A stretch of DNA of 64,000 bases from the NCBI GenBank assembly GCA_005697215.1, contig CP040003.1, positions 434,001-498,000 on the forward strand, written 5' to 3'. The position numbers and the translations under genes were made by a program. The notes beneath the pieces are model-generated. The model did no database searches. It saw only the letters and a program-made list of their open reading frames with translations, and was not told the origin of the DNA. Source of the stretch: Candidatus Saccharibacteria bacterium oral taxon 488. GTDB taxonomy: Bacteria; Patescibacteriota; Saccharimonadia; Saccharimonadales; Saccharimonadaceae. Positions within the stretch are counted from its first letter, which is position 1, and the number at the start of each line of letters is the position of its first letter. This document shows, piece by piece, positions 1 through 64,000 of the stretch.

Positions 1-266
1 ATCTGGTAGTTCGCACCACCGACGCGGCGACTCTTCACTTCAAAGTTTGGGCTAACGTTTTTCAATGCTTTTTCAAACACTGCCAACGGATCTTCTGAAT
101 CCAATTTCTTCGCAGCAGTTTCCAGGGCGGTGTAAACAGCCCGCTCAGCCGCCAATTTCTTACCGTCCAGCATTGACTTGTTGATCAAGCGCTGCACCAA
201 CACGCTTTGGTAGCGGCGGTCAGGTTGCAATTGGCGTTGTAATTTCTTGGTAACTTTACGAGGCAT
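1..266 (-). CDS. rpsG: 30S ribosomal protein S7 (uS7), 3' part missing
   Basis: N-terminal 88 residues of ribosomal protein S7, which nucleates assembly of the 30S head. The protein opens with MPRKVTKK and contains the typical S7 segments around 'VLVQRLINKSMLDGKK' and 'VKSRRVGGANYQ'. The gene runs off the left edge, so the C-terminal half is not seen. Only 2 nt separate its ATG from the rpsL stop, so the two are co-transcribed as in the classical str operon. Confidence 0.95.
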   Translation of the reverse strand, partial: MPRKVTKKLQRQLQPDRRYQSVLVQRLINKSMLDGKKLAAERAVYTALETAAKKLDSEDPLAVFEKALKNVSPNFEVKSRRVGGANYQ

Positions 267-268
267 GA

Positions 269-682
269 TTACTTATCCCCTTTCTTAGTACCGTACTTCG
301 AACGGCCCCGCTTGCGGTTGTTGACACCCTGGAGGTCCAACGCACCGCGGACGATGTGGTAACGCACACCCGGAAGGTCAGGCACACGACCACCGCGGAT
401 CAAGACCACAGCGTGCTCCTGCAAGTTGTGACCTTCACCGCCGATGTAAGCCCAGACTTCGTAGCCGTTGTTTAGTTTCACGCGGGCAACTTTACGCAGC
501 GCTGAGTTTGGTTTCTTTGGCGTCTTAGTCGTAACACGCACACAAACACCACGCTTGAGCGGTGCATTCTGGTCGTAGTAACGCGTTTTCAGGGCGTTGT
601 GAATGCGACCCAGCGCTGGCGACTTGGACTTTTTCTTAGCCGTTTGACGCGGTTTACGCACCAATTGGTTGATAGTTGGCAT
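269..682 (-). CDS. rpsL: 30S ribosomal protein S12 (uS12)
   Basis: 137-aa S12, the decoding-centre protein. The conserved blocks [11 protein letters not shown] (54-64), [10 protein letters not shown] (81-90) and LPGVRYH (103-109) are intact, and the length fits the longer S12 class with an extra segment near residues 22-40. The conserved lysine before DLPG (Lys87 in E. coli), a streptomycin-resistance position, is proline here (P101, 'GGRVPDLPG'). The second such lysine (K42 in E. coli, K56 here) is kept. It has its own promoter about 215 bases upstream and a good AAGGAG site, and is followed at 2 nt by rpsG. Confidence 0.97.
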
Positions 683-897
683 CCAATTTCTCCTTGGTTG
701 ATTTACTAATGATGGCGATTTCGCCTGGTGGCACAGAGTGGGCTGGCGGCGGCATTGACACGCAAAAACCAGCTTCTCTTAGCGCCTACGGCTTGGATTC
801 AGCAACTCCGCCCCGTGTCTATACCTTTTCTGCCGAGCATTCGGTCTGTACACATTCAAACCACCGCTTGCTCCGAAAAGAGGAAACTCTGAGGGTC

Positions 898-927
898 ATT
901 ATAACACAGGTTCAGTCGATACTTCAA
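898..927 (-). promoter_or_regulatory. sigma70-type promoter for rpsL-rpsG
   Basis: On the minus strand, TTGAAG (922-927) and TATAAT (898-903) are separated by 18 nt. Transcription would start near 891, giving a leader of about 205 nt before rpsL. That long leader has room for control such as S7 autoregulation, but I recognise no known motif in it. No gene is convincing between 683 and 969. Confidence 0.75.
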
Positions 928-969
928 GTGGCGGCCCTCTTTAGATCTCTTACACGAGGAATGCGCCTG

Positions 970-2439
970 CTACATGCCGCGTTGTATCGTATCAACATCG
1001 CTATTATTCTGATATCGCACGCCATGTGCATCCATCAGTTTATCAAAGTCAGTACTTATCTCCTCAGCACGAGGTACACGACGTGACGTGTCGATATCAG
1101 CCTTGAAGAACTGGACTGTTACCAATGTGTAGCCGGGCTTATGCTCATGCCTATTACCAATATCAACGATTCTGTATGCATTTGCACCACGAGGTTTTAT
1201 CCTACGCACCTGATCAAGTGTATAACGCAGAAAGAATTCCTCATCTACCATAAAAGTTTTACATTCTCCAACTGGAGTACATGATTTCACCAGATACTCC
1301 ATGTTACTAGAGTCCATACATGGTTCTTTTAGAGAATCTTTTGGGTAACGTGTGAACGTCTTTCCTCCAATGTCACCCAGCCGCACAGGTGTAATCACCG
1401 ACACCTTCTCTCCATCAGTCGACCGCATGAACCGTTCTGGGTCTTCAGATAGTATTTCTTCTGCTGTAGGTAGTTTGCCGATACCGGCTTCTATGTCTGC
1501 TTCTTTTGGCACAGCCACAAAGTTACTAAAGGATCCTGGATCGGCAAAATATGGACTAACCAGCATCTCGTTTCGCCTAGCATACAGTGCTTGAAAATCT
1601 TTAATACCAAGTATATGTGCCGCGGCATTCCTGCCTAAAGTAGCGATTTGTTCCACATGTTCTGTATATGATAGGCGACAAGGCATTGGTTCGCTTAAAT
1701 CATGCCCCCTGGTCTCGAAGACAGGTTCAATAATGTGCACAGGATCTCCATATATCAGTCTCCCGGCTCGTCTCAATACGTCTTCTGCTAGGTTTGCCTG
1801 CGTACATAGATATCTACATGCCTGCGAGCCCAAACGCATCCTTGTCAGCGGATCACGCATAGCCTGATGTAGGTCGAGTAGCCTCTCACCATTCGCAGCG
1901 AGGCATCTCTTCCTTACAAAATTCTCATAGTCTACTTTATCAAGCACGGTTACTTCTGGAATATTGACATCATCCTTATATACCTGCCCAGCCGAGGGAA
2001 CAAAAGCATCGACATCAATAACCTTCACCTCCCCGTAGTCACCATTTTCTAGACTACGAAACTGCTCCGTACTAATTACCCCTCCTGGGTTTTCTTGAAG
2101 ATCATGGTCATAGGCCTCCGTGATTCCATCTAACGTAGACAGCGGACCAACACCATGAGCCACGATGATTTTTTGGCGATGATCAGCACCCGTTCCGACA
2201 TATTCACCACTTGCACTAGTGTAAGCCTGATTCCATGCCCTCATGAGCGGCACTTCATCCCTCCCCATTTTACCGTGATGATTTCCATAGAAAGACTTAT
2301 GAGCCGCCTCTCTTGCTTCAATGATCTCCGGGAGTGTCGCGATATGCCCTCCTTCACCAGCATACCGCAGGGCGTATTTCCAAGCAGTTTCTATATCCCG
2401 ATTTCCTGCCGACATCAATGGACGACCGCGTTCTGACAT
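970..2439 (-). CDS. unrecognised 489-aa protein inserted between rpoC and rpsL
   Basis: I do not recognise this protein. It is soluble-looking, with no signal peptide or membrane helix, and moderately rich in Asp/Glu. Internal features include a His-rich stretch near residue 50 (FYGNHHGKMG) and scattered Cys (QACRYLCTQ, KSCTPVGECK) without a clear metal motif. The start is supported by AGGAGA 6 nt upstream, and a near-consensus promoter lies 60 nt before it. It sits between the rpoBC terminator and the rpsL promoter, where most bacteria have at most a short gap. Base composition looks more AT-rich than the flanking housekeeping genes, suggesting later acquisition. Confidence 0.75.
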   Translation of the reverse strand: MSERGRPLMSAGNRDIETAWKYALRYAGEGGHIATLPEIIEAREAAHKSFYGNHHGKMGRDEVPLMRAWNQAYTSASGEYVGTGADHRQKIIVAHGVGPLSTLDGITEAYDHDLQENPGGVISTEQFRSLENGDYGEVKVIDVDAFVPSAGQVYKDDVNIPEVTVLDKVDYENFVRKRCLAANGERLLDLHQAMRDPLTRMRLGSQACRYLCTQANLAEDVLRRAGRLIYGDPVHIIEPVFETRGHDLSEPMPCRLSYTEHVEQIATLGRNAAAHILGIKDFQALYARRNEMLVSPYFADPGSFSNFVAVPKEADIEAGIGKLPTAEEILSEDPERFMRSTDGEKVSVITPVRLGDIGGKTFTRYPKDSLKEPCMDSSNMEYLVKSCTPVGECKTFMVDEEFFLRYTLDQVRRIKPRGANAYRIVDIGNRHEHKPGYTLVTVQFFKADIDTSRRVPRAEEISTDFDKLMDAHGVRYQNNSDVDTIQRGM

Positions 2440-2498
2440 ATCTTCTCCTATATTTTTAATAAAATAGTCTACCTATGATAATGCCCACACATTTTATG

Positions 2499-2527
2499 AT
2501 TATACATACTTATTGTATTATCGTCAA
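2499..2527 (-). promoter_or_regulatory. strong promoter for the 970-2439 gene
   Basis: TTGACG (2522-2527), a 17-nt spacer, then TATAAT (2499-2504) on the minus strand. The expected start is near 2492, giving a leader of about 50 nt that carries the AGGAGA ribosome site. It lies just downstream of the rpoC terminator, so the gene is an independent unit. Confidence 0.85.
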
Positions 2528-2561
2528 TCTATATAACTAGCCTATCGCTACTGAATACAGC

Positions 2562-2593
2562 AAAAACCGCCCCGTACCCATCGGAGCGGTTTT
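2562..2593 (-). terminator. rho-independent terminator of rpoB-rpoC
   Basis: The minus strand reads AAAACCGC, a short interior, then GCGGTTTTT, giving a strong stem that ends in a T run. It lies 23 bases after the rpoC stop. Confidence 0.9.
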
Positions 2594-2615
2594 CTGAGAA
2601 AGGAAGCTAGTTGGC

Positions 2616-5600
2616 TTATACGGCTACAGCTAATTCCTCTTCCTGACTGTCTGCGAACTCATCCTCGCTTGGCTCGTCGGTTTCCGTTTCTTCAACGACA
2701 CCAGTTCCCACTGGGATCTTGCGGCCGATGATGACGTTTTCCTTGAGGCCATGCAAGTGGTCAGCGCGACCCGAGACAGCAGCGTTGATCAGCACGCGAG
2801 TGGTGTCCTGGAAGGACGCAGCAGATAACCACGAGTCGCTCCAGATGGACACCTTGGTGATACCGAGCAACAGCTGAGTGTAACTGATGAGATTTTTACC
2901 CTCAGCAGCCAGTTGCTTGTTGGTGTTCACCACCGCAGCCTTGGAGACGATGTCGCCAGTCACAAAGTCGCTATCACCCGCATCTTCAATCTGGACGCGG
3001 CTGAACATCTGGCGGACAATGATCTCCAGGTGCTTGTCGGCCACGTCTTGGCCCTGAGCGGCGTAAATGCGCAGCACTTCGTTGATGATGTAGCGCTGCG
3101 TAGCTTCGACTCCCTTGAGGCGCATCAAGTCATGCAGGTTCAATGAACCAGCCGTCAAGCGGTCACCAGCCTCGACAACGTCATTGGCTTTTACGACCAA
3201 CTGCATGGTGCCTGGGATTTCGTAGCGAGCCGGCGCGCCAGCTTCAGCGGCGATCACCAAGGTGTCTTCTGCCGCTTCAACCACGCCGTCAAATGGTGCG
3301 ACCAGTGGACGAGTGTCATCTTCGCCAGTTGCTAGCACGTCGCCAGCCTTGACACTTGAACCGGATTTGACCACGATGGTTCGGCCGTCTAGCGGCAAGC
3401 GCTCAACTTTGCCCGATTCTGGAGTGACTTGGACGATGTACTTCTTGCCATCTTCCCAAACGTCAACTAACCCGGCAATTTCCGTAACAAACGCCTGACC
3501 CTTTGGTGTGCGCGCCTCAAACAATTCCTCAACACGCGGCAGACCCTGGGTGATGTCGCCACCAGCCACACCAGAGTTGTGGAAGGTACGCAAGGTCAGC
3601 TGAGTACCTGGCTCACCGACTGACTGAGCAGCGATGACACCGACTGGCTGATGATTACCAACCAATTTACCAGTTGACATGTCAACACCGTAGCTGCGCT
3701 GCGGAATACCGTTGAGGTTGTTGGTTGACAAGACTGACTGGATCTTGACGCTTTGGACGCTTTCATCATCATCAATTGAGTCAGCGATTTCCCGGGTGAT
3801 CAATTCGTCCTTGTTGACGTGACCTGGAATTGTCTCGGCAGCGTACCGGCCAGCCAAGCGGTTCGAGAAGTCAATCATCGTTTCCTCAGTTTCTGAGCGG
3901 TAGATCGCGTAACCTTCGTCGTCACCTTCAACGTCCTCAACCGTGAAGACGTCCTGCGCCACGTCGACCAAACGTCGCGTCAGGTAACCCGAGTCAGCAG
4001 TCTTGAGCGCGGTATCGATCAGACCCTTACGCGCACCACGGGTCGCCACGAAGGCCTCCAGGCTGGACAAACCGCCGGTGTACGAACTACGGATTGGCAG
4101 CTCAATTTCGCGGTTAGCGGCGTCGACCTGAATACCAATCATGGCGCTAGCGAGCTTGACGTTCGAGATATCACCACGAGCACCAGAGTTGACCATCATC
4201 GAGATACTGGTGTCCATGTGGGCCAGCTGATCCTGGAGGAAGGCTGTGATCTTATTGTCCACATTTCGCCAAGCATTCACCGTCAAGTTGTAACGCTCGT
4301 CCTCGGTGATCAGACCTTGGTCGAACTGCTCGGAAATCAAGGCCGCCTTGGCGTCGCCCTCGGCCACGAACTCAGCGATCTCGTCAAAGTGCACGTAGTC
4401 GGTCATACCAGTTGACACGGCCGCAGTCGTGGCGAAGCGGAAAGCTTGGCCCTTCATACGGTCAGCAATCTTGGCAGTTTCCTCGGCACCGTACTTGTTG
4501 AAGATCTGTGCCAATACCTTCTTCAGCTGCTTCTTGGTCTGAACATTGTTATCATATGGGAAGTCCTCTGGCAGGATCTCGTTAAAGAAGACCCGGCCCA
4601 AGGTCGTCTGACGCAGCTTGCCCTTGGCATAGATGCGAATTGGCGTTTGCAGCTGGATAGCACCCTTGTCGTACGCCAGCTCTGCCTCGTAGACCGAGCT
4701 GAACGCCTTGACATTATCAGTCTGCGCCTGCGGCTTGTCGTAGGTCAGGTAGTAATTACCGAGCACGATGTCCTGCGAGATGTGCAGCACCGGCGCACCG
4801 TCGGCAGGCTTCAACAGGTTGTTGGTGGCGCTCATCAGCTCGCGCGCCTCGGCCTGCGCTTCCTTGGAAAGCGGCAGGTGGACGGCCATCTGGTCACCGT
4901 CAAAGTCGGCGTTAAAACCAGCACAGACCAGCGGATGGAGCTGAATGGCTTTACCTTCGACGAGAACTGGCTGGAAGGATTGAATTGACAAGCGGTGCAA
5001 GCTCGGTGCGCGGTTGAGCAGCACGTACTTGCCCTTGATCGCCTCGTCAAGCGCATCCCATACAACCGCTTCACCCGACTCGATCAAGCGAGTTGCCGAG
5101 CGAATGTTGTGGGCAAATTCACCCTTGATCAGCCAGCTGATGACGAACGGCTTGAATAGTTCGAGCGCCATTTGCTTTGGCAAACCGCACTGATTGATCT
5201 TTAATTTTGGACCAACGACGATGACCGAGCGACCAGAGTAATCGACGCGTTTACCGAGCAGGTTCTGGCGGAAGCGGCCTTGCTTGCCCTTGAGCATATC
5301 ACTGATTGACTTGAGGCGACGGCGGCTGCCAGTCGAGCTGACCGCCCGACCACCGCGCGCCGCTGCGTTGTCGATCAGGGCATCGACGGCCTCTTGCAGC
5401 ATGCGTCGCTCATTGCGCTGAATCACTTCTGGCGCATTGAGCTCGACCAGCTTCTTCAGGCGATTGTTGCGGTTGATGATGCGGCGATACAGATCGTTCA
5501 AATCAGACGTTGCAAACCGACCACCACTGAGAGCGACCATTGGACGGAGGTCTGGTGGGATGACTGGCAGTACCGTCAGGCAGAGGCTGGATGGCTTGAT

Positions 5601-6464
5601 GCCGGCAGCCTGCATGCTCTCGAGCATCTTCAGGCGCTTGAGTAGTTTCTTCTCGCGCTGACCCTTGGCGTGTTCGGCTTCCTCGCTCAGCTGGGCGATC
5701 AGTTCTGACGGATCAATTTCATCCAGCAGTGCCTTGAGCGCGCTGGCACCCATGCCGACCTCGATCAGCTCGTCGTACTCCTCTGGCAAGTTGCGATAAT
5801 CTGTCTCCGAGATCAGCGCACCCTTGACGAGGCCCTCGAGCTGTGACTTCTTCGTCGTGTACTTGTCGTTAAGCTCGTCAACCTCACGGCTCTGTTCCTT
5901 CGCTAGCTGCTTGATGTCAGCGCCGTCAGCTTCCGCGAGCTGCTCGTAGCGCATCTTGATCGCCATCCGACCAGCTTCAGTCTCGGCCTCCAGATCCGCC
6001 AGGTATTGGTCGCGGGTGACTTCATCAACCTTGAGAATGACATAGGTCGCAAAGTAGGCGATCCGCTCCAAGCTACGAACCGTCATGCCGAGCAATTGAC
6101 TCATGGCGCTCGGCGTACCGCGCATAAACCAGATGTGCGCCACTGGCGCGGCCAGTTGAATGTGGCCCATGCGCTCGCGGCGGACAATTGATTTGGTGAC
6201 TAGTTCGCCGTTTTTATCAACCGCGGCCTCGCGTGAACGCACGCCCTTGAGCTTGGAATCATGCGGGTTGATGTCCTTGACCGGACCGAAAATCCGCTCG
6301 CAGAACAAGCCGTCGCGCTCTGGCTTTTGGGTGCGATAATTGATCGTCTCTGGCTTGAGAACCTCGCCATGACTCCACTTTAGGATGTCCTCGGCGCTGG
6401 CCACCGCTAGGCGTACCGCATCAAAATCGCTAATTCCGGTCGCGTTAAATGAATATTGCGCCAT
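2616..6464 (-). CDS. rpoC: DNA-directed RNA polymerase subunit beta'
   Basis: 1,282-aa beta' subunit. The active-site motif NADFDGDQ is at residues 518-525. The bridge helix segment ([15 protein letters not shown], about 818-832) and trigger loop ([10 protein letters not shown], 953-962) are present. Unusually, both structural zinc sites have lost their ligands. The N-terminal site (residues 64-90, after FGPVKD) has no cysteine where homologues have four. In the second site, the DDCG position reads DVEG (844-847), and 912-925 reads [14 protein letters not shown] where homologues carry three cysteines. The remaining sequence is well conserved, so the gene is functional. It starts 1 nt after rpoB with AGGAGG upstream and ends in an acidic tail and terminator. 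Confidence 0.98.
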
Positions 6465-6465
6465 C

Positions 6466-9400
6466 TTACGCCTCCTCCTTTATTTCTTCTACTTCGTCAA
6501 TATCTTGTACGCTCATGCCGACCTCGATGTCGCCGATGTCGTCCGATTCGTCTAAGTAAACTTGGTCGTCGTCATCGTCGTCGCTTACGGCTTGTGGCAC
6601 GGTCTTATCAGCTGGACCACTGGAGGCGATAACATGTTCAGCGTCAACCACGCCACCCTCATCAAGCAGGTCAACCCGAAGGCCCAAGCCCTGCAGTTCC
6701 TTGACGAGCACGTTGAAGGATTCTGGCAGTTTCGGCCCGACGATTGGCTCGTCCTTGATGATGGATTCGTAGGCCTTAGCACGACCATAGACGTCGTCAG
6801 ACTTGATGGTTAGCATTTCCTGCAAGGTTGCCGCAGCGCCGTAGGCTTCCAGTGCCCAGACCTCCATCTCACCGAAGCGCTGACCACCGTTCTGCGCCTT
6901 ACCGCCGAGCGGCTGCTGGGTGACCATGGTGTACGGGCCAGTTGAGCGGGCGTGAATCTTGTCAGACACCATGTGGTGCAATTTGATCATGTGCATGACG
7001 CCGACTGTGGTGCGCTCTTCAAAGGCTTCACCAGTGCGGCCGTCGAATAGTTGTGATTTACCATCACGCGCCAGTCCTGCTTTTTCTAGTTCATCAGAAA
7101 TTGTGGCTGATGGTACACCGTCAAACGACGGCGTTGCCACGCGGTAGCCCAACGCTCGTGCTGCCATACCGAGGTGCGTTTCAAACAGCTGACCGAGGTT
7201 CATACGGCTCGGCACACCCAGCGGGTTCAAGATCACGTCAACTGGCGTACCGTCTTCCATGAATGGCATATCCTCGACCGGCAGTACCCGCGCGACCACG
7301 CCCTTGTTACCGAAGCGACCAGCCATCTTGTCACCGACACCGATCTTGCGCATCTGCGCCACAAAGATTTGGATTTGCATCAACACGCCGGCCTTGAGCT
7401 CGTGGCCATTCTCGCGGCTAAAGATCTTGACACCGACAACCTTGCCGCCGCCAGCATTGTTCATCCGCTGCGAGGTGTCGCGCACGTCCTTGGCTTTTTC
7501 ACCAAAGATGGCGCGAAGCAGACGCTCCTCAGAGCTGAGTTCCTGCTCACCCTTTGGTGTAATCTTACCGACCAAGACGTCACCGGCCTTGACCTCAGAA
7601 CCGATTTGCACGATACCGTTTTCGTCGAGGTGGCGTAGACTGTCTTCTGACACATTCGGAATATCGCGGGTGACGATCTCTGGGCCGAGCTTGGTCTCGC
7701 GAACCTCCACGTTATAATCCTTGATGTTAATACTGGTCAAGCGATCGTCCTCCACCAAGCGGCGGCTAAGGATAATCGCGTCCTCCATGTTGTAGCCGCC
7801 CCACGGCATAAAGGCCACCGTCAGGTTTCGTCCCAGCGCGATCTCGCCCTCGGCAATCGACGCACCCTCGACGAGGATGTCGCCTTGCTTGACCGTGTCG
7901 CCACGGGCTACGCGAACCTTTTGGTTGTAGCAGCGATCGTCATTGTTCTTGACGAAGTGACGCAGTGCGTAGACCTTGACGCCATCAGCATACTTAACAT
8001 GAATTTCATCAGCATCAGCCCGCACCACTTCGCCATCAGCCTCGGCCTGGATCAAGTGACCGCTATTCTCGGCCACCGCCTGCTCAATGCCAGTACCAAC
8101 AACCGCTGGCTCTGGCGTGAGCAGCGGCACTGCTTGGCGCTGCATGTTCGAGCCAGTCAAGGCGCGGTCAACGCGGGTTTTCTCGATAAATGGCACCAGC
8201 GCCGCCGTCGAGCCGAGGATCTGCTTGTGAGCAGCGTCCATAAAGGTAACTTCTTCGACGTCGACCTGACCTGGCTGGAGGAATTTGCGGGCGCTGACAC
8301 GGCTGTCGGTGAATGACTTGTCATCATTCAAGCGCGCCCCAGCATCAGCGATAACTTCGCTGGCTTCCTGAGCGGCGTCCAGATAGACCACTTCATCAGT
8401 CACCCGACCATCGGTGACGCGCAGGTACGGCGTCTCGATAAAGCCATACTCATTGACCCGCGCGTAGGTAGCGAGGTTCAGCACCAGGCCAACGTTGGCA
8501 CCTTCTGGCGTCTCCACCGAACAGATGCGGCCGTAGTGCGTTGGGTGCGCGTCACGAACGTCAAAACCAGCGCGCTCACGACTCAAACCACCAGGACCCA
8601 TTGAGCTCAAGCGGCGCTTGTGGCTGAGCTCGGACAGTGGATTGACCTCATCGAGGAGCTGACTCAGCTGCGAGCTAGTAAAGAACTCGCGCACCGCTGC
8701 CACCACTGGGCGAGCATTGATCAATTGGCTCGGCGTGACGTTCTCCATATCAGCCACACTCATCCGGTCCATGGCGTTGCGCTGCATCCTGAGCATACCA
8801 ACGCGGAACTGACGGGCAATCAGCTCGCCGACCAGCTTGACGCGGCGATTACTCAGGGCATCGATGTCATCAGCTGGCTCTTGGGTGTTGTTGAGGCGAA
8901 TAATCTCGCGGATGATGGCCACCAGGTCGCTCATCTGGAAGATACGATTCTCGGCCGTGTTAGCAACGTCTAGACCCAGGCGCTGGTTCATCTTGTACCG
9001 ACCGACCCGGCTATAATCAAATCGCTTGAAATCAAAGAACATTCGCTCAATCATCTGGCGCGCATTGTCAACCGTCGCCAGATCGCCCGGCCGCAGGCGA
9101 CGATAGACTTCGATCAGTGCTTCATTGGCGCCACGAGTTGTGTCTTTATCCAAAGTTTCTTGGATGTAGCTGGTCTCGCCCGTGTCAATGTCGGCAAACA
9201 GTTCGCGAATTTCTGACGTCTTTGGATGACCCAAAGCCCGCAGCAAGGTCGTCACTGGCAATTTGCGTCGGCGGTCAATCTTGACATAAATCGTGCCATT
9301 AGTCGCCGTTTCAAACTCCAGCCAGGCACCGCGACCCGGGATCATCTTGGCGCCGTAGTAATTACGACCAGCTACCGTGTCAGCAGTAAAGAACACACCG

Positions 9401-9816
9401 GCCGAGCGGATCAGTTGGCTAACTACCACACGCTCCGTACCGTTGATGATAAAGGTACCGCGCTCGGTCATCCATGGATAATCGCCGAGGTAGATTTCCT
9501 GTTCCTTGACTTCGCCCGTGACCTTGTTGGTCAGTTCGACGGTTGCATGCAGCGGCGCTTCAAACGTCAAATTGTTTTCCTTGGCGAACTGGTCGGTGGT
9601 CTTTGGCTCGTCAAAATGATACCTGCCGAACCGCAGTGCCAACTTCTGACCAGTATAGTCGTCAATTGGGTTAATTTCTGAAAAGATTTCGCTCAAACCA
9701 TCCTCGACGAACCAGCGCCACGAGTCCTCTTGGTGAGCGATGAGATTTGGCATGGCGATGGCACTGTCTGTTCCAGTGAAAAAGACGCGCGCGCCACGAG
9801 TGGTCTGTTGAGCCAC
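6466..9816 (-). CDS. rpoB: DNA-directed RNA polymerase subunit beta
   Basis: Beta subunit, 1,116 aa from the start chosen here. The rifampicin-pocket region reads SSQLSQLLDEVNPLSELSHK followed by RRLSSMGPGG, keeping the equivalents of D516, H526 and S531. The GNKGVVARVLPVEDMPF motif and the C-terminal beta'-contact region are intact. An ATG at 9834 is in frame, but a TATAAT box ends only 2 nt before it. The GTG at 9816 has GAGGAG 8 nt upstream and gives MAQQTTRGARVFF, so it is preferred. The C-terminus is very acidic (DDDDDDQ). It is directly followed by rpoC. Confidence 0.96.
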   Translation of the reverse strand: MAQQTTRGARVFFTGTDSAIAMPNLIAHQEDSWRWFVEDGLSEIFSEINPIDDYTGQKLALRFGRYHFDEPKTTDQFAKENNLTFEAPLHATVELTNKVTGEVKEQEIYLGDYPWMTERGTFIINGTERVVVSQLIRSAGVFFTADTVAGRNYYGAKMIPGRGAWLEFETATNGTIYVKIDRRRKLPVTTLLRALGHPKTSEIRELFADIDTGETSYIQETLDKDTTRGANEALIEVYRRLRPGDLATVDNARQMIERMFFDFKRFDYSRVGRYKMNQRLGLDVANTAENRIFQMSDLVAIIREIIRLNNTQEPADDIDALSNRRVKLVGELIARQFRVGMLRMQRNAMDRMSVADMENVTPSQLINARPVVAAVREFFTSSQLSQLLDEVNPLSELSHKRRLSSMGPGGLSRERAGFDVRDAHPTHYGRICSVETPEGANVGLVLNLATYARVNEYGFIETPYLRVTDGRVTDEVVYLDAAQEASEVIADAGARLNDDKSFTDSRVSARKFLQPGQVDVEEVTFMDAAHKQILGSTAALVPFIEKTRVDRALTGSNMQRQAVPLLTPEPAVVGTGIEQAVAENSGHLIQAEADGEVVRADADEIHVKYADGVKVYALRHFVKNNDDRCYNQKVRVARGDTVKQGDILVEGASIAEGEIALGRNLTVAFMPWGGYNMEDAIILSRRLVEDDRLTSINIKDYNVEVRETKLGPEIVTRDIPNVSEDSLRHLDENGIVQIGSEVKAGDVLVGKITPKGEQELSSEERLLRAIFGEKAKDVRDTSQRMNNAGGGKVVGVKIFSRENGHELKAGVLMQIQIFVAQMRKIGVGDKMAGRFGNKGVVARVLPVEDMPFMEDGTPVDVILNPLGVPSRMNLGQLFETHLGMAARALGYRVATPSFDGVPSATISDELEKAGLARDGKSQLFDGRTGEAFEERTTVGVMHMIKLHHMVSDKIHARSTGPYTMVTQQPLGGKAQNGGQRFGEMEVWALEAYGAAATLQEMLTIKSDDVYGRAKAYESIIKDEPIVGPKLPESFNVLVKELQGLGLRVDLLDEGGVVDAEHVIASSGPADKTVPQAVSDDDDDDQVYLDESDDIGDIEVGMSVQDIDEVEEIKEEA

Positions 9817-9836
9817 AGGCGTTACTCCTCGCATTG

Positions 9837-9842
9837 ATTATA
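9837..9842 (-). promoter_or_regulatory. -10 box immediately before rpoB
   Basis: A perfect TATAAT on the minus strand, 2 nt upstream of the in-frame ATG at 9834. Transcription from it would begin around 9830, still upstream of the GAGGAG site and GTG start at 9816. No good -35 is seen 16-18 nt away. Confidence 0.45.
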
Positions 9843-9947
9843 ATTGGTGATCACGGCCGGAAGATCTCTTAGTCTCAGCACGAGCCCGAGGTTTGCCCGC
9901 CCATCAAGCTCGCCCCTCGCTAAAACTACACTACTTCACTGTGACAC

Positions 9948-9976
9948 ATTATGACGCATAGGACGACGAATTGCAA
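9948..9976 (-). promoter_or_regulatory. distal promoter of rpoB-rpoC
   Basis: TTGCAA (9971-9976), a 17-nt spacer and CATAAT (9948-9953) on the minus strand. It would give a leader of about 125 nt to the GTG start. That leader can form a stem between CGAGC and GCTCG, near 9911 and 9881, which may be regulatory. Confidence 0.55.
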
Positions 9977-10004
9977 GAGAAAAATAATGAAAAATTGACT
10001 GTCG

Positions 10005-10667
10005 TTAAGCAGCGGCTAGTTCTAAACGAAGGCACACTTCACCCAGTAATCTAGCCTCACGCTCACCGTCAGTGATCGTCGCTAACCACTCCCAGCTTCC
10101 ATCGGTTTGAAGTTGCGCCGTGTGTAGTCGATAATTACCAGCGATACCGCCAACCGAGTCATGTTTGACAATACGACTAACTTGGTGATTTTGTGGATTA
10201 ATATCTTTGACGTGACCCGGTAGCAATAGAGCCTGCTCGTCAATATACATACCAAGATATGTTGGCCGATTATTTGGCCCAGTCTCATGATTAAGTACCG
10301 CATTTACCAGTCCCCGAAACAGATCCCAGCGTTTCATATTTCTAGCCCCATACCGCTCGAGATATATCAGATTATTATCCTGTACATCCGGAATATCTGA
10401 GGCCAAGCCTAAGGCGTCGATTCGACCTACACTTGCTGCCGCCTTGATTGACGCATCTGCGAGCGCAACATAGATACCACCCTCGGCAAGATCGGCTTGC
10501 CTCCGAAGTACTTCGGGCGTAAACTGTTCAGATTGATACAATCGCCTTGTCTCGCAAGCGCTGATATCTGGCTTCACATGTACGAGAGACTCAACCCACA
10601 AGTGGCGTAGCTCATCACACAATGAATCGGTAATATCACCACCACTTAATCGAACTGTCTCAATCAT
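10005..10667 (-). CDS. hypothetical protein, possible acetyltransferase-like fold
   Basis: 220-aa protein I cannot assign firmly. The middle part (residues 65-140: an EGGIYVALAD strand, then AASVGRIDALG, then YLERYGARNMKRWDLFRGLV) has a layout reminiscent of a GNAT acetyltransferase core. The acetyl-CoA loop is not clear, so this is weak. No signal peptide or membrane helix is seen. It follows tmk by 24 nt with its own AGGAGA site, so it is probably the last gene of the dcd-tmk unit. Confidence 0.65.
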   Translation of the reverse strand: MIETVRLSGGDITDSLCDELRHLWVESLVHVKPDISACETRRLYQSEQFTPEVLRRQADLAEGGIYVALADASIKAAASVGRIDALGLASDIPDVQDNNLIYLERYGARNMKRWDLFRGLVNAVLNHETGPNNRPTYLGMYIDEQALLLPGHVKDINPQNHQVSRIVKHDSVGGIAGNYRLHTAQLQTDGSWEWLATITDGEREARLLGEVCLRLELAAA

Positions 10668-10691
10668 ATCCTCTCCTATTTATGAAATATA

Positions 10692-11339
10692 CTACAAATA
10701 TCGAGTAATGCTGTCAAGGATCCGCGCGTGCACTTCCTCTGGGGTTCCGGCAGCTGACAATAGCGGGATATTTCGCTCGGCGGCGATGGCTTCATAGGCG
10801 TGGTTAACCCTGTCCTGAAACGACTGCTCACGCGACTCAAATGTATCAGGCTGAGCGATGCGCCCACGCCCTGCGATGCGCTGCTGGCGCTGGGCGTCAC
10901 TGAGTGTCAAGACCACCATCGCGTCCGGCTGCAGGTATCGCTCATCGGTAAATAACTTCGTCATCCGTATAATCTCCTCCGCATCCAGCCCGTCGCCATA
11001 GCCCTGATAAGCCAGTGTCGAAACATAATTACGCGCGCTGAGAACAATCTCGCCACGCTGCAGAGCTGGCTGAATCTTTTCGCGCCACAACTCGCGCCGC
11101 GCCGCCGAGAACAACGCTAGGTTAATTTCACTGGAACGTACTAGGTCGCCATTCTTAACGATGCGCCTCAGTTCATTGGCTACCGGCGTCGACTTTTCTG
11201 GATCGTCGCTGCCTGGTTCTTCAACCACGCACACGACGCGGCCGCGCGCCCGGAAATAATCCGCCAGCATGGCTACTTGCGTTGACTTGCCCGTGCCGTC
11301 GTTGCCTTCGATGACGATGTATCGACCGGGACAACTCAT
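10692..11339 (-). CDS. tmk: thymidylate kinase
   Basis: 215-aa dTMP kinase (dTMP + ATP to dTDP). The P-loop GNDGTGKST is at 12-20. The EEPG motif (40-43) matches the dTMP-binding region, TLAYQGYGDGL is typical of the family, and a LID segment lies around 150-165. The usual DR(Y/H) motif reads SARN at 101-104, so the Asp is Ala; this is atypical. It overlaps dcd by 4 nt (ATGA), implying translational coupling. Confidence 0.92.
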   Translation of the reverse strand: MSCPGRYIVIEGNDGTGKSTQVAMLADYFRARGRVVCVVEEPGSDDPEKSTPVANELRRIVKNGDLVRSSEINLALFSAARRELWREKIQPALQRGEIVLSARNYVSTLAYQGYGDGLDAEEIIRMTKLFTDERYLQPDAMVVLTLSDAQRQQRIAGRGRIAQPDTFESREQSFQDRVNHAYEAIAAERNIPLLSAAGTPEEVHARILDSITRYL

Positions 11340-12055
11340 TTGACACCCTCGCCTAGGCCATTAATAATCGCCGGTGCATGACGCCGATCCTTGAACGCTC
11401 GCGGCAGCATCGTTTCCGGCCGCCAACTACGGATAAGCTCGGTGAGGTCGTCGGTGTGCTGGTACTTGCCGCTCATGCCGCCACGCCCGTCAGCGTAGCC
11501 GCCATCCACCGGCCCGGTATGGTGGAAAATTAATTGCCCGATGCGCTCGCCAACTGGCAGTACCACGCTTTCGTGTTTGTTCAAATTGTAGATCTCGAGT
11601 GTAATCCGATTAATATAACCGGGGTCGATCCAACCCGCGTCAAAACACACCGCCACGCCGTTACGACCCCACGAACTGCGGCTTTTCACCTCAGCCGCGC
11701 CGCCATGCGCCCGAATGCCCACGAACTCATGGGTATGCGCCAAAATCCGCTCGCCAGGACGCAGTACAATGATCGGATGCTCATCCGGAATATTACGAAA
11801 CCGCGTAAAGCCGTTATGTTCGCACCACTCGGCGTGCGGTATCGCCATCAGCGGCCCCTTGAAATACCGCGCCACCTCCGCTTCGTCAAATGGATTATAG
11901 ACGCTTGACTGATCGTCAAATTCCTGTTTATAAAAATAATGCCCCAGCGTAAAATCCAGGCTCGCTTCGGACACATTGTCCGGAGTAAACGGCGTACAGA
12001 CAATCGTTCCCTCTTCGATCGCTGCCAAAATTTCCCGGTTTGAATACACGCTCAT
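11336..12055 (-). CDS. dcd: dCTP deaminase / dUTPase-family protein
   Basis: 239-aa member of the dCTP deaminase/dUTPase superfamily, which feeds dUMP to thymidylate synthase. The core motif KSRSSWGRNG, followed by DAGWIDPGY and the catalytic-type glutamate in RITLEIYN, is clear. So is the GERIGQLIF strand. The sequence is somewhat longer than E. coli Dcd (about 193 aa) through N-terminal and C-terminal additions. Whether it is mono- or bifunctional cannot be told from sequence alone. GAGGAGG precedes the ATG. Confidence 0.9.
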   Translation of the reverse strand: MSVYSNREILAAIEEGTIVCTPFTPDNVSEASLDFTLGHYFYKQEFDDQSSVYNPFDEAEVARYFKGPLMAIPHAEWCEHNGFTRFRNIPDEHPIIVLRPGERILAHTHEFVGIRAHGGAAEVKSRSSWGRNGVAVCFDAGWIDPGYINRITLEIYNLNKHESVVLPVGERIGQLIFHHTGPVDGGYADGRGGMSGKYQHTDDLTELIRSWRPETMLPRAFKDRRHAPAIINGLGEGVK

Positions 12056-12091
12056 GCCGCGCCTCCTCTTGTTTATCTTACCTCACTCCCC

Positions 12092-12131
12092 CGAGTAATT
12101 CTATTATGACAACATTTACTCGCTCGGGCAA
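12092..12131 (-). promoter_or_regulatory. dcd-tmk promoter with inverted repeat across -10
   Basis: TTGCCC (12126-12131), 17 nt, CATAAT (12103-12108) on the minus strand. A perfect 7-bp inverted repeat, CGAGTAA (12092-12098) and TTACTCG (12116-12122), brackets the -10 box. This is the layout expected of a repressor operator. folA is transcribed divergently from the same 113-base gap. Confidence 0.6.
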
Positions 12132-12156
12132 GCTTTTCGTAAATTTTACATCATGC

Positions 12157-12162
12157 TAGACT
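12157..12162 (+). promoter_or_regulatory. extended -10 of folA (leaderless arrangement)
   Basis: TGC-TAGACT ends 6 nt before the folA ATG, and no ribosome-binding site is seen. This matches the -10-to-ATG spacing of several other genes in the window. Confidence 0.45.
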
Positions 12163-12168
12163 GGGGTT

Positions 12169-12672
12169 ATGGAGAAAGCCATCATCGTTGCTTATGATGT
12201 CAACCGCGCCATTGGCCGGGGCGGCGATTTGCCGTGGGGTCGCAGCCTACCGGCGGATCTAGCGAATTTCAAGCGGCTGACCAAAGGTAGCGACGTCATC
12301 ATGGGCCGAAAAACCTTTGAGTCGATTGGCTGTCGTCCGCTGCCGGAGCGCGAGAACATCGTTATTTCCTCGCAGCCAACCGGCGTCAAAGGCATCCTCA
12401 CCGCAGTGAATTTAGAAGGTGCCCTGGCCCTAGCTCGTTACAAAACCTTCATCATCGGCGGCGCACGGGTCTATAGTGGTGCGCTGGAAATCCCAGCAAT
12501 TGACACCATTTACGCCACCGAGGTTAATGCTGCATTCTCAGACACTGACACCTTTTTCCCAGAGCTGGACATGACTGTTTGGGAAGAGACTGACCGCACC
12601 CGCTGCCCAGCAGATGAAGCCAATGCCTACGCTTTTGACTTTGTAATTTACCAGCGAAAACCTGTGATATGA
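12169..12672 (+). CDS. folA: dihydrofolate reductase
   Basis: 167-aa DHFR that regenerates tetrahydrofolate after thymidylate synthesis. It starts MEKAIIVAYDVNRAIGRGGDLPW. The substrate-binding acidic residue lies in SLPADLANFKRL, the NADPH segment MGRKTFESIG follows, and FIIGGARVY is the second nucleotide loop. It faces thyA tail-to-tail with only 7 nt between stops and is divergent from dcd, so the dTMP genes form one locus. It ends in TGA. Confidence 0.95.
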   Translation: MEKAIIVAYDVNRAIGRGGDLPWGRSLPADLANFKRLTKGSDVIMGRKTFESIGCRPLPERENIVISSQPTGVKGILTAVNLEGALALARYKTFIIGGARVYSGALEIPAIDTIYATEVNAAFSDTDTFFPELDMTVWEETDRTRCPADEANAYAFDFVIYQRKPVI

Positions 12673-12679
12673 CAGTGTC

Positions 12680-13618
12680 TTACACTGCAATCGGTGCCTT
12701 AATGGGTGGATGGTGCTCATAATTCTCCAGACGAATATCATCAATCGTGAAATCGTCGATATTCTCAATATCTGGATTCAGCCACAGTTTCGGCAGTGGT
12801 AGCGGACGGCGCGACAACTGCTCATCGACCTGCGCGCGGTGATTATTGTAAATATGCGCGCTATTCAGGGTGTGGATGAATTCGCCGGGCTGTTTATCAG
12901 TTACCTGGGCGATCATTGATAGCAGCAGGGAGTAGCTGGCAATGTTAAACGGTACGCCGAGGAACATGTCCGCCGAACGCTGGGTCAGCGCCAAATCCAG
13001 CCTATCTTTCTCGCCGTCCCCGCCCGGCCGCACATTAAACTGGAACATGGTGTGGCACGGCGGCAGTCCACCTGACTGTACGATATCGTCAATTTCCGCC
13101 ACATTCCAGGCGCTAACGATATTACGCCGCGATGTTGGATTGTTTTTTATCATGTCGATGGCGTTTTGGATTTGGTCAATCGTCCCGCCTTTACCATCAG
13201 GCCATTTGCGCCACTGCACGCCGTAGACTGGGCCCAAATTACCCCACTTCTCAGCAAAGGCGTGATCAGTCGCGATTTTACCGATAAACACTTTCATACC
13301 AGCGCGCCATTCCTCGCCATTGATCTCCGGAATGCTCTGACCGGTTTTCTCCAAATAATTCTTATACGGCCACTCATCCCAGATATGCACGCCGTTTTGC
13401 ACCAGATACTCAATATTACCGGTGCCTTTGAGAAACCACAACAGTTCGTGCGCCACGCTGTAAAAATACAATTTCTTGGTGGTCATGGCTGGAAAGCCGT
13501 CCGCCAGATCATACCGCGTTTGCACACCAAACACTTCCGTCGTGCCGGTGCCGGTGCGGTCGCCTTTTTTCACGCCATTATCACGGACATGCCGTAGGAC
13601 GTCTAAATATTGCCTCAT
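12680..13618 (-). CDS. thyA: thymidylate synthase (ThyA type)
   Basis: 312-aa folate-dependent thymidylate synthase (dUMP + methylene-THF to dTMP + DHF). The catalytic cysteine is C188 in [12 protein letters not shown]. The phosphate-binding arginines in [12 protein letters not shown] (161-172) and the N-terminal DRTGTGT motif are present. The ATG at 13618 is chosen because GGAGGA lies 4 nt upstream; the longer TTG start would place that site inside the coding region. Confidence 0.97.
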
Positions 13619-13750
13619 ACTTTCCTCCTTGCCTCTCCTCAATTATGGCAAGATTCCACCGTAACCACAAGCAAAACCAGCGGTAGTTTTGACAACGCTA
13701 CGGCCGTGTTCGATATATGTATGGCTCACGGGCACGAGACTTCTTGCGGT

Positions 13751-14350
13751 CTAGGCTAACTGGCTCAGCACCTTATCCACCAGCCCATACCGTACTGCTT
13801 CCTGAGGGCTCATCCAGTAATCACGCTCCATGTCAGCCTTGACCTTAGAGAGCTTCTGGCCGGTGTTTTTGGCCATGATTTTCGCCAGCATTTCCTTCAC
13901 TTCCAGCGTTTCTTTCAGGTCAATTTCCATATCGGTCACCTTACCGCGCGTGCCGCTTGACGGCTGATGGATCATTACCTTGGCGTGCGGCAAGCAAAAC
14001 CGCTTGCCTTTGGCGCCCGAACTGAGCAGAAATGCACCCATGCTGGCCTGTAAACCAATGCCATACGTCGCCACGTCCGGCTTGATAAAATTCATGGTGT
14101 CATATATCGCCATGCCATCATAGACACTGCCGCCCGGACTGTTGATGTAGAGCGAAATGTCTGCCCCCGGGTCAACGTACGCCAGGTGTAATAGCTGCGC
14201 CACCACGCTGTTGGCAGTATGCTCGTTAACCTCCTCGCCGAGGAAAATAATCCGCTCATTGAGCAGCCGTGAATAGATATCAAACGCCCGCTCGCCGTCG
14301 GCTGACTTTTCGATGACGGTGGGGATGAGATACGATGTTGTCTTCTTCAT
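13751..14350 (-). CDS. clpP: ATP-dependent Clp protease proteolytic subunit
   Basis: 199-aa serine peptidase subunit of the Clp machine, forming tetradecameric barrels with a Clp ATPase. The catalytic triad is visible: S103 in [11 protein letters not shown]128 in MIHQPSSG and D177 in ERDYWMS. The oxyanion/strand motif YINSPGGSV (69-77) is intact. No N-terminal propeptide is obvious. The start has no Shine-Dalgarno; a TATAAT lies 8 nt upstream. Confidence 0.97.
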
Positions 14351-14358
14351 ACACAGTT

Positions 14359-14364
14359 ATTATA
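14359..14364 (-). promoter_or_regulatory. -10 of clpP, 8 nt before ATG
   Basis: Perfect TATAAT on minus with 8 nt to the clpP start codon and no ribosome site, so the mRNA should be leaderless or nearly so. Confidence 0.6.
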
Positions 14365-14405
14365 TAAGCTTAGCTCGCCGCTGTAAAGAATAGCCTGTCA
14401 ATCCA

Positions 14406-15785
14406 TTATATATTGAGACTTTTTAGCAGCCGCTCTTGCCCCGCACGTATTAGCTCCTGAGCCTCCTCTGTATGGAGCGGCACTAAGCGGACGTAGACCT
14501 GGCCCGATTGCTGTCCAGCGGCGACCAATATACCGAGCTGTTCATCAATATACGCAACGTGTTCAAAGCTATTCTCGCCATATTTAATACTCTCATCCCA
14601 TATACTTGGATTTAATATGGCGCTATCACGCCCTCCTGACCATGTCGCAAAGACACCCATCCGGTCAATAGGGTTACTCCACTGCTTTGAGCGGACTATT
14701 GGGCCAATGAAAAGTGTATCTGCCTCCGGAGCTATTTGGCGTAGTATATGATCCTCTGGGATGTCTATAGTAATACCGGTTCGGTCAGGCCCGCCGTAGC
14801 TAATGGGTATCTGGCCTGTGCCCATCGACGGCATTGTGATATGGCGAATTGACAGCGTTGGATCGAGAAAGGCAAGCTCAGGGGAAGAGAACATTGGTAT
14901 CGTTGGATCTACCATGGAATCAAATAATGCACTATTTCCCATGACGCTATATCGTGAAGCATAGGGATTTGGTTTTCCATTGTCATCCTTCTCCAGACCA
15001 TACCCCGCAGCGATAATGTCCTGAATAGGAGCAACGTGAGGACTATGGCGCCAATCTTTTACCTCCTTGTCACCATCTTGCCTTACCCACGACTGCAGGG
15101 CCCAGGCGTGACCAAGACCGCGCTTGACACCCTCTGGAGCAAGCATATGTCCTAATTCGTGTGCAATCGTACCAATGGACACGCCACCCACATCGCGCAC
15201 AAGCGCAACTGGAGGGTGTTTATCGTCATACACGGTTAGACCAGCGTAGTAGTCCTCTTCTGTATCAGCAGAATCGACGATAACCAGTGCCATATCACCT
15301 TCTTCAGGAGCATGAGCCTGGCCAATCAGTTGAAGCAGACGCTGACTATAGGCAGGTTGTTTACCATCCTCAGTTATTCGTGTTGTATCAGGCGAGTGAC
15401 CATCCCGCGTGAACCGCACATTAAGGTATAGATGGCTAGTCGTTAGCGCGATACGCCCAAGAGCATCTCGTACCCCAGAGCTAATTTTTTCAATGCCTTG
15501 ATGCGGCTCGGCGTTTTCTGGCAATAATTGCACGACGACAACACTTAGCGAGCCCGGCGGCGGAGCTTTTCGCTCGTTATTGTGCTGTATCGGTATATTT
15601 TGACCTTGTTCTGATCCTAGGTTTTTTATAGCCTCACCGATAATAGTTCCAGCGCCCAAGCATCCAGCACCAAGCGCCATACCTCCCAAAAAACTGCGAC
15701 GGCTAACCTTCTCGCCGCTCCCATTTTTCTCTTGGGGGTGCCCAGACTCCAACTCTGGACGCTCAGACTTTGAGGATTCACACAT
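14406..15785 (-). CDS. Tat-signal exported protein with HExxH metallopeptidase-like motif
   Basis: 459-aa probable secreted protein. Near residue 29 it has a twin-arginine motif (SRRSFLGG) followed by a Gly/Ala-rich hydrophobic stretch (MALGAGCLGAGTIIG), the form of a Tat signal peptide. Mid-protein is TIAHELGHML with PEG and a further GLGHAW downstream, so a zinc-peptidase-like HExxH site is likely, though the spacing does not fit the metzincin signature. The rest (Trp/Gly-rich, beta-looking) is unassigned. It is transcribed alone, with TATAAT 8 nt before ATG. Substrate unknown; an outer-surface protease acting on a host cell is conceivable. Confidence 0.75.
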   Translation of the reverse strand: MCESSKSERPELESGHPQEKNGSGEKVSRRSFLGGMALGAGCLGAGTIIGEAIKNLGSEQGQNIPIQHNNERKAPPPGSLSVVVVQLLPENAEPHQGIEKISSGVRDALGRIALTTSHLYLNVRFTRDGHSPDTTRITEDGKQPAYSQRLLQLIGQAHAPEEGDMALVIVDSADTEEDYYAGLTVYDDKHPPVALVRDVGGVSIGTIAHELGHMLAPEGVKRGLGHAWALQSWVRQDGDKEVKDWRHSPHVAPIQDIIAAGYGLEKDDNGKPNPYASRYSVMGNSALFDSMVDPTIPMFSSPELAFLDPTLSIRHITMPSMGTGQIPISYGGPDRTGITIDIPEDHILRQIAPEADTLFIGPIVRSKQWSNPIDRMGVFATWSGGRDSAILNPSIWDESIKYGENSFEHVAYIDEQLGILVAAGQQSGQVYVRLVPLHTEEAQELIRAGQERLLKSLNI

Positions 15786-15793
15786 ATTTTGCC

Positions 15794-15799
15794 ATTATA
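15794..15799 (-). promoter_or_regulatory. -10 of the Tat-exported protein gene
   Basis: TATAAT on minus, 8 nt from the ATG, without a ribosome site; leaderless layout. Confidence 0.6.
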
Positions 15800-15823
15800 C
15801 CAGCTAATTGTAGGTTTGTCAAT

Positions 15824-15854
15824 AAAACAGGGGCGACCCTTTTGCCATCCCCTG
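15824..15854 (-). terminator. rho-independent terminator after tig
   Basis: Minus strand: CAGGGG, interior, CCCCTG, then TTTTATT. It lies 30 bases after the tig stop. Confidence 0.75.
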
Positions 15855-15883
15855 CTTCAGATTATTTTATTGCTATGTCGTCG

Positions 15884-17170
15884 CTATTTACTATTCAGCT
15901 CGACCAGCTTGTCGATCGTCTTGTCGGTGATCATCCGGTTGGCGATGTCACGGTGGACGTTTGGATCATCGAACCGGGCGGCCAGCTTGGCATCCTTGCC
16001 GTATTGCTGCTTGAAGGTGGAAATTTGTGCATCAAGCTCCTCGCGGCTAACCTCTACACCCAGCTCCTTTGATAGCTCAGCTAGCACCAGGCCAGCCTTG
16101 ACCCGCTTTTCGGCCGCCGGGCGAGCCTCTTTTTTCTGCCAATCGGCTTTATCTTTGAAGCCTTGCGCCTTTAGGTACGAGTCCGTCGTCAGGCCGCGAT
16201 ATGACAAATTCTGCATCAGATCTTGTTCAATTGACCGCAGCTGATCGTCGATCAATAGCTCTGGCAGCGCCACCTTGGAGCTATCTGCCAGTTCTGCCAC
16301 CAGCTCATCCTTGAGTTTCTCCTTGGCCTCGCGCTCTTTTTGCGCAGTGATTTCGCGCTTGATGTCGGCCTTCAGCTCTTTGATGTCGGTGAATGGGCCA
16401 CACTTGGCGGCAAATTCATCATTGAGCTCCGGTAGCTTCAGCTCATTTACTTTGTGCAGCGTCACGCTAAACACCACCTTGGCGCCAGCCAGATTTTCAG
16501 CATGGTAATCCTTCGGAAATTCAAGGTCAAGATCAAATGTCTCGCCGACCTTGTGGCCAACCACGCCCTCTTCAAAGCCGGGGATAAACTGACCACCGCC
16601 CAGCTTCAGGGCAAAATCCTTGGCCGAACCGCCGTCAAACGCCACGCCGTCTTTCTTGCCAACAAAGTCGATGATCACCTCATCACCTTCTCGAGCCGCA
16701 CGCTCGACCTCGGTTTTATCGACGAAATTCTGTTGCATCCGTTCGATAATTTCATCAACGTCTTTGGCCTCAACCTTGACGGCCTGAGGCTTGGCCTTGA
16801 GCTTTTTGTAATCGCCTAACTTGACCGGCGGCACAACGGTCGCCTCGGCGGTAAACTCAACTTCTTGATTGGGGACAAATTTCTTGACCTCAACGCTCGG
16901 CCGCTCCAGCGCCTGTAATTTCTCGTTCATAAAGGCCTCAGCCACCGCTTTGGACAGGGCGTTGTCTAGCACCTGCTCCTGGAGTGCCATTGGATTGACG
17001 TGCTTGGCAGCCACGCTGATCGGCACTTTGCCCTTACGAAATCCCGGCACCTTGAGGTCGCGCGCCATCTTGGTCAGCGCCACCTGCTCAGCCGCATTCA
17101 GCTCGTCCGCCCCCAGCGTAATTGTCAAACAAACGTTAGTATCTGATAGTTTCTTTACAGTAGTCTTCAT
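15884..17170 (-). CDS. tig: trigger factor (ribosome-associated chaperone, PPIase)
   Basis: 428-aa trigger factor. The N-terminal ribosome-docking signature is present as GFRKGKVP (43-50; usually GFRPGKVP). A central FKBP-type PPIase domain follows (GDEVIIDFVGKKDGVAFDGG, then FIPGFEEGVVG), and the C-terminal chaperone arms are helical. Length is normal. The start has TATAAT 8 nt upstream and no ribosome site. hisS ends 26 nt before its start. Confidence 0.97.
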   Translation of the reverse strand: MKTTVKKLSDTNVCLTITLGADELNAAEQVALTKMARDLKVPGFRKGKVPISVAAKHVNPMALQEQVLDNALSKAVAEAFMNEKLQALERPSVEVKKFVPNQEVEFTAEATVVPPVKLGDYKKLKAKPQAVKVEAKDVDEIIERMQQNFVDKTEVERAAREGDEVIIDFVGKKDGVAFDGGSAKDFALKLGGGQFIPGFEEGVVGHKVGETFDLDLEFPKDYHAENLAGAKVVFSVTLHKVNELKLPELNDEFAAKCGPFTDIKELKADIKREITAQKEREAKEKLKDELVAELADSSKVALPELLIDDQLRSIEQDLMQNLSYRGLTTDSYLKAQGFKDKADWQKKEARPAAEKRVKAGLVLAELSKELGVEVSREELDAQISTFKQQYGKDAKLAARFDDPNVHRDIANRMITDKTIDKLVELNSK

Positions 17171-17178
17171 AACTACCT

Positions 17179-17184
17179 ATTATA
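17179..17184 (-). promoter_or_regulatory. -10 of tig, 8 nt before ATG
   Basis: Perfect TATAAT on minus, 8 nt from the tig start, no Shine-Dalgarno. Confidence 0.6.
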
Positions 17185-17196
17185 ACAGGGGTAGTA

Positions 17197-18534
17197 CTAA
17201 ATCTCAAACGCCGCGTCATCATCGCCGTCGTAGCGCCGATCTTTGACCACGCTGATCATGCGCTCGAGGCTGACTTTTTGCTCGGTTGACTCGATGAGGT
17301 TTTTGATCGTGTAGACACCCGAAGCGACCTCTTCTTCGCCGACAAACGCCACAAATGGGATATTCTTTTTGAGTGCGGTTTTCAGCTGCTTGTCTAACTT
17401 GCGCCCGCTGAAATCTAACTCGGCCCGCACCCCCTCGCTCCGCAGCGTCCGCGCCAAAGTATCTGCACCACCTAGCGATGCCGCGTCCACCGCGACGATG
17501 TACACATCGGTATGCGTCGTTAGTTTTGGTAGTAACTCGTGCACCTCAAGGAACTGCTGCATCGTCGTCGCACCGAGCCCCACGCCGACCGTAGCGACCG
17601 GCTCGACACCAAACAGCCCGACCAGCCCATCATAGCGCCCGCCGCCGAATAACGCTCGATTATTCTCCGGCGAATTATCAAAAAACTCAAACACCGTACC
17701 GGTATAATAATCCAGCCCGCGCATCAGCGTCACGTCGAACATCGCATTGCCGATGCCTTTCTGACACAGCAGGGTCATCACCTGACGAAGCTGTTGGACG
17801 CTCGGACTATCCGCTAGCTCCTCCGGCAGATCGTCGACACTGCGCATGCTAATCAGCTGCGCCAACTTTGGTAGGCCCGCCTTAGCCTCCTCCGAGCCAA
17901 AAATCTCTATGGCTTGCTCACGGAAAGCTTCTGGCGAAATCTTATTCTTTCGATCAAGCAGCCGCGTCATCATCTGGGCGCCGATCACATCAAGGCCGAG
18001 AAACCCGCTCATCAACTGATTGATCAACTGGCGATTATTGACCCGCACCGTAAACATGTCTTCGCGCGCACCAAAGTTCATGATGCTATGGTAGCCAAAC
18101 TCGATAATCTCCGCGTCCGCCCACGGCCCTTCCGCACCAAACAGGTCGGCGTTCAATTGCCAAAACTCGCGCTCCCGTCCGCGCTGTGGCCGTTCGTAGC
18201 GCATAAAATTAGCGATAGAATATAGCCGGGCCGGCATGGCTAGTTCCTGACGCCGACTGGCCACCATACGGGAAATCGACGGCGTCATCTCTGGGCGAAT
18301 TGCTACCTGTCGACCGCCGCGATCGGTGAACAAGTACGTCTGCTCGCCCGCTAACTCCTGCCCCGACTTGGCGGTATAAATATCCAGCGGCTCAAGCAAG
18401 GGCGCACCGTACTCCTCATACCCAAAACTCTGCGCCGTGGCGTGCCACACCTTGAAAATATAGTTTTGCAGGCGCTTATCCTCCGGGAAATAATCGCGCG
18501 CGCCCTTGTAACTCTGAGTTGATAAATTGCTCAT
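17197..18534 (-). CDS. hisS: histidyl-tRNA synthetase
   Basis: 445-aa class II aminoacyl-tRNA synthetase charging tRNA-His. Motif 1/2 region PEMTPSISRM and RYERPQRGREREF (motif 2) are clear, as are the histidine motif LDYYTGTVFEF and the GGGRYDGL block. A C-terminal anticodon-binding domain starts around residue 340. The ATG at 18534 is chosen because the upstream TTG lies within the likely promoter (TTGAAA, 17 nt, CACAAT). No ribosome site is visible. Confidence 0.96.
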   Translation of the reverse strand: MSNLSTQSYKGARDYFPEDKRLQNYIFKVWHATAQSFGYEEYGAPLLEPLDIYTAKSGQELAGEQTYLFTDRGGRQVAIRPEMTPSISRMVASRRQELAMPARLYSIANFMRYERPQRGREREFWQLNADLFGAEGPWADAEIIEFGYHSIMNFGAREDMFTVRVNNRQLINQLMSGFLGLDVIGAQMMTRLLDRKNKISPEAFREQAIEIFGSEEAKAGLPKLAQLISMRSVDDLPEELADSPSVQQLRQVMTLLCQKGIGNAMFDVTLMRGLDYYTGTVFEFFDNSPENNRALFGGGRYDGLVGLFGVEPVATVGVGLGATTMQQFLEVHELLPKLTTHTDVYIVAVDAASLGGADTLARTLRSEGVRAELDFSGRKLDKQLKTALKKNIPFVAFVGEEEVASGVYTIKNLIESTEQKVSLERMISVVKDRRYDGDDDAAFEI

Positions 18535-18603
18535 GGTTGCTTTTATTGTGGCACAATGGGGCAAATTTTTCAATAATAAAGGCGGGTGAGGGGTTGAAGC
18601 ATA

Positions 18604-19131
18604 TCAACCGAGCACATGTTGTTGCAGCCAGCAATACATCGCCACGGTGGCTGCTGCGCCGACATTGATGGAGCGGGTCGAGCCGAACTGTTCAATGGCA
18701 ATAATTTTATCTGCCGCCTGCGCCATCTCCTCGGAAATTCCCGGCCCTTCCTGACCAAACACTAGCACCGCGCGCTCTGGTAAATTCGTCTCCGACATAT
18801 TGACGCTACCTGGGATATTATCAATCGCAATAATTTCTCTGTCTTCAGTCCGCATTAACTCGACAAACTCTGCCGTCGAACCGACATAATGCACGTGTAA
18901 ATATTTATCCGTCATCATGGCGCCGCGCTTATTCCATTGCCGCCTGCCAATCACATAAATCTGCCGTACGCCAAACGCATTGGCGCTCCTGACAATCGTC
19001 CCCATATTAAAATCCCGCTCGGTGTTCTCCAGAGCAATCACCAAGCCGTGGTCCTTGGCGTCTAGCTCCTTTACAATCTCCGCCTCGCTGCGACCTTTGA
19101 ATTTGTCAATCACATTTCGTGTGTCTTGCAT
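18604..19131 (-). CDS. SpoU/TrmH-family RNA 2'-O-methyltransferase
   Basis: 175-aa SPOUT methyltransferase, likely acting on a tRNA or rRNA 2'-hydroxyl. Motif 1 is NTERDFNMGTIVRSANAFG, motif 2 is LVFGQEGPGIS and motif 3 is GSTRSINVGAAATVAMY, so the AdoMet knot is complete. It is short, with no extra N-terminal L30e-like domain. The ATG at 19131 is preferred: an extended -10 (TGC-TAAAAT) ends 7 nt before it. The exact RNA target cannot be told. Confidence 0.9.
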   Translation of the reverse strand: MQDTRNVIDKFKGRSEAEIVKELDAKDHGLVIALENTERDFNMGTIVRSANAFGVRQIYVIGRRQWNKRGAMMTDKYLHVHYVGSTAEFVELMRTEDREIIAIDNIPGSVNMSETNLPERAVLVFGQEGPGISEEMAQAADKIIAIEQFGSTRSINVGAAATVAMYCWLQQHVLG

Positions 19132-19138
19132 CTCTGTT

Positions 19139-19144
19139 ATTTTA
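19139..19144 (-). promoter_or_regulatory. extended -10 of the TrmH-family gene
   Basis: TGC-TAAAAT on minus ends 7 nt before the ATG at 19131; no Shine-Dalgarno. Confidence 0.55.
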
Positions 19145-19185
19145 GCAAATGGGGATGAAAAAACAGAAAAACTTGACAAAAATCA

Positions 19186-19214
19186 TTGACATTTTTTCAT
19201 ATAAGTGATATATA
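19186..19214 (+). promoter_or_regulatory. consensus promoter of the 19400-19726 unit
   Basis: TTGACA (19186-19191), exactly 17 nt, TATATA (19209-19214). Transcription would start near 19221, about 180 nt before the coding region, and include the left arm of the inverted repeat. The leader also holds a hairpin of CACAAGGTGAG (19278-19288) with CTCATCTTGTG (19323-19333). Confidence 0.75.
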
Positions 19215-19263
19215 TATCAGCTTTTGTTGACATAAATTTGACTTATTGTCCAAAGGCGTTCAT

Positions 19264-19804
19264 TGACAAGCAGACGACACAAGGTGAGATTTTGCTTCTT
19301 TTATGGTAAGAGGCGCGAAACCTCATCTTGTGTGTTATAGGATTGCACACGTCCATTTATTGGATGGCATGTCGCCAAAGATGCGGAGAAAGAGCTACCA
19401 TGACTCACATGGTTAACATCGAAGGTATTTCACTGGCAGAAGTTCTCGCGAGGCTTTTTAACAATTCCAGGCCCGTTGGTATGGGTATCTTCGCAGCTGC
19501 GCATGGCCCTCGAGAATTGAGCGTCGAGATGGCGCAGTCGATCATCGACGAAAAAAAGAGGAGGGGTGGGAATATCTCCTTCGACTACCTCTTCGGGAGA
19601 CCGTTGAAGGTGCTCCTCTCAACCGACCGAGAGCTGGACCCCCGGCTCTACGATCGGGACAACGGAGGCCCGGGGACGGCGGCGCGGCTCATTAGTGAGT
19701 TGCACAGGGCCAAAGGCCTGACTTAGTACCAGGCCAAGCATGACAAGTGAGCGGCGGAACACACGTTGTCTCACCTAAGACAACCCTATCCCGTCTGCTT
19801 GTCA
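19264..19804. repeat. 13-bp perfect inverted repeat bracketing a single gene
   Basis: TGACAAGCAGACG at 19264-19276 and its exact reverse complement at 19792-19804 enclose the 19400-19726 gene. No flanking target-site duplication and no transposase were seen. The arms could be ends of a small mobile cassette. They could equally be RNA segments that pair the 5' and 3' ends of the transcript, since both lie inside the transcribed unit. Confidence 0.7.
19400..19726 (+). CDS. small conserved-looking protein of unknown function
   Basis: 108 aa from the ATG at 19400, which has GGAGAAAGAG upstream. The C-terminal half carries a striking run of motifs: ISFDYLFGRPLKVLL, then LDPRLYDRDNGGPGTAARLI. I associate this pattern with a widespread uncharacterised small-protein family, but can name no function. 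The gene is GC-rich with CGG, GGG and CCC codons, unlike its neighbours, and has its own promoter and terminator, which points to transfer as a unit. Confidence 0.7.
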   Translation: MTHMVNIEGISLAEVLARLFNNSRPVGMGIFAAAHGPRELSVEMAQSIIDEKKRRGGNISFDYLFGRPLKVLLSTDRELDPRLYDRDNGGPGTAARLISELHRAKGLT

Positions 19805-19809
19805 TGCTT
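19736..19809 (+). other. two-level stem-loop after the small gene
   Basis: AAGCATGACAAG (19736-19747) pairs perfectly with CTTGTCATGCTT (19798-19809). Inside is a second hairpin, GTTGTCT (19765-19771) with AGACAAC (19778-19784). There is no T run, so it is not the terminator. The right arm overlaps the right copy of the 13-bp repeat, so the two pairings are mutually exclusive. Confidence 0.65.
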
Positions 19810-19832
19810 ACCATATATCTGCATAATACCCC

Positions 19833-19853
19833 GAGGAGACATCCTCAGTTTTT
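19833..19853 (+). terminator. terminator of the small-gene unit
   Basis: GAGGA (19833-19837) and TCCTC (19842-19846), then TTTTT. It closes the unit that starts near 19221. Confidence 0.65.
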
Positions 19854-19872
19854 ATAGTCAAACAATATAAAA

Positions 19873-19892
19873 CGATGAGCGCTGACTCATCG
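19873..19892 (-). terminator. terminator downstream of tRNA-Leu(CAG)
   Basis: CGATGAG and CTCATCG form a 7-bp stem; on the minus strand it is followed by TTTTAT. Confidence 0.65.
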
Positions 19893-19901
19893 TATGATTT
19901 C

Positions 19902-19988
19902 TGGTGCGGATGAAAGGACTTGAACCTTCACGTACTTGCGTACACTAGCACCTGAAGCTAGCGCGTCTACCAATTCCGCCACATCCGC
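19902..19988 (-). tRNA. tRNA-Leu(CAG)
   Basis: Complete class II tRNA with long variable arm. The anticodon loop TTCAGGT gives CAG. The acceptor GCGGATG pairs with CATCCGC and CCA is encoded. D-loop and T-loop are canonical. Confidence 0.95.
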
Positions 19989-20048
19989 GTGACTACCGAG
20001 TATTATACACGACCGGCCGCTCCTCCGCAAGGAGATTTCCCAGCCGTT

Positions 20049-21653
20049 TCAGCCCGCCAGCCGGCACCAAGCATTTAATTCTTCTGCCAGTTGTTTCATC
20101 GGCACAGCAGTCTTGATACCCGGCGCGAGGATGCCTTTTGGATCAAAGATATGCTTGATTTTTGCATACAGGTCACGCTCCTCGGGCGTCAGTGTTGGCT
20201 GAACAAATGCCGCCTTGAGCCGGCCCTCGCCGCCAAATCCCGCGAACGACCCTTCGTGGCTAGTCACGATCCGCATCATGTCCGAGCAGAGTTTGAGGAT
20301 ACGTTGGCGGTCACTGACCTTTTTGCTCGAGAACACCGGATAACTATTGATCATGCCAGTCGTCGCGTCGATAAACAGCGGCATGGCCACGCTGTATTCT
20401 TTTTCAAGCGCGCGCATCGACTTGATAAAGCCGTCCAGCTGCACGCCCGGCAGCCACATCCCAGAGAATACCTGCGGCATGACACCGTGCTCATCCGTTG
20501 GATGCTCCGCCAAGGTCAGCACTGAATGTAGCGTAAACGCTTCTTTCATTTCCACGTCGCGTAGCTCAACCTGCACAGCCGTGCCACCGCGAAGCGCACG
20601 TAGTAACTTCTTGGCAGCCTTGCTACGCGCGCGGTCCGAAAACGCGTGAAAGAGCGCCACTACCACGCCACCGCGATAGCATTCTTTTGGCGCCCATGCT
20701 AGTTTTTTACCCTGGGCTGCCGCCCGCGAGAAGAGCCGCCCGTCGATCAGCTCGACGGTCGAGGCGCCCGCTTGCAGCGCCGTGTCGACCGCCGCCTGCG
20801 CTGCATTCATTGAACTATACGCGGCACTTACCACGGCTAGTTCCGGATGGATGAAGTCAGCTTTCATGATCAGTTCACCGATGATACCGAGGCTGCCTTG
20901 AGCGCCGACAAATAGCGGCGTGAGGTCAAACGAGCCATCGCGCTGCCGCACCTGAGCGATGCTCGAAAAGCCGGCCATCTCTGGCGCGCCAGCATCAATC
21001 CGAGCGATCAGCGCTTCATTATCGGTTATCAAATTATCCAGCTGACGGTATAATTCGCCCTCAAATGTCGCCAGACCCTTCTTCTTGCTCAGTTCGCGCT
21101 TTGACAGCCGACCGGTCTGCACGATATCGCCGCTTGACAAGACAACTTCCATCTGGTGAATCGACTGGCTCAATAGACCATACGCCGAGGACAGCATGCC
21201 AGCCGCTTCAGTACTAATCGCGCCACCAATCGTGCCATCCTCACCCGTCAATGAAATCTCTGGTAGCCCCAAACCCTTATGCGTTGACAGCACTGCCTGC
21301 GCCGCCCTATGAGAAATACCCGACTGGAGGTGAATCAGCTGCTGCTTAGCATCAATTCCGACGACATTATGCATGTGTGCCGCCATGTCAATGGCGATGC
21401 CACGCCCAATCGCCGCGCCCGTACTATCCGTGCCGCATCCGCGCGCATACACCGGCAAGACGTGACCCTTCTCCGCCAACTGCGAACAAAACCGCAAAAC
21501 CTTGCGCACATCACTCGTGTCCGCCACTCGTGCGATCAACTCCGGCTGCCGCGCCAGCACGCTGCCGTCCCGCTGCGCATCCGCCAAAGCACCGTCATGC
21601 GTCACCACTTCACCCGTCAGATGTTCATTCAAATATGTCGCAACCTTATTCAT
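20049..21653 (-). CDS. FAD-linked oxidase (GlcD / D-lactate dehydrogenase-like)
   Basis: 534-aa flavoprotein of the VAO/PCMH family, probably oxidising a 2-hydroxyacid such as lactate or glycolate. The N-terminal FAD domain shows VYARGCGTDSTGAAIGRGIAIDM (near 68-90), SLTGEDGTIGGAISTEAAG and FVGAQGSLGIIGEL. The C-terminal cap domain ends with the family-typical pattern DPKGILAPGIK. No Fe-S cysteine clusters are present, so it lacks the fused ferredoxin part of some relatives. GGGGGA precedes the ATG. It is transcribed alone; the electron acceptor and substrate are unknown. Confidence 0.88.
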   Translation of the reverse strand: MNKVATYLNEHLTGEVVTHDGALADAQRDGSVLARQPELIARVADTSDVRKVLRFCSQLAEKGHVLPVYARGCGTDSTGAAIGRGIAIDMAAHMHNVVGIDAKQQLIHLQSGISHRAAQAVLSTHKGLGLPEISLTGEDGTIGGAISTEAAGMLSSAYGLLSQSIHQMEVVLSSGDIVQTGRLSKRELSKKKGLATFEGELYRQLDNLITDNEALIARIDAGAPEMAGFSSIAQVRQRDGSFDLTPLFVGAQGSLGIIGELIMKADFIHPELAVVSAAYSSMNAAQAAVDTALQAGASTVELIDGRLFSRAAAQGKKLAWAPKECYRGGVVVALFHAFSDRARSKAAKKLLRALRGGTAVQVELRDVEMKEAFTLHSVLTLAEHPTDEHGVMPQVFSGMWLPGVQLDGFIKSMRALEKEYSVAMPLFIDATTGMINSYPVFSSKKVSDRQRILKLCSDMMRIVTSHEGSFAGFGGEGRLKAAFVQPTLTPEERDLYAKIKHIFDPKGILAPGIKTAVPMKQLAEELNAWCRLAG

Positions 21654-21711
21654 AGTCCCCCTTTTTCTGTTAATTTCATGATAGCACGGTCAAGGTGGGG
21701 CGTAAAGTGTA

Positions 21712-21740
21712 TTGCCCGGTCGCAGCGGGTCGTGTATAAT
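21712..21740 (+). promoter_or_regulatory. promoter of the tRNA-Leu/tRNA-Val unit
   Basis: TTGCCC (21712-21717), 17 nt, TATAAT (21735-21740). Between the start and the first tRNA is a 7-bp hairpin, GATGCGC (21750-21756) with GCGCATC (21770-21776), followed by TTT. It may be a processing or attenuation site. Confidence 0.75.
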
Positions 21741-21792
21741 TGAGGGGTAGATGCGCCTGAAAGTACCGTGCGCATCTTTGACAGTTAGCTAT

Positions 21793-21877
21793 GCGGATGT
21801 GGTGGAATTGGTAGACACGCATGCCTTAGGAGCATGTGCCTCACGGCGTGAAGGTTCAAGTCCTTTCATCCGCACCA
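21793..21877 (+). tRNA. tRNA-Leu(TAG)
   Basis: Class II tRNA; anticodon loop CTTAGGA gives TAG. Acceptor GCGGATG/CATCCGC, long variable arm and encoded CCA. The T-arm is identical to that of the tRNA-Leu(CAG) at 19902. Confidence 0.95.
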
Positions 21878-21892
21878 GGGTTTTATTTTTAC

Positions 21893-21969
21893 GGGAAATT
21901 AGCTCAGTTGGCTAGAGCGCACGATTCACATTCGTGAGGTCACAGGTTCGAGCCCTGTATTTCCCACCA
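21893..21969 (+). tRNA. tRNA-Val(CAC)
   Basis: Acceptor GGGAAAT/ATTTCCC; anticodon stem CACGA/TCGTG with loop TTCACAT gives CAC, reading GUG. CCA is encoded. It lies 15 nt after tRNA-Leu(TAG) and is likely co-transcribed. Confidence 0.92.
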
Positions 21970-21986
21970 TTCGGCACTAGATTCAT

Positions 21987-22292
21987 ATGAAATGGAGATT
22001 ATTCAACAGAAAAAAACGAGACGAGGAAGTTCCTTGGAGGCCGGATGGCGGTGTCGAAACCTACGTCCACTCAGGGCTCACGGAACCCGAAGGCTTTAGG
22101 GCGTCTGACATATTTATGGGTGTTCCCGACCCGCGAACTATCGAGGTGTATAAGATCCTTAAGGGAACATATGAGGCTGAGCAAGCAGCCAACGGCGATC
22201 CTGATGCTATCCGCGAAATACGCAAAAGAGGAACTGCTGCTTTTATGGCTCTGGGAGGGTTTGAAATGGAGGAGGATAATGATGAGAAATAA
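21987..22292 (+). CDS. hypothetical small protein
   Basis: 101-aa charged protein (MKWRLFNRKKRDEE start, acidic C-terminus MEEDNDEK), unrecognised. The middle has an Asp/Pro-containing stretch (DIFMGVPDPRTIEVYKILKG). No membrane helix. It sits 17 nt after tRNA-Val, with no clear ribosome site. Confidence 0.5.
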   Translation: MKWRLFNRKKRDEEVPWRPDGGVETYVHSGLTEPEGFRASDIFMGVPDPRTIEVYKILKGTYEAEQAANGDPDAIREIRKRGTAAFMALGGFEMEEDNDEK

Positions 22293-22297
22293 AACCG

Positions 22298-22579
22298 TTA
22301 ATCTTCTTCAGATTCAAGCAATTCCAGTCGAATATCTGGGACATGAATTAGTGCAGAACCACCTTCATATATTGCAAATGGTGTACCGATAATAAGAGGT
22401 TTCTCGTATAGCTCCTGCGATTTACTGCGTTCATCGTCTAGGTCATCATACAACGACACCAGCAAGTCATTGATCCGTTCTTTTTCGCTTGATGCACCTG
22501 AAAAAACTTTGTCAAGCCGATCCTCAAGGACAACGAGATATGTCAGCGCGTGAGTTTGCGCAATAATTCTCTTGTCCAA
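22298..22579 (-). CDS. hypothetical small protein (TTG start)
   Basis: 93-aa, mostly helical, charged protein without recognised domain (LVVLEDRLDKVFSGASSEKERINDLL). The only in-frame start seen is TTG at 22579, without a good ribosome site. It converges on the 21987 gene with 5 nt between stops. Confidence 0.4.
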   Translation of the reverse strand: MDKRIIAQTHALTYLVVLEDRLDKVFSGASSEKERINDLLVSLYDDLDDERSKSQELYEKPLIIGTPFAIYEGGSALIHVPDIRLELLESEED

Positions 22580-22914
22580 ATCGGTGCTATCAATGTGACG
22601 GAGAACGATATCGACCCCTTCTACAGTGTATCCAGTAGTCCTCTAGCTTCACTCCAGTTCTCAAAGATTTCCTCAAAGCGGGGTTGGAGTGAAGTCGGGG
22701 CTAACCTGTCTCCGGGCCTTCTAAACGGAACATCTGTGGTAATTACTCTATTTTTTGATTTATTGAACAAGAAAGCTCCTACTCGCTTCACGAATCTCTG
22801 ACATGCCGCGTTTTAATCCTTTCTTTAGAATGCTCGTGTAAGCCCCACCTAGCCAGCCCCCCTCACTTGCCTATTCATGGTGCCGTTTGATTTAATAGGT
22901 ATAGGAGAATATTC
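22580..22914. other. gene-free stretch with a 10-bp inverted repeat
   Basis: No convincing gene. CTTCACTCCA (22647-22656) and TGGAGTGAAG (22685-22694) form a perfect 10-bp inverted repeat around a 28-nt loop. It has no T run. The right end holds the promoter of the next gene. Confidence 0.5.
22867..22896 (+). promoter_or_regulatory. promoter of the 22915 gene
   Basis: TTGCCT (22867-22872), 18 nt, TTTAAT (22891-22896), followed by AGGAGA and the GTG start. Confidence 0.5.
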
Positions 22915-23430
22915 GTGAAGGAAATGTCAGCAAGGATTGATACATCGACGGGGCAAATGGATCAGCATTGTACGAATCTTGAAAACCGCCTCAACGAGAT
23001 CACCAAGCGTCTTGATAGTATAGACCGACGACTCAGTAATCTCGAGAAAGATCAGGCTGAGTCTAAGTCAGTAGCCCGACACAGCGTTCACCGCCTCAAC
23101 CGCCACCCAGCGCCATGGACATTCGGTCAGCACCCAGACGACTACAAGGGCCCAGTTTGGATTCGAATTACTCCTGCTACCGGCAACGCCAACCAGCCGC
23201 ACACTATTCGCATCCTCTGGGGCCAGTATCTATTTGAGCGAGAGCTATATATTCCTGACGGGCCACTCAGCCTAACCCATCACAAGACCAATCTTGGCTC
23301 AATCCCGCTGCAAATCAACGTCGAACCAGCAGCTACCGTCACCGTCGGACAAGGCCCACCACCTGATGAAGAATGGGTAAATATCGATGAAGGCTGGACA
23401 CGGCTGGCTGGAGCGCCAATTTATCAATAA
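22915..23430 (+). CDS. hypothetical protein with N-terminal coiled coil
   Basis: 171 aa from a GTG start set by AGGAGA 6 nt upstream. Residues 1-50 form a heptad-rich coiled coil (LENRLNEITKRLDSIDRRLS). The C-terminal part (from about 65) is beta-rich and Pro/Trp-containing (WIRITPATGNANQPHTIRIL). No signal peptide. The layout suggests an oligomerising stalk with a small domain; function unknown. Confidence 0.65.
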   Translation: MKEMSARIDTSTGQMDQHCTNLENRLNEITKRLDSIDRRLSNLEKDQAESKSVARHSVHRLNRHPAPWTFGQHPDDYKGPVWIRITPATGNANQPHTIRILWGQYLFERELYIPDGPLSLTHHKTNLGSIPLQINVEPAATVTVGQGPPPDEEWVNIDEGWTRLAGAPIYQ

Positions 23431-23506
23431 GTATGGCGTTACATAGTCCTTGATAGACCCACTCGATTTAAGATTAGGAATAGAGAGATTATTTACTTCT
23501 CTATGC

Positions 23507-23534
23507 TTGATAAATATTTTTTTATCCCTATAAT
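23507..23534 (+). promoter_or_regulatory. promoter of the ADP-ribosylglycohydrolase gene (leaderless)
   Basis: TTGATA (23507-23512), 16 nt, TATAAT (23529-23534), then 7 nt to ATG at 23542. Transcription should begin at or next to the start codon. Confidence 0.7.
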
Positions 23535-23541
23535 AACCTGC

Positions 23542-24504
23542 ATGAGTGCTTCTATGATAGACAATGCCAAAGGTATGCTAACAGGATTAGCGATTGGCGA
23601 TGCATTGGGGATGGTGTGCGAATTTGAGCAGCCCGGGACATTTCCATATGTTGATGAAATGAGAGCTGGCGGACCGTTTAATCTACCGAAAGGATACTGG
23701 ACGGACGACACATCAATGGCACTTTGTCTAGCCGAAAGCCTGCTCAACAACGGAGGATATGATTCATATGATGTGATGGGCAATTTTACTCGGTGGCGCA
23801 ATGAGGGATATTTAAGTTCCACCGGCTTTTGTTTTGACTGCGGCGGACAGATTCAAGCGGCTATTCGTGATTTTGAAAGCGATAAAAGTGCTTGGGTTGC
23901 TAAAGATACTCCACGCACTGAGTCTGCTGGCAATGGTGCAATTATGCGATTAGCTCCAGTGGTGTTAGCAGCATTCAAGCATCGCTCAGAAAAAGATATC
24001 CTTGCCATGGTTCGTTTGTCGGCCAGAGAGACGCACTACTCATTTGAAGCAGAGGCTGGCGCTGAAGTTTTCGCTGCACTACTCATTCGAGCAATGAAAG
24101 CCAATGGGAATAAAACCAAAGTGGCAGACATTGATAGTCTAAGTACCGGTAACCTGTTTGATGATATTTGGCGGCGCGTTAGACAACCACAGGAGCTGAA
24201 TACTAGCGGTTATATCATTCATAGTTTACAGGTTGCGTGGTGGGCGTTTCAAACCTACGACTCGTTCAGAGATGGCATGCTAGCTGTCGTAAACCTCGGC
24301 GGTGATTCCGATACAAACGGTGCAATCTATGGACAGTTGGCGGGTGCATTTTATGGATATGAAGCAATCCCCACAACCTGGCGCCATGATTTATATGATG
24401 AGGCAAATATCACAAAGAAGGCCGAGTTGCTATATTTGATGGATAGCTGTGAAATTTTAGTAAGTCGTTTTGAAATCGATAAGCTACCGCCCACTCGTCA
24501 ATAA
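23542..24504 (+). CDS. ADP-ribosylglycohydrolase (DraG/ARH family)
   Basis: 320-aa hydrolase predicted to remove ADP-ribose from proteins or nucleic acids, or to act on O-acetyl-ADP-ribose. Metal-binding motifs are visible: GLAIGDALGM at the N-terminus, GYWTDDTSMALCLAESL, and the C-terminal GDSDTNGAIYGQLAGAFYG. The ATG at 23542 is chosen because the -10 box ends 7 nt before it; an upstream TTG would lie within the promoter. No partner ADP-ribosyltransferase is in the window. Confidence 0.92.
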   Translation: MSASMIDNAKGMLTGLAIGDALGMVCEFEQPGTFPYVDEMRAGGPFNLPKGYWTDDTSMALCLAESLLNNGGYDSYDVMGNFTRWRNEGYLSSTGFCFDCGGQIQAAIRDFESDKSAWVAKDTPRTESAGNGAIMRLAPVVLAAFKHRSEKDILAMVRLSARETHYSFEAEAGAEVFAALLIRAMKANGNKTKVADIDSLSTGNLFDDIWRRVRQPQELNTSGYIIHSLQVAWWAFQTYDSFRDGMLAVVNLGGDSDTNGAIYGQLAGAFYGYEAIPTTWRHDLYDEANITKKAELLYLMDSCEILVSRFEIDKLPPTRQ

Positions 24505-24521
24505 ACCGCGTAAATTACGTG

Positions 24522-24527
24522 TATAAT
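24522..24527 (+). promoter_or_regulatory. -10 of orn, 7 nt before ATG
   Basis: Perfect TATAAT, then 7 nt to the orn ATG; no Shine-Dalgarno. Confidence 0.65.
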
Positions 24528-24534
24528 AAGTATC

Positions 24535-25122
24535 ATGGAGGCTACCGTGATCCCGTACGACCCACTTCCACCCGGCCTCTTTGTCTGGATGGATTTGGAG
24601 TATACGACGACCGATGTTGATGCGGCGCGGATACTTGAAGTCGCGGCGATTATCACCAATTGCCAGTTGGAGCAAATCGGTGAGCCGTTTTCTTTAGCCT
24701 GCAAGCCTAATGGCTTCTCTGAACATTCTATGCCCGAATCGGTTGTTGATATGCACACGCGAAATGGTCTACTGGACGATGTCTCCGTGTCAAAATATAA
24801 CGAGGCCGCACTCGAAAAGCAAGCGCTCAACTGGCTACAGCAAACCGCAAATGACGCTGTTTTAATTCACTGCGGCTATTATCTGCAATGTGACCGCGAG
24901 ATCCTCGCGAGACGCATGCCCGCGCTATACGAGCGTTTGGGATTCCGGCAACTTGACATGCGTTGCGCTGAAGAAATGGCCGATGCTTGGACGAGCCAGG
25001 GCCGATATCGACTAACCGACCGCCACAATCATCGCGCACTCGGCGATGTGAGGGAGGCGATTTTACTGGGTGGAAAATATAAGGAGCGGTTTGTGCCGCA
25101 AGAAATGCTACGCGATGCTTAG
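24535..25122 (+). CDS. orn: oligoribonuclease (DEDDh 3'-5' exonuclease)
   Basis: 195-aa exonuclease degrading 2-5 nt RNAs to mononucleotides. DEDDh residues can be placed: D and E in FVWMDLEYTT, D in LQCDREILARRMP, and H with D in HNHRALGDVREA. It deviates from E. coli Orn in the central block (IHCGYYLQCD in place of the NSVGQD pattern), so it is a divergent member. An Orn-like DEDDh exonuclease of other specificity cannot be excluded. Confidence 0.85.
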   Translation: MEATVIPYDPLPPGLFVWMDLEYTTTDVDAARILEVAAIITNCQLEQIGEPFSLACKPNGFSEHSMPESVVDMHTRNGLLDDVSVSKYNEAALEKQALNWLQQTANDAVLIHCGYYLQCDREILARRMPALYERLGFRQLDMRCAEEMADAWTSQGRYRLTDRHNHRALGDVREAILLGGKYKERFVPQEMLRDA

Positions 25123-25186
25123 ATAAAAGATAGGTACGACCACTGAAATTTAGCTAGCCAACCTTCTCATCCCCGCCCATATGTGC

Positions 25187-25228
25187 TACAATTAATCACC
25201 AAAGGAAGGTCTGCGTTAACATCAGACC
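25187..25228 (+). promoter_or_regulatory. typA promoter and leader hairpin
   Basis: Extended -10 TGC-TACAAT (25187-25192). The leader has AAGGAAGG, then a 6-bp hairpin GGTCTG (25208-25213)/CAGACC (25223-25228), then ATATTTTT and the ATG at 25237. The hairpin plus T run resembles a terminator right before the gene. Alternatively, it shortens the distance between ribosome site and start. Confidence 0.5.
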
Positions 25229-25236
25229 ATATTTTT

Positions 25237-27060
25237 ATGAAGGACGCTAGCAAGATTCGAAATATTGCCATTATTGCCCACGTCGATCACGGCAAGACGA
25301 CCATGGTTGATGGGCTGCTCAAACAGTCGCGCACATTTCGCGACAACCAGGCTGAGATGAGCCAAGAACTGATCATGGATTCGGGTGATCAGGAGCACGA
25401 ACGCGGTATCACCATCACCGCCAAACAGACCTCGATTTTTTACGGTGATTATAAAATTAACATCATCGATACACCAGGACACGCCGATTTCTCGGGCGAA
25501 GTCGAGCGAACGCTGCAGATGGCGGACGGTGTGCTGCTGATCGTCGATGCGCAGGAAGGGCCGATGCCGCAGACAAAGTTTGTGCTTTCAAAGGCGCTAG
25601 AACTGGGCTTGAAGCCAGTGGTGGTGATTAATAAAATCGATAAGCCGGCGCGGCGAATTGCCGAGGTTGAAGATGAACTGAGCGATCTATTTTTGGAGTT
25701 GGCGACCGATGATAGTCAGCTGCATTATCCGATTTATTACGCCGTTGGGCGCGACGGCAAGGCGTGGCGGAAGATCCCTACTGACCCGACTGAAGACGCC
25801 GATCTCACACCGATTTTTGAAGCAATTATCAATGACATCCCGGCACCGAGCGTCACGGCTGACGGCGGTTTCCAGATGCTGGTGACCAGCCTGCAGTACG
25901 ATACCTTTCAAGGTAAATATGCCATTGGGCGGATCGCTCGCGGGTCGGTCAAGCGCGGGCTGGCGGTTAGCCTGATGAAACAGGGCGAAGTATCAGGCTC
26001 GGCGCGAATCGAGAAAGTCTTTGGTTACCGTGGGCTGAACCGCGAAGAGCTTGGAGAGGCGTTTGCTGGCGACATCGTGGCGCTAGTGGGCGTCAGCGAG
26101 GCGCACATCGGCGATACCATTGCCGACAAAGAACAACCCGAGGCCTTGCCGGCGATTGCCATTGAAGCGCCGACATTGAGCATGTATCTTGGCCCGAACA
26201 CCAGCCCGATGAAAGGACGCGAGGGTGAGTTTACTACCTCGCGGCAAATTGGCGACCGATTGCGGCGAGAACTGGAGACCAACGTGGCACTGCGCGTCGA
26301 GGAAAACGGCATCGGCTTTACGGTGTCTGGCCGCGGTGAATTACACCTCAGCGTCTTGATCGAGACCATGCGGCGCGAGGGCTTTGAGTTCGAAGTCGGC
26401 CGCCCGCAAGTGGTCACCATCACCGAGGACGGCGTCGAAAAAGAGCCAATTGAAGAATTACAGATCGAAATTAGCAGCGAATTCATCGGCGCGATCAGCC
26501 AAGAATTAGGTGCGCGCCACGCTGAAATGAAATCACAAGAAACCACCGCCAGCGGTGCTACCCGCATCACCTATGTGCTGCCGACCAGGGCTTTGATTGG
26601 CCTGCGCAACGTACTCCTGACCGCCACCAAAGGCACGGTGATCATGAATTCCCTGCCACATGGCTATCAACCGCTGGGCGGCAAATTGCCAAAGACCCGC
26701 GGCGGCGTACTCATCGCCTTTGAAGCTGGCACCACCACGCCGTATGCGCTGCAGGCAGCCGAAGCGCGCGGTGAACTCTTGGTCGGGCCGGGCACTGAGG
26801 TTTACGCCGGTATGATCGTCGGTATTTATAACCGCCAAGAAGACATTGAAATCAACGTCTGTAAAGCTAAGCACCTGACCAACATGCGTTCCAAATCATC
26901 CGACGGCACGGTACAATTGACGCCATTTACGCAGTTTAGCCTGGAGCAATGCATCGACTTCATCGAGGACGACGAGCTGCTGGAAGTGACGCCAAAATCT
27001 TTGCGTCTGCGTAAACGTTACCTTGACGCTAATGAGCGAAAGCGTGCCGCCAAGCGGTAG
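25237..27060 (+). CDS. typA: ribosome-associated GTPase BipA/TypA
   Basis: 607-aa translational GTPase involved in ribosome assembly and stress adaptation. G1 is [10 protein letters not shown]2/G3 lie in ERGITITAK and [14 protein letters not shown], and G4 is NKIDKPARR. Domains II, III, V and the BipA C-terminal domain follow ([35 protein letters not shown]). The start at ATG 25237 matches the family N-terminus ([14 protein letters not shown]); the longer frame would start inside the promoter. Confidence 0.97.
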
Positions 27061-27140
27061 ATCCCCGCCCCGACAAACTCCCGATTGACAAAATACATAA
27101 GAAACTTAACGTTACTATAGATTATCCCACGGTAACACGC

Positions 27141-27146
27141 TATACT
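27141..27146 (+). promoter_or_regulatory. -10 of the trehalase gene, 7 nt before ATG
   Basis: TATACT, then 7 nt to ATG; no ribosome site. Confidence 0.6.
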
Positions 27147-27153
27147 TAACCAT

Positions 27154-28752
27154 ATGCTTCCCAAGAAAACCACAACAATTATCAAGCGCACGTTAGCACG
27201 CACCGCCCAGCGCATTACGCCAATCGACCGCAAAGATCCCGACGAAAAGCTCGGACAGTTGTTTCATGAAGTGCAGTCACACCGCGTGTTTGCTGACGGT
27301 AAAACCTTCGTCGATCTCGTACCGCGAAAGCGAGCCACCCGCATCCTCCAGGAGTATCGCCTAGCCCGGCGTGATCCCAACTTTCGGCTGGATGAATTTG
27401 TGAAGCTACATTTTTATGAATTTGAATCGCCGGTCAAAAAGGTGAGCTTTGTCCAGGCAGACTCTGCCAGACAGCACGTCACCAATCTCTGGCCGCTGCT
27501 CATCCGCCGCGCCCACAAGTCGAAGGGTTCGCTGATCGCCCTGCCGCATGATTACGTGGTGCCGGGTGGTCGGTTTGCCGAGCAGTTTTATTGGGATACG
27601 TATTTTATCATGCTGGGTCTGGCGGTGGACGGCAAGTGGAAGCTGATCGACGGCATGATGAAAAATTATGTGTACATGATTCAGCGTTTTGGTTTCATCC
27701 CGACTGCTAATCGGACGTACTTTCTCAGTCGCAGCCAGCCGCCGTTTTTTGCAGCGATGGTCAAGCTCCTCGCCAGCAAGCCCGGCCGGCGCGCTCCGAG
27801 CTTGACGTACCTCGAGTACTTTCCCTCACTACTGGCCGAATATAAATTCTGGATGAAAGGCCAACGCAAGCTTTCGAGCATCGACTTTATGGCCACCAAC
27901 CGCGTGGTAGCTATGCCTGATGGCCAGGTGCTCAATCGCTACTACGACGATAAGGCCACGCCGCGCCCAGAAAGTCGCCGTGAAGATATCGAAACCGCCA
28001 GGAACAGCCGCTCCGCCAACAAGGCCAAGGTCTACCTCGACCTGCGGGCCGGGGCTGAGAGTGGTTGGGACTTTAGTTCACGCTGGTTTGATGATCCGCA
28101 CGACATTGAAACAATCATGACGACCGATCTCGTGCCGGTTGACTTGAACTGTTTGCTATACGAACTAGAGATGACGATCGCCCATTGTTACGGCGTACTG
28201 CGTCAGGCGCCGCTCAAGAAGCGCTTCATCCGCCTGGCCGAGCGCCGCGCCGAGAGCATCCGCCAGCACTGTTGGAATGAAGCCGACGGCTTTTTCTATG
28301 ATTATAATTTCCGCACTGGTCATCAGACGAGCCACGCCACACTGGCCGGCATCTTCCCGCTCTACAGCGGTATCGCCACCAAAAAACAAGCCAAGCACGT
28401 GGCCGAGAAATTAGAACGCGAGTTCTTACGCGACGGCGGACTACGCACGACGCTGGTTGACAATGGTCAGCAATGGGACGCGCCAAATGGCTGGGCGCCG
28501 CTGCAGTGGGTGGCGGTTTGCGGTTTGAAACGATACGGACTTGACGAGCTAGCGGAAGAAATTAGAAAGCGCTGGCTGGCTTCAACCGAGCGCGTCTTTG
28601 CTGATCAGGGCAAGATGATCGAGAAATATGACGTTGATAGCGAGTCACGCATTGGCGGCGGTGGTGAATATCCGTTGCAAGACGGCTTTGGCTGGACCAA
28701 TGGCGTGTACGCGGCGCTGTATGATCGGTTTGATGAGCGCTGCCCAAAGTAG
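27154..28752 (+). CDS. trehalase, GH37 family
   Basis: 532-aa glycoside hydrolase splitting trehalose into two glucoses. Both family signatures are recognisable: PGGRFAEQFYWDTYFIMLGL (130-149) and QQWDAPNGWAPLQ (near 436-448). A Gly-rich GGGGEYPLQDGFGWTNG segment lies near the C-terminus. No signal peptide, so it is probably cytoplasmic and acts on imported or internal trehalose. It ends 1 nt before the converging rarA stop. Confidence 0.95.
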   Translation: MLPKKTTTIIKRTLARTAQRITPIDRKDPDEKLGQLFHEVQSHRVFADGKTFVDLVPRKRATRILQEYRLARRDPNFRLDEFVKLHFYEFESPVKKVSFVQADSARQHVTNLWPLLIRRAHKSKGSLIALPHDYVVPGGRFAEQFYWDTYFIMLGLAVDGKWKLIDGMMKNYVYMIQRFGFIPTANRTYFLSRSQPPFFAAMVKLLASKPGRRAPSLTYLEYFPSLLAEYKFWMKGQRKLSSIDFMATNRVVAMPDGQVLNRYYDDKATPRPESRREDIETARNSRSANKAKVYLDLRAGAESGWDFSSRWFDDPHDIETIMTTDLVPVDLNCLLYELEMTIAHCYGVLRQAPLKKRFIRLAERRAESIRQHCWNEADGFFYDYNFRTGHQTSHATLAGIFPLYSGIATKKQAKHVAEKLEREFLRDGGLRTTLVDNGQQWDAPNGWAPLQWVAVCGLKRYGLDELAEEIRKRWLASTERVFADQGKMIEKYDVDSESRIGGGGEYPLQDGFGWTNGVYAALYDRFDERCPK

Positions 28753-28753
28753 G

Positions 28754-29929
28754 CTAGTTCTTGGTCGGACGCGGAATGTCTTCTGGCAAAAATCCTTTTT
28801 CGTGCTGGAAGCCAGCTTGCCATTTGTAATCTTTGTTATAACCTAGATCTTTCATGAGCTTGGTCGGAGCGTTACGAAGATGCAGCGGCACCGGCGAGTT
28901 CGGGTACTTGTGCGCCAGAGAAAAAGCCTCATTCATCAAATCAGTAATCTCGCGCGATTTCTGGCTGCGAGCCAGGGCGATGGCACAGTGGAATAAATTG
29001 TATTTGGCTTCAGGTAGCCCGACGCGCTCCACCGCCTCAAAAGTGGCGACCGCCAAGCTCAGCGCGCCGTTACCCGCCAACCCAATATCCTCCGACGCAA
29101 AAACCACCATCCGCCGAGCAATAAACTTCGGATCTTCACCAGCGTCAATCATGCGCGCCAAATAGTATGCCGCAGCCACCGCATCACTACCGCGCAGTGA
29201 TTTAATGAACGCCGAGATAACGTCATAATGCGCATCGCCCTTTTTGTCATAGCCCGGCAGTCGCCGCTGAGCCGCCGCCTTGACGATCTCTGGTGTAACC
29301 TTCTCACCAAAACTCAGTGCCAACTCCAAATTACCCAGCGCCACCCGCGCGTCGCCGTCCGCCAATTCCGCCAGATAATCCAAGGCTTTGGGCGAGACTT
29401 GTTTGGATTTTTTCAAAGTCTTCAGCGCTCGCTTCAGCACCAATATAATTTCATCTTTGGTCAGTTGACGGAGCACCAGCACTCGTGTCCGGCTGAGCAG
29501 CGGCGTGATCACCTCAAAGCTCGGGTTCTCGGTGGTCGCCCCAATCAAAGTAATCAGCCCGCTCTCAACGTGCGGCAAAAACGCATCTTGCTGCGCTTTA
29601 TTGAAGCGGTGGATTTCGTCAACAAACAAAATTGTCCTCAGTCCCAAATTCCAATTTTGCCTGGCGTGTTCGATCACCTGTTCGACATCTTTCTTGCCAC
29701 TGGTCACCGCCGACAACTCGACGAACTCTGCATTAACTTCGCGGGCGATAATCCGTGCCAAGGTCGTCTTGCCCGTCCCCGGTGGCCCCCACAAAATCAA
29801 GCTGACCGGCTCAGCGCGCCTCACGATTTGACGTAGCAGCTCGCCTTCGCCCAGCAAATGACTTTGCCCGATTACTTCATCCAGGGTTTGCGGCCGCATC
29901 TGCTCCGCCAGGGGTTGTCGCGCGTCCAT
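28754..29929 (-). CDS. rarA: replication-associated recombination protein A (AAA+ ATPase)
   Basis: 391-aa RarA/MgsA, a clamp-loader-like ATPase acting at stalled forks. Walker A GPPGTGKTTLAR, Walker B LFVDEIHRFNKAQQD, and sensor GATTENPSFEV are present, and the C-terminal tetramerisation domain ends in KYPNSPVPLHLRNAPTKLMK. The start ATG at 29929 shares one base with the stop of the upstream gene (TAATG), indicating coupling; a start 9 nt further up is less likely. Confidence 0.95.
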   Translation of the reverse strand: MDARQPLAEQMRPQTLDEVIGQSHLLGEGELLRQIVRRAEPVSLILWGPPGTGKTTLARIIAREVNAEFVELSAVTSGKKDVEQVIEHARQNWNLGLRTILFVDEIHRFNKAQQDAFLPHVESGLITLIGATTENPSFEVITPLLSRTRVLVLRQLTKDEIILVLKRALKTLKKSKQVSPKALDYLAELADGDARVALGNLELALSFGEKVTPEIVKAAAQRRLPGYDKKGDAHYDVISAFIKSLRGSDAVAAAYYLARMIDAGEDPKFIARRMVVFASEDIGLAGNGALSLAVATFEAVERVGLPEAKYNLFHCAIALARSQKSREITDLMNEAFSLAHKYPNSPVPLHLRNAPTKLMKDLGYNKDYKWQAGFQHEKGFLPEDIPRPTKN

Positions 29930-30771
29930 TACCACCAATTATCCTCTCGCGGCCGATACTGCGAAAAGTGTGAAAAACAATCAGCCGGTCGCCGCCCGAG
30001 CGGTTTTGTCTGCAGACGTAACCCTCGATCAATCTGCTGAGCACTTCCGCAGACTGCCGCAAACTCCGGTGACGCCACGTACTCTCGCCACGTCATCCCA
30101 TCCAACGGCACATATTGCTCCAACATATCCAGCGTCGTTTGATGCATGCTGTTTGCCTCCGCTTGACCAGCCTTGCGACCAGACCAGCGCCGCTCAGCCG
30201 CCGTCATTTCCGGCGGCAACGCGCAGCCAGCCCAGTGTAAAACCTGCGCCGCTGCTCTATTGACGAGACCGGAGCCGCCAGAGCAGTGACTAGTCAGTCG
30301 CACAAGTGCCGCGTGACGTTCCGCCTCATCAGTGGTCAACGGTATAGCTGACGTATTGCCAGTCTTAACCGCCATCTCATATGCCAATCGCTTTTGGTCG
30401 AGCTCCCCGAACAGCTCGTCTAACCACCTACTGCTACCTTTGATACTACCAACCAGTGGCGGCAGATTCTTAATCGCCCTCTGGAGAAGATTAGCTTCAC
30501 ATTCACTATACTTCTGCAATCGAATAGCCCGAGATATCTGCCCCAAGCCACCCACCGCTACCGCTATACCACCAAAAAATGTCACTTGCCGACCAGCTTC
30601 TGATAACACGTTGTGCCACACCTCACCTGACAAGGTCGTTAACATACCGGCAATCGTACCAATATTACCGACGACCCCACACCTAGCACACTCAGCTACC
30701 GAGTCGCTACCGCCAATGACCTCAGGCGTCAGCGATCTATTGAGCCTCTTATTCCCGTTATCCGCCATCAT
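29929..30771 (-). CDS. hypothetical protein with hydrophobic segments, coupled to rarA
   Basis: About 280 aa, unrecognised. It has two short hydrophobic, Gly-rich segments (VVGNIGTIAGMLTTL near 34-48 and VTFFGGIAVAVGGLGQI near 64-80) and several cysteines, then a helical, charged C-terminal region. Three consecutive ATGs are possible; the middle one (30771) lies 6 nt after TATAAT. Translation is coupled to rarA through TAATG, but a functional link is only inferred. Confidence 0.6.
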   Translation of the reverse strand: MMADNGNKRLNRSLTPEVIGGSDSVAECARCGVVGNIGTIAGMLTTLSGEVWHNVLSEAGRQVTFFGGIAVAVGGLGQISRAIRLQKYSECEANLLQRAIKNLPPLVGSIKGSSRWLDELFGELDQKRLAYEMAVKTGNTSAIPLTTDEAERHAALVRLTSHCSGGSGLVNRAAAQVLHWAGCALPPEMTAAERRWSGRKAGQAEANSMHQTTLDMLEQYVPLDGMTWREYVASPEFAAVCGSAQQIDRGLRLQTKPLGRRPADCFSHFSQYRPREDNWW

Positions 30772-30777
30772 CATTTC

Positions 30778-30783
30778 ATTATA
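30778..30783 (-). promoter_or_regulatory. -10 of the unknown gene upstream of rarA
   Basis: Perfect TATAAT on minus, 3, 6 or 9 nt before the three candidate ATGs; leaderless layout. Confidence 0.55.
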
Positions 30784-30820
30784 TCACGCCATAAATTCGC
30801 CCCGCCAAGGTGCAATGCGC

Positions 30821-30826
30821 TATACT
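30821..30826 (+). promoter_or_regulatory. -10 of ddl, 6 nt before ATG
   Basis: TATACT then 6 nt to the ddl ATG; no Shine-Dalgarno. Confidence 0.6.
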
Positions 30827-30832
30827 AGAATA

Positions 30833-31867
30833 ATGGATAGATTACGCGTTCTCCTCATATTTGGCGGCGAGTCATCCGAGCACGAAGTCTCGATCAATTC
30901 CGCTACTAATGTGCAGGCGGCACTGGACGCAGCACGCTACGACATTAACCTATGCTACATCGACCGCGCTGGTCGGTGGCGGCTCGTCGAGACGATTGAG
31001 ACACGCAACCAGCCAAGCCCACACTTAACGCCACAACTCGGCCAGCGCTCACTGCTCATCGACGGCGTTAACCAGCTGCCGATTGACGTGATAATTCCGG
31101 TGCTTCATGGCAAAAACGGCGAGGACGGTAGCGTGCAGGGTCTGGCGCAGCTACTTCATATCCCCTATATCGGCCCGAGTCTCCTTTCGGCGGCCGTCAC
31201 CATGGACAAAGACATGACCAAGCGGCTGGCGCTCGGCGCTCACGTTCCGGTTGTGCCGTGGCGAACGCTAGTAAGTGATGCGCCGCGACCGACCTTCGCC
31301 GAGATAGCTGATGAGCTTGGTACGCCTGTTTTTATCAAGCCATCCCGCGCTGGCTCGTCCGTCGGTGTCAGCAAAGTCCACTCGGCTGAAGCATTCACCA
31401 CCGCGCTTGATGAAGCCTTTCGCCACGACGACACCGTGTTGATCGAACAAGCGATCACCGCCCGCGAGATCGAGCTAGCCGTCCTCGGCCACGGCACATC
31501 CGCCCGCGTCAGCGTACCTGGTGAGGTTCTTCCTGGCGAAGAGTTTTATAGCTACGACGATAAGTACAGCACCGATAGCACCTCACGTGTTGTTATCCCG
31601 GCGGACGTTGACGAGTCAGTGACGACAGAATTGCAGCGCCTCGCACTGGCTGCCTACCACGCGACTAGTGGACACGGCATGGCACGAGTTGATTTTTTCC
31701 TTGATCCGACGGGCCAGATTTTTCTCAACGAAATTAACAGCATCCCCGGCTTTACCAATATCAGCATGTATCCAAAGCTATGGGAAACTTCGGGCCTCAG
31801 TCCACGGGCGCTGATTGATGAGCTGATCGAGGAGGCGCTTGCCAGCCGCTCTATACATGGCGTATAA
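30833..31867 (+). CDS. ddl: D-alanine--D-alanine ligase
   Basis: 344-aa ATP-grasp ligase making the D-Ala-D-Ala dipeptide for peptidoglycan. FGGESSEHEVSINSA is the N-terminal signature, FIKPSRAGSSVGV the ATP-grasp loop, and NEINSIPGFTNISMYPKLW the C-terminal metal/substrate block. The omega loop reads FYSYDDKY, the D-Ala-D-Ala form rather than the D-Ala-D-Lac (VanA) form. The start at 30833 follows a -10 box by 6 nt. Confidence 0.96.
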   Translation: MDRLRVLLIFGGESSEHEVSINSATNVQAALDAARYDINLCYIDRAGRWRLVETIETRNQPSPHLTPQLGQRSLLIDGVNQLPIDVIIPVLHGKNGEDGSVQGLAQLLHIPYIGPSLLSAAVTMDKDMTKRLALGAHVPVVPWRTLVSDAPRPTFAEIADELGTPVFIKPSRAGSSVGVSKVHSAEAFTTALDEAFRHDDTVLIEQAITAREIELAVLGHGTSARVSVPGEVLPGEEFYSYDDKYSTDSTSRVVIPADVDESVTTELQRLALAAYHATSGHGMARVDFFLDPTGQIFLNEINSIPGFTNISMYPKLWETSGLSPRALIDELIEEALASRSIHGV

Positions 31868-31891
31868 TTTCCTTATAAACAGGAGGTCAAT

Positions 31892-32635
31892 ATGGAAATA
31901 GTAGCAGTAATTTTAGTCATCGTACTGATGTTTGTGCTGAGCGGTATCAAGGTTGTCAATCAATATCAGCGTGGTGTGGTATTGACACTGGGACGATTTA
32001 CTGGCGTACGCGAGCCGGGCCTACGGGTGGTGATACCAATTTTTCAGACGATGATGATGGTGGATGTGCGTTCGACACCGATTGATGTGCCAAAACAAGA
32101 GGTTATCACCAAAGACAATGTCACTGTCGGCGTTGACGCGGTGGTTTATTTCCGAGTGATTAACGCACCAAAAGCGGTGCTAGAGACGACCAACTATATT
32201 TATGCCACTAGCCAATTTGCCCAAGCTGCCCTGCGTGACGTCACCGGTAACGTAGATATGGATGACCTGCTCGCCAAGCGCGAAGAGATTTCGCAGCAAA
32301 TTAAGGAAATTGTTGACGCCGAGACCGACAAATGGGGTATCGATGTCGAGAATGTTAAGATTCAGAACATTGAACTACCGGGCGACATGAAGCGCGCCAT
32401 GGCTAAACAAGCCGAAGCCGAGCGTGAGCGCCGCGCCAACATCATCAACGCCGACGGTGAAAAAGCTGCCGCCGAAACGTTGGCACAAGCCGCCGAGATC
32501 CTGGCAAAAACCCAAGGCGCGATTAACCTGCGTACGCTGAACACACTGGAGCGTATCTCCACTGAGCCATCACAAAAGACGATGATGCTCTTCCCGATTG
32601 AACTGATTGACGCAATTCGCGGCGGCAAGAAGTAG
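31892..32635 (+). CDS. SPFH/band 7 protein (slipin/stomatin type)
   Basis: 247-aa membrane protein. One N-terminal transmembrane segment (VAVILVIVLMFVLSGI) precedes a band-7 domain (VNQYQRGVVLTLGRFTGVREPGL, then VTVGVDAVVYFRV) and a helical KQAEAERERRANIINADGEK coiled coil. These proteins form ring scaffolds in membranes. AGGAGG sits 5 nt upstream. No NfeD partner gene is adjacent. Confidence 0.93.
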   Translation: MEIVAVILVIVLMFVLSGIKVVNQYQRGVVLTLGRFTGVREPGLRVVIPIFQTMMMVDVRSTPIDVPKQEVITKDNVTVGVDAVVYFRVINAPKAVLETTNYIYATSQFAQAALRDVTGNVDMDDLLAKREEISQQIKEIVDAETDKWGIDVENVKIQNIELPGDMKRAMAKQAEAERERRANIINADGEKAAAETLAQAAEILAKTQGAINLRTLNTLERISTEPSQKTMMLFPIELIDAIRGGKK

Positions 32636-32674
32636 AAAATTATCTAATTTAACCTTAGTTTTAAGAACCTGGAT

Positions 32675-32703
32675 TTGAAATATATTCAATGATGTGTTAA
32701 TAT
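32675..32703 (+). promoter_or_regulatory. promoter of the 32714 gene
   Basis: TTGAAA (32675-32680), 17 nt, TAATAT (32698-32703), 10 nt before the ATG, so the leader is only a few bases. Confidence 0.55.
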
Positions 32704-32713
32704 ATTCTAAGTA

Positions 32714-33580
32714 ATGTCTGAGTCTCATGAGTTATCTGAAACATCACTGCCTTCAAAGATGGAATCTGTTATAGATCCCGAAAAAGTACTATCAAATAAA
32801 TATAACTATCCTGAGTTTAGTTGGAATCCTGACATCCACGAGCAAAGAGCTTTAGCGCGCGTTAGAGAGATGTTCCTTAATATTGAACTGTCACATGCTA
32901 CTGCTAGCGACCCTAAACTCCTCCAAGCAGAGGGTATAATTCCTCCAAGCGACTTGACAGACAGGCAGGATTGGAGATCGCAAACTAGCAGACTAGACAA
33001 ATCGCTTGGACTAGATAACTACACTTTTCTTCACTGGGGTGCATTCCATCCAACTCAAAATGGACGATATATATTTCCTGTAGAGACTCGTGATATACTC
33101 CTGTCGCCAGAAACAATCGTCACTCCGTATGATATCTACTCTACGATGTGTACTTATATGATGAATACTGATGACATCCGCGCGATAGACGAAAAAGGGC
33201 AAAAACGTCTTAAAGAATATCTGAAAACAATAGTACCGGGCAAAGATTGGGTTGACATAATTGCCAGACGTGCCCTGCGGCGCATGCAGTGCGCTGATGA
33301 TAAATCTGTTTACAAAGTAAGAAGTCACTCTGATTTAGGTGAGATAAAACATCTTGGCGCTATATCACCAGCGACACTACACGAGCCTATAGATATACAC
33401 GATCAGCAGACTATGTATTCAAAGTGGCTATCGCTACTTGAAAATAATGGCTTGGCAGTGTCATATATTACAAATATGTTAGAGTTTGGCTCAACCGAAG
33501 ATAAGACCACATTACAGGCAAGTCTTAATAAATCACGAAAGTTGTGGCGCAAGATACTAGATATAGCCCAAAAAAGCTAA
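32714..33580 (+). CDS. hypothetical protein, AT-rich
   Basis: 288-aa soluble-looking protein I do not recognise. It is rich in charged residues and Ser/Thr, with a region LHWGAFHPTQNGRYIFPVE near residue 108 and helical C-terminal repeats of Lys/Arg and Leu. Base composition is clearly more AT-rich than ddl or the SPFH gene beside it, suggesting foreign origin. Confidence 0.65.
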   Translation: MSESHELSETSLPSKMESVIDPEKVLSNKYNYPEFSWNPDIHEQRALARVREMFLNIELSHATASDPKLLQAEGIIPPSDLTDRQDWRSQTSRLDKSLGLDNYTFLHWGAFHPTQNGRYIFPVETRDILLSPETIVTPYDIYSTMCTYMMNTDDIRAIDEKGQKRLKEYLKTIVPGKDWVDIIARRALRRMQCADDKSVYKVRSHSDLGEIKHLGAISPATLHEPIDIHDQQTMYSKWLSLLENNGLAVSYITNMLEFGSTEDKTTLQASLNKSRKLWRKILDIAQKS

Positions 33581-33628
33581 GTCATCATAAATAAACTATC
33601 TAAGAGCAGTAAAAAGTAAGGAGCAATT

Positions 33629-33877
33629 ATGAGCAAACAAAACCGCACCGAAGAATTTAGCGTTAACGGCGATCAAGTTGTCGAGAAGGTCAAGCAGCTT
33701 ATCAAAGAAGGTAACGTCCGCCGCGTCATCATCAAAAACGAAAAGGGCGAAAGTATCATGGAATTCCCCGTCACTGCCGGCGTCGTTGGCGTACTGCTGC
33801 TGCCAACCCTCGCGGCTCTCGGCGCAGCAGTGGCGTTGATGGCGCAGTGCACGATCGCGGTGGAGCGATGGGATTAG
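33629..33877 (+). CDS. DUF4342 family small membrane protein
   Basis: 82 aa. An N-terminal UBA-like helical part (TEEFSVNGDQVVEKVKQLI) and a short beta pair (VRRVIIKNEKGE) precede one hydrophobic helix (VTAGVVGVLLLPTLAALGAA). This is the DUF4342 pattern, also seen fused to other domains; the function is not established. AAGGAG lies upstream. Confidence 0.85.
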   Translation: MSKQNRTEEFSVNGDQVVEKVKQLIKEGNVRRVIIKNEKGESIMEFPVTAGVVGVLLLPTLAALGAAVALMAQCTIAVERWD

Positions 33878-33939
33878 CGCCAATCTTTATAAATAACCTA
33901 CTGGGCTCCGCAGCGCAACCCTTCAGTCCGAAAACCTTG

Positions 33940-35142
33940 TCAATCAACCAGCCGACTGTCCAGCCAATCAAAGACTACGCTATGCGCCAAACGTAAATTA
34001 TTCAGCTGACAATGAGCGTCGGCGCCGCTTTGCGAATCGAACTCATGCAGCGTCGTATCAAGTTCGCGCCGGATAAATTCATCGTAGAGACATCGCGTTT
34101 GCCGCTGGAGTTCAGCACCTTCGCCTTCCCCCATGAGAAACAGCGACGGACAAGTAATAGCTTGGTGGTCGACAACCTTTGCCTGTTCGAAAACTTCATC
34201 GATCGCCGAGCGGAAGTCGCTCGTGCCGAACTGCCAAGCGTATTTTTTCAAATTGATATCGGCGGCTTCATTGATGTTCCCCGCTAATTTTAAGGCGAGA
34301 TTCATCAGCCAGCCGGGCGCTTTGAGCGCTGCGCCGAACTCACGGCGGAACAGTTCTGCCACGTCAAAAATAGGCGTGCTGGCAATCCATGCGCTAATCC
34401 TCGCGTCTTTTGCGGCCGCTTGAGCAGTAAAATACCCGCCGCCGCTAACGCCGTATAGCACAATGTGACGCGCGTCGGGATTTTCGGTTTGCAGCCAGTC
34501 AAGGCACGCGGCAATCGGCTCGCCGGCGTCGACGGTAAAAGTGAGACCTCTGGCGGGATTAGAGCCTTGACCGGGTAAATCGACCATCAGTACATTATAG
34601 TTCCGCCGCCACCCCGGCCAGCCGGCAAAATAGAACAAATCCTCCCGGTACGTATCACCGCCGCCGACCATGACCACGGTCGGACGCTTGCTGTCGCAGT
34701 GAAGATAGTAGCCGGGTAAATAGCCGGTTTGATACGGAACGCGCACGGATTTGATCGGTATATTTATCGCCTTAGCGGCACCAGCGAAAGCGTCTTCCAT
34801 AGCGCCGACAAGCTTCGGATATTCCGGAGAAAACGGATCAGCGAACTGCAGTACTGCCCGATAGGCATAGGTTGCGCCAAAATAGCAGTCGACGGCCATT
34901 TGTTCACCGGTGGCTGCTTTTGCCGAGCGAACAAGATAATCAGCATGGTCCGTAAAACAGGATCGCCACTTACTCGGTTTTCCGTCGCGCCCGATCTTAT
35001 GTGCCAGATAAAACAACTCACCATGCGACATCCCGAACAGCTCCGCCACACCGAGCATCCAGTTGAAAAAGAAATCGGTATCGTCATTATCAAAGAATAT
35101 TTTAGTCGATTGCCGTTTGAGGATCTTTTCGTTTTTTTGCAT
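33940..35142 (-). CDS. alpha/beta hydrolase, FrsA / pseudo-oxynicotine hydrolase-like
   Basis: 400-aa hydrolase. A helical N-terminal cap (1-150) precedes an alpha/beta core with the strand YNVLMVDLPGQG, nucleophile elbow YGVSGGGYF (Ser in GxSGG) and a C-terminal DAHCQL histidine. An acid residue lies in the LFLMGEGE segment. The substrate is unknown. AAGGGG precedes the ATG. Confidence 0.85.
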   Translation of the reverse strand: MQKNEKILKRQSTKIFFDNDDTDFFFNWMLGVAELFGMSHGELFYLAHKIGRDGKPSKWRSCFTDHADYLVRSAKAATGEQMAVDCYFGATYAYRAVLQFADPFSPEYPKLVGAMEDAFAGAAKAINIPIKSVRVPYQTGYLPGYYLHCDSKRPTVVMVGGGDTYREDLFYFAGWPGWRRNYNVLMVDLPGQGSNPARGLTFTVDAGEPIAACLDWLQTENPDARHIVLYGVSGGGYFTAQAAAKDARISAWIASTPIFDVAELFRREFGAALKAPGWLMNLALKLAGNINEAADINLKKYAWQFGTSDFRSAIDEVFEQAKVVDHQAITCPSLFLMGEGEGAELQRQTRCLYDEFIRRELDTTLHEFDSQSGADAHCQLNNLRLAHSVVFDWLDSRLVD

Positions 35143-35220
35143 GAATAACCCCTTTGGACGTTTTTTGAAACGAATAATTTTATACAGTATCGTGATCAGG
35201 CAAACAATCCTTCATCGACG

Positions 35221-35295
35221 TGGTGCGGATGGGGAGAGTCGAACTCCCGTCTCAACCTTGGGAAGGTCACATAATAGCCGTTATACGACACCCGC
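35221..35295 (-). tRNA. tRNA-Gly(CCC)
   Basis: Acceptor GCGGGTG/CATCCGC, anticodon loop TTCCCAA gives CCC, T-loop TTCGACT canonical, G18G19 present in the D-loop, CCA encoded. Confidence 0.93.
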
Positions 35296-35371
35296 GACGA
35301 GAATATTATACCTGATTCTCCGCCAAACTACTAGAGTATTGCAGCATTTTCTTGACGCTTACGCTAAAAGT

Positions 35372-35399
35372 TTGACATATAATTTTGGTGCGCTACAAT
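35372..35399 (+). promoter_or_regulatory. promoter of the GH16 gene (leaderless)
   Basis: TTGACA (35372-35377), 16 nt, TACAAT (35394-35399), then 6 nt to ATG at 35406. Confidence 0.7.
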
Positions 35400-35405
35400 A
35401 GACAT

Positions 35406-36581
35406 ATGACGAAGCGAAAACTGGTTACAACTAGCATAGCAACTCTAATCGTCATCGGCGGCTTGTCGCTTGGTGCACTGCACTTCTTGTCGCAGGTAAA
35501 TAACGCCCCGCCCCAAGCGACAAAATACGCTGACCGAACTACGTCGCCGACTGGCTCATCTGGCTCATTGAGTACCGATAATCGCTCTCGCTCTGATACC
35601 AACTCCACGAACGACAACCAGCAACCAAGCAAGCCCAACCAAAACACTGACAATAAACCGACGCCAGCTGAGCACAATTGGGTAACGCAGACGATGCGCC
35701 AGAATCAAGCCCAGACCACAAATCAACAGTCCGAACATCGCGACCCTCATGGCTCAACTGAGCAGACTAATCAACTACCGCACAACAACTCATCAAACAA
35801 TAACTCTAGCAATAAGAGGCGCAAGCGTAGCATTCCAAGCCAGCCTCAGCCATCAAAGCCCAGCGGCCCGGCGAACCACGACCGAAACCAGGCGGCAATT
35901 GATGGCTGGCAGATGGATTATTTTGAAGGCTTTGACTCATCGATCAAGCAAACTAAATGGGTGCAATACGGTTGGGGCGATCCAGCGGTTGGCCACGGCT
36001 GTATGGGCGTGATGTCGCAGCGTAATTCGTTCACTCGAGACGGCAAACTGGTAATTCGCACTCAGTACGAGAACGGCCAGTGGAGCACTGGTGGCGCCGG
36101 TTCAGGTGATGTATTCACCGCCTCACGCGGCCGCTGGGAAGTTCGCGCCAAGTTCCCGAAAGCCAAAGGCGTTGGCTACGCATTCCTTCTCTGGCCAAAG
36201 GACGAAGGCTGGCCGCCAGAGATTGATTTCGCTGAGGGGCGCGTCAATGGTCCTCGCATTGAGGCGACGTACCACTGGGATCCAGATAACAAGCAACAGC
36301 AAGCATCCCTCGATAATCACGATATGAGCGGCTGGCACACGTACGGCGTTATCGTCGAGAAGGATCATATAATCTTTACGCTGGATGGTAAAGAATGGGG
36401 TCGCATCAAGCATCCGAACGTAACTGACAAGCAGATGTTCCTCGGCGTGCAGGCTGGAGCGATGAACCCGAACGGCATTAATAAACATACTGAGACCGTT
36501 GACGGCGGTGTACCTAATCCACTCACGCCAGCTGTATCCGATATCGAAATTGACTATGTAACGCATTACGTGCGGAAATAG
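35406..36581 (+). CDS. membrane-anchored GH16 glycosidase
   Basis: 391 aa. An N-terminal signal anchor (about residues 8-31, VTTSIATLIVIGGLSLGALHF) is followed by about 140 residues of low-complexity Ser/Thr/Asn/Gln/Pro linker, then a GH16 beta-jelly-roll domain (about 160-391). The GH16 catalytic motif EIDFAE is at 272-277. Such enzymes cleave beta-1,3 or beta-1,3/1,4-glucans and related polysaccharides. The long flexible linker suggests display outside the cell, useful for an organism living on another cell or in biofilm. The ATG at 35406 follows the -10 by 6 nt. Confidence 0.9.
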   Translation: MTKRKLVTTSIATLIVIGGLSLGALHFLSQVNNAPPQATKYADRTTSPTGSSGSLSTDNRSRSDTNSTNDNQQPSKPNQNTDNKPTPAEHNWVTQTMRQNQAQTTNQQSEHRDPHGSTEQTNQLPHNNSSNNNSSNKRRKRSIPSQPQPSKPSGPANHDRNQAAIDGWQMDYFEGFDSSIKQTKWVQYGWGDPAVGHGCMGVMSQRNSFTRDGKLVIRTQYENGQWSTGGAGSGDVFTASRGRWEVRAKFPKAKGVGYAFLLWPKDEGWPPEIDFAEGRVNGPRIEATYHWDPDNKQQQASLDNHDMSGWHTYGVIVEKDHIIFTLDGKEWGRIKHPNVTDKQMFLGVQAGAMNPNGINKHTETVDGGVPNPLTPAVSDIEIDYVTHYVRK

Positions 36582-36585
36582 CGGC

Positions 36586-36614
36586 TTGCCAGATAACGGC
36601 AACTTTAGTACAAT
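36586..36614 (+). promoter_or_regulatory. promoter of tRNA-Phe
   Basis: TTGCCA (36586-36591), 17 nt, TACAAT (36609-36614), 16 nt before the tRNA. Confidence 0.65.
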
Positions 36615-36630
36615 GAGATAGCAAGTTTGT

Positions 36631-36706
36631 GGCTCTTTAGCTCAGTTGGTAGAGCAGAGGCCTGAAGAGCCTTGTGTCCCCAGTTCGAGTCTGGGAGGAG
36701 CCACCA
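36631..36706 (+). tRNA. tRNA-Phe(GAA)
   Basis: Acceptor GGCTCTT/AGGAGCC, anticodon loop CTGAAGA gives GAA, canonical D-loop AGTTGGTA and T-loop TTCGAGT, CCA encoded. Confidence 0.95.
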
Positions 36707-36710
36707 AACA

Positions 36711-36739
36711 TTGCATTTTATTCGCGGCTTTGTTACAAT
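36711..36739 (+). promoter_or_regulatory. promoter of tRNA-Gly(GCC)
   Basis: TTGCAT (36711-36716), 17 nt, TACAAT (36734-36739), 16 nt before the tRNA. Confidence 0.65.
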
Positions 36740-36755
36740 AAATCGTGAACTGCAT

Positions 36756-36831
36756 GCGGGTATAGCTCAGTTGTTAGAGCGCTTCCTTGCCATGGAAGAG
36801 GCCAGGAGTTAGAGTCTCCTTACCCGCACCA
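36756..36831 (+). tRNA. tRNA-Gly(GCC) with swapped 19-56 tertiary pair; probable phage attachment site
   Basis: Acceptor GCGGGTA/TACCCGC, anticodon loop TTGCCAT gives GCC, CCA encoded. The D-loop reads AGTTGTTA and the T-loop TTAGAGT, so the near-universal G19 and C56 are U and A. They can still pair. It is the last host gene before the phage genes, and its 3' part is the expected integration core, so the 3' sequence may be phage-derived. Confidence 0.9.
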
Positions 36832-36856
36832 ACCGAAGTTATGAAGTAGATTATTC

Positions 36857-36882
36857 AAAGGTACCAGAAGGTACCTTTTTTA
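36857..36882 (+). terminator. terminator after tRNA-Gly(GCC)
   Basis: AAAGGTACC, loop AGAA, GGTACCTTT with six Ts in a row. It lies 26 nt after the tRNA. Confidence 0.85.
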
Positions 36883-36918
36883 TTTGTTCTGGAGCTCGCC
36901 TTGCGGGTTATTTTTCGT

Positions 36919-36956
36919 AAAAGAGAGGCATGCACCGCAAGGCATGCCTCTCTTTT
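36919..36956. terminator. 15-bp perfect inverted repeat, bidirectional terminator
   Basis: AAAAGAGAGGCATGC (36919-36933), 8-nt loop, GCATGCCTCTCTTTT (36942-36956). A-rich and T-rich ends allow termination in both directions. It probably closes phage transcription arriving from the other side in the circular form, or insulates host from phage. Confidence 0.8.
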
Positions 36957-36988
36957 GTTATTCCAACCGGGACAACTAACGGGTTTAG

Positions 36989-37228
36989 CTGTTCCGCAGG
37001 GTTAGCAAAACTCCTGATGGAAATGTTGAGAACGTTAACAATTTGACTTTTGCAAACAACAATCACCTTCCTGTATTTAAGCAAACGGCCGAAATAATAA
37101 TCACAAGCGGCGACAGAGAGCTCAATACCGGAAGGCTGATAATAACAAGAAATGGAGGTACAAACCGTTCGTATCATACGCATGGTCCTCGTGATAGCGA
37201 TAGTAGCACTACTCATGCCAGCGGCTAA
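36989..37228 (+). other. open frame without clear start at the prophage edge (possible gene remnant)
   Basis: A frame open from just after TAG (36986-36988) to 37228. Residues such as TPDGNVENVNNLTFANNNHL and TAEIIITSGDRELNTGRL look protein-like, resembling the end of a tail-fibre-type protein. It overlaps the transglycosylase start, and its last 25 residues are a shadow of that gene. It may be the severed 3' end of a gene whose 5' part lies at the other prophage end. Otherwise I see only terminators between 36832 and 37151. Confidence 0.3.
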
Positions 37229-37685
37229 ACAGCCCCAGGAAGAGATGGTGGCACCGCTATCACGCAATAACGAGATTCAGAAACAGCAGACTATCAAGCC
37301 TGCTGAAAAACCTCAGCAGACGATATCACCAAAGCCTCAGGCGATTTTGGCGGTGTCCGAAGCAAAACCGCCGAGCACTAAGTACGACTTGATGCGTGCC
37401 GCTGGTATTCCCGAAAGTGATTGGATATCAGTAGACTACATCATCGAACACGAAAGTTCTTGGCGGCACAATGTTTGGAACAAAGGCGGCTCTGGCGCAT
37501 ACGGATTGTGCCAAAGCCTGCCAGCAGCCAAGATGGCATCTGCGGGAGATGACTACATGACAAATCCCGTTACGCAGCTACGCTGGTGTCACAATTACGC
37601 CATCAGCCGATATGGCAGTTGGCAGGCAGCCGCCGCGTTTTGGAAACGTACCGACCCGCGCCCCTACCCGGGACATTGGTGGTAA
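37152..37685 (+). CDS. phage lysozyme-like transglycosylase with N-terminal membrane segment
   Basis: 177 aa. A short hydrophobic N-terminal segment (VRIIRMVLVIAIVALLMPA) precedes a Lys/Pro/Gln linker, then an SLT-like lysozyme domain from about residue 95. That domain has the catalytic-type glutamate in YIIEHESSW, GSGAYGLCQS and YGSWQAAAAFW. Likely the endolysin or a virion peptidoglycan hydrolase; the membrane segment suggests a signal-anchor-release endolysin. The start is uncertain: GGAGG lies just inside the frame and a later ATG (37182) is possible. Confidence 0.8.
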   Translation: MEVQTVRIIRMVLVIAIVALLMPAAKQPQEEMVAPLSRNNEIQKQQTIKPAEKPQQTISPKPQAILAVSEAKPPSTKYDLMRAAGIPESDWISVDYIIEHESSWRHNVWNKGGSGAYGLCQSLPAAKMASAGDDYMTNPVTQLRWCHNYAISRYGSWQAAAAFWKRTDPRPYPGHWW

Positions 37686-37724
37686 AAACAAACAACAAAA
37701 ACAGCCGGAAAGGAGATCAACTCT

Positions 37725-37958
37725 ATGGGCAAACTTAAAACAGCAATCAACAACATAACTGTCTTTTTAGACAATGCCTGGACTATCATGGTCCGCGCCA
37801 CAGAGATAGTAGCGGGAATAAAACTCTTTGGAGTCCAGTACATAGAGACCGCAATCGGAGCTTTACCGATTGCACAAATCCTCGGAGCAATTCTCATTAC
37901 TGATGTGACTGTCTTTGTTTATTCTCTGCTTCGCTCGCAAAGTGAAAAGAAGAGATGA
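37725..37958 (+). CDS. small membrane protein, holin-like
   Basis: 77 aa with an amphipathic N-terminus and one to two hydrophobic segments (ATEIVAGIKLFGVQYIETAIG and ALPIAQILGAILITDVTVFVY), ending in a positively charged tail (SQSEKKR). Size, topology and position next to the transglycosylase fit a holin, but there is no sequence signature. AAAGGAG precedes the start. It overlaps rusA by 4 nt. Confidence 0.6.
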   Translation: MGKLKTAINNITVFLDNAWTIMVRATEIVAGIKLFGVQYIETAIGALPIAQILGAILITDVTVFVYSLLRSQSEKKR

Positions 37959-38311
37959 AAAAGCATATCAGTATCACACCAGTTAGCAAACCGCGCATGA
38001 CGAGAAGCGATAAGTGGAATGAGCGTCCGTCAGTAATGAGCTATCGAGCGTACGGCGACGAGCTAAGGCTGAAATTGCCAGGATATGAGCTGCCTGAAAC
38101 GTTTACGATTGAATTTGCTCTGCCCATGCCAAAAAGTTGGTCAAACAAGAAGCGTAAAGCCATGAATGGATGTCCGCACCAGCAGAAACCGGATATAGAC
38201 AATCTGGTTAAGGCGTTTCTGGATCATCTCTGCGAGGATGATTCGTACGTCTGGAAGGTGTGTGCATCCAAGATATGGGCGGAACACGGCGGAATAACTA
38301 TCGAAACTTAA
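37955..38311 (+). CDS. rusA: RusA-family Holliday junction resolvase
   Basis: 118-aa endonuclease resolving recombination junctions, probably trimming replicated phage DNA before packaging. The family motif KPDIDNLVKAFLDHL, with two metal-binding aspartates, is followed by a further acidic pair in CEDDSYVW. Normal length. ATGA overlap with the holin-like gene. Confidence 0.88.
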   Translation: MKKHISITPVSKPRMTRSDKWNERPSVMSYRAYGDELRLKLPGYELPETFTIEFALPMPKSWSNKKRKAMNGCPHQQKPDIDNLVKAFLDHLCEDDSYVWKVCASKIWAEHGGITIET

Positions 38312-38325
38312 GGAGGAATCCGAGA

Positions 38326-38583
38326 ATGAGAATCTTACAGCTTTTATCCAGAAAGAAAGATGACGAGCCTGAGCTTGAAATTCGCAGTGAGGACGAAGAC
38401 TATACCGAGTGGCACGTCAAGCCAGATTTTGAAGCAAGAGACTTGTCATTAACCTTTCGGTCCCGATCTGATGCGCGCGATTATAAAAGACTGCTGGCGA
38501 AAAGCTTTTACCATATCCATTCAAGAATTATTCGCCGGGAGTGGCAGGGCGGATTCATCCGAGAGGAGAAAGAAGTTAGCTAA
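38326..38583 (+). CDS. phage hypothetical protein
   Basis: 85 aa, charged, no recognised domain (contains a DEPELEIRSEDEDYTEWHVK acidic stretch and a basic C-terminal half). AGGAGG before the ATG fixes the start. Between rusA and terminase genes. Confidence 0.6.
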   Translation: MRILQLLSRKKDDEPELEIRSEDEDYTEWHVKPDFEARDLSLTFRSRSDARDYKRLLAKSFYHIHSRIIRREWQGGFIREEKEVS

Positions 38584-38664
38584 TCATTAAACTGGTGCCA
38601 AAACGGTTAAATGGCTTGGCGATGCCCACCCTTGCCAAGCAGCAGCCAGAGACAGGTAAAAAAT

Positions 38665-38928
38665 ATGAACGATAGCAAGCACGTACACAAATGGGAGTGT
38701 CTCCGAGTAGATAAGCTTATTTGCCATAGATGCAATACGGTTGCGGAAATTGACACGTTAATTACTAACAACCGTAATGATGCTTATCTCAAAGCGAAGG
38801 TCGATATTCTGTCTAAACAGTTATATGCTGGCGACCTAAAGAAAGATGCTCGCGAGAAAGCTTATGCGTGGCTGATGGAGCATAGTCCGGATGCTATCAA
38901 GAAAGACGAACAGGTATCGCTGCTATGA
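38665..38928 (+). CDS. phage hypothetical protein with Cys pairs
   Basis: 87 aa. The N-terminus has HKWECLRVDKLICHRCNT, suggesting a small zinc-binding knuckle with His and Cys ligands; the rest is helical. Overlaps the next small gene by 4 nt (ATGA). Confidence 0.55.
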   Translation: MNDSKHVHKWECLRVDKLICHRCNTVAEIDTLITNNRNDAYLKAKVDILSKQLYAGDLKKDAREKAYAWLMEHSPDAIKKDEQVSLL

Positions 38929-39032
38929 CAAGAGACGAAATGATCAAACGGATTGAGAGTGCGCTAAGACGTGCTGAACGCGCCATTGTTGAACTTCGCA
39001 AAGAGCTAAAGAGACTACGGAGCGAGGGATAG
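38925..39032 (+). CDS. 35-aa helical phage peptide
   Basis: Short reading frame starting MTRDEMIKRIESALRRAERA, continuing as a single amphipathic helix with heptad spacing and a basic C-terminus. ATGA overlap with the preceding gene and 4 nt to the next support translation. Confidence 0.5.
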   Translation: MTRDEMIKRIESALRRAERAIVELRKELKRLRSEG

Positions 39033-39036
39033 GTTT

Positions 39037-39273
39037 ATGGCGGTCGAGTATGTCCTGTACAAGGGAGAAGAAATAGTGGGAATAGGCACAGCCGACGAGC
39101 TATCTCGACGGCTTGGATTACGTCCGCAAACTATTCGAAGTTACTCCTCGCCTTCTCATATGCGCCGCGTAGAAGAAAGCGCCGATCCAGAGTCGAGGAT
39201 TGTGGCGGTAAGAGTTAAACATGGAAAGGAAGATGATGGCAATGACTCAGAAAAACAACAGAGTGGCGATTGA
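39037..39273 (+). CDS. phage HTH-like small protein
   Basis: 78 aa. It begins AVEYVLYKGEEIVGIGTADELSRRLGLRPQTIRSYSSP, matching small phage proteins with a MerR/AlpA-like helix-turn-helix near terminase genes. Such proteins may bind DNA at packaging or regulatory sites; the role here is unproven. Overlaps terS by 32 nt. Confidence 0.6.
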   Translation: MAVEYVLYKGEEIVGIGTADELSRRLGLRPQTIRSYSSPSHMRRVEESADPESRIVAVRVKHGKEDDGNDSEKQQSGD

Positions 39274-39841
39274 GGCGCATGCTCAGCGTATTGTAGATGT
39301 GGTGGTCCGCAAAGCCGAGCCTGCACCTGAGCCGCCAAAGCCTGTCTATGAGTACTCGCCCGGTCGTCCGATGAAGTTTCAGAATATCGACGAACTACGC
39401 GCCATGATACTTGAATACTTTAAGAATGCAGCGCCCCACTGGGAAGAACAAACTGAGTATATTGACCGCCGCGACTCTAAGTCTGGAAAGATTATCATTG
39501 AAAACGGAAAGGTCGTCCAGGACAAGGTGGTCCGCAAAGTTAAAACCAAACAGAAACCACTCACCGTTACTGGTTTAGCTGTTGCACTAGGCACATCACG
39601 CGATGTGTTATTAGACTATGAGACCACATATTCAGAGAAATATCCAGAATTTTCCAACACGATAAAAGAAGCAAAAGAACAGATTAAAGCCTATGCGGAG
39701 GAGTCTCTGTTTGGCACTAATACTGCTGGCGTAATATTCAGCTTGAAGAATAACTGGGGATTCAAAGACAAATATGAGACCGAGAACACTAACCGTGAGG
39801 TTAAGTTCATTAACACTGTTCCGAGGACGCCAGAATCATGA
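39242..39841 (+). CDS. terminase small subunit
   Basis: About 199 aa. A central helix-turn-helix (LTVTGLAVALGTSRDVLLDYE) and oligomerising helices end in SLFGTNTAGVIFSLKNNWGFKD, the typical end of phage TerS proteins of the terminase small-subunit/DNA-packaging type. It recognises the packaging site. The ATG at 39242 is 9 nt after GGAAG; in-frame starts at 39221 and 39233 are alternatives. Overlaps terL by 4 nt. Confidence 0.82.
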   Translation: MTQKNNRVAIEAHAQRIVDVVVRKAEPAPEPPKPVYEYSPGRPMKFQNIDELRAMILEYFKNAAPHWEEQTEYIDRRDSKSGKIIIENGKVVQDKVVRKVKTKQKPLTVTGLAVALGTSRDVLLDYETTYSEKYPEFSNTIKEAKEQIKAYAEESLFGTNTAGVIFSLKNNWGFKDKYETENTNREVKFINTVPRTPES

Positions 39842-41226
39842 CAGAAATAGTCAAAGTACCGGATTACACTGCTTCGCCTCGTCAGACATTGTTTCATACA
39901 TCAACAGCTTTTGAGCGATTCTACGGTGGTGCTGCCGGCGGAGGAAAGACTGCCGCACTAGTTGCTGAAGCAGTAACACGTTGCCTTGAGTACGATCACT
40001 ACGCAGCGTATCTATTTCGGCGAACGTACGAGGATACGAAAAAGACCCTCATGCGAGAAATAGATAAACAGTGCCGTGCATATATCAAGGACGGCAACAT
40101 GATATTTAGGTCGCAAGAAAAGGGCTACTACTTCACCGCCACTGAATCGTGGATTTACTTGTGCTACTACAACCACGAAGATGATTTTAATCACTATCAG
40201 GGTTCAGAGATACACATGCTGGGTATCGACGAGTTAACTCAGTTCTACGAAAGCTGGTACGACAACCTCGTTGGGCGCGTTCGTTCTGACGATCCAGACA
40301 AACCACTTACCGTCTTCGCAGCTGGCAACCCAGGTGGCGTCGGGCATGGCTGGGTCAAGACTCGATTCATCGATGCCGCACCACCTGAGCAGATAATTTA
40401 TGACAAGCGTCCGTACGTCAAGCGAGACGGCTCAATTGACTACATCGAGACAACTCGTATGTTTATCCCTGCCACTCTAGAAGACCACCCGAGCGCGTCA
40501 TTCAGACAGTCATACATGCGTAGCCTACTGACAATGGCAGACCTAAAGAAGCGCGAAGCATATCTGTATGGTAACTGGGATCTGTTTGCTGGTCAGGCGT
40601 TTAGCGAGTGGCGGCGACATCTACACGTTGTCGAGCCGTTTAACATACCAGACCACTGGCCGAGATGGATGGCATATGACTATGGACGAGGTACGTATGC
40701 GGGTGCTGTTTGGCTAGCACGTGACCCAATTAGTCAACGGATATATCTTTACCGCGAATATTATGCTAGCGGCAAAGGTCCAAGGATCCAGGCACGCGAG
40801 ATGAAGCAGCTTGAACAGTCAAACGAGCAACTGCCTGTTAGGCTAGCCGACCCGTCACTATGGAAGCATATCGCTAATGCCGATGACGGAAAAACTATCG
40901 CTGATCGATTTACCGAAGAAGGCATCAACTTCACGCCCGCCAATAACGACCGACTTCAAGGAGTCACTGCTGTTCATGAAGCGTTGTCTCTGGCACCAGA
41001 CGGATTGCCATACCTGCAGGTATTCAGTAACTGTGTTCATTTTATCCGTACCCTACCGAGCCTCGTGGTTGACACTAAACGACCCGAGGACGTTGATACA
41101 ACAGGTGAAGACCATCTCTACGATGCACTGCGCTACGGGCTTGTCAATGAGCGTAAGGCGGCAGTTGAGGATTCTATGCCTCAGTCTGATCCGGGACTGT
41201 TTAGCGATGGAGGGTATTATGGGTAG
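39838..41226 (+). CDS. terL: terminase large subunit
   Basis: 462-aa packaging motor and nuclease. Walker A GGAAGGGKT at about 32-40, Walker B HMLGIDELTQF (D-E), coupling motif FAAGNPGG, nuclease acidic residues in AYDYGRGTY and near HLYDALRYG at the C-terminus. Normal length. Translation is coupled to terS. Confidence 0.95.
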   Translation: MTEIVKVPDYTASPRQTLFHTSTAFERFYGGAAGGGKTAALVAEAVTRCLEYDHYAAYLFRRTYEDTKKTLMREIDKQCRAYIKDGNMIFRSQEKGYYFTATESWIYLCYYNHEDDFNHYQGSEIHMLGIDELTQFYESWYDNLVGRVRSDDPDKPLTVFAAGNPGGVGHGWVKTRFIDAAPPEQIIYDKRPYVKRDGSIDYIETTRMFIPATLEDHPSASFRQSYMRSLLTMADLKKREAYLYGNWDLFAGQAFSEWRRHLHVVEPFNIPDHWPRWMAYDYGRGTYAGAVWLARDPISQRIYLYREYYASGKGPRIQAREMKQLEQSNEQLPVRLADPSLWKHIANADDGKTIADRFTEEGINFTPANNDRLQGVTAVHEALSLAPDGLPYLQVFSNCVHFIRTLPSLVVDTKRPEDVDTTGEDHLYDALRYGLVNERKAAVEDSMPQSDPGLFSDGGYYG

Positions 41227-41258
41227 TTTACCGATAAAAAATTAAAGGAGGGTATATT

Positions 41259-41582
41259 TTGGAAAGCTTAGATTTACCACAATACATCATTAACCTAGAG
41301 CGAGCCGCACGCGATACGCCGTTTGGTGAAGTTGGTCCGTTCTATCTCATGAGACACAAAGGCGAGACCGTGGGTATACGCGGGCAAACATCGGAGATCA
41401 TCCGATTCAAAACCACGGCAGAAGCAGTTATATATCTGGTGGACTACATCAAGACCCTGCCGACCGACAAGTCTGGAGATGTCGTTTTTGCCGTTAAATT
41501 TACTAACGGTAGGGTCAAACAGATTACTACAACATCAGATATCACAACGATAATCGAGGATAAAGCAGATGACGACAGATAA
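41259..41582 (+). CDS. phage hypothetical protein (TTG start)
   Basis: 107 aa from a TTG preceded by AGGAGG at 8 nt. Beta-rich, no recognised domain (contains PFYLMRHKGETVGIRG and VVFAVKFTNGRVKQI). Overlaps the HNH gene by 14 nt. Confidence 0.6.
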   Translation: MESLDLPQYIINLERAARDTPFGEVGPFYLMRHKGETVGIRGQTSEIIRFKTTAEAVIYLVDYIKTLPTDKSGDVVFAVKFTNGRVKQITTTSDITTIIEDKADDDR

Positions 41583-41898
41583 AGCCAAGGTGCTATGTAA
41601 GAACTGCGGCAGCACAAGACATTATCAGACGTTCTGTCCATTCAAAAAACGACAGAAAATATCGCAGTGCGGCAAACATGCAAAAGCGTGGGCAGCGTTC
41701 CGAGATAAGGTTGCGAAGCCATACCTCGACATGAAATTTGGGCATGTGTGTGCGGTCGCCGGATGTACCGAGACTAAAAACCTAGATGTTGATCACATTA
41801 AGGGGCGCGGCTCTCACCCACATTTGCGTTATGACGTCAACAACTTGCAATACTTGTGCCGTAATCATCATCGACTGAAAACGGACGGCAAACTATGA
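41569..41898 (+). CDS. HNH endonuclease
   Basis: 109 aa. N-terminal CKNCGSTRHYQTFC zinc knuckle, then an HNH core: CAVAGCTETKNLDVDHIKG and LQYLCRNHHRLKT. Terminase-associated HNH nucleases are often needed for genome packaging in long-terminase phages. Ends in TGA overlapping the next ATG. Confidence 0.85.
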   Translation: MTTDKAKVLCKNCGSTRHYQTFCPFKKRQKISQCGKHAKAWAAFRDKVAKPYLDMKFGHVCAVAGCTETKNLDVDHIKGRGSHPHLRYDVNNLQYLCRNHHRLKTDGKL

Positions 41899-41984
41899 CG
41901 AAGAAGGCTTTACGAAAGAAACAGCGCCGAAAACGTAAACAGCGAGCGATAACTAACGAAATAAAGGGAGGTAAAAATGACTAA
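41895..41984 (+). CDS. 29-aa highly basic peptide
   Basis: Starts MTKKALRKKQRRKRKQRA; more than half of the residues are Lys/Arg. ATGA overlap with the HNH gene; its end overlaps the next gene by 8 nt and contains that gene's GGGAGG site. It may be a nucleic-acid-binding peptide or only a coupling frame. Confidence 0.4.
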   Translation: MTKKALRKKQRRKRKQRAITNEIKGGKND

Positions 41985-42942
41985 AGAAACAGAATTGCCA
42001 GACGTATTTTTCTGGGCAAACAAAACGGACGGACGTAAGGATAAATTAGGCATTGAGCTATTTGCAATCACCAAATCGTCTGAGATATTTCGCATTGACC
42101 ATGACGAGGCAATCAATCATCAGCTGTTCGCGCTGTTTTTGTACGACATCATTAGTGGAGTGCAAGTTGACAGTATCACCGGCGTAAGGATTGTCGATTA
42201 TGCGGCATCTGAGGGCTGTCAGAATACCCTACCCGCCATCAAGGTAAATGACGTACCGGTTGCTGAAACGATCATGGAATATCTGGAGTATACAAATGAC
42301 ATCGACCTACTCGACTTAAATCAAATCGAGGCAAAGAAGCTACTAGCGATTTGCGCACGCTTCACCGACAAGGAGACGAACGAACGCTTTTACATTTTTA
42401 AGCACATTCGCCCAGCTAGCGTATTAGTCGGCAGCACTGTCTCCTACACTATTTCAGTCGGACGCATGGAAGAGCTGTCGTCAGAGTGCGCATTAAAGAT
42501 AGATCCGTCGAATCAAGTTTTAGTGTTTGAAGATACGATGTTTGTGTTCAATAAGTCCAAGTTTGAATCGATGTTTCAATACGACCCAGTGTCAGTCGCT
42601 GAAGCTCGCAAGAATGGCAAGATACTTGACGAGAGGCTGTCTATCGCCACGCCGACGGTTGGTCAAGGAATTGAATTTCTCTGTAAGGACAACCGCACAC
42701 TAGTCAAGCGGCTTGCTAAGCTTGACCCCGTCAATATGACCCGCGATGTTGTTGAGGAGATAATTCGCGATTACAACGTAGATCTAATGACCGATGCCAC
42801 CAACGACAAACTCATCATCATGGACGCTAACGATGCTAAGAAACTGCTAGATATTGTAGAGGACAACTTCGTTCGCGGTACCAACGGCACTGCTTATATC
42901 GCCAAAAACAAGAAGGAACTTGAGCCAAAGGAGGATAAATAA
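41977..42942 (+). CDS. DUF4868 / KwaB-like protein
   Basis: 321 aa. The C-terminal half matches what I know of DUF4868, the domain of KwaB from the Kiwa antiphage system: MFVFNKSKFESMFQYD (188-203), DNRTLVKRLAKLDP, and LIIMDANDAKKLLDIVEDNF followed by GTNGTAYIAKNK. The N-terminal half is the usual variable beta-rich part. Strong GGGAGG upstream. Directly coupled (TAATG) to a 55-aa membrane protein. No four-helix KwaA is present. Recognition is by pattern, not alignment, so the family call is moderate. Possible roles are superinfection exclusion or a decoy. Confidence 0.6.
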   Translation: MTKETELPDVFFWANKTDGRKDKLGIELFAITKSSEIFRIDHDEAINHQLFALFLYDIISGVQVDSITGVRIVDYAASEGCQNTLPAIKVNDVPVAETIMEYLEYTNDIDLLDLNQIEAKKLLAICARFTDKETNERFYIFKHIRPASVLVGSTVSYTISVGRMEELSSECALKIDPSNQVLVFEDTMFVFNKSKFESMFQYDPVSVAEARKNGKILDERLSIATPTVGQGIEFLCKDNRTLVKRLAKLDPVNMTRDVVEEIIRDYNVDLMTDATNDKLIIMDANDAKKLLDIVEDNFVRGTNGTAYIAKNKKELEPKEDK

Positions 42943-43109
42943 TGTTCTGGATTATGACACTCATAATACTCGTCGCATTCATCGTCGTTACAGAGATTGC
43001 GGTGGCGCGAGAAGACAAAGAATGGCAACGTGAACGCGAGGTCAGACAGTACAAAGACAAAATCATCAAGTCCCGCAAGCGGAATAAGAAAGATAACGGA
43101 ATATTTTAA
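42942..43109 (+). CDS. 55-aa single-pass membrane protein coupled to the KwaB-like gene
   Basis: Starts MFWIMTLIILVAFIVVTEIA, one transmembrane helix, followed by a strongly charged cytosolic tail rich in Lys/Arg/Glu. Its ATG shares one base with the upstream stop, so the two proteins are made together. This suggests a membrane-anchoring partner, in the place where Kiwa has the larger KwaA. Confidence 0.6.
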   Translation: MFWIMTLIILVAFIVVTEIAVAREDKEWQREREVRQYKDKIIKSRKRNKKDNGIF

Positions 43110-43120
43110 TAGGAGGTGTT

Positions 43121-43708
43121 ATGAAACGATACAAACTGCTTAAAGATTTACCGACGTTCAAAGCTGGAGATTTATTCTATATATCTCAATATGGTGATTT
43201 GATCCATGATGGTGGCGACTTTGGCGTTACAGCTTACGCCCGACAGACCCTTGACATGTTTCCAAACATTTTAACTGAATGGTTTGAGGAAATTCAGGAA
43301 GAGTCAACAGACAGCATTCACTGGAGGACTGAAAATGGCGACATATATTGGTTTGTCGGAATAGAAGGAAAAACTAATCACGATTTTTGGACTGGCACTC
43401 CTGCTGACTTTTGGCGTTATGGGTTGGGTAAAATATACCGCACCAAAGAAGAGTGCGAAAAAGCCCGCGACCGTCAACTAGCCGAAGTCAGACTACACCG
43501 AACCTCAACATTTAAGCCAGATTTCGAAAATGATAATGGCGGTTGGATTGTCTTTTATAACTATTCAAATAAAAAGTTATATTCTATGCGAAGTTGTTGC
43601 ACTGATAGTGGTGAGCCTGTACGCTACGCAACCAGAGAAGATGCTCAAAAATCCATCAAAGAACACAAGAAAGACTGGCTAACCTACTTTAACGTGGAGG
43701 ATTGTTAA
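43121..43708 (+). CDS. phage hypothetical protein (two YKLLKDLP-type repeats)
   Basis: 195 aa. The start RYKLLKDLPTFKAGDLFYIS is typical of small phage proteins of unknown role. A second domain includes GKIYRTKEECEKARDRQLAEVRL and SMRSCCTDSGEPVRYATRED. AGGAGG upstream. Soluble. Confidence 0.65.
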   Translation: MKRYKLLKDLPTFKAGDLFYISQYGDLIHDGGDFGVTAYARQTLDMFPNILTEWFEEIQEESTDSIHWRTENGDIYWFVGIEGKTNHDFWTGTPADFWRYGLGKIYRTKEECEKARDRQLAEVRLHRTSTFKPDFENDNGGWIVFYNYSNKKLYSMRSCCTDSGEPVRYATREDAQKSIKEHKKDWLTYFNVEDC

Positions 43709-44167
43709 ATGGGACTTTTAGATATGTCAGAGACGACTACTTTTCGCGATCTGATGCTAGAAAGATGCCGAGTGGCTATGGAACATAGGCTCGGAAAACA
43801 TATGCTACGGAATCTAGAATTGCGAGAGTTTCAAAATCCTTGCGCCGCCATAGATGATTTGGCAATTGCATTTTGCTCTGACGTGCTGTCTAACAAATTA
43901 TGCGAGGATTCATACAGCGTATCAGACTCTCAGACGCTTCTCTTCCCGAAAACTCCATGGCAACACTTCAAGAATGACTACATGCCAAAGTGGTTTATCA
44001 AGAAGTTTCCTATCAAGTATCTGCATAAGAAGGTAGAGTTTCATAAAACCATTAAAATCACTCGTCGAGAAACCTACCCGATGTGCGATATGGACATCAG
44101 AAATAACCCGGGGCTCAGAGTTCAGCTGGGTACGCCGGTTATTAAAGATGAGGTAAAAATTAGCTAA
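43709..44167 (+). CDS. phage hypothetical protein
   Basis: 152 aa, unrecognised, starting directly after the previous stop. It has a helical N-terminus and a C-terminal half rich in aromatic/basic residues (HFKNDYMPKWFIKKFPIKYL). Confidence 0.6.
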   Translation: MGLLDMSETTTFRDLMLERCRVAMEHRLGKHMLRNLELREFQNPCAAIDDLAIAFCSDVLSNKLCEDSYSVSDSQTLLFPKTPWQHFKNDYMPKWFIKKFPIKYLHKKVEFHKTIKITRRETYPMCDMDIRNNPGLRVQLGTPVIKDEVKIS

Positions 44168-44182
44168 TAGAAAGGACACGAT

Positions 44183-44347
44183 ATGGAACGTAAAATACTC
44201 ATGACAATCTATATCATCGGTATGATATCCGGTGCAGCCTCAGTGATATTTACTGCTATCGAAAAGCAATACACCGGATCAATATTCTATCTAATACTAT
44301 TTTTCATTAACACGTTTGGATTTTATGCCGCAAAGGAGGAAAAATAG
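44183..44347 (+). CDS. 54-aa protein with two membrane helices
   Basis: Two hydrophobic segments (MTIYIIGMISGAASVIFTAI and IFYLILFFINTFGFYAA) with a short loop; starts 9 nt after AAAGGA. Unknown role. Confidence 0.5.
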   Translation: MERKILMTIYIIGMISGAASVIFTAIEKQYTGSIFYLILFFINTFGFYAAKEEK

Positions 44348-44348
44348 A

Positions 44349-44582
44349 ATGGAGTCTTACTCATATTGCTCAGCCCTAGAAAAGTTCTGGAATTTTGTCA
44401 TTGGGATAGTTATTATTTGTATTTTTGTGTCTGCTACTGCTTGGTCAATAACAGCAGCAATAAGCGTTCGAGGTGGACTTGACGCGCAAGATTCTCACCT
44501 TGATGCACAAAAGTCTCGCTGTGAATCGCTTCAGGGTAATTATGGCGGCGGAAAATGCTTTAAGGGTGGAAAAGAAATATGA
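44349..44582 (+). CDS. small membrane-anchored phage protein
   Basis: 77 aa. One transmembrane helix (FVIGIVIICIFVSATAWSITAAI), then a polar outer part with two Cys (SRCESLQGNYGGGKCFKGG) that could form a disulfide. GGAGGA upstream; overlaps the next gene by 4 nt. Confidence 0.55.
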   Translation: MESYSYCSALEKFWNFVIGIVIICIFVSATAWSITAAISVRGGLDAQDSHLDAQKSRCESLQGNYGGGKCFKGGKEI

Positions 44583-44824
44583 AAAAACTAGAAAAGATAG
44601 ATTACTTACAAAAAAACCATTTGTATGAATGGGTAAAAACTCATGCCCAAGTAGAGCGAGAGTTGTCAGATGCTCATGACCTTTTCTGCGAATGCGGACA
44701 CCTAGCAACTGGGGCTCATGAATCTGGCTGCCGCAAACTCAGAAATAAAATCATGAGCGAGACGATAAAACGGCTATCTCATTTACTGCCTAAAGAGAAT
44801 GTGAGGCTAGACGGAGATGGTTAG
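44579..44824 (+). CDS. phage hypothetical protein with Cys/His cluster
   Basis: 81 aa with FCECGHLATGAHESGCRKL, a possible zinc-binding site, inside a helical protein. Overlaps neighbours on both sides (4 and 8 nt). Confidence 0.55.
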   Translation: MKKLEKIDYLQKNHLYEWVKTHAQVERELSDAHDLFCECGHLATGAHESGCRKLRNKIMSETIKRLSHLLPKENVRLDGDG

Positions 44825-45167
44825 AGAGTTAGGCGATGTTTACAGCCATAGAGTTGTGCCAGTCGGTACTAAGATATGGTTTGAATCAGAAAGACAAGGC
44901 TACACGGTTAGAGCGTCTAATACAGCGTTTGCAATTTTGACCAAGCCGTTCAATATCAGCAAAACCGTACTGTACACAATCATCGACTGGGAGCTTGGTA
45001 TACGCGGTCCTAGCAACCTAATTTTTAACATTGGCGCAGAGACCGATGAGCAGTGCCTAGAGCTATTGGATATGCTCACTAGCGGCGAGATTGAAGTTAG
45101 CTCACGACGCTGCGTCGAGCTGAATATTCGAAGAGCAAAAATAAATTATATGAAATTGTGTAGATAA
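44817..45167 (+). CDS. conserved phage protein of unknown function
   Basis: 116 aa. The pattern GTKIWFESERQGYTVRASN, then AILTKPFNISKTVLYTIIDW and NLIFNIGAETDEQCLELL is familiar from many Gram-positive-type phage accessory regions, without known function. Confidence 0.7.
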   Translation: MVRELGDVYSHRVVPVGTKIWFESERQGYTVRASNTAFAILTKPFNISKTVLYTIIDWELGIRGPSNLIFNIGAETDEQCLELLDMLTSGEIEVSSRRCVELNIRRAKINYMKLCR

Positions 45168-45177
45168 GGAACAGATT

Positions 45178-45594
45178 ATGGCCAAACCACATTTTAGCTC
45201 ACTAAGAATGGATTGGCGAACACCAAAAGCAGTCTATCAGGTACTTGATTCAGAGTTTCAGTTTGATCATGACCCTTGCCCCGCTAATTGGGACGGCAAG
45301 GTCGATGGGCTGACAAGCGATTGGGGGGGTACAAACTACGTCAATCCACCATACGGCAGAGAGCTACCAAAATGGATTGAGAAAGGCTATCGGGAGTGGC
45401 GGAAAGGCAAAACAGTTGTATTTCTGATACCAAGCCGAACCGACACGCGCTGGTGGCACGATTATTGCATGAAAGCGACCGAAATCCGCTACATAAAAGG
45501 CAGGCTGAAGTTCGACGACCAGCCAAACCCAGCACCATTTCCGAGTGCGATAGTGATTTTTAGAGCTAATAGAGAAACAGTAAATGTCAACTAA
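45178..45594 (+). CDS. phage DNA N-6-adenine methyltransferase (Phage_dam type)
   Basis: 138 aa. DWRTPKAVYQVLDSEFQFDHDPCP is the N-terminal family signature and NYVNPPYG the catalytic motif. These phage enzymes methylate adenine and probably protect phage DNA from restriction. Normal length. Confidence 0.88.
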   Translation: MAKPHFSSLRMDWRTPKAVYQVLDSEFQFDHDPCPANWDGKVDGLTSDWGGTNYVNPPYGRELPKWIEKGYREWRKGKTVVFLIPSRTDTRWWHDYCMKATEIRYIKGRLKFDDQPNPAPFPSAIVIFRANRETVNVN

Positions 45595-45631
45595 ACCACT
45601 AATTTTGTAGACATAGATAAAGGAGATGTTA

Positions 45632-45973
45632 ATGAAAATCATAGCAGAAAATCCAGCTGAAGAAGCCCTGTTGTGGCGCATTAAAGCCCTGAGCAACGAG
45701 TTAGTTAATCAAGATAATCGATGTACTAGCATGCCAGTCTGGACGATCCTAGATAATAACAAAGCCAGCAAAGACTACGGCGCAGTCATGTACTTTACTG
45801 GCAAAGCCGCCGAGCAGCACATCAACGAGAACGACCATCATTACGAGAATCCAACGACATGCATTCGTAGCGCTCACGACAACCGAGAGCTGAAAGATGT
45901 TATTCACCTACTCATTCTAGCTGGCGGCAATGAAATACCAAGTAACCATTATGGGGTTTTGAGAGATGCGTGA
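45632..45973 (+). CDS. phage hypothetical protein
   Basis: 113 aa; ATG fixed by AAGGAG. Contains YGAVMYFTGKAAEQHINENDHHY, no recognised domain. Overlaps the YopX gene by 8 nt. Confidence 0.6.
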   Translation: MKIIAENPAEEALLWRIKALSNELVNQDNRCTSMPVWTILDNNKASKDYGAVMYFTGKAAEQHINENDHHYENPTTCIRSAHDNRELKDVIHLLILAGGNEIPSNHYGVLRDA

Positions 45974-46424
45974 TATTAAATTTAGAATCTGGGATAAACG
46001 ATGCCGCTTATATCTGACATTAGCTGGTGCAGACTGGGGCGGCGTGGAAGATAGAGGTACTTTCTGTAATTTCAAATATGTACACTTGTTCCCGCCAGAA
46101 GGCGTTCCAATGCGCAATCCATCGCCACACTACGGAGGATGTCTAAGCTTCAAACTTACAGACAGTGTAGATAACAATCGTTTAGTTTTTGAACAATATA
46201 CAGGATGTAAAGACAAAAACGGCACAGAGATTTATGAGGGCGACGTCGTAAAAGTTGAGGGAGATGGCGAGATCTACCGAGTGAAGTGGATTCGCAGTGG
46301 ATTTGGTCTTGAGCCACGATACAATTCGCCACGTTACCCAGTACTAGGCAATGTTGAATTACGTAGAAAAATTGAAGTCATTGGCAATATTCACGAAAAT
46401 CCTGAATTATTGGAGGAGAAATGA
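45966..46424 (+). CDS. YopX family protein
   Basis: 152 aa. The C-terminal QYTGCKDKNGTEIYEGDVVKV is the YopX signature, and the N-terminus MRDIKFRIWDK is typical. Common in phage accessory regions; function unknown. Overlaps the next gene by 4 nt. Confidence 0.88.
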   Translation: MRDIKFRIWDKRCRLYLTLAGADWGGVEDRGTFCNFKYVHLFPPEGVPMRNPSPHYGGCLSFKLTDSVDNNRLVFEQYTGCKDKNGTEIYEGDVVKVEGDGEIYRVKWIRSGFGLEPRYNSPRYPVLGNVELRRKIEVIGNIHENPELLEEK

Positions 46425-46918
46425 AAACTGCCCCAACAACCATACTTGACGCTTGTTGCGGCGGCCGCATGTTTTACTTTGAAAAAGACCACCCAAACAT
46501 TCTGTATATTGACCGACGCCGTGAAACTGTCGAGATGAAAGACAGAGACAAGATTAGGACATTAGAAATCAACCCAGACCTAGTCATAGACTTTACAGAT
46601 ATGAGGTTTCCTGATGAGTGCTTTAACTTTGTCGTCTTCGATCCACCTCACCTCATCAACTGCGGCAAGAATAGCTGGCTGGCTAAAAAGTATGGCAAGC
46701 TTGATAAAGATACTTGGCGTGAAACACTGAGCAAAGGCTTGAGCGAGTGTCTACGCGTTGTAAAGCCTGGTTGTGTCGTCGCTATGAAGTGGAGCGAGCG
46801 CGATATTAAAACAACTGAATTACTAAAAATATTACCTCAAAAACCAGCTTTCGGCGATAAATCTGGAATGACGCGATGGCTGTTTTTTGTGAAAGGAGTA
46901 GATGATGAAAATATCTAG
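46421..46918 (+). CDS. class I SAM-dependent DNA methyltransferase-like protein
   Basis: 165 aa. The AdoMet site is TILDACCGGRMFYFEKDHPNI and the catalytic motif is VFDPPHL (DPPH), which places it near amino-methyltransferases acting on DNA. It is compact, lacking a clear target-recognition domain. With the Dam-type enzyme nearby, the phage encodes two putative DNA methylases. Confidence 0.8.
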   Translation: MKTAPTTILDACCGGRMFYFEKDHPNILYIDRRRETVEMKDRDKIRTLEINPDLVIDFTDMRFPDECFNFVVFDPPHLINCGKNSWLAKKYGKLDKDTWRETLSKGLSECLRVVKPGCVVAMKWSERDIKTTELLKILPQKPAFGDKSGMTRWLFFVKGVDDENI

Positions 46919-47156
46919 CTTTATACGCCAGAAAAAAATCGAGTGGCTGAGGTGGCGGATCAAACGAAATAGAGTTTGGCTTAATTATGCGATGAATACT
47001 TATAATCGTATCGCTATAGAGGGTCGCTGGGACTACAGTACCCTACAACTTCTTGAGTGGAGAATAAATCGTTATGATAATAAGATTTTGTTATATAAAG
47101 CAAAAATCGTCTACCTAACGGAAGAAGAAATGAGCAAAAGAAATGACGAAGAGTAA
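46905..47156 (+). CDS. phage hypothetical protein, basic and helical
   Basis: 83 aa, rich in Arg/Lys/Trp (IEWLRWRIKRNRVWLNYAM), probably one long helix. AGGAG lies 7 nt before this ATG. Overlaps both neighbours. Confidence 0.55.
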   Translation: MKISSFIRQKKIEWLRWRIKRNRVWLNYAMNTYNRIAIEGRWDYSTLQLLEWRINRYDNKILLYKAKIVYLTEEEMSKRNDEE

Positions 47157-47673
47157 ATCAAGATCATCTATCCAGTGCGACAAATGCCATAAGTGGATAG
47201 GATACGACAAGCATTCTGGCTATAAGCATTTCTGCACTAAGCATGCGAGAGACATTTGTGAGCTTGAAGAAGCGCGCAGGCACGCTATAAGCCTTATCCG
47301 AGACGATAGCATGCGAAACTACGAAATGACGCGCCTCATTAGAGATATGTCTTTTGTGGATGTGAGATATGACCCAGAATCTAGTAAATCATTAAGAAAG
47401 GGCATTGAAGTGAAGAAAACCATAACAGACCTCCCTACTCCAGAAGAGGCCACCCGAATCTTTGCAACTTTAGATTTAGCGAGCAAACTAGATAACACTG
47501 CTATTGCCAAGCTAAGCAGTTCCAAAGGCAAAAACTCCACGCCAAAAATTGGCGAACTGTGCGGGATGGATTTACTACTTGATCTGTCTAATGCACCAGA
47601 TGAGGCAAAATATGAGCTGTATTTTAAGGCGCGTACCATACTTGAAGAGGTTATGGCTAAACTTGCCAAATAA
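47143..47673 (+). CDS. phage hypothetical protein with N-terminal zinc-ribbon-like motif
   Basis: 176 aa. IQCDKCHKWIGYDKHSGYKH followed by FCTKH suggests a small zinc-binding domain (residues 10-34); the rest is helical. Last gene of the plus-strand accessory run. Confidence 0.6.
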   Translation: MTKSKSRSSIQCDKCHKWIGYDKHSGYKHFCTKHARDICELEEARRHAISLIRDDSMRNYEMTRLIRDMSFVDVRYDPESSKSLRKGIEVKKTITDLPTPEEATRIFATLDLASKLDNTAIAKLSSSKGKNSTPKIGELCGMDLLLDLSNAPDEAKYELYFKARTILEEVMAKLAK

Positions 47674-47686
47674 ATTAGCGACAAAA

Positions 47687-47713
47687 ATAACCCTTCTGAA
47701 TCAGAAGGGTTAT
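47687..47713. terminator. terminator between accessory run and DUF3800 gene
   Basis: ATAACCCTTCT, 5-nt loop, AGAAGGGTTAT. The T run is on the minus strand, so it mainly ends the DUF3800 transcript; it may also stop plus-strand transcription. Confidence 0.75.
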
Positions 47714-47827
47714 CCCAACCAGGCGACGTATTTACAATACGCTTAATCAATTTGATCGCTTATGGCTGTGCAACAGTACTTACGTCTGTAACACTATACT
47801 ACCATGCTAAGCACAATGGCGCAAGCA

Positions 47828-48544
47828 TTATGGCAATAAAATATCATTATGATATGGGATGTTGGTGTAGAGCTTCGGACGGTTGAAATTCCTGCCGTAC
47901 CATAGGCGATTGGCTAGAATATCGCTTGCCTGAACCAGATAGTCTAGGGATGAATCGCAAAACTTTATGCTAATTTTGAAGTCGGCAAAGAGTATCGGAG
48001 GGTAAAACATACCGTAATCAAAATTACGAATTCCATGTATTAGCTCCTCTCGAATACTATCTGAGAGTTTATAGTATCCGTTGGTTGATGTGTGTTGCTG
48101 GTCAATGTAGACTCGCAGAGAAACTGGCTTGTCTGCATCAATCTTGCCAGACACAATTAGCTTCTCTAGCTTGGACTTTATCATTCTCTTTAGGGCGTAG
48201 TCTTTGTAGCGATGAATCGATAGCTTGTTTGCCATAATAGATTCATTGACGTCAGACAGCTTTACCGTAGCACTAAGACTATTGAATGACTTGACGCAAT
48301 TATACAGACTTCTCTTGTATTTAATCTCTAAGCCAGCCGCTTTTAACTCCGACCCCATCGACATGCCGAGACTGGATTTTATCTCTCGGGACATTGTTTT
48401 GAACTGCTCTCTTGCTGCAATACGCTCATGATTATCCAAGAACAGATATCCAGCGTATATAAAATAATCATGCCCAGAATTAAGAGAGAAAACACCAGAA
48501 TCATCTAGGTATATCGATATTTCTTGATACTCTTTATCACTCAT
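47828..48544 (-). CDS. DUF3800 domain protein, reversed relative to phage genes
   Basis: 238 aa. IYLDDSGVFS (N-terminal Asp pair), VYIDQQH and QASDILANRLWY are the DUF3800 motifs, which have an RNase H-like arrangement of acidic residues, hence a possible nuclease. The ATG at 48544 is 10 nt after TATAAT. With its own promoter and terminator on the opposite strand, it has the layout of a moron, a gene expressed from the prophage itself. Confidence 0.82.
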   Translation of the reverse strand: MSDKEYQEISIYLDDSGVFSLNSGHDYFIYAGYLFLDNHERIAAREQFKTMSREIKSSLGMSMGSELKAAGLEIKYKRSLYNCVKSFNSLSATVKLSDVNESIMANKLSIHRYKDYALKRMIKSKLEKLIVSGKIDADKPVSLRVYIDQQHTSTNGYYKLSDSIREELIHGIRNFDYGMFYPPILFADFKISIKFCDSSLDYLVQASDILANRLWYGRNFNRPKLYTNIPYHNDILLP

Positions 48545-48554
48545 ATTAGTAATA

Positions 48555-48608
48555 ATTATAACATTTTTCGTAAAAATGTTTGAGAATCCAAAAAGCTCAT
48601 GATATGGT
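48555..48608. promoter_or_regulatory. divergent promoters with palindromic operator
   Basis: Minus: TATAAT at 48555-48560 for the DUF3800 gene. Plus: TTGAGA (48580-48585), 17 nt, TATGGT (48603-48608) towards the portal gene. Between them lies a perfect 8-bp palindrome ACATTTTT-CGT-AAAAATGT (48561-48579), placed where a repressor could block the DUF3800 promoter and touch the other. Confidence 0.55.
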
Positions 48609-48619
48609 GAATATGTAAT

Positions 48620-48668
48620 AGCCACGAGCGGTAATGCCGCAGTAGGCTCGCAGAGAAATCTGGGGGCT
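48620..48668 (+). ncRNA. structured leader RNA before the portal gene
   Basis: A small three-way junction can form. The closing stem is AGCC (48620-48623)/GGCT (48665-48668). Helix CGAGC (48625-48629)/GCTCG (48646-48650) and helix CAGA-GAAA-TCTG (48651-48662) with a GNRA tetraloop lie inside. It is followed by a T-rich run and then the portal start. Not a known class to me. Confidence 0.4.
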
Positions 48669-48689
48669 TTTTATTTTGGAAAAGAAATT

Positions 48690-50567
48690 ATGAAAGCAAG
48701 CGACTTAGGTAAAGACTATCAAGAATCAAGGACAAATATGATCCACACGCACGAGACATGGCGTGTCTTACTCGATATTGCCTATGCCAAGCTGTCTACT
48801 GAAAAAGGTTTTAAGTCTCGTGTTCGCGAAGGTAGCTTGAGTTCTCTGATATTAGAACGATCCTCTCGCGTGGTAGCACAGTTACCGACTGGGCGTATCC
48901 GTTCGCTAAGCAGGCGCGACCAAGGTAAGGCAATGCTGATGGATTTAGTATGGACTAAATATGTTATTCCTAACGCTAAAAGCCAGTGGTCATTCATGAC
49001 GAAGCTCCGTATGTGGGATTACTACTCCCTTATCTACGGTGCTATGCCAGTTCAGTACGATTACCGAGTTGACGAGGATTATGTCGGTCCTGATTTTAGA
49101 GTGATAAATCCGACGGAATGCTTTCCGCAGGTTGGCAATACTAGTTTGAATGATTGCGACGCTGTCTATATCGTTACCTACCATAGCAAACGCTATCTGC
49201 AAAGCCGCATGAAGTTTAAGGACTGGAATAGAGCCTCTATCCAGACTATCCTCAATAAAGCAACCGAGAAGCATCAGCCATCAGACGCTAAGGAAACGAC
49301 TACTAACCTGCAACAGGAGCGCGGCGAAGCAACTACCCTACATCAGGGACATATCGCCCTAGTTACTCGCTATGAACGCGGCAAGAATGGGCGCTGGATT
49401 ACGTTCGCACCAGACTTTGAAAATGCCATCGTTCGAAACATTAAGAATCCGCACGAATCTGGGCGTATACCTGTTGTATTTAAGTACGCTATACCATTGA
49501 TTGACTCGCTGTGGGGTATGGGCGATGTTGAGCGTGGCGCTTCATTACAGCGAGCAATCGACACGACCGTAAACCTAAATCTCGACTTCTCCAAGTTCAA
49601 GATATTCCCACCAATGTGGTATAAAGGTGATGCTGTTGATCCGTCTCTAATGCGTTATGAGCCAGGTGGCAAAATCCGTACTGCTAATGGACAATCTGAC
49701 TTTGGCTTCGTCAATCCAGGCGCTAGCCCATCGAATGAGTTCCAAGCAACCTATCAGTTCCTGAAGGGTGCGTTGCTCAATCAAAACGGTACGACTGACA
49801 CCACGATATCCGCAAGCGACGGTCTGCCGGGCTTTGGTCGAACACCAGAAGCCTTGAGTAAACTTGAAAAGCGCGAAAACGCCCGCGATCAGTGGGATAG
49901 AAATATGTTTGAGGAAGCTTATGAAGAGCTAGTCGATGGCATGATAAACCTAATTGGCACCAAACAATCTGTTCCGATAAAGTTTCATGTCTTTGACGAC
50001 GAGATCCTGGATATCATCAAATCTGGACACAAGGATCTGCTAGACATCTTCGATTCAGCCAAGAGTTACCGAATAGGTACCGACCCAGAGACTGGCGAAA
50101 ACGGTATGGTTGAGTACATCAACGCTCACGGTACAGCCGAAATGAAGATTGACCATACCAAGCTGTCCGGTAAGTGGATGTATCGAATAGATGCTGGCAC
50201 GACCGCTGCTAACGATCAGAAAGATGAGTATGAGCGCGTCTATAATCTCGTTGAGTTGCTGTCATCTCAGGCTGGTGCATGGCTAATGGACGGCGCGCAA
50301 GAAGATGGACGTAAGGTCAACAGGACAGAGCTACTTGACCAGCTTATCGCAGCTAGTGGCATCAAAAACAAAGATAAAATCTTTGACCCGTACACTCAGG
50401 AAAACGACAAGACGAAGCCATTTACCCCAGAGATGCTCAATGATCCTCAAATAGTAAACATGTTACAGCAACAGATTCAAGGTCAGTCCGAGGAGCAGCC
50501 TCAAGCACCGCAGGAAATGCAGCAAACTCAAGAAGTCCAACAACTTCAGCCGATGGAGGCGGCATAA
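48690..50567 (+). CDS. phage portal protein
   Basis: 625 aa; forms the dodecameric ring at the capsid vertex through which DNA is packaged. Typical portal features are a helical N-terminal part, RVINPTECFPQVGNT, the wing/stem region around ASLQRAIDTTVNLNLDFSKF and SASDGLPGFGRTPEALSKLE. The C-terminal about 50 residues are Gln/Pro-rich, a barrel-like tail of some podovirus portals. Identified by pattern and context. Confidence 0.82.
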   Translation: MKASDLGKDYQESRTNMIHTHETWRVLLDIAYAKLSTEKGFKSRVREGSLSSLILERSSRVVAQLPTGRIRSLSRRDQGKAMLMDLVWTKYVIPNAKSQWSFMTKLRMWDYYSLIYGAMPVQYDYRVDEDYVGPDFRVINPTECFPQVGNTSLNDCDAVYIVTYHSKRYLQSRMKFKDWNRASIQTILNKATEKHQPSDAKETTTNLQQERGEATTLHQGHIALVTRYERGKNGRWITFAPDFENAIVRNIKNPHESGRIPVVFKYAIPLIDSLWGMGDVERGASLQRAIDTTVNLNLDFSKFKIFPPMWYKGDAVDPSLMRYEPGGKIRTANGQSDFGFVNPGASPSNEFQATYQFLKGALLNQNGTTDTTISASDGLPGFGRTPEALSKLEKRENARDQWDRNMFEEAYEELVDGMINLIGTKQSVPIKFHVFDDEILDIIKSGHKDLLDIFDSAKSYRIGTDPETGENGMVEYINAHGTAEMKIDHTKLSGKWMYRIDAGTTAANDQKDEYERVYNLVELLSSQAGAWLMDGAQEDGRKVNRTELLDQLIAASGIKNKDKIFDPYTQENDKTKPFTPEMLNDPQIVNMLQQQIQGQSEEQPQAPQEMQQTQEVQQLQPMEAA

Positions 50568-50568
50568 G

Positions 50569-50922
50569 ATGGAAAACATTTTAGACAGCGATATCAATTC
50601 TCTGCCACTTACACCAGTGGCAGAGGAGCTAAGCCTAGAGGCAAAAGTAGCAGAAGCCCGCCAGCGTGCTGAGGTAGCCGACATTGCTTCAATCCCGGGC
50701 TGGCCACGCATCAAGGAGCAGATGAAGCAGGACGCGTTAAATCTGAGGCTCCACAGAGACCTAGAGTTTGGTCCTAATGATTCTGATGAAAAAGTTGGTA
50801 AAGAGGTGCGGTCTAGGCTGTTAATGGCGCAGTGGATCGAGAAGTATATCGAGAGAATCGAGGGTGCGGTATTAGCTGTCGAAGTAATGACCAAGGAGGC
50901 TGAAGATGAACAGCAATCCTAA
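50569..50922 (+). CDS. phage hypothetical protein between portal and scaffold
   Basis: 117 aa, acidic and helical (ELSLEAKVAEARQRAEVADI; MAQWIEKYIERIEGAVLAVE). Starts 1 nt after the portal stop; likely a virion-assembly helper. Confidence 0.6.
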   Translation: MENILDSDINSLPLTPVAEELSLEAKVAEARQRAEVADIASIPGWPRIKEQMKQDALNLRLHRDLEFGPNDSDEKVGKEVRSRLLMAQWIEKYIERIEGAVLAVEVMTKEAEDEQQS

Positions 50923-51157
50923 CCCATATGAGACGTCAAATACGGAGTCAGAGCTAGTCGAAAAACCACATTATGCCGAACTGGATATGAGTAGCATCGC
51001 GCCGCAACACAAACCAGACAGTGAATGGCGACAAAACGGCACAAGCCTAAGGTGCATAAGTTGCCAGAATGAACACGGTATATTTTTGCCGCCGGGGACT
51101 TTCTACACTGGCAAAACTGACGAGAAAGGACTGCCTATCGTTGAGAAGAGGTTCTGA
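50906..51157 (+). CDS. phage hypothetical protein with CxxC
   Basis: 83 aa; disordered N-terminus, then SLRCISCQNEHGIFLPPGTFY, possibly a small metal-binding or beta module. Overlaps the previous gene by 17 nt. Confidence 0.55.
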   Translation: MNSNPNPYETSNTESELVEKPHYAELDMSSIAPQHKPDSEWRQNGTSLRCISCQNEHGIFLPPGTFYTGKTDEKGLPIVEKRF

Positions 51158-51167
51158 GGTGGGTTGC

Positions 51168-51206
51168 GTTTCCGGCTGGTCTTTTACCACCCTACTAGCC
51201 GGAAAC
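51168..51206 (+). other. 10-bp hairpin upstream of scaffold gene
   Basis: GTTTCCGGCT (51168-51177) and AGCCGGAAAC (51197-51206), no T run. Possible mRNA processing site or expression barrier before the highly expressed scaffold-capsid genes. Confidence 0.55.
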
Positions 51207-51269
51207 GGAGCGTATCTCCCGCCGCGGACTGCGTAAGTGTCTTGGCTAAATTAAACGAAAGGATGTAGC

Positions 51270-52151
51270 ATGTCTACTTCTAGCGATACCGGACTATCGG
51301 CCGAACAGGTCGAGGCGGTAGAAAATATGGCGCTAACAGACGGCGGAGAAGTAACCGCCACACCAGAGACGCCGGCTGGTGAGAATCAAACTACGAACGA
51401 AACAACAGCGACTGGTGCGGAGGGTGCTGATGGCGACGGTCAACAGCAGTCCAATGGTGATTCCAAAGCTGAAGCAGAAGTCGGTACAGACACACAAAAC
51501 GGGCGTCCAGACAAGCAATCGCGCCTCAATCAGCGTTTCGCTGCATTGACCAGCCAATTGCACGAGAAGGACGAGTATATCGAGTCTCTTAAGCAGGAAA
51601 TGGCACGAAAAAACCAGCAAGACCAGCTTAAGCCCCCTACTCCTGATGAAGATGGTAATTACAGCGCCAGCGACATCATGGACTATAACCAAAAACAAGC
51701 CCAGCAAGCTGCCAATACTGCAGTAGAGGCAATGCAGGAACGCTTGGACGGTGAACAGGTGGCATCGCGCTTTGACCGCGAAGAGGCAGAAATACTAAAA
51801 GCATATCCTATGCTTGACCCAAACAATGCTTCGTTAGACCCAACGGATCCGAACTGCTACAACGAAACCTTAGCTAAGGCGGTTGACAGCTATGTCCGAG
51901 GACGTATTGAGCCGCACATTTTAGCAAGGAACGTCGGAGCTCTTAAGAAGCTATCGATTCGGAAGCTAGCCGATGAGTACTTAGAGCCTATCATGTCTGT
52001 AGCGCAAGCCGAGCGCGAGCGTGCCCAGCAAAGCCTACAGAACCTGAACGGACAAAGCTCTGGCATGTTTTCGTCGGCAGCAGGCTCAGGTGGCGGCGGA
52101 GATTCCTTAGAGGAACTAGAGGCAAGGATCGGAAACATTAGTTTATCGTAA
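51270..52151 (+). CDS. capsid scaffold protein
   Basis: 293 aa. A long acidic, Thr/Glu/Gly-rich disordered N-terminus (1-75) is followed by coiled coil (LTSQLHEKDEYIESLKQEMA) and helical C-terminal segments ending in a Gly/Ser stretch and SLEELEARIG. Composition and position directly before the capsid gene match phage scaffolds. Confidence 0.78.
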   Translation: MSTSSDTGLSAEQVEAVENMALTDGGEVTATPETPAGENQTTNETTATGAEGADGDGQQQSNGDSKAEAEVGTDTQNGRPDKQSRLNQRFAALTSQLHEKDEYIESLKQEMARKNQQDQLKPPTPDEDGNYSASDIMDYNQKQAQQAANTAVEAMQERLDGEQVASRFDREEAEILKAYPMLDPNNASLDPTDPNCYNETLAKAVDSYVRGRIEPHILARNVGALKKLSIRKLADEYLEPIMSVAQAERERAQQSLQNLNGQSSGMFSSAAGSGGGGDSLEELEARIGNISLS

Positions 52152-52191
52152 TCCATTTGGGTGGTAGTGGTTACAGAAAGGGCTGTTTAAC

Positions 52192-53109
52192 ATGGCTGAC
52201 ACTACTACTGCGCAGCTTCAGCACGATCTGCAAACCTATTTTGCGAAGAAAGTCCTTCGCGGAGCGGAGTTTCAGACTGTGCTTGACCAGTTCGGTCACA
52301 AAGAAACATTGCCAGAGGCATCAAGCAAGACGATCCAGTTTACCCGTTACTCGGACTTGGATATCGTTACTAACCCTCTGACGGAAGGGCAAGCCCCAGC
52401 CGGCAGCCAGCTGACAACTTCTGCTATCAATGCGGTTGTTGACCAGTATGGCGACTTTGTGACGCTTACTGACCTCGCAAAATTAACACCAAAACACTCA
52501 TCTGTTCAAAACGCTCTGAAGAAGCTCAGCGAGCAGTCATCGAAGAGCTATGACCGTGCTATCAACAAGGTCATTATCGCCGGTACTGCTGTACGCTACG
52601 CCAATTCAAAGACCGCACGCAACTTGCTGGCTGACGCAGACAAGCTGACCTGGGCAGATGTTCGCAAAGAGGTTTCCCGCTTGCGCACCGCAGGCGCACC
52701 AACCTTTAAGGACGGTAACTATGTCCTAGTTGTCGATCCAGCCGTCGAGCAAGACTTGATGGATGACGAGGCGTTCCGCCAGACGGTTTACCGCCAAGCA
52801 TCGAAGGAGAAATCCAACGAGCTATACAAGGGCGAATTAGTCTCGTTTGCTGGTGTAACGGTTGTTCGAAGTAATAACCTAATCACCGACAAGGGCGCAT
52901 CAAATGCGAAGGTTCACATTAGCTTGCTCTTCGGCGAAGACGCCTACGGCAACACCGACCTGCAGCATCTGAAGGTGTACAAGGAAGGCCCAGGCGGCGT
53001 GTCCGACCCACTTCATCAGAAGATGACGCTTGGTTGGAAGTTTGCCGCCAAGGCTGCCATTCTAAACAACAACTTTATGTGTCGTTTGGAATCCGGCTCG
53101 CTATACTAA
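52192..53109 (+). CDS. major capsid protein, N4-gp56 family
   Basis: 305-aa HK97-fold capsid subunit. Family features include an N-terminal helix (LQHDLQTYFAKKVL), KTIQFTRYSDLDIVTNPLTEGQAP, VVDQYGDFVTLTDLAKLT and the C-terminal LGWKFAAKAAILNNNFM. Length agrees with the family. Confidence 0.92.
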   Translation: MADTTTAQLQHDLQTYFAKKVLRGAEFQTVLDQFGHKETLPEASSKTIQFTRYSDLDIVTNPLTEGQAPAGSQLTTSAINAVVDQYGDFVTLTDLAKLTPKHSSVQNALKKLSEQSSKSYDRAINKVIIAGTAVRYANSKTARNLLADADKLTWADVRKEVSRLRTAGAPTFKDGNYVLVVDPAVEQDLMDDEAFRQTVYRQASKEKSNELYKGELVSFAGVTVVRSNNLITDKGASNAKVHISLLFGEDAYGNTDLQHLKVYKEGPGGVSDPLHQKMTLGWKFAAKAAILNNNFMCRLESGSLY

Positions 53110-53116
53110 ATTAACC

Positions 53117-53145
53117 GGGCGGTAGCTCTATACGGGCCACCGCCC
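53117..53145 (+). other. hairpin after the capsid gene
   Basis: GGGCGGT (53117-53123) and ACCGCCC (53139-53145), 8 nt after the capsid stop, without a T run. It may stabilise the capsid mRNA 3' end or act as partial terminator. Confidence 0.5.
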
Positions 53146-53164
53146 ACACCATGGAAGGATAATC

Positions 53165-53620
53165 ATGGAAGGTAACGCACCAAATACTCTAGGTCCCACT
53201 ATGACCAACGTGCCGACTCCCCAGCCCCGCACGCCGCAGGCTGAATATGCCGCGCAAGCAGCACCGGACACAACACCGGCCGTCTCGCCAGCGCCAGTAC
53301 CAACGCCAGAGACGCAACCAGCAGTGGAGCCGACATCAGTACCGCTAAGCGACCCGCGGGAGTTTTCGCATGACCCAGTAGAATCAGAACCAAAAGACGC
53401 ACAATACGAGCCAGACACAAAACCAGTGTATGTCCACGTCAAGCTGCGACGTACGGTGATGATTAACGGCAAGGGCTATCCAGCAGGCAAAGACCTGACG
53501 GTACCAAAAGAAATTGCCGACGAGCTGTACCGCATTGAAGAGACTAACCTGGAGTACGAAGCAGATCTGCTCCGTGCAAACAACCAGGTCTCTACCCCAG
53601 CGGCCGAGCTGAAGGTTTAA
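53165..53620 (+). CDS. phage hypothetical protein, Pro/Thr-rich N-terminus
   Basis: 151 aa. The first 75 residues are Pro/Ala/Thr/Glu-rich and disordered. The C-terminal part (VYVHVKLRRTVMINGKGYPA; LTVPKEIADELYRIEE) resembles small head-completion or capsid-accessory domains found after capsid genes. Function not established. Confidence 0.6.
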   Translation: MEGNAPNTLGPTMTNVPTPQPRTPQAEYAAQAAPDTTPAVSPAPVPTPETQPAVEPTSVPLSDPREFSHDPVESEPKDAQYEPDTKPVYVHVKLRRTVMINGKGYPAGKDLTVPKEIADELYRIEETNLEYEADLLRANNQVSTPAAELKV

Positions 53621-53718
53621 CAAAAACTAAGACAAACCAAAAAATACACACAAAACATAAAACCTCCACTGATAGCGCAGGTATGACACGCAATCTACTG
53701 GACGCTACGGAGAACGGT

Positions 53719-53748
53719 AAAGACACCCCGACTCGCAAGGGTGTCTTT
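53719..53748. terminator. bidirectional terminator between converging genes
   Basis: AAAGACACCC (53719-53728), 10-nt loop, GGGTGTCTTT (53739-53748). It ends the capsid unit on plus and the small membrane-protein gene on minus. Confidence 0.75.
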
Positions 53749-53749
53749 G

Positions 53750-54004
53750 CTATGGAAAGTATCTCCCTATTATAATACCAACAGCTAACCAAAGACCCAC
53801 CGTAGCGACAAGCATACTATCTTTCCTCATAGATTGAGCCTCCTCGGCGATAAAAAACATAAACGTGAGGAGTGAGGCTAGAAGCCCAGCGCTAATAACA
53901 TTATACAAATCTGGGCGGTGGTTTATCATAGCACAATAAATACTAAATAATACGCAGAATAACATCAAGGAGTTATCCTTTATCCACTCAATTAACCTCT
54001 TCAT
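53750..54004 (-). CDS. small membrane protein, reversed (moron)
   Basis: 84 aa with three predicted membrane helices (LMLFCVLFSIYCAMI; VISAGLLASLLTFMFFIA; LVATVGLWLAVGIIIG). It faces opposite to the virion genes, has its own -10 (TATGAT, 8 nt from ATG) and terminator. Candidate for cell-surface modification or superinfection exclusion. Confidence 0.6.
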   Translation of the reverse strand: MKRLIEWIKDNSLMLFCVLFSIYCAMINHRPDLYNVISAGLLASLLTFMFFIAEEAQSMRKDSMLVATVGLWLAVGIIIGRYFP

Positions 54005-54012
54005 ATGGACAA

Positions 54013-54034
54013 ATCATACCATATTTGCTATAAT
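54013..54034. promoter_or_regulatory. divergent promoters of the moron pair
   Basis: Minus: TATGAT (54013-54018), 8 nt before the membrane-protein ATG. Plus: extended TGC-TATAAT (54029-54034), 6 nt before the CAP-protein ATG at 54041. Both look leaderless, like host genes. Confidence 0.6.
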
Positions 54035-54040
54035 GACGCC

Positions 54041-54778
54041 ATGAAAAAAGGTGGTAAAAAAGAAAAAAACGACACGATGGTCACTAGAAAGAAGTGCCTC
54101 ATCGACGTAGCTATCGTCGGTGTTGTTTGTTTTTTTATCGGTTTTTTATTCTGTCACACAGCATACCCTATTCTATACCATAACAAGTTAGAATCTGATA
54201 GGAAAAACACTGAAGCCACCCTGGACTATAAGATACAGGAGTTGAGAGACTTGCAAGGACGAACTCCAGTCAAAAATCAGAGCCAGAATAAGTCTGCTTC
54301 GCATAGCAAGCACACTGTCTACGACATCACGCCAGAGACAATGCTAGCTGAAGTCAACAAGATACGTGCCGAGCATGGCGTCGCACCAATGCAGCTCAGT
54401 CCAGCTCTAAATAAATCTGCGCAAGAGAAATGCGAGGACATGGTTACCAATAATTATTACAATCACAAGAATCCAACAACAGGACAGCAAGGCTATGAAA
54501 TTGCTATCAAGACAATGGGTGGCATACGCGGATATTATGGCGAAAATATGAATGTTATCCATGGTTCAGATAAAGGTGCTGCTGACGTAAATGGAGACCG
54601 GCTAGATGAGCGTACCGTCTTCAGTGGCACATATGGCTGGATGAAAAGTGAGCCGCACGCTAAGGCTATCCTTGACTCTCGATACACGCTAACTGGCTTT
54701 GGCAAGTGCACCAAGAACGACCACGACGAATGGGGTGATTGGTATTTTATTGAGCATTTTTATAGTCCAAATCTCTAA
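54041..54778 (+). CDS. CAP-domain (SCP/PR-1-like) surface protein encoded by the phage
   Basis: 245 aa. One N-terminal membrane anchor (LIDVAIVGVVCFFIGFLFCHTAYPI), a linker/coiled coil, then a CAP domain from about residue 100: MLAEVNKIRAEHGVAPMQLSP, NNYYNHKNP and the C-terminal LTGFGKCTKNDHDEWGDWYF. CAP proteins are secreted; the exact activity is uncertain. In a phage structural block, with its own promoter, it is probably a lysogenic-conversion gene altering the cell surface. Confidence 0.82.
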   Translation: MKKGGKKEKNDTMVTRKKCLIDVAIVGVVCFFIGFLFCHTAYPILYHNKLESDRKNTEATLDYKIQELRDLQGRTPVKNQSQNKSASHSKHTVYDITPETMLAEVNKIRAEHGVAPMQLSPALNKSAQEKCEDMVTNNYYNHKNPTTGQQGYEIAIKTMGGIRGYYGENMNVIHGSDKGAADVNGDRLDERTVFSGTYGWMKSEPHAKAILDSRYTLTGFGKCTKNDHDEWGDWYFIEHFYSPNL

Positions 54779-54885
54779 AGTCAAAAACTTTCACAAAATT
54801 TACCAAAATATTGATGATTTGAAAAAACGCATGATAACTTATAAATAAGCATGCGGTATTTCCTGTATTAAACCACGAGAAACAC

Positions 54886-55050
54886 CGCTCCGTGAGCCGC
54901 AAGCTCGGCAACGGCTTTGGACGACCGGTCGTACGGCGGACATCAGGACTCCAGAGGCGAAAGACAAACTTGTATTAAGTGTGTCTTCGCAACTGGACAG
55001 TCCAAGCGAAACAACAGCCCTTTTGCGAAGCGCAAGAAAGGGCTATTTTT
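54886..55050 (+). ncRNA. long structured gene-free segment before the 55051 gene
   Basis: The stretch 54779-55050 has no gene. Its right part folds strongly. GAGC-CGCAA-GCTC (54894-54906) comes first, then the perfect palindrome ACGACCGGTCGT (54921-54932). A long multi-step stem spans 54946-55003 (GGACT/AGTCC, CCAG/CTGG, GCGAA/TTCGC, GACA/TGTC, ACTT/AAGT). Last is a terminator-like hairpin AGCCCTTT/AAAGGGCT (55016-55044) ending in ATTTTT immediately before ATG. Likely a regulatory leader or independent phage RNA. Confidence 0.5.
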
Positions 55051-56211
55051 ATGGCAGAATATCAAGGAAACCCAGACTTCCGCGGATGGTTGGCAGTACA
55101 CGATCCTTACGCACTTGCCTACACCGGCAACGACGGCAGGATTGACTGGAACAAGGTCAATAACAACGGCGCCGATACAAAAATGATCAGCTACGACAAA
55201 GGACAAGCTGGCAAAGTTCAGCAGTACGTCAGCGGGCTATATCAGCAATGGCAAGGTTGGAATAATAATCGCCAGCAGCCTCGCCAGCAACACGGTGGAG
55301 GTGGCTGGGGTGGTGGCTACAGTAGAGGTGGTAGCGGCGGCGGAGGCGGTATGTCAGCAGTACAGCGACAAGCCATCGACAAGCAGTGGGCGCAAAATAA
55401 CCGCTACTACAACGATATGCTCGGTTCCATCGATCCGCGACGCAACGCAGCACGAGCGGCTGTTGACAGGCAGGTAGATACATCCATCAACTCATTAAAG
55501 GGCGAACGCGACAGTGCCTTCCAGAACCTCGACCGTCAAGACCAGAAACTAGAAAAAAGCTATGCACGCGGCAAGCAGTCGTTGGGCGAGATGGTCCGCA
55601 ACACTCTGCAGGGCGAATCAAACAACATCGGTATGCTAGGCGGCGGCAACTCAAGCGCCATCGGCATGCTGGGCGTTGGCGTGGCTGACCTGCAAAACAG
55701 CGAACAAGGCAAGATGCTAGACGACCTGAACGAGCAGAAGACCGACATTGAAGTCAACCGTCAACAAGTACAGAGGAAGCTGGAAGACGAAGTACGCAAG
55801 CTGAATGACTTCCGCCAGAGTAAGTACCAAGAAATCCACGACACCTTCAACGAGCAGCGCAACGAAATCCTCAACAAGATGAACATGAACGATAACCAGC
55901 GCGCCCAAGCTCTCGCTCAAGCGGGTGCAATATCGACAGCCCAAATTCAGGACGTCGATAGAGCTATCAACGGACGGCTAGGTCAAATCGTACAGACCTA
56001 CCAAAATATCACTGCTCCGCAAGCGTCACTGGCAAGTGTTCCGGCATACCAGGCGAAGAATATCACTCAAGGCACAGTAGATAGCTCGAATATCAACTCG
56101 CCTAGCCTGAGTGCAGGACAAGCAACAGAATCAGTTCTTGGCCGACGCTCTGACGATGACGACAGCTACTTTATGCGTCCACGGCGTTCCGCAGACGACG
56201 TCCAATTCTAA
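55051..56211 (+). CDS. coiled-coil virion protein
   Basis: 386 aa. The N-terminal domain (GNPDFRGWLAVHDPYALAYT) and a Gly/Gln-rich linker (HGGGGWGGGYSRGGSGGGGG) precede a long coiled coil (about 130-310) with Gln/Arg/Asp heptads. Probably an internal or ejected virion protein working with the giant protein downstream. No classical ribosome site; the ATG follows a hairpin and T run. Confidence 0.65.
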   Translation: MAEYQGNPDFRGWLAVHDPYALAYTGNDGRIDWNKVNNNGADTKMISYDKGQAGKVQQYVSGLYQQWQGWNNNRQQPRQQHGGGGWGGGYSRGGSGGGGGMSAVQRQAIDKQWAQNNRYYNDMLGSIDPRRNAARAAVDRQVDTSINSLKGERDSAFQNLDRQDQKLEKSYARGKQSLGEMVRNTLQGESNNIGMLGGGNSSAIGMLGVGVADLQNSEQGKMLDDLNEQKTDIEVNRQQVQRKLEDEVRKLNDFRQSKYQEIHDTFNEQRNEILNKMNMNDNQRAQALAQAGAISTAQIQDVDRAINGRLGQIVQTYQNITAPQASLASVPAYQAKNITQGTVDSSNINSPSLSAGQATESVLGRRSDDDDSYFMRPRRSADDVQF

Positions 56212-56234
56212 TAGCCGAAAGGAGCTAAATACCA

Positions 56235-59200
56235 ATGTTTGACTTTGGAAAAATGATACGCAGCTTCTTCGGATGGAGAGACGACGAAGAAGAAAAACGC
56301 CGCGAACAGCAAAACCACCGCGAGCCAATCCAGCAGCACAACGATAATCCGCTAAGCCAGCCAAAGCAGTTTCAGGGGTTTGATGCAACACGCCTGTCTA
56401 CTATTCAGCAGCCGCGCCAGCAGGAGCAGCAGCAAAACTTCTCGCCAGAGAAGCCCAAAACGCCAATGTTTCAACCGAACTTCGTAGAGACAATTGAATC
56501 GCAGCTAGAAAAAGCCAAAAAGTATGCCGCACTGGGCGATGAGAACGCCAAAAAGTACATCGAACAGAACCAGTCGAAAGTGCAGCAGCAAGACAAGCAG
56601 CAAAACTTCTCGATAAATAACCAGTCACAGCTACAATTACCACATCCGCAGCAACCCTCCCCTTTTCAGCAGCCAGCACAGCAATCACCGCAGATGCAAC
56701 AGCTGAATGAGACTGTACGCCGCAACAACCTAAACTCTGAGGACTACCGAAAGCGTCGAGACGAATTAACGACGCTGCTTAATGATACCCGCGGCAACTG
56801 GACAAACGAACGGAAATTACTCGATGAAGCACAGCAAGGCATCACCTCTGACGAGCAGTTGAAAAATACCATCGAGAAGATAAAGAATGTTCAGTATCGC
56901 CAGAAAACCGCTGACGCTGCCTTGGGCGAATACGGACAATCGCCCATGATAAATTACGGTGGCAGGACACCGACACAATTCCTAGAAGACTTTAATAATA
57001 TGGACGCCGGCAGGCAGCGTGAGGCTATCGAGCAAATATCCAAGAACTTGACAGACTACGCCAAGGTCCCGTACGGATTTACTAACCCTGAACAGCGCGC
57101 GAAGTTTGAGCGTATCGTTGCTGAATCAGAATTACTACGCAACCTAATCGATGACCGAGCAACAAAGAAAGGTCCTAATGTAGAGACTGTTGGCAAGGAT
57201 ATTGTTAATATTGGCGGCAATATAGTTGGCGGCATAACACAACCATTCAAGACGGTTTATCGTTCAGGTGAAGCTTTAGTTAATCATAGCCCGCTTGATG
57301 CGCTTACCGCAGAATATAAAGCAGGTAGGCTTTCAGAGGAAGAATACGCTCGCAGGTACAACGCCATAGACCAAGAGATAAACGGCATAACTGGAGGCAT
57401 GCAAGACAAAGGAACTCTAGACCGTATACTTCGCGCAGCTGGTACAGCTGTTGATGTCGCTTCTTCTGTTGCTCCTGTAGGATCTCTTGCCAAGGGAGTT
57501 GTCAAGGGTATTGCACCAACGCTAGCTAAAAGCGCGCTAGAGAAAGGTATCATCAGCCAAGCAGCCGAGAAAACCGTTCCCCAACTGATTGCTCATGAGG
57601 CAGCCACGAACGCCGCTCTAGGTGCAGGCGGGTCGCTTCGAGCTGGCACCGACTGGAAACCTGAAAATGCTTTGCAAGAAGCGGCGACCGGTGCTGCCTT
57701 TGGTGCTGGAATGGCAGGAGCTGGTGCAGCTATCGGACGCGGCGCTACAGCACTTCGCCAAGCGTATGTCGATGGCAACCTGCATATTCCACGTACGGAA
57801 ATCACACCGAATGCTGGACGAAATGAGCGAATGCGCACAGCCATTGAGAATTATCCTATCGATGAGCCATTTAACTACGGGCGCGTTAGCCAGAGCACTC
57901 TAGATCAACACAACGCGATTCAGGCACAAACTGGTCAAGACTTCGTAACCAACAGAGACGTAACAGTGTATCCGGGCGCACATAATGCCCACGTGGAGAA
58001 ACGGATTATTCAGGAGGGAGTAACACCTGAGGAGTATGTAAATATAGCGGAAAAGTCTATTTATGGTAATAACAGCACACTCACTCGCAGCCCTAACGAT
58101 ACAGGACTCCAGAATGTTACCTATGCAAACACTGACGCACCGAGCGGTCGAGTCCTAATGGGTCAATTTAACGATGGCTTAAGCCTTAAGAGTGTACAAA
58201 AAATCCGCCCCGAAAGAATTGAGGCAGATATTAAAAAAGCCCAAGCTGAGCTTGGTACGCCCCTGATGGACGACGACTTGCGGGGCGTTACCCGGGCAGG
58301 TAGCAATCTAGAATCTGCTACAGGCACAAGTCCTATTAGTAATCCATCAGGAACTCGTACTGGCAGTGTATCAAACAACACGTTAAATGTCAATGGTGGG
58401 GATGTTTACAGGCCAACGAAACCAGGCTTTTTCGGTACAGCTCCTGAAGATTACCGCTACCGAATCGAGCAGACACCACGCGGCAAATACGCAATCGTTG
58501 AAGAGTATACTGACGGCAGTCCATCACAGAGATATTCGACACATTCAGACATTGCTATTGCTCGCCGTGAAGCACAGAGATTAGCTGAAGGACTAGAAAA
58601 ACCAATCCAAGTTGAAGAAACCGGAAAAGGCTACAACGGATTCACTGAACGAGCGGCTGAGATTGAGCTGAAAAAGCTACAAACAACCCGCCCAGAGTAC
58701 GACTGGGAGATTAAGCCAGCCGAGCATATGGATAGCCACGATATAACGCGAGGTAAGTATGGTATTAAGGGGGTGCTACGCGAGAGTGACGCCCGCCTCG
58801 ACGGTCCAAACCAGCCGGCGAGAACATACGAAGTTGAGGGTACTGTACCAAAAGTCAAGGAGGAGCTAGACCTCGGCGACGGCTCAAAGCTAACATCCAC
58901 CACTAACGGGGACACCGGCGTCACAACAATCGAACGCGTCGCTCCTGACAATACAGCAGACCTACAGGCGGTAGCGGCAGCCCGAAGCGCCACCGATGTA
59001 GCCGACGGGTACAGAATCGATGATATTACGTCACAAAGCCAAGCCGCAGACATCAACACCTACCCCCAAGCGACAGTTGATAATGTTATCGACAAACTGA
59101 ACGCCGGTACTCCAGCACAGCGCCGCCTAGTTCGCGATGAGATCCGCAAACAAACCGGCTACGATGTTCACGACATACGAGGCATGAAACAGTATCCAAC

Positions 59201-62200
59201 CATCGTACAGTCAGCATATAACCGCGTCGTCGGCAGCCAGGAGTGGATTGACGCTAGCAAAAAAATCCACGTCAAGGGCACGGAAGCTAATCGCAAACCT
59301 GATCTAACAGAGTTTGCTCTAGCGAAAGGTGTGGACGAGCAAGGCAAGCCAATATTCGATCTGGTCCCGCTTGACGGCAATAAACATACTATCAGCAGTA
59401 CTGGTATGGTAGTCGACAAAGATGGCAAGAGTGTTGGCAGCTACGTCGGTATCGATGAGAACGGCAATCAGCATGCTTACGTTGAAGGCAAACCAGTAAA
59501 CCTAGGTAAAATCGTCGGAGATATTGACCGCTGGGGCAACAGGAATAACCCGCTTGTAGACATTGACCGTATCATCGACGCAAATGCGCCAGATGCCGCA
59601 ACGGCCGCAGCTACCAAGGAATTTACCTCCGTATTCAAAGACAGCCAAGAAGCAGCCATGAAAGTCGAGCTGAAATCTCGCCGCGACGGATTAACGAAGC
59701 TAGAGAGCAAGATGTTGGATAACCTCCCCTCTCGGCAGCTACGAAAAGACCTGACCGAGGATATGTTTGACCTGGTAGAAAAGAAAGTCGATGTTGCCGA
59801 CCTAAACGCCAAATACGGCAAGGATTATGTAGACACCTACATGAAGCCGGCAGTGGACTGGTGGCGTACTCACGCAGACGATATCCTCAATAACACTAAC
59901 CGTGTACTGGAAGCAAACGGCTATGACCCAATACCGCGCCGCAAAAACTACATCTCGCATATCATGAACGACCCGTCATTCTTCGAGAAGGTTGGACTGA
60001 AGATTAAGGACATCACCGGAATGAATGGCTCGGTAAGCGGCGAAACAATCCCCGGCGGAGTACGCGGAGGTGTCCCTGATGAGATAGTCGGAAATACTGA
60101 AAACACTGGTGCGCGTCGCAAGTGGAATCCATTTGCGCAGACACGCCGCGGCGAACTAGCCAACAAAGACTTCTTCGGCGCTATCGACAGGTACTACGAG
60201 GCAATGCTCTATAACCAGTACATGACTCCTGCTGCTTCACGCGTGCGAGTAATCGAAAATGCTTTCCGAACGTTCCAGAAAGCTAAGGAGATTAAGCTAG
60301 ACAAAGCTATTGAAGAGCTCGGATTTAACGAAGCGATGGCGCAAGTCGAGACTGGCAAGCCAAAACACAAGAACTTCAAAGAAGGCGAGCGCTCCCCTCT
60401 CATCGCCGCATGGCAGGAATATGGCAATATCCTTGCTGGAAAAACAAACGCTATTGACCGATTGGCCGTTGATAAAGGCTTTGGTAGGGCTGTGGATGTT
60501 TCAATCAAGGCACAAGGTATCGTCGGCGCTAACACTATACCAGGCTCAGCCACGGCAGCCGTAGCGCAGGTCCTAAGTGTTCCGCAGACAATTGCTCGAG
60601 ACGGGTTGCCATCGTTCATGAAAGCTGTCAAGCAGATGATCCACTCTGGCTTTGACAAAGCAAGCGACCCGCTGAATAAATCTTCATTCATGAAAGCCCG
60701 CTATACCGACGCCTCATCGCAGCGGCGCGGCATCATCCGAAAGTACACTGATGCTGCCTCTATTCCGATGGAAGCTATTGAGAAGTTTACTGGAGAGCTG
60801 AGCTGGCGCAGCGCATACAACGAGGCGCTCAGCAAAGGGCTAACTGGAGACGCAGCCATTAGGCAGGCTGACCTAGCCGCCAAGGCTACTCTAGCTGGGC
60901 GCGGCATTGGCGACCGACCATTGGTCATGAACTCGAAAGTACTCGGTGTGTTCACACAGTTTGGGTTAGAAGTAAACAACATGAGACTACAGTTCTTTAA
61001 GGACTTTACACCCGCCCAGAAAGCCAAATTCATCATCGCAGCAGCAGCTGCTAACTATGGGCTGAAGATGGTAACCGGACAAGAACAACTGCCAGACTTC
61101 CTGAAGGCGACAATAGACACTTATAACGACTTTGCCAGTAACGAGGACGATGCTAACGACAACCTTCTGAATAATACCGCGCAAGCAGGTCAGCGCTTTC
61201 TAGGCGAAGCCTCCAAGTTTGTTCCGGGTGGTCCCGCACTTGTTGGAGCATTTATAGACGACAAAACTAAGAAAACCATTTTTGGCGAAGATTCAGACAT
61301 TTCCCGTTACGGCACGCCCGCTGTATCAAAGTTGATTAAGGCTGGACTTACCGCTGGCGAAGGTTTATCGAGTGGTGATGCTGGTAAGATCGGCACCGCA
61401 ATGCTTGATATAGCCCCAACCGGTGCACAGATAAAGCGCACAATTCAAGGGGCTGCTGCCCTAAAAGATGGCTATACACAGGATAGCAAAGGCAACATTC
61501 AGACACCTGTTGACCGCTCGCCGACAAATATCGTTAAAGGAATGCTCTTCGGCAAGAATGCCCTTGATGAGCAGAAGCAGTTCTACGACACCAAACAGCA
61601 TGCGCTCAGCGATAAAGACAGTGCTGCGTTTAGAGAGATGCTATTAAACAATCCCGAAGAGGCTAAGCAGTATTATAACCTCGTTCAGGACTCCAGAAAG
61701 ATGGATATTCTGGAGAAGCGTGCTAAAAATGGCGACACCGCAGCAATGGGTAAACTCAGCAAAATGTCTCAGGCAACTGGCTCAGACGGACTGCCCGTGG
61801 CACTAAAAGCCAAGATTGCTCGCGGCGACTACACACAAGACAGTGATGGGACGATCAGAACAAAAGGCGGCGAAGTTGCTCGAGAAGTTCATAAGAGACT
61901 TGCTAAAGATTCAAAAGATGAATCAGACGCCACCTACCGCAACTACGTACTAGGCTACGGATTAAAGCAAAGAGGTTCGAGTGAAACAAACAGCAATACC
62001 GGAAACGATATTACCGATAAACTATCTGCCCTCGCCGCTAAATCAAACGATAAAGCAATAGTCCATCAAGCTATCGACCTGAACAAGAATAAGAAGTACG
62101 CCGATATGCCAGCCTGGGTTAAAGAACGCTACGCTGCAGAAAATGGCATTGACAAGGAACAGCTAACCTATGCAACGCAGGCAAGTTATAAAGCAGATGT

Positions 62201-62669
62201 TAAACTGCAATACCTCAAAGAGGCAACCAAGGATATGTCGAATGAGCAGCTGGTTAACACTCTACATGCTGGACGCAGGAAGTCAATCGCCGACAAGTGT
62301 TTCGTAGAAGATTCTATGCTGAAGAGTTTCTACAACGACGGACGTATATCCAAAGATCAGTACCAAGCCCTGCGGTCCCTAATCATGGATGAGAACGGTA
62401 ATGTTACTTCGCAATCCAGAAACGGTGGCGGAGGTGCTAGACGCGGCTCAGGCAGTGGCGGTGGACGAAGAGGCGGTACTGTCAGTGGAATTTCAGTGCC
62501 AGACTACAACGTCAAGATGATGAAGCTCTCTAGTCCATACGGCTTTGCGAAAGATCCAAATGTGAGCCTTGGCAACGTCGGTTCAAACAAGAACATCGTT
62601 ACCGGTATCAAAGCACCGTCACAGTTCAAAATTAGTAAGTCGGCGCTACCAACGCCGCGCGTAAGATAA
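56235..62669 (+). CDS. 2,144-aa large polyvalent / internal virion protein
   Basis: Giant phage protein, 10% of the phage part seen. Order: Gln-rich disordered N-terminus (1-160); helical region; Gly/Ala-rich hydrophobic stretch (about 390-510), typical of large polyvalent proteins that enter the host with DNA; a possible small nuclease-like module at about 575-672 (YPGAHNAHVEKRIIQEGVTP, then MGQFNDGLSLKSVQKI); repeated beta modules; and a long helical region (1100-1700) including LSWRSAYNEALSKGLTGDAA and FTQFGLEVNNMRLQFFKDF. The C-terminal tail is Gly/Ser/Arg-rich. Likely ejected at infection, perhaps forming a DNA conduit across the envelope. AGGAG upstream. Confidence 0.75.
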   Translation: MFDFGKMIRSFFGWRDDEEEKRREQQNHREPIQQHNDNPLSQPKQFQGFDATRLSTIQQPRQQEQQQNFSPEKPKTPMFQPNFVETIESQLEKAKKYAALGDENAKKYIEQNQSKVQQQDKQQNFSINNQSQLQLPHPQQPSPFQQPAQQSPQMQQLNETVRRNNLNSEDYRKRRDELTTLLNDTRGNWTNERKLLDEAQQGITSDEQLKNTIEKIKNVQYRQKTADAALGEYGQSPMINYGGRTPTQFLEDFNNMDAGRQREAIEQISKNLTDYAKVPYGFTNPEQRAKFERIVAESELLRNLIDDRATKKGPNVETVGKDIVNIGGNIVGGITQPFKTVYRSGEALVNHSPLDALTAEYKAGRLSEEEYARRYNAIDQEINGITGGMQDKGTLDRILRAAGTAVDVASSVAPVGSLAKGVVKGIAPTLAKSALEKGIISQAAEKTVPQLIAHEAATNAALGAGGSLRAGTDWKPENALQEAATGAAFGAGMAGAGAAIGRGATALRQAYVDGNLHIPRTEITPNAGRNERMRTAIENYPIDEPFNYGRVSQSTLDQHNAIQAQTGQDFVTNRDVTVYPGAHNAHVEKRIIQEGVTPEEYVNIAEKSIYGNNSTLTRSPNDTGLQNVTYANTDAPSGRVLMGQFNDGLSLKSVQKIRPERIEADIKKAQAELGTPLMDDDLRGVTRAGSNLESATGTSPISNPSGTRTGSVSNNTLNVNGGDVYRPTKPGFFGTAPEDYRYRIEQTPRGKYAIVEEYTDGSPSQRYSTHSDIAIARREAQRLAEGLEKPIQVEETGKGYNGFTERAAEIELKKLQTTRPEYDWEIKPAEHMDSHDITRGKYGIKGVLRESDARLDGPNQPARTYEVEGTVPKVKEELDLGDGSKLTSTTNGDTGVTTIERVAPDNTADLQAVAAARSATDVADGYRIDDITSQSQAADINTYPQATVDNVIDKLNAGTPAQRRLVRDEIRKQTGYDVHDIRGMKQYPTIVQSAYNRVVGSQEWIDASKKIHVKGTEANRKPDLTEFALAKGVDEQGKPIFDLVPLDGNKHTISSTGMVVDKDGKSVGSYVGIDENGNQHAYVEGKPVNLGKIVGDIDRWGNRNNPLVDIDRIIDANAPDAATAAATKEFTSVFKDSQEAAMKVELKSRRDGLTKLESKMLDNLPSRQLRKDLTEDMFDLVEKKVDVADLNAKYGKDYVDTYMKPAVDWWRTHADDILNNTNRVLEANGYDPIPRRKNYISHIMNDPSFFEKVGLKIKDITGMNGSVSGETIPGGVRGGVPDEIVGNTENTGARRKWNPFAQTRRGELANKDFFGAIDRYYEAMLYNQYMTPAASRVRVIENAFRTFQKAKEIKLDKAIEELGFNEAMAQVETGKPKHKNFKEGERSPLIAAWQEYGNILAGKTNAIDRLAVDKGFGRAVDVSIKAQGIVGANTIPGSATAAVAQVLSVPQTIARDGLPSFMKAVKQMIHSGFDKASDPLNKSSFMKARYTDASSQRRGIIRKYTDAASIPMEAIEKFTGELSWRSAYNEALSKGLTGDAAIRQADLAAKATLAGRGIGDRPLVMNSKVLGVFTQFGLEVNNMRLQFFKDFTPAQKAKFIIAAAAANYGLKMVTGQEQLPDFLKATIDTYNDFASNEDDANDNLLNNTAQAGQRFLGEASKFVPGGPALVGAFIDDKTKKTIFGEDSDISRYGTPAVSKLIKAGLTAGEGLSSGDAGKIGTAMLDIAPTGAQIKRTIQGAAALKDGYTQDSKGNIQTPVDRSPTNIVKGMLFGKNALDEQKQFYDTKQHALSDKDSAAFREMLLNNPEEAKQYYNLVQDSRKMDILEKRAKNGDTAAMGKLSKMSQATGSDGLPVALKAKIARGDYTQDSDGTIRTKGGEVAREVHKRLAKDSKDESDATYRNYVLGYGLKQRGSSETNSNTGNDITDKLSALAAKSNDKAIVHQAIDLNKNKKYADMPAWVKERYAAENGIDKEQLTYATQASYKADVKLQYLKEATKDMSNEQLVNTLHAGRRKSIADKCFVEDSMLKSFYNDGRISKDQYQALRSLIMDENGNVTSQSRNGGGGARRGSGSGGGRRGGTVSGISVPDYNVKMMKLSSPYGFAKDPNVSLGNVGSNKNIVTGIKAPSQFKISKSALPTPRVR

Positions 62670-62679
62670 GGAGTTCAGA

Positions 62680-63333
62680 ATGAAAGTCAACGAGATACTA
62701 AAGAGTGTCCACGTAGCATACGAACAAGCAGCGGATGCGCCTGCACTCAATGATGAGGACGGGCAAATACGACTAAACCTGCTACAGAAGGCTGTACGCC
62801 GCTGGTCAACGGATAATGTTACTAAATGGAATGAGCTGTTTAGTGTAGGCGATATCGGTCCTATTCAACCTGGACAGCGCGAGTATGACCTGCCGGAAGG
62901 ATATTCGCTATCTAGCGGATTCTACCTACAGGGCAGCTCAGAGCCTCTATATGTAAAGTCCCCTAGCCAGCTAACTGGCGAAGATGGCAAGTTTGTTACT
63001 ATTCTGGGAAATCCACAAATCGGACACAAGCTTCGGCTAGGTTGGATACCAAAATCTAGCGATCAGGAAATTGGCAAAACTATCATCGTTAAATACTATC
63101 GCGAGCCGTTTATTCCAACAAAACTAGATGATGTACTAGAAATGAGCGACCCAAACTTCGCCATAGCCTACGTAACAGCAGAACTGTTCGTAAATGACGA
63201 TGCCAACCTATACACGAAATATAACAGTGACGCCATGATACTCCTAGCAAATATGCGGCAGCGCAATGAGCTAGTTCCTGATGGGCAGTTTAGCGGACTT
63301 GAGGGCGACATTGGGATAGGAGGAGATTGGTAA
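62680..63333 (+). CDS. head-to-tail adaptor protein
   Basis: 217 aa, resembling podovirus adaptor proteins (P22 gp4/tubular A-like). It has a helical N-terminus (RLNLLQKAVRRWSTDNVTKW), a beta core around PIQPGQREYDLPEGY and VKYYREPFIP, and a C-terminal helix (NSDAMILLANMRQRNEL). Overlaps the next gene by one base (TAATG). Confidence 0.7.
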   Translation: MKVNEILKSVHVAYEQAADAPALNDEDGQIRLNLLQKAVRRWSTDNVTKWNELFSVGDIGPIQPGQREYDLPEGYSLSSGFYLQGSSEPLYVKSPSQLTGEDGKFVTILGNPQIGHKLRLGWIPKSSDQEIGKTIIVKYYREPFIPTKLDDVLEMSDPNFAIAYVTAELFVNDDANLYTKYNSDAMILLANMRQRNELVPDGQFSGLEGDIGIGGDW

Positions 63334-64000
63334 TGGCAGTACAAACTCCCCCACGTATGACAGGCGGCAGCGCTAAAACACAGAACATTATCATCCCGAA
63401 TTTTAGCGGTGGTGTTAACAGCTATCTAGACGAGGCACGCCTACCGAATAACACACTCCGTTCTGCCGTAAATTACATGCTAAGGCAGGATGGTGTGCTG
63501 TATCCGCGTTGGGGTACAAAAACGTTTTTCCCTGTTCTAGACAAAATGCCCGACGGTTTTGACAAGTTCACCGTAAAAATGCTAGCAACGGCCAGCGGGC
63601 TAGAAGAATGGGCTATCATCGTGGAAGACGGCGTTGTCAAGCGATCAAACGGCGGAGCATGGCAGGAAGCAACCGGAGAAAAGCTCACACCTGGATATGA
63701 AGCAAAGTTCTATCAAGTGGACGATTGCGTATACATCGTCAATGGTAAGGATGTTCTGGCGTTCTACGACATCGCTAACAATAAGGTGAAGAAGTTTGAA
63801 GGTATCGACACGCCAAAAAACCTCAAGGTTACCAATTCTAAGAATCTAGCAACCGGCAGCTATTCCAACTTTTATAAAGTCTCGGCGGTCAATGAGGTTG
63901 GCGAAACAATGGCATCAGCTGAAATCTCCGTAAAAACCAGCCGTATCCGCAACCAGTGGCGCCAGACAGGCGAAGTTGAGGACTACCTGGAATTAACCTG
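63333..64000 (+). CDS. tail/stopper protein, truncated at window end
   Basis: First 222 residues of a large beta-rich protein. IIIPNFSGGVNSYLDEARLP and MLRQDGVLYPRWGTKTFF match the N-terminus of podovirus tail-tubular B/gp10-like proteins. Near 145-210 (PKNLKVTNSKNLATGSYSNF; YKVSAVNEVGETMASAEIS) there is a fibronectin-III-like module. It continues beyond the window. Confidence 0.7.
   Translation, partial: MAVQTPPRMTGGSAKTQNIIIPNFSGGVNSYLDEARLPNNTLRSAVNYMLRQDGVLYPRWGTKTFFPVLDKMPDGFDKFTVKMLATASGLEEWAIIVEDGVVKRSNGGAWQEATGEKLTPGYEAKFYQVDDCVYIVNGKDVLAFYDIANNKVKKFEGIDTPKNLKVTNSKNLATGSYSNFYKVSAVNEVGETMASAEISVKTSRIRNQWRQTGEVEDYLELT

Follow-up and report, generated by a model that had tools for sequence, protein, structure and literature searches.

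A Saccharibacterial prophage carries a KwaB-family protein whose relatives are near-core in one family of these bacteria

The closest described counterpart of the locus examined here is Kiwa, an anti-phage system composed of KwaA and KwaB. Kiwa KwaB binds DNA without cutting it, according to PMC12904381, and PMC11514479 reports that KwaB is active on phages without KwaA and predicts that it dimerises mainly via its N-terminal domain. The mechanism of Kiwa is also treated in PMC13190303, and prophages are known from Saccharibacteria (PMC10746230). In the literature on Kiwa, KwaB, DUF4868 and Saccharibacterial prophages, none of the matches listed describes, in its title or the start of its abstract, KwaB-like genes of Saccharibacteria or of their phages, nor the near-core spread and helicase neighbour of the host gene reported below. 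Some database records do name the host gene a 'Kiwa anti-phage protein KwaB-like domain-containing protein'; the novelty lies in how widely the KwaB family occurs beyond Kiwa.

We analysed a stretch of 64,000 nucleotides (the window) from Candidatus Saccharibacteria bacterium oral taxon 488 (CP040003.1, positions 434,001 to 498,000), the left part of which is bacterial chromosome encoding rpoC, rpoB, trigger factor, histidyl-tRNA synthetase, BipA and D-Ala ligase. Beyond a tRNA-Gly gene follow phage genes identified with PHROG, namely those for a RusA-type resolvase, terminase, HNH nuclease, connector or portal and head protein, and the setting of the KwaB-like gene is a prophage in a Saccharibacterium chromosome (Table 1). 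The gene lies between the terminase and HNH genes on one side and the portal gene on the other, away from recombination genes. No repeat of the tRNA end marking the right prophage border was found within the window, the phage terminase and head protein had no kin in IMG/VR, and a search for the terminase in 295 family genomes gave one weak partial match. Also present in the phage region are a Dam-type DNA adenine methyltransferase in the operon of the KwaB-like gene (45178-45594; Pfam Dam, 2.6e-18), an opposite-strand ORF of 265 aa immediately preceding the portal gene (47828-48625, -), perhaps a cargo gene, which has no PADLOC match and which we take to resemble DUF3800 proteins, and, in the structural part, a CAP-domain protein (54005-54778) and a 2144-aa ORF (56235-62669).

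Table 1. Position of the KwaB-like gene and surrounding features in the window
Feature	Position	Strand	Evidence or remark
tRNA-Gly, between bacterial and phage genes	36756..36831	+	ARAGORN
Terminase large subunit	39838..41226	+	phrog_2, 4.4e-37
HNH endonuclease, gene before the KwaB-like one	41569..41898	+	phrog_144, 9.4e-12; Pfam HNH below cut-off
KwaB-family protein, 321 aa	41977..42942	+	Pfam PF16162, PADLOC KwaB, PDB fold matches
55-aa protein, one predicted helix, charged tail	42942..43109	+	One-base overlap with KwaB-like gene; 33 homologous clusters
195-aa protein, gene after the 55-aa one	43121..43708	+	No Pfam match over cut-off, no PADLOC match, best PHROG 0.0063
54-aa ORF with membrane-like segment, operon of the KwaB-like gene	44183..44347	+	Hydropathy 2.15
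78-aa ORF with membrane-like segment, operon of the KwaB-like gene	44346..44582	+	Hydropathy 2.51
Connector or portal protein	48690..50567	+	phrog_332, 2.2e-9; portal families 3e-4 and weaker
Major head protein	52192..53109	+	phrog_1357, 2.8e-49

The prophage protein belongs to the KwaB family by both profile and fold, bearing out the kinship with DUF4868 and KwaB that the original prediction had proposed. The Pfam family PF16162 (KwaB/DUF4868) matches residues 121-300 of the 321-aa ORF with 59.9 bits against a cut-off of 26.3 (4.2e-16), the PADLOC KwaB models match it with a best value of 4.8e-10, and phrog_11123 with 1.5e-8. A PDB fold search with its AlphaFold2 model (pLDDT 84.2) returned six matches below E 0.001, all of them KwaB (2e-14 to 4e-12), and a seventh at 0.16. 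The model shares the KwaB fold with solved structures (9mrx, 9mtn and 9nyu) over 290-297 residues but differs from them by a VIA rmsd of ~12 Å, which means either another arrangement of the domains or an error of the model at that point. A structural likeness to the N-terminal part of YejK (NA37) is a weak lead, and the NA37 family was found in none of four Saccharibacterial genomes. As for relatives, the cluster P0001 comprises 422 member sequences, and P0005 is a 209-aa variant of the phage protein from which ~110 internal residues are missing. Back-translated patterns found no close kin in IMG/VR or in the genome contigs, and tblastn of annotated phage records found no close relatives, whether the query was the prophage copy or the copies of two phage contigs described below (L115 and L116).

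Where Kiwa has KwaA beside KwaB, the KwaB-like gene of the prophage is followed by one for a 55-aa protein with a single predicted helix. No PADLOC model, those for KwaA included, matches this protein at E<=1, and the KwaA models likewise find nothing at that threshold in the ORFs at 39838, 41259, 41569, 43121, 43709 and 47828; among the ORFs tested, the locus holds a KwaB subunit and no KwaA next to it. Gene order differs too, kwaA coming first in all five kwaA-kwaB operons examined and the membrane gene second in the prophage. Among the 151 genomes of one Saccharibacterial family, the KwaA model PDLC00219 matched 3, two of them weakly (1.1e-5 and 3.7e-5), a count that is a lower bound because it comes from one model, and a PADLOC KwaB adjoins KwaA in all three. 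Complete kwaA-kwaB operons were seen in the Saccharibacterial genomes G118, G011 and G302 (loci L142, L143 and L144), and the KwaB encoded in one Saccharibacterial Kiwa operon is 25% identical to the prophage protein. As G118 carries the core KwaB-like gene described below and, at another place on that contig, a whole Kiwa operon, true Kiwa is detectable in these hosts separately from the core gene.

The original prediction had also described the 55-aa protein as a one-helix membrane protein with a charged tail, coupled to the KwaB-like gene by a TAATG overlap, and in this it was accurate. The ORFs at 41977-42942 and 42942-43109 share one base within TAATG, ribosome-site-like stretches (GGGAGG; AAAGGAGG) lie directly 5' of both, the most hydrophobic 19-residue segment is at residue 4 (mean 2.74), and AlphaFold2 predicts, with modest confidence (pLDDT 74), a single helix spanning residues 2-52. 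The small ORF is a conserved gene with homologues in 33 clusters at 78-98% identity, although these are close relatives only (one source is named Candidatus Saccharibacteria, another Caudoviricetes) and an IMG/VR search with the alignment gave no locus. It is weakly matched by phrog_32961 (0.0034), and PADLOC returned ZorB alone (0.012) for its relative P0025. The features that make the pair conspicuous are shared with its surroundings: among the 23 ORFs from 37152 to 47673, 12 of the 22 junctions overlap (some depending on the start chosen) and a membrane-like segment is present in four, of which three are shorter than 90 aa and clustered, so neither a TAATG overlap nor a small membrane neighbour is rare in this operon.

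A profile scan of IMG/VR yielded five contigs with a KwaB-like gene (L112-L116), representing four distinct phage sequences because L112 and L113 are identical in the stretch compared; a second, phage-weighted scan gave four loci, all on these same contigs. Terminase families match in L112 and L115, L114 has the gene set of L112, and L116 was judged to be phage from its gene set. The encoded proteins are 30-32% identical to the prophage copy and differ from it in their longer N-terminus, in the genes that follow and in having no 55-aa gene alongside. In L112 and L114 the KwaB-like gene is followed by one encoding the same soluble kind of protein (173 and 106 aa, respectively); the product at that place is a charged protein of 65 aa in L115 and, in L116 (6911-7303), one of 130 aa with two hydrophobic stretches by eye and no family match over a cut-off. 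A single indirect hint of pairing within the lineage comes from a probable second contig: for the KwaB-like P0002 (92%) and for the small protein P0025 (87%) alike, the only contig given is one of 2287 bases from the same source, and hence the two probably lie together. The proposal that the 55-aa protein is a functional partner taking the place of KwaA is not supported, since the next gene is of three other kinds in the four distinct phage sequences and the small gene is not common to the other KwaB-like genes seen; its product probably belongs to a set of small membrane proteins of the operon, co-translated with the KwaB-like protein and no required partner of it.

KwaB-like genes are near-core in one Saccharibacterial family. 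Full-length relatives with 26-33% identity to the prophage protein were present in 19 of 20 picked Saccharibacterial genomes, for the choice of which RpoB loci served as handles. With one of these relatives as query, a KwaB-like gene was found in 125 of the 151 genomes of the family, compared with 140 for RpoB searched likewise. The class-wide count from the same query was 192/294, which does not establish the core gene as universal at that rank, and in a sample of the phylum 23 of 379 genomes exceeded the Pfam KwaB cut-off, all 23 being also among the matches of the class search. A single match was obtained in 121 of the 125 family genomes, and the double matches in the other four are explained in G311 by a gene broken into two pieces within a contig, in G331 by a fragment where a contig ends, in G005 by a second copy and in G118 by a Kiwa KwaB. 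When the genus of the nearest host genome was searched with the phage protein, core-type copies alone were recovered, in 8 of 9 genomes; with the core protein as query, the sole good match in the window was the phage KwaB-like gene itself.

Unlike the prophage copy, the core gene is chromosomal, usually present once, and mostly found near a gene for a PIF1-type helicase (Pfam PIF1 matches the helicase of L092 with 1.6e-37). This helicase occurs in 117 of the 151 family genomes, and in 81 of the 99 genomes with both genes the two lie at most 5 kb apart on the same strand, the helicase gene being directly downstream within 70 nt in 32; the remainder have them on different contigs (17 genomes) or 43 kb apart (one). 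By eye, the helicase was seen in 11 of 12 core neighbourhoods (L145-L156), and what is presumably an RNase HI-like ORF in 7 of the 12. These counts bear on the idea of a KwaA replacement, which they disfavour: set against the 3 of 151 family genomes in which the one KwaA model finds a match, the 125 with a KwaB-like gene make KwaB without a detected kwaA the common host state, and the case for a dedicated pairing is weakened accordingly. The broader suggestion that the prophage genes are a reduced Kiwa is weakened by the same near-core host genes; a decoy or an anti-phage role keeps some probability, KwaB being reported to act on phages without KwaA (PMC11514479).

A maximum-likelihood tree built from 44 sequences groups the window copy, three close relatives and the copies of L112, L114 and L115 together across a branch with support of 100/99 that sets the prophage copy apart from the core genes, with long branches flagged (L115 with the window copy and others). 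The copy of L116 was placed among the chromosomal ones, and a single phage clade was not rejected (p-AU 0.32). The tree leaves out L121 and L130, missed by the ORF filter, and the duplicates L122, L124, L126 and L133; from L101-L110 it includes L103, L105, L106, L107, L109 and L110. With Kiwa KwaBs added, the order of the phage, core and Kiwa groups was not settled by support, and a single Kiwa clade was neither recovered nor rejected (p-AU 0.27). In both trees, the P-numbered entries may come from gapped alignment rows that were re-aligned; for P0004 in the tree with Kiwa KwaBs this was the case, and its BLAST values are left out of account.

Because its close kin are common and housekeeping-like in these bacteria, a role in DNA handling is likelier for the phage copy than one as a pared-down immune system. 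The specific form that we tentatively favour, with a probability a little short of even, is that it may be the phage version of a core protein of DNA transactions, acting in place of or against the host copy. The prophage carries a diverged relative of a near-core KwaB-family protein of its Saccharibacterial hosts; on this proposal, the protein would be soluble and putatively dimeric, would bind DNA as Kiwa KwaB does, would serve replication, recombination, protection or packaging of phage DNA, and would replace or compete with the host's own copy. The KwaB family and fold count in favour, as do the near-core host relative beside a PIF1-type helicase, the phage relatives, and the many KwaB-like genes without a kwaA. 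The surroundings of two of the phage copies fit as well, with recombination or replication genes only a few kb away, L115 having a DUF3799 PDDEXK protein and a Sak4-like annealing protein ~4-5 kb upstream, and L116 a VRR-NUC nuclease and a replication-initiation-type protein ~1-3 kb upstream. DNA binding by Kiwa KwaB, as reported in PMC12904381, would point the same way. Counted against are the location of the prophage gene between terminase/HNH and portal rather than beside recombination genes, the acidity of the protein (pI 4.8, though the Kiwa KwaBs examined are also at 4.9-5.4), an identity to the host protein of only ~32%, and the lower share of genomes with the gene in the class (192/294). 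A fast-changing N-terminal part, moreover, fits an arms race at least as well.

That N-terminal variation would suit an antagonist, a phage protein whose N-terminal domain joins it to the host KwaB-like protein or to Kiwa KwaB in an inactive or redirected heterodimer, a reading that we nevertheless consider unlikely. The window copy differs from P0002 at 26 positions in residues 1-200 and at none in residues 201-321 (p 3e-6), and from P0003 at 52 and 2 positions, respectively (p 4e-10); the N-terminal part is therefore fast-changing, or has been swapped by recombination. Behind the split at residue 200 there could be diversifying selection on the N-terminal domain or its exchange as a mosaic segment. 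True Kiwa in some of these hosts would supply a target, and dimerisation of KwaB mainly by that domain is what PMC11514479 predicts. The pattern is not general, however: the comparison with P0001 gives 10 and 2 differences (p 0.22, not significant), P0004 varies along its whole length, and the core proteins of one genus show a weaker split, all 21 pairs leaning likewise with a smallest p of 0.019. The ~32% identity to the host protein and the deep branch that the phage copies form on their own also speak against an antagonist. A superinfection-exclusion module, in which the KwaB-like protein acts on incoming DNA either by itself or with the 55-aa protein as its membrane anchor, strikes us as rather improbable. 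KwaB kinship, the overlapping one-helix gene, the probable joint occurrence of the pair on a second contig (P0002 and P0025) and the activity of KwaB without KwaA reported in PMC11514479 would all suit it, but the KwaB-like genes of the other phages seen have no adjoining 55-aa gene, overlaps and small membrane proteins are frequent in the operon, and the gene sits inside a terminase-portal operon. A weak scan found promoter-like sites there no commoner than in shuffles (20 versus 18.5 +- 4.1) and so does not indicate expression in the lysogen.

The interval between terminase and portal genes often harbours cargo genes, and the shortened P0005, without ~110 internal residues, would suit a gene that has no set role in the phage and is retained for a while after capture. 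Such a cargo gene is very unlikely given that residues 201-321 are nearly invariant among P0001, P0002, P0003 and the window copy, and that the P0001 cluster has 422 member sequences. Returning to a role in DNA transactions, a more far-reaching version, to which we assign a low though appreciable probability, holds that Saccharibacterial KwaB could be a housekeeping protein of DNA ends or replication forks working with the PIF1 helicase, that Kiwa could be an offshoot joined by KwaA, and that the fast-changing N-terminal domain of the phage lineage could engage or block the host KwaB-PIF1 machinery.

Combined, these results describe a phage-defence family that is at once a near-core gene of a bacterial lineage, linked by gene order to a PIF1-type helicase, and a phage gene lineage. 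If the role in DNA housekeeping is true, Kiwa would exemplify how immunity can recruit an everyday DNA protein, and KwaB matches that stand alone in Saccharibacteria should not be counted as defence. The locus offers a testable handle on a gene of uncharacterised role in ultra-small bacteria living on other bacterial cells, and on the dealings of their phages with that gene.
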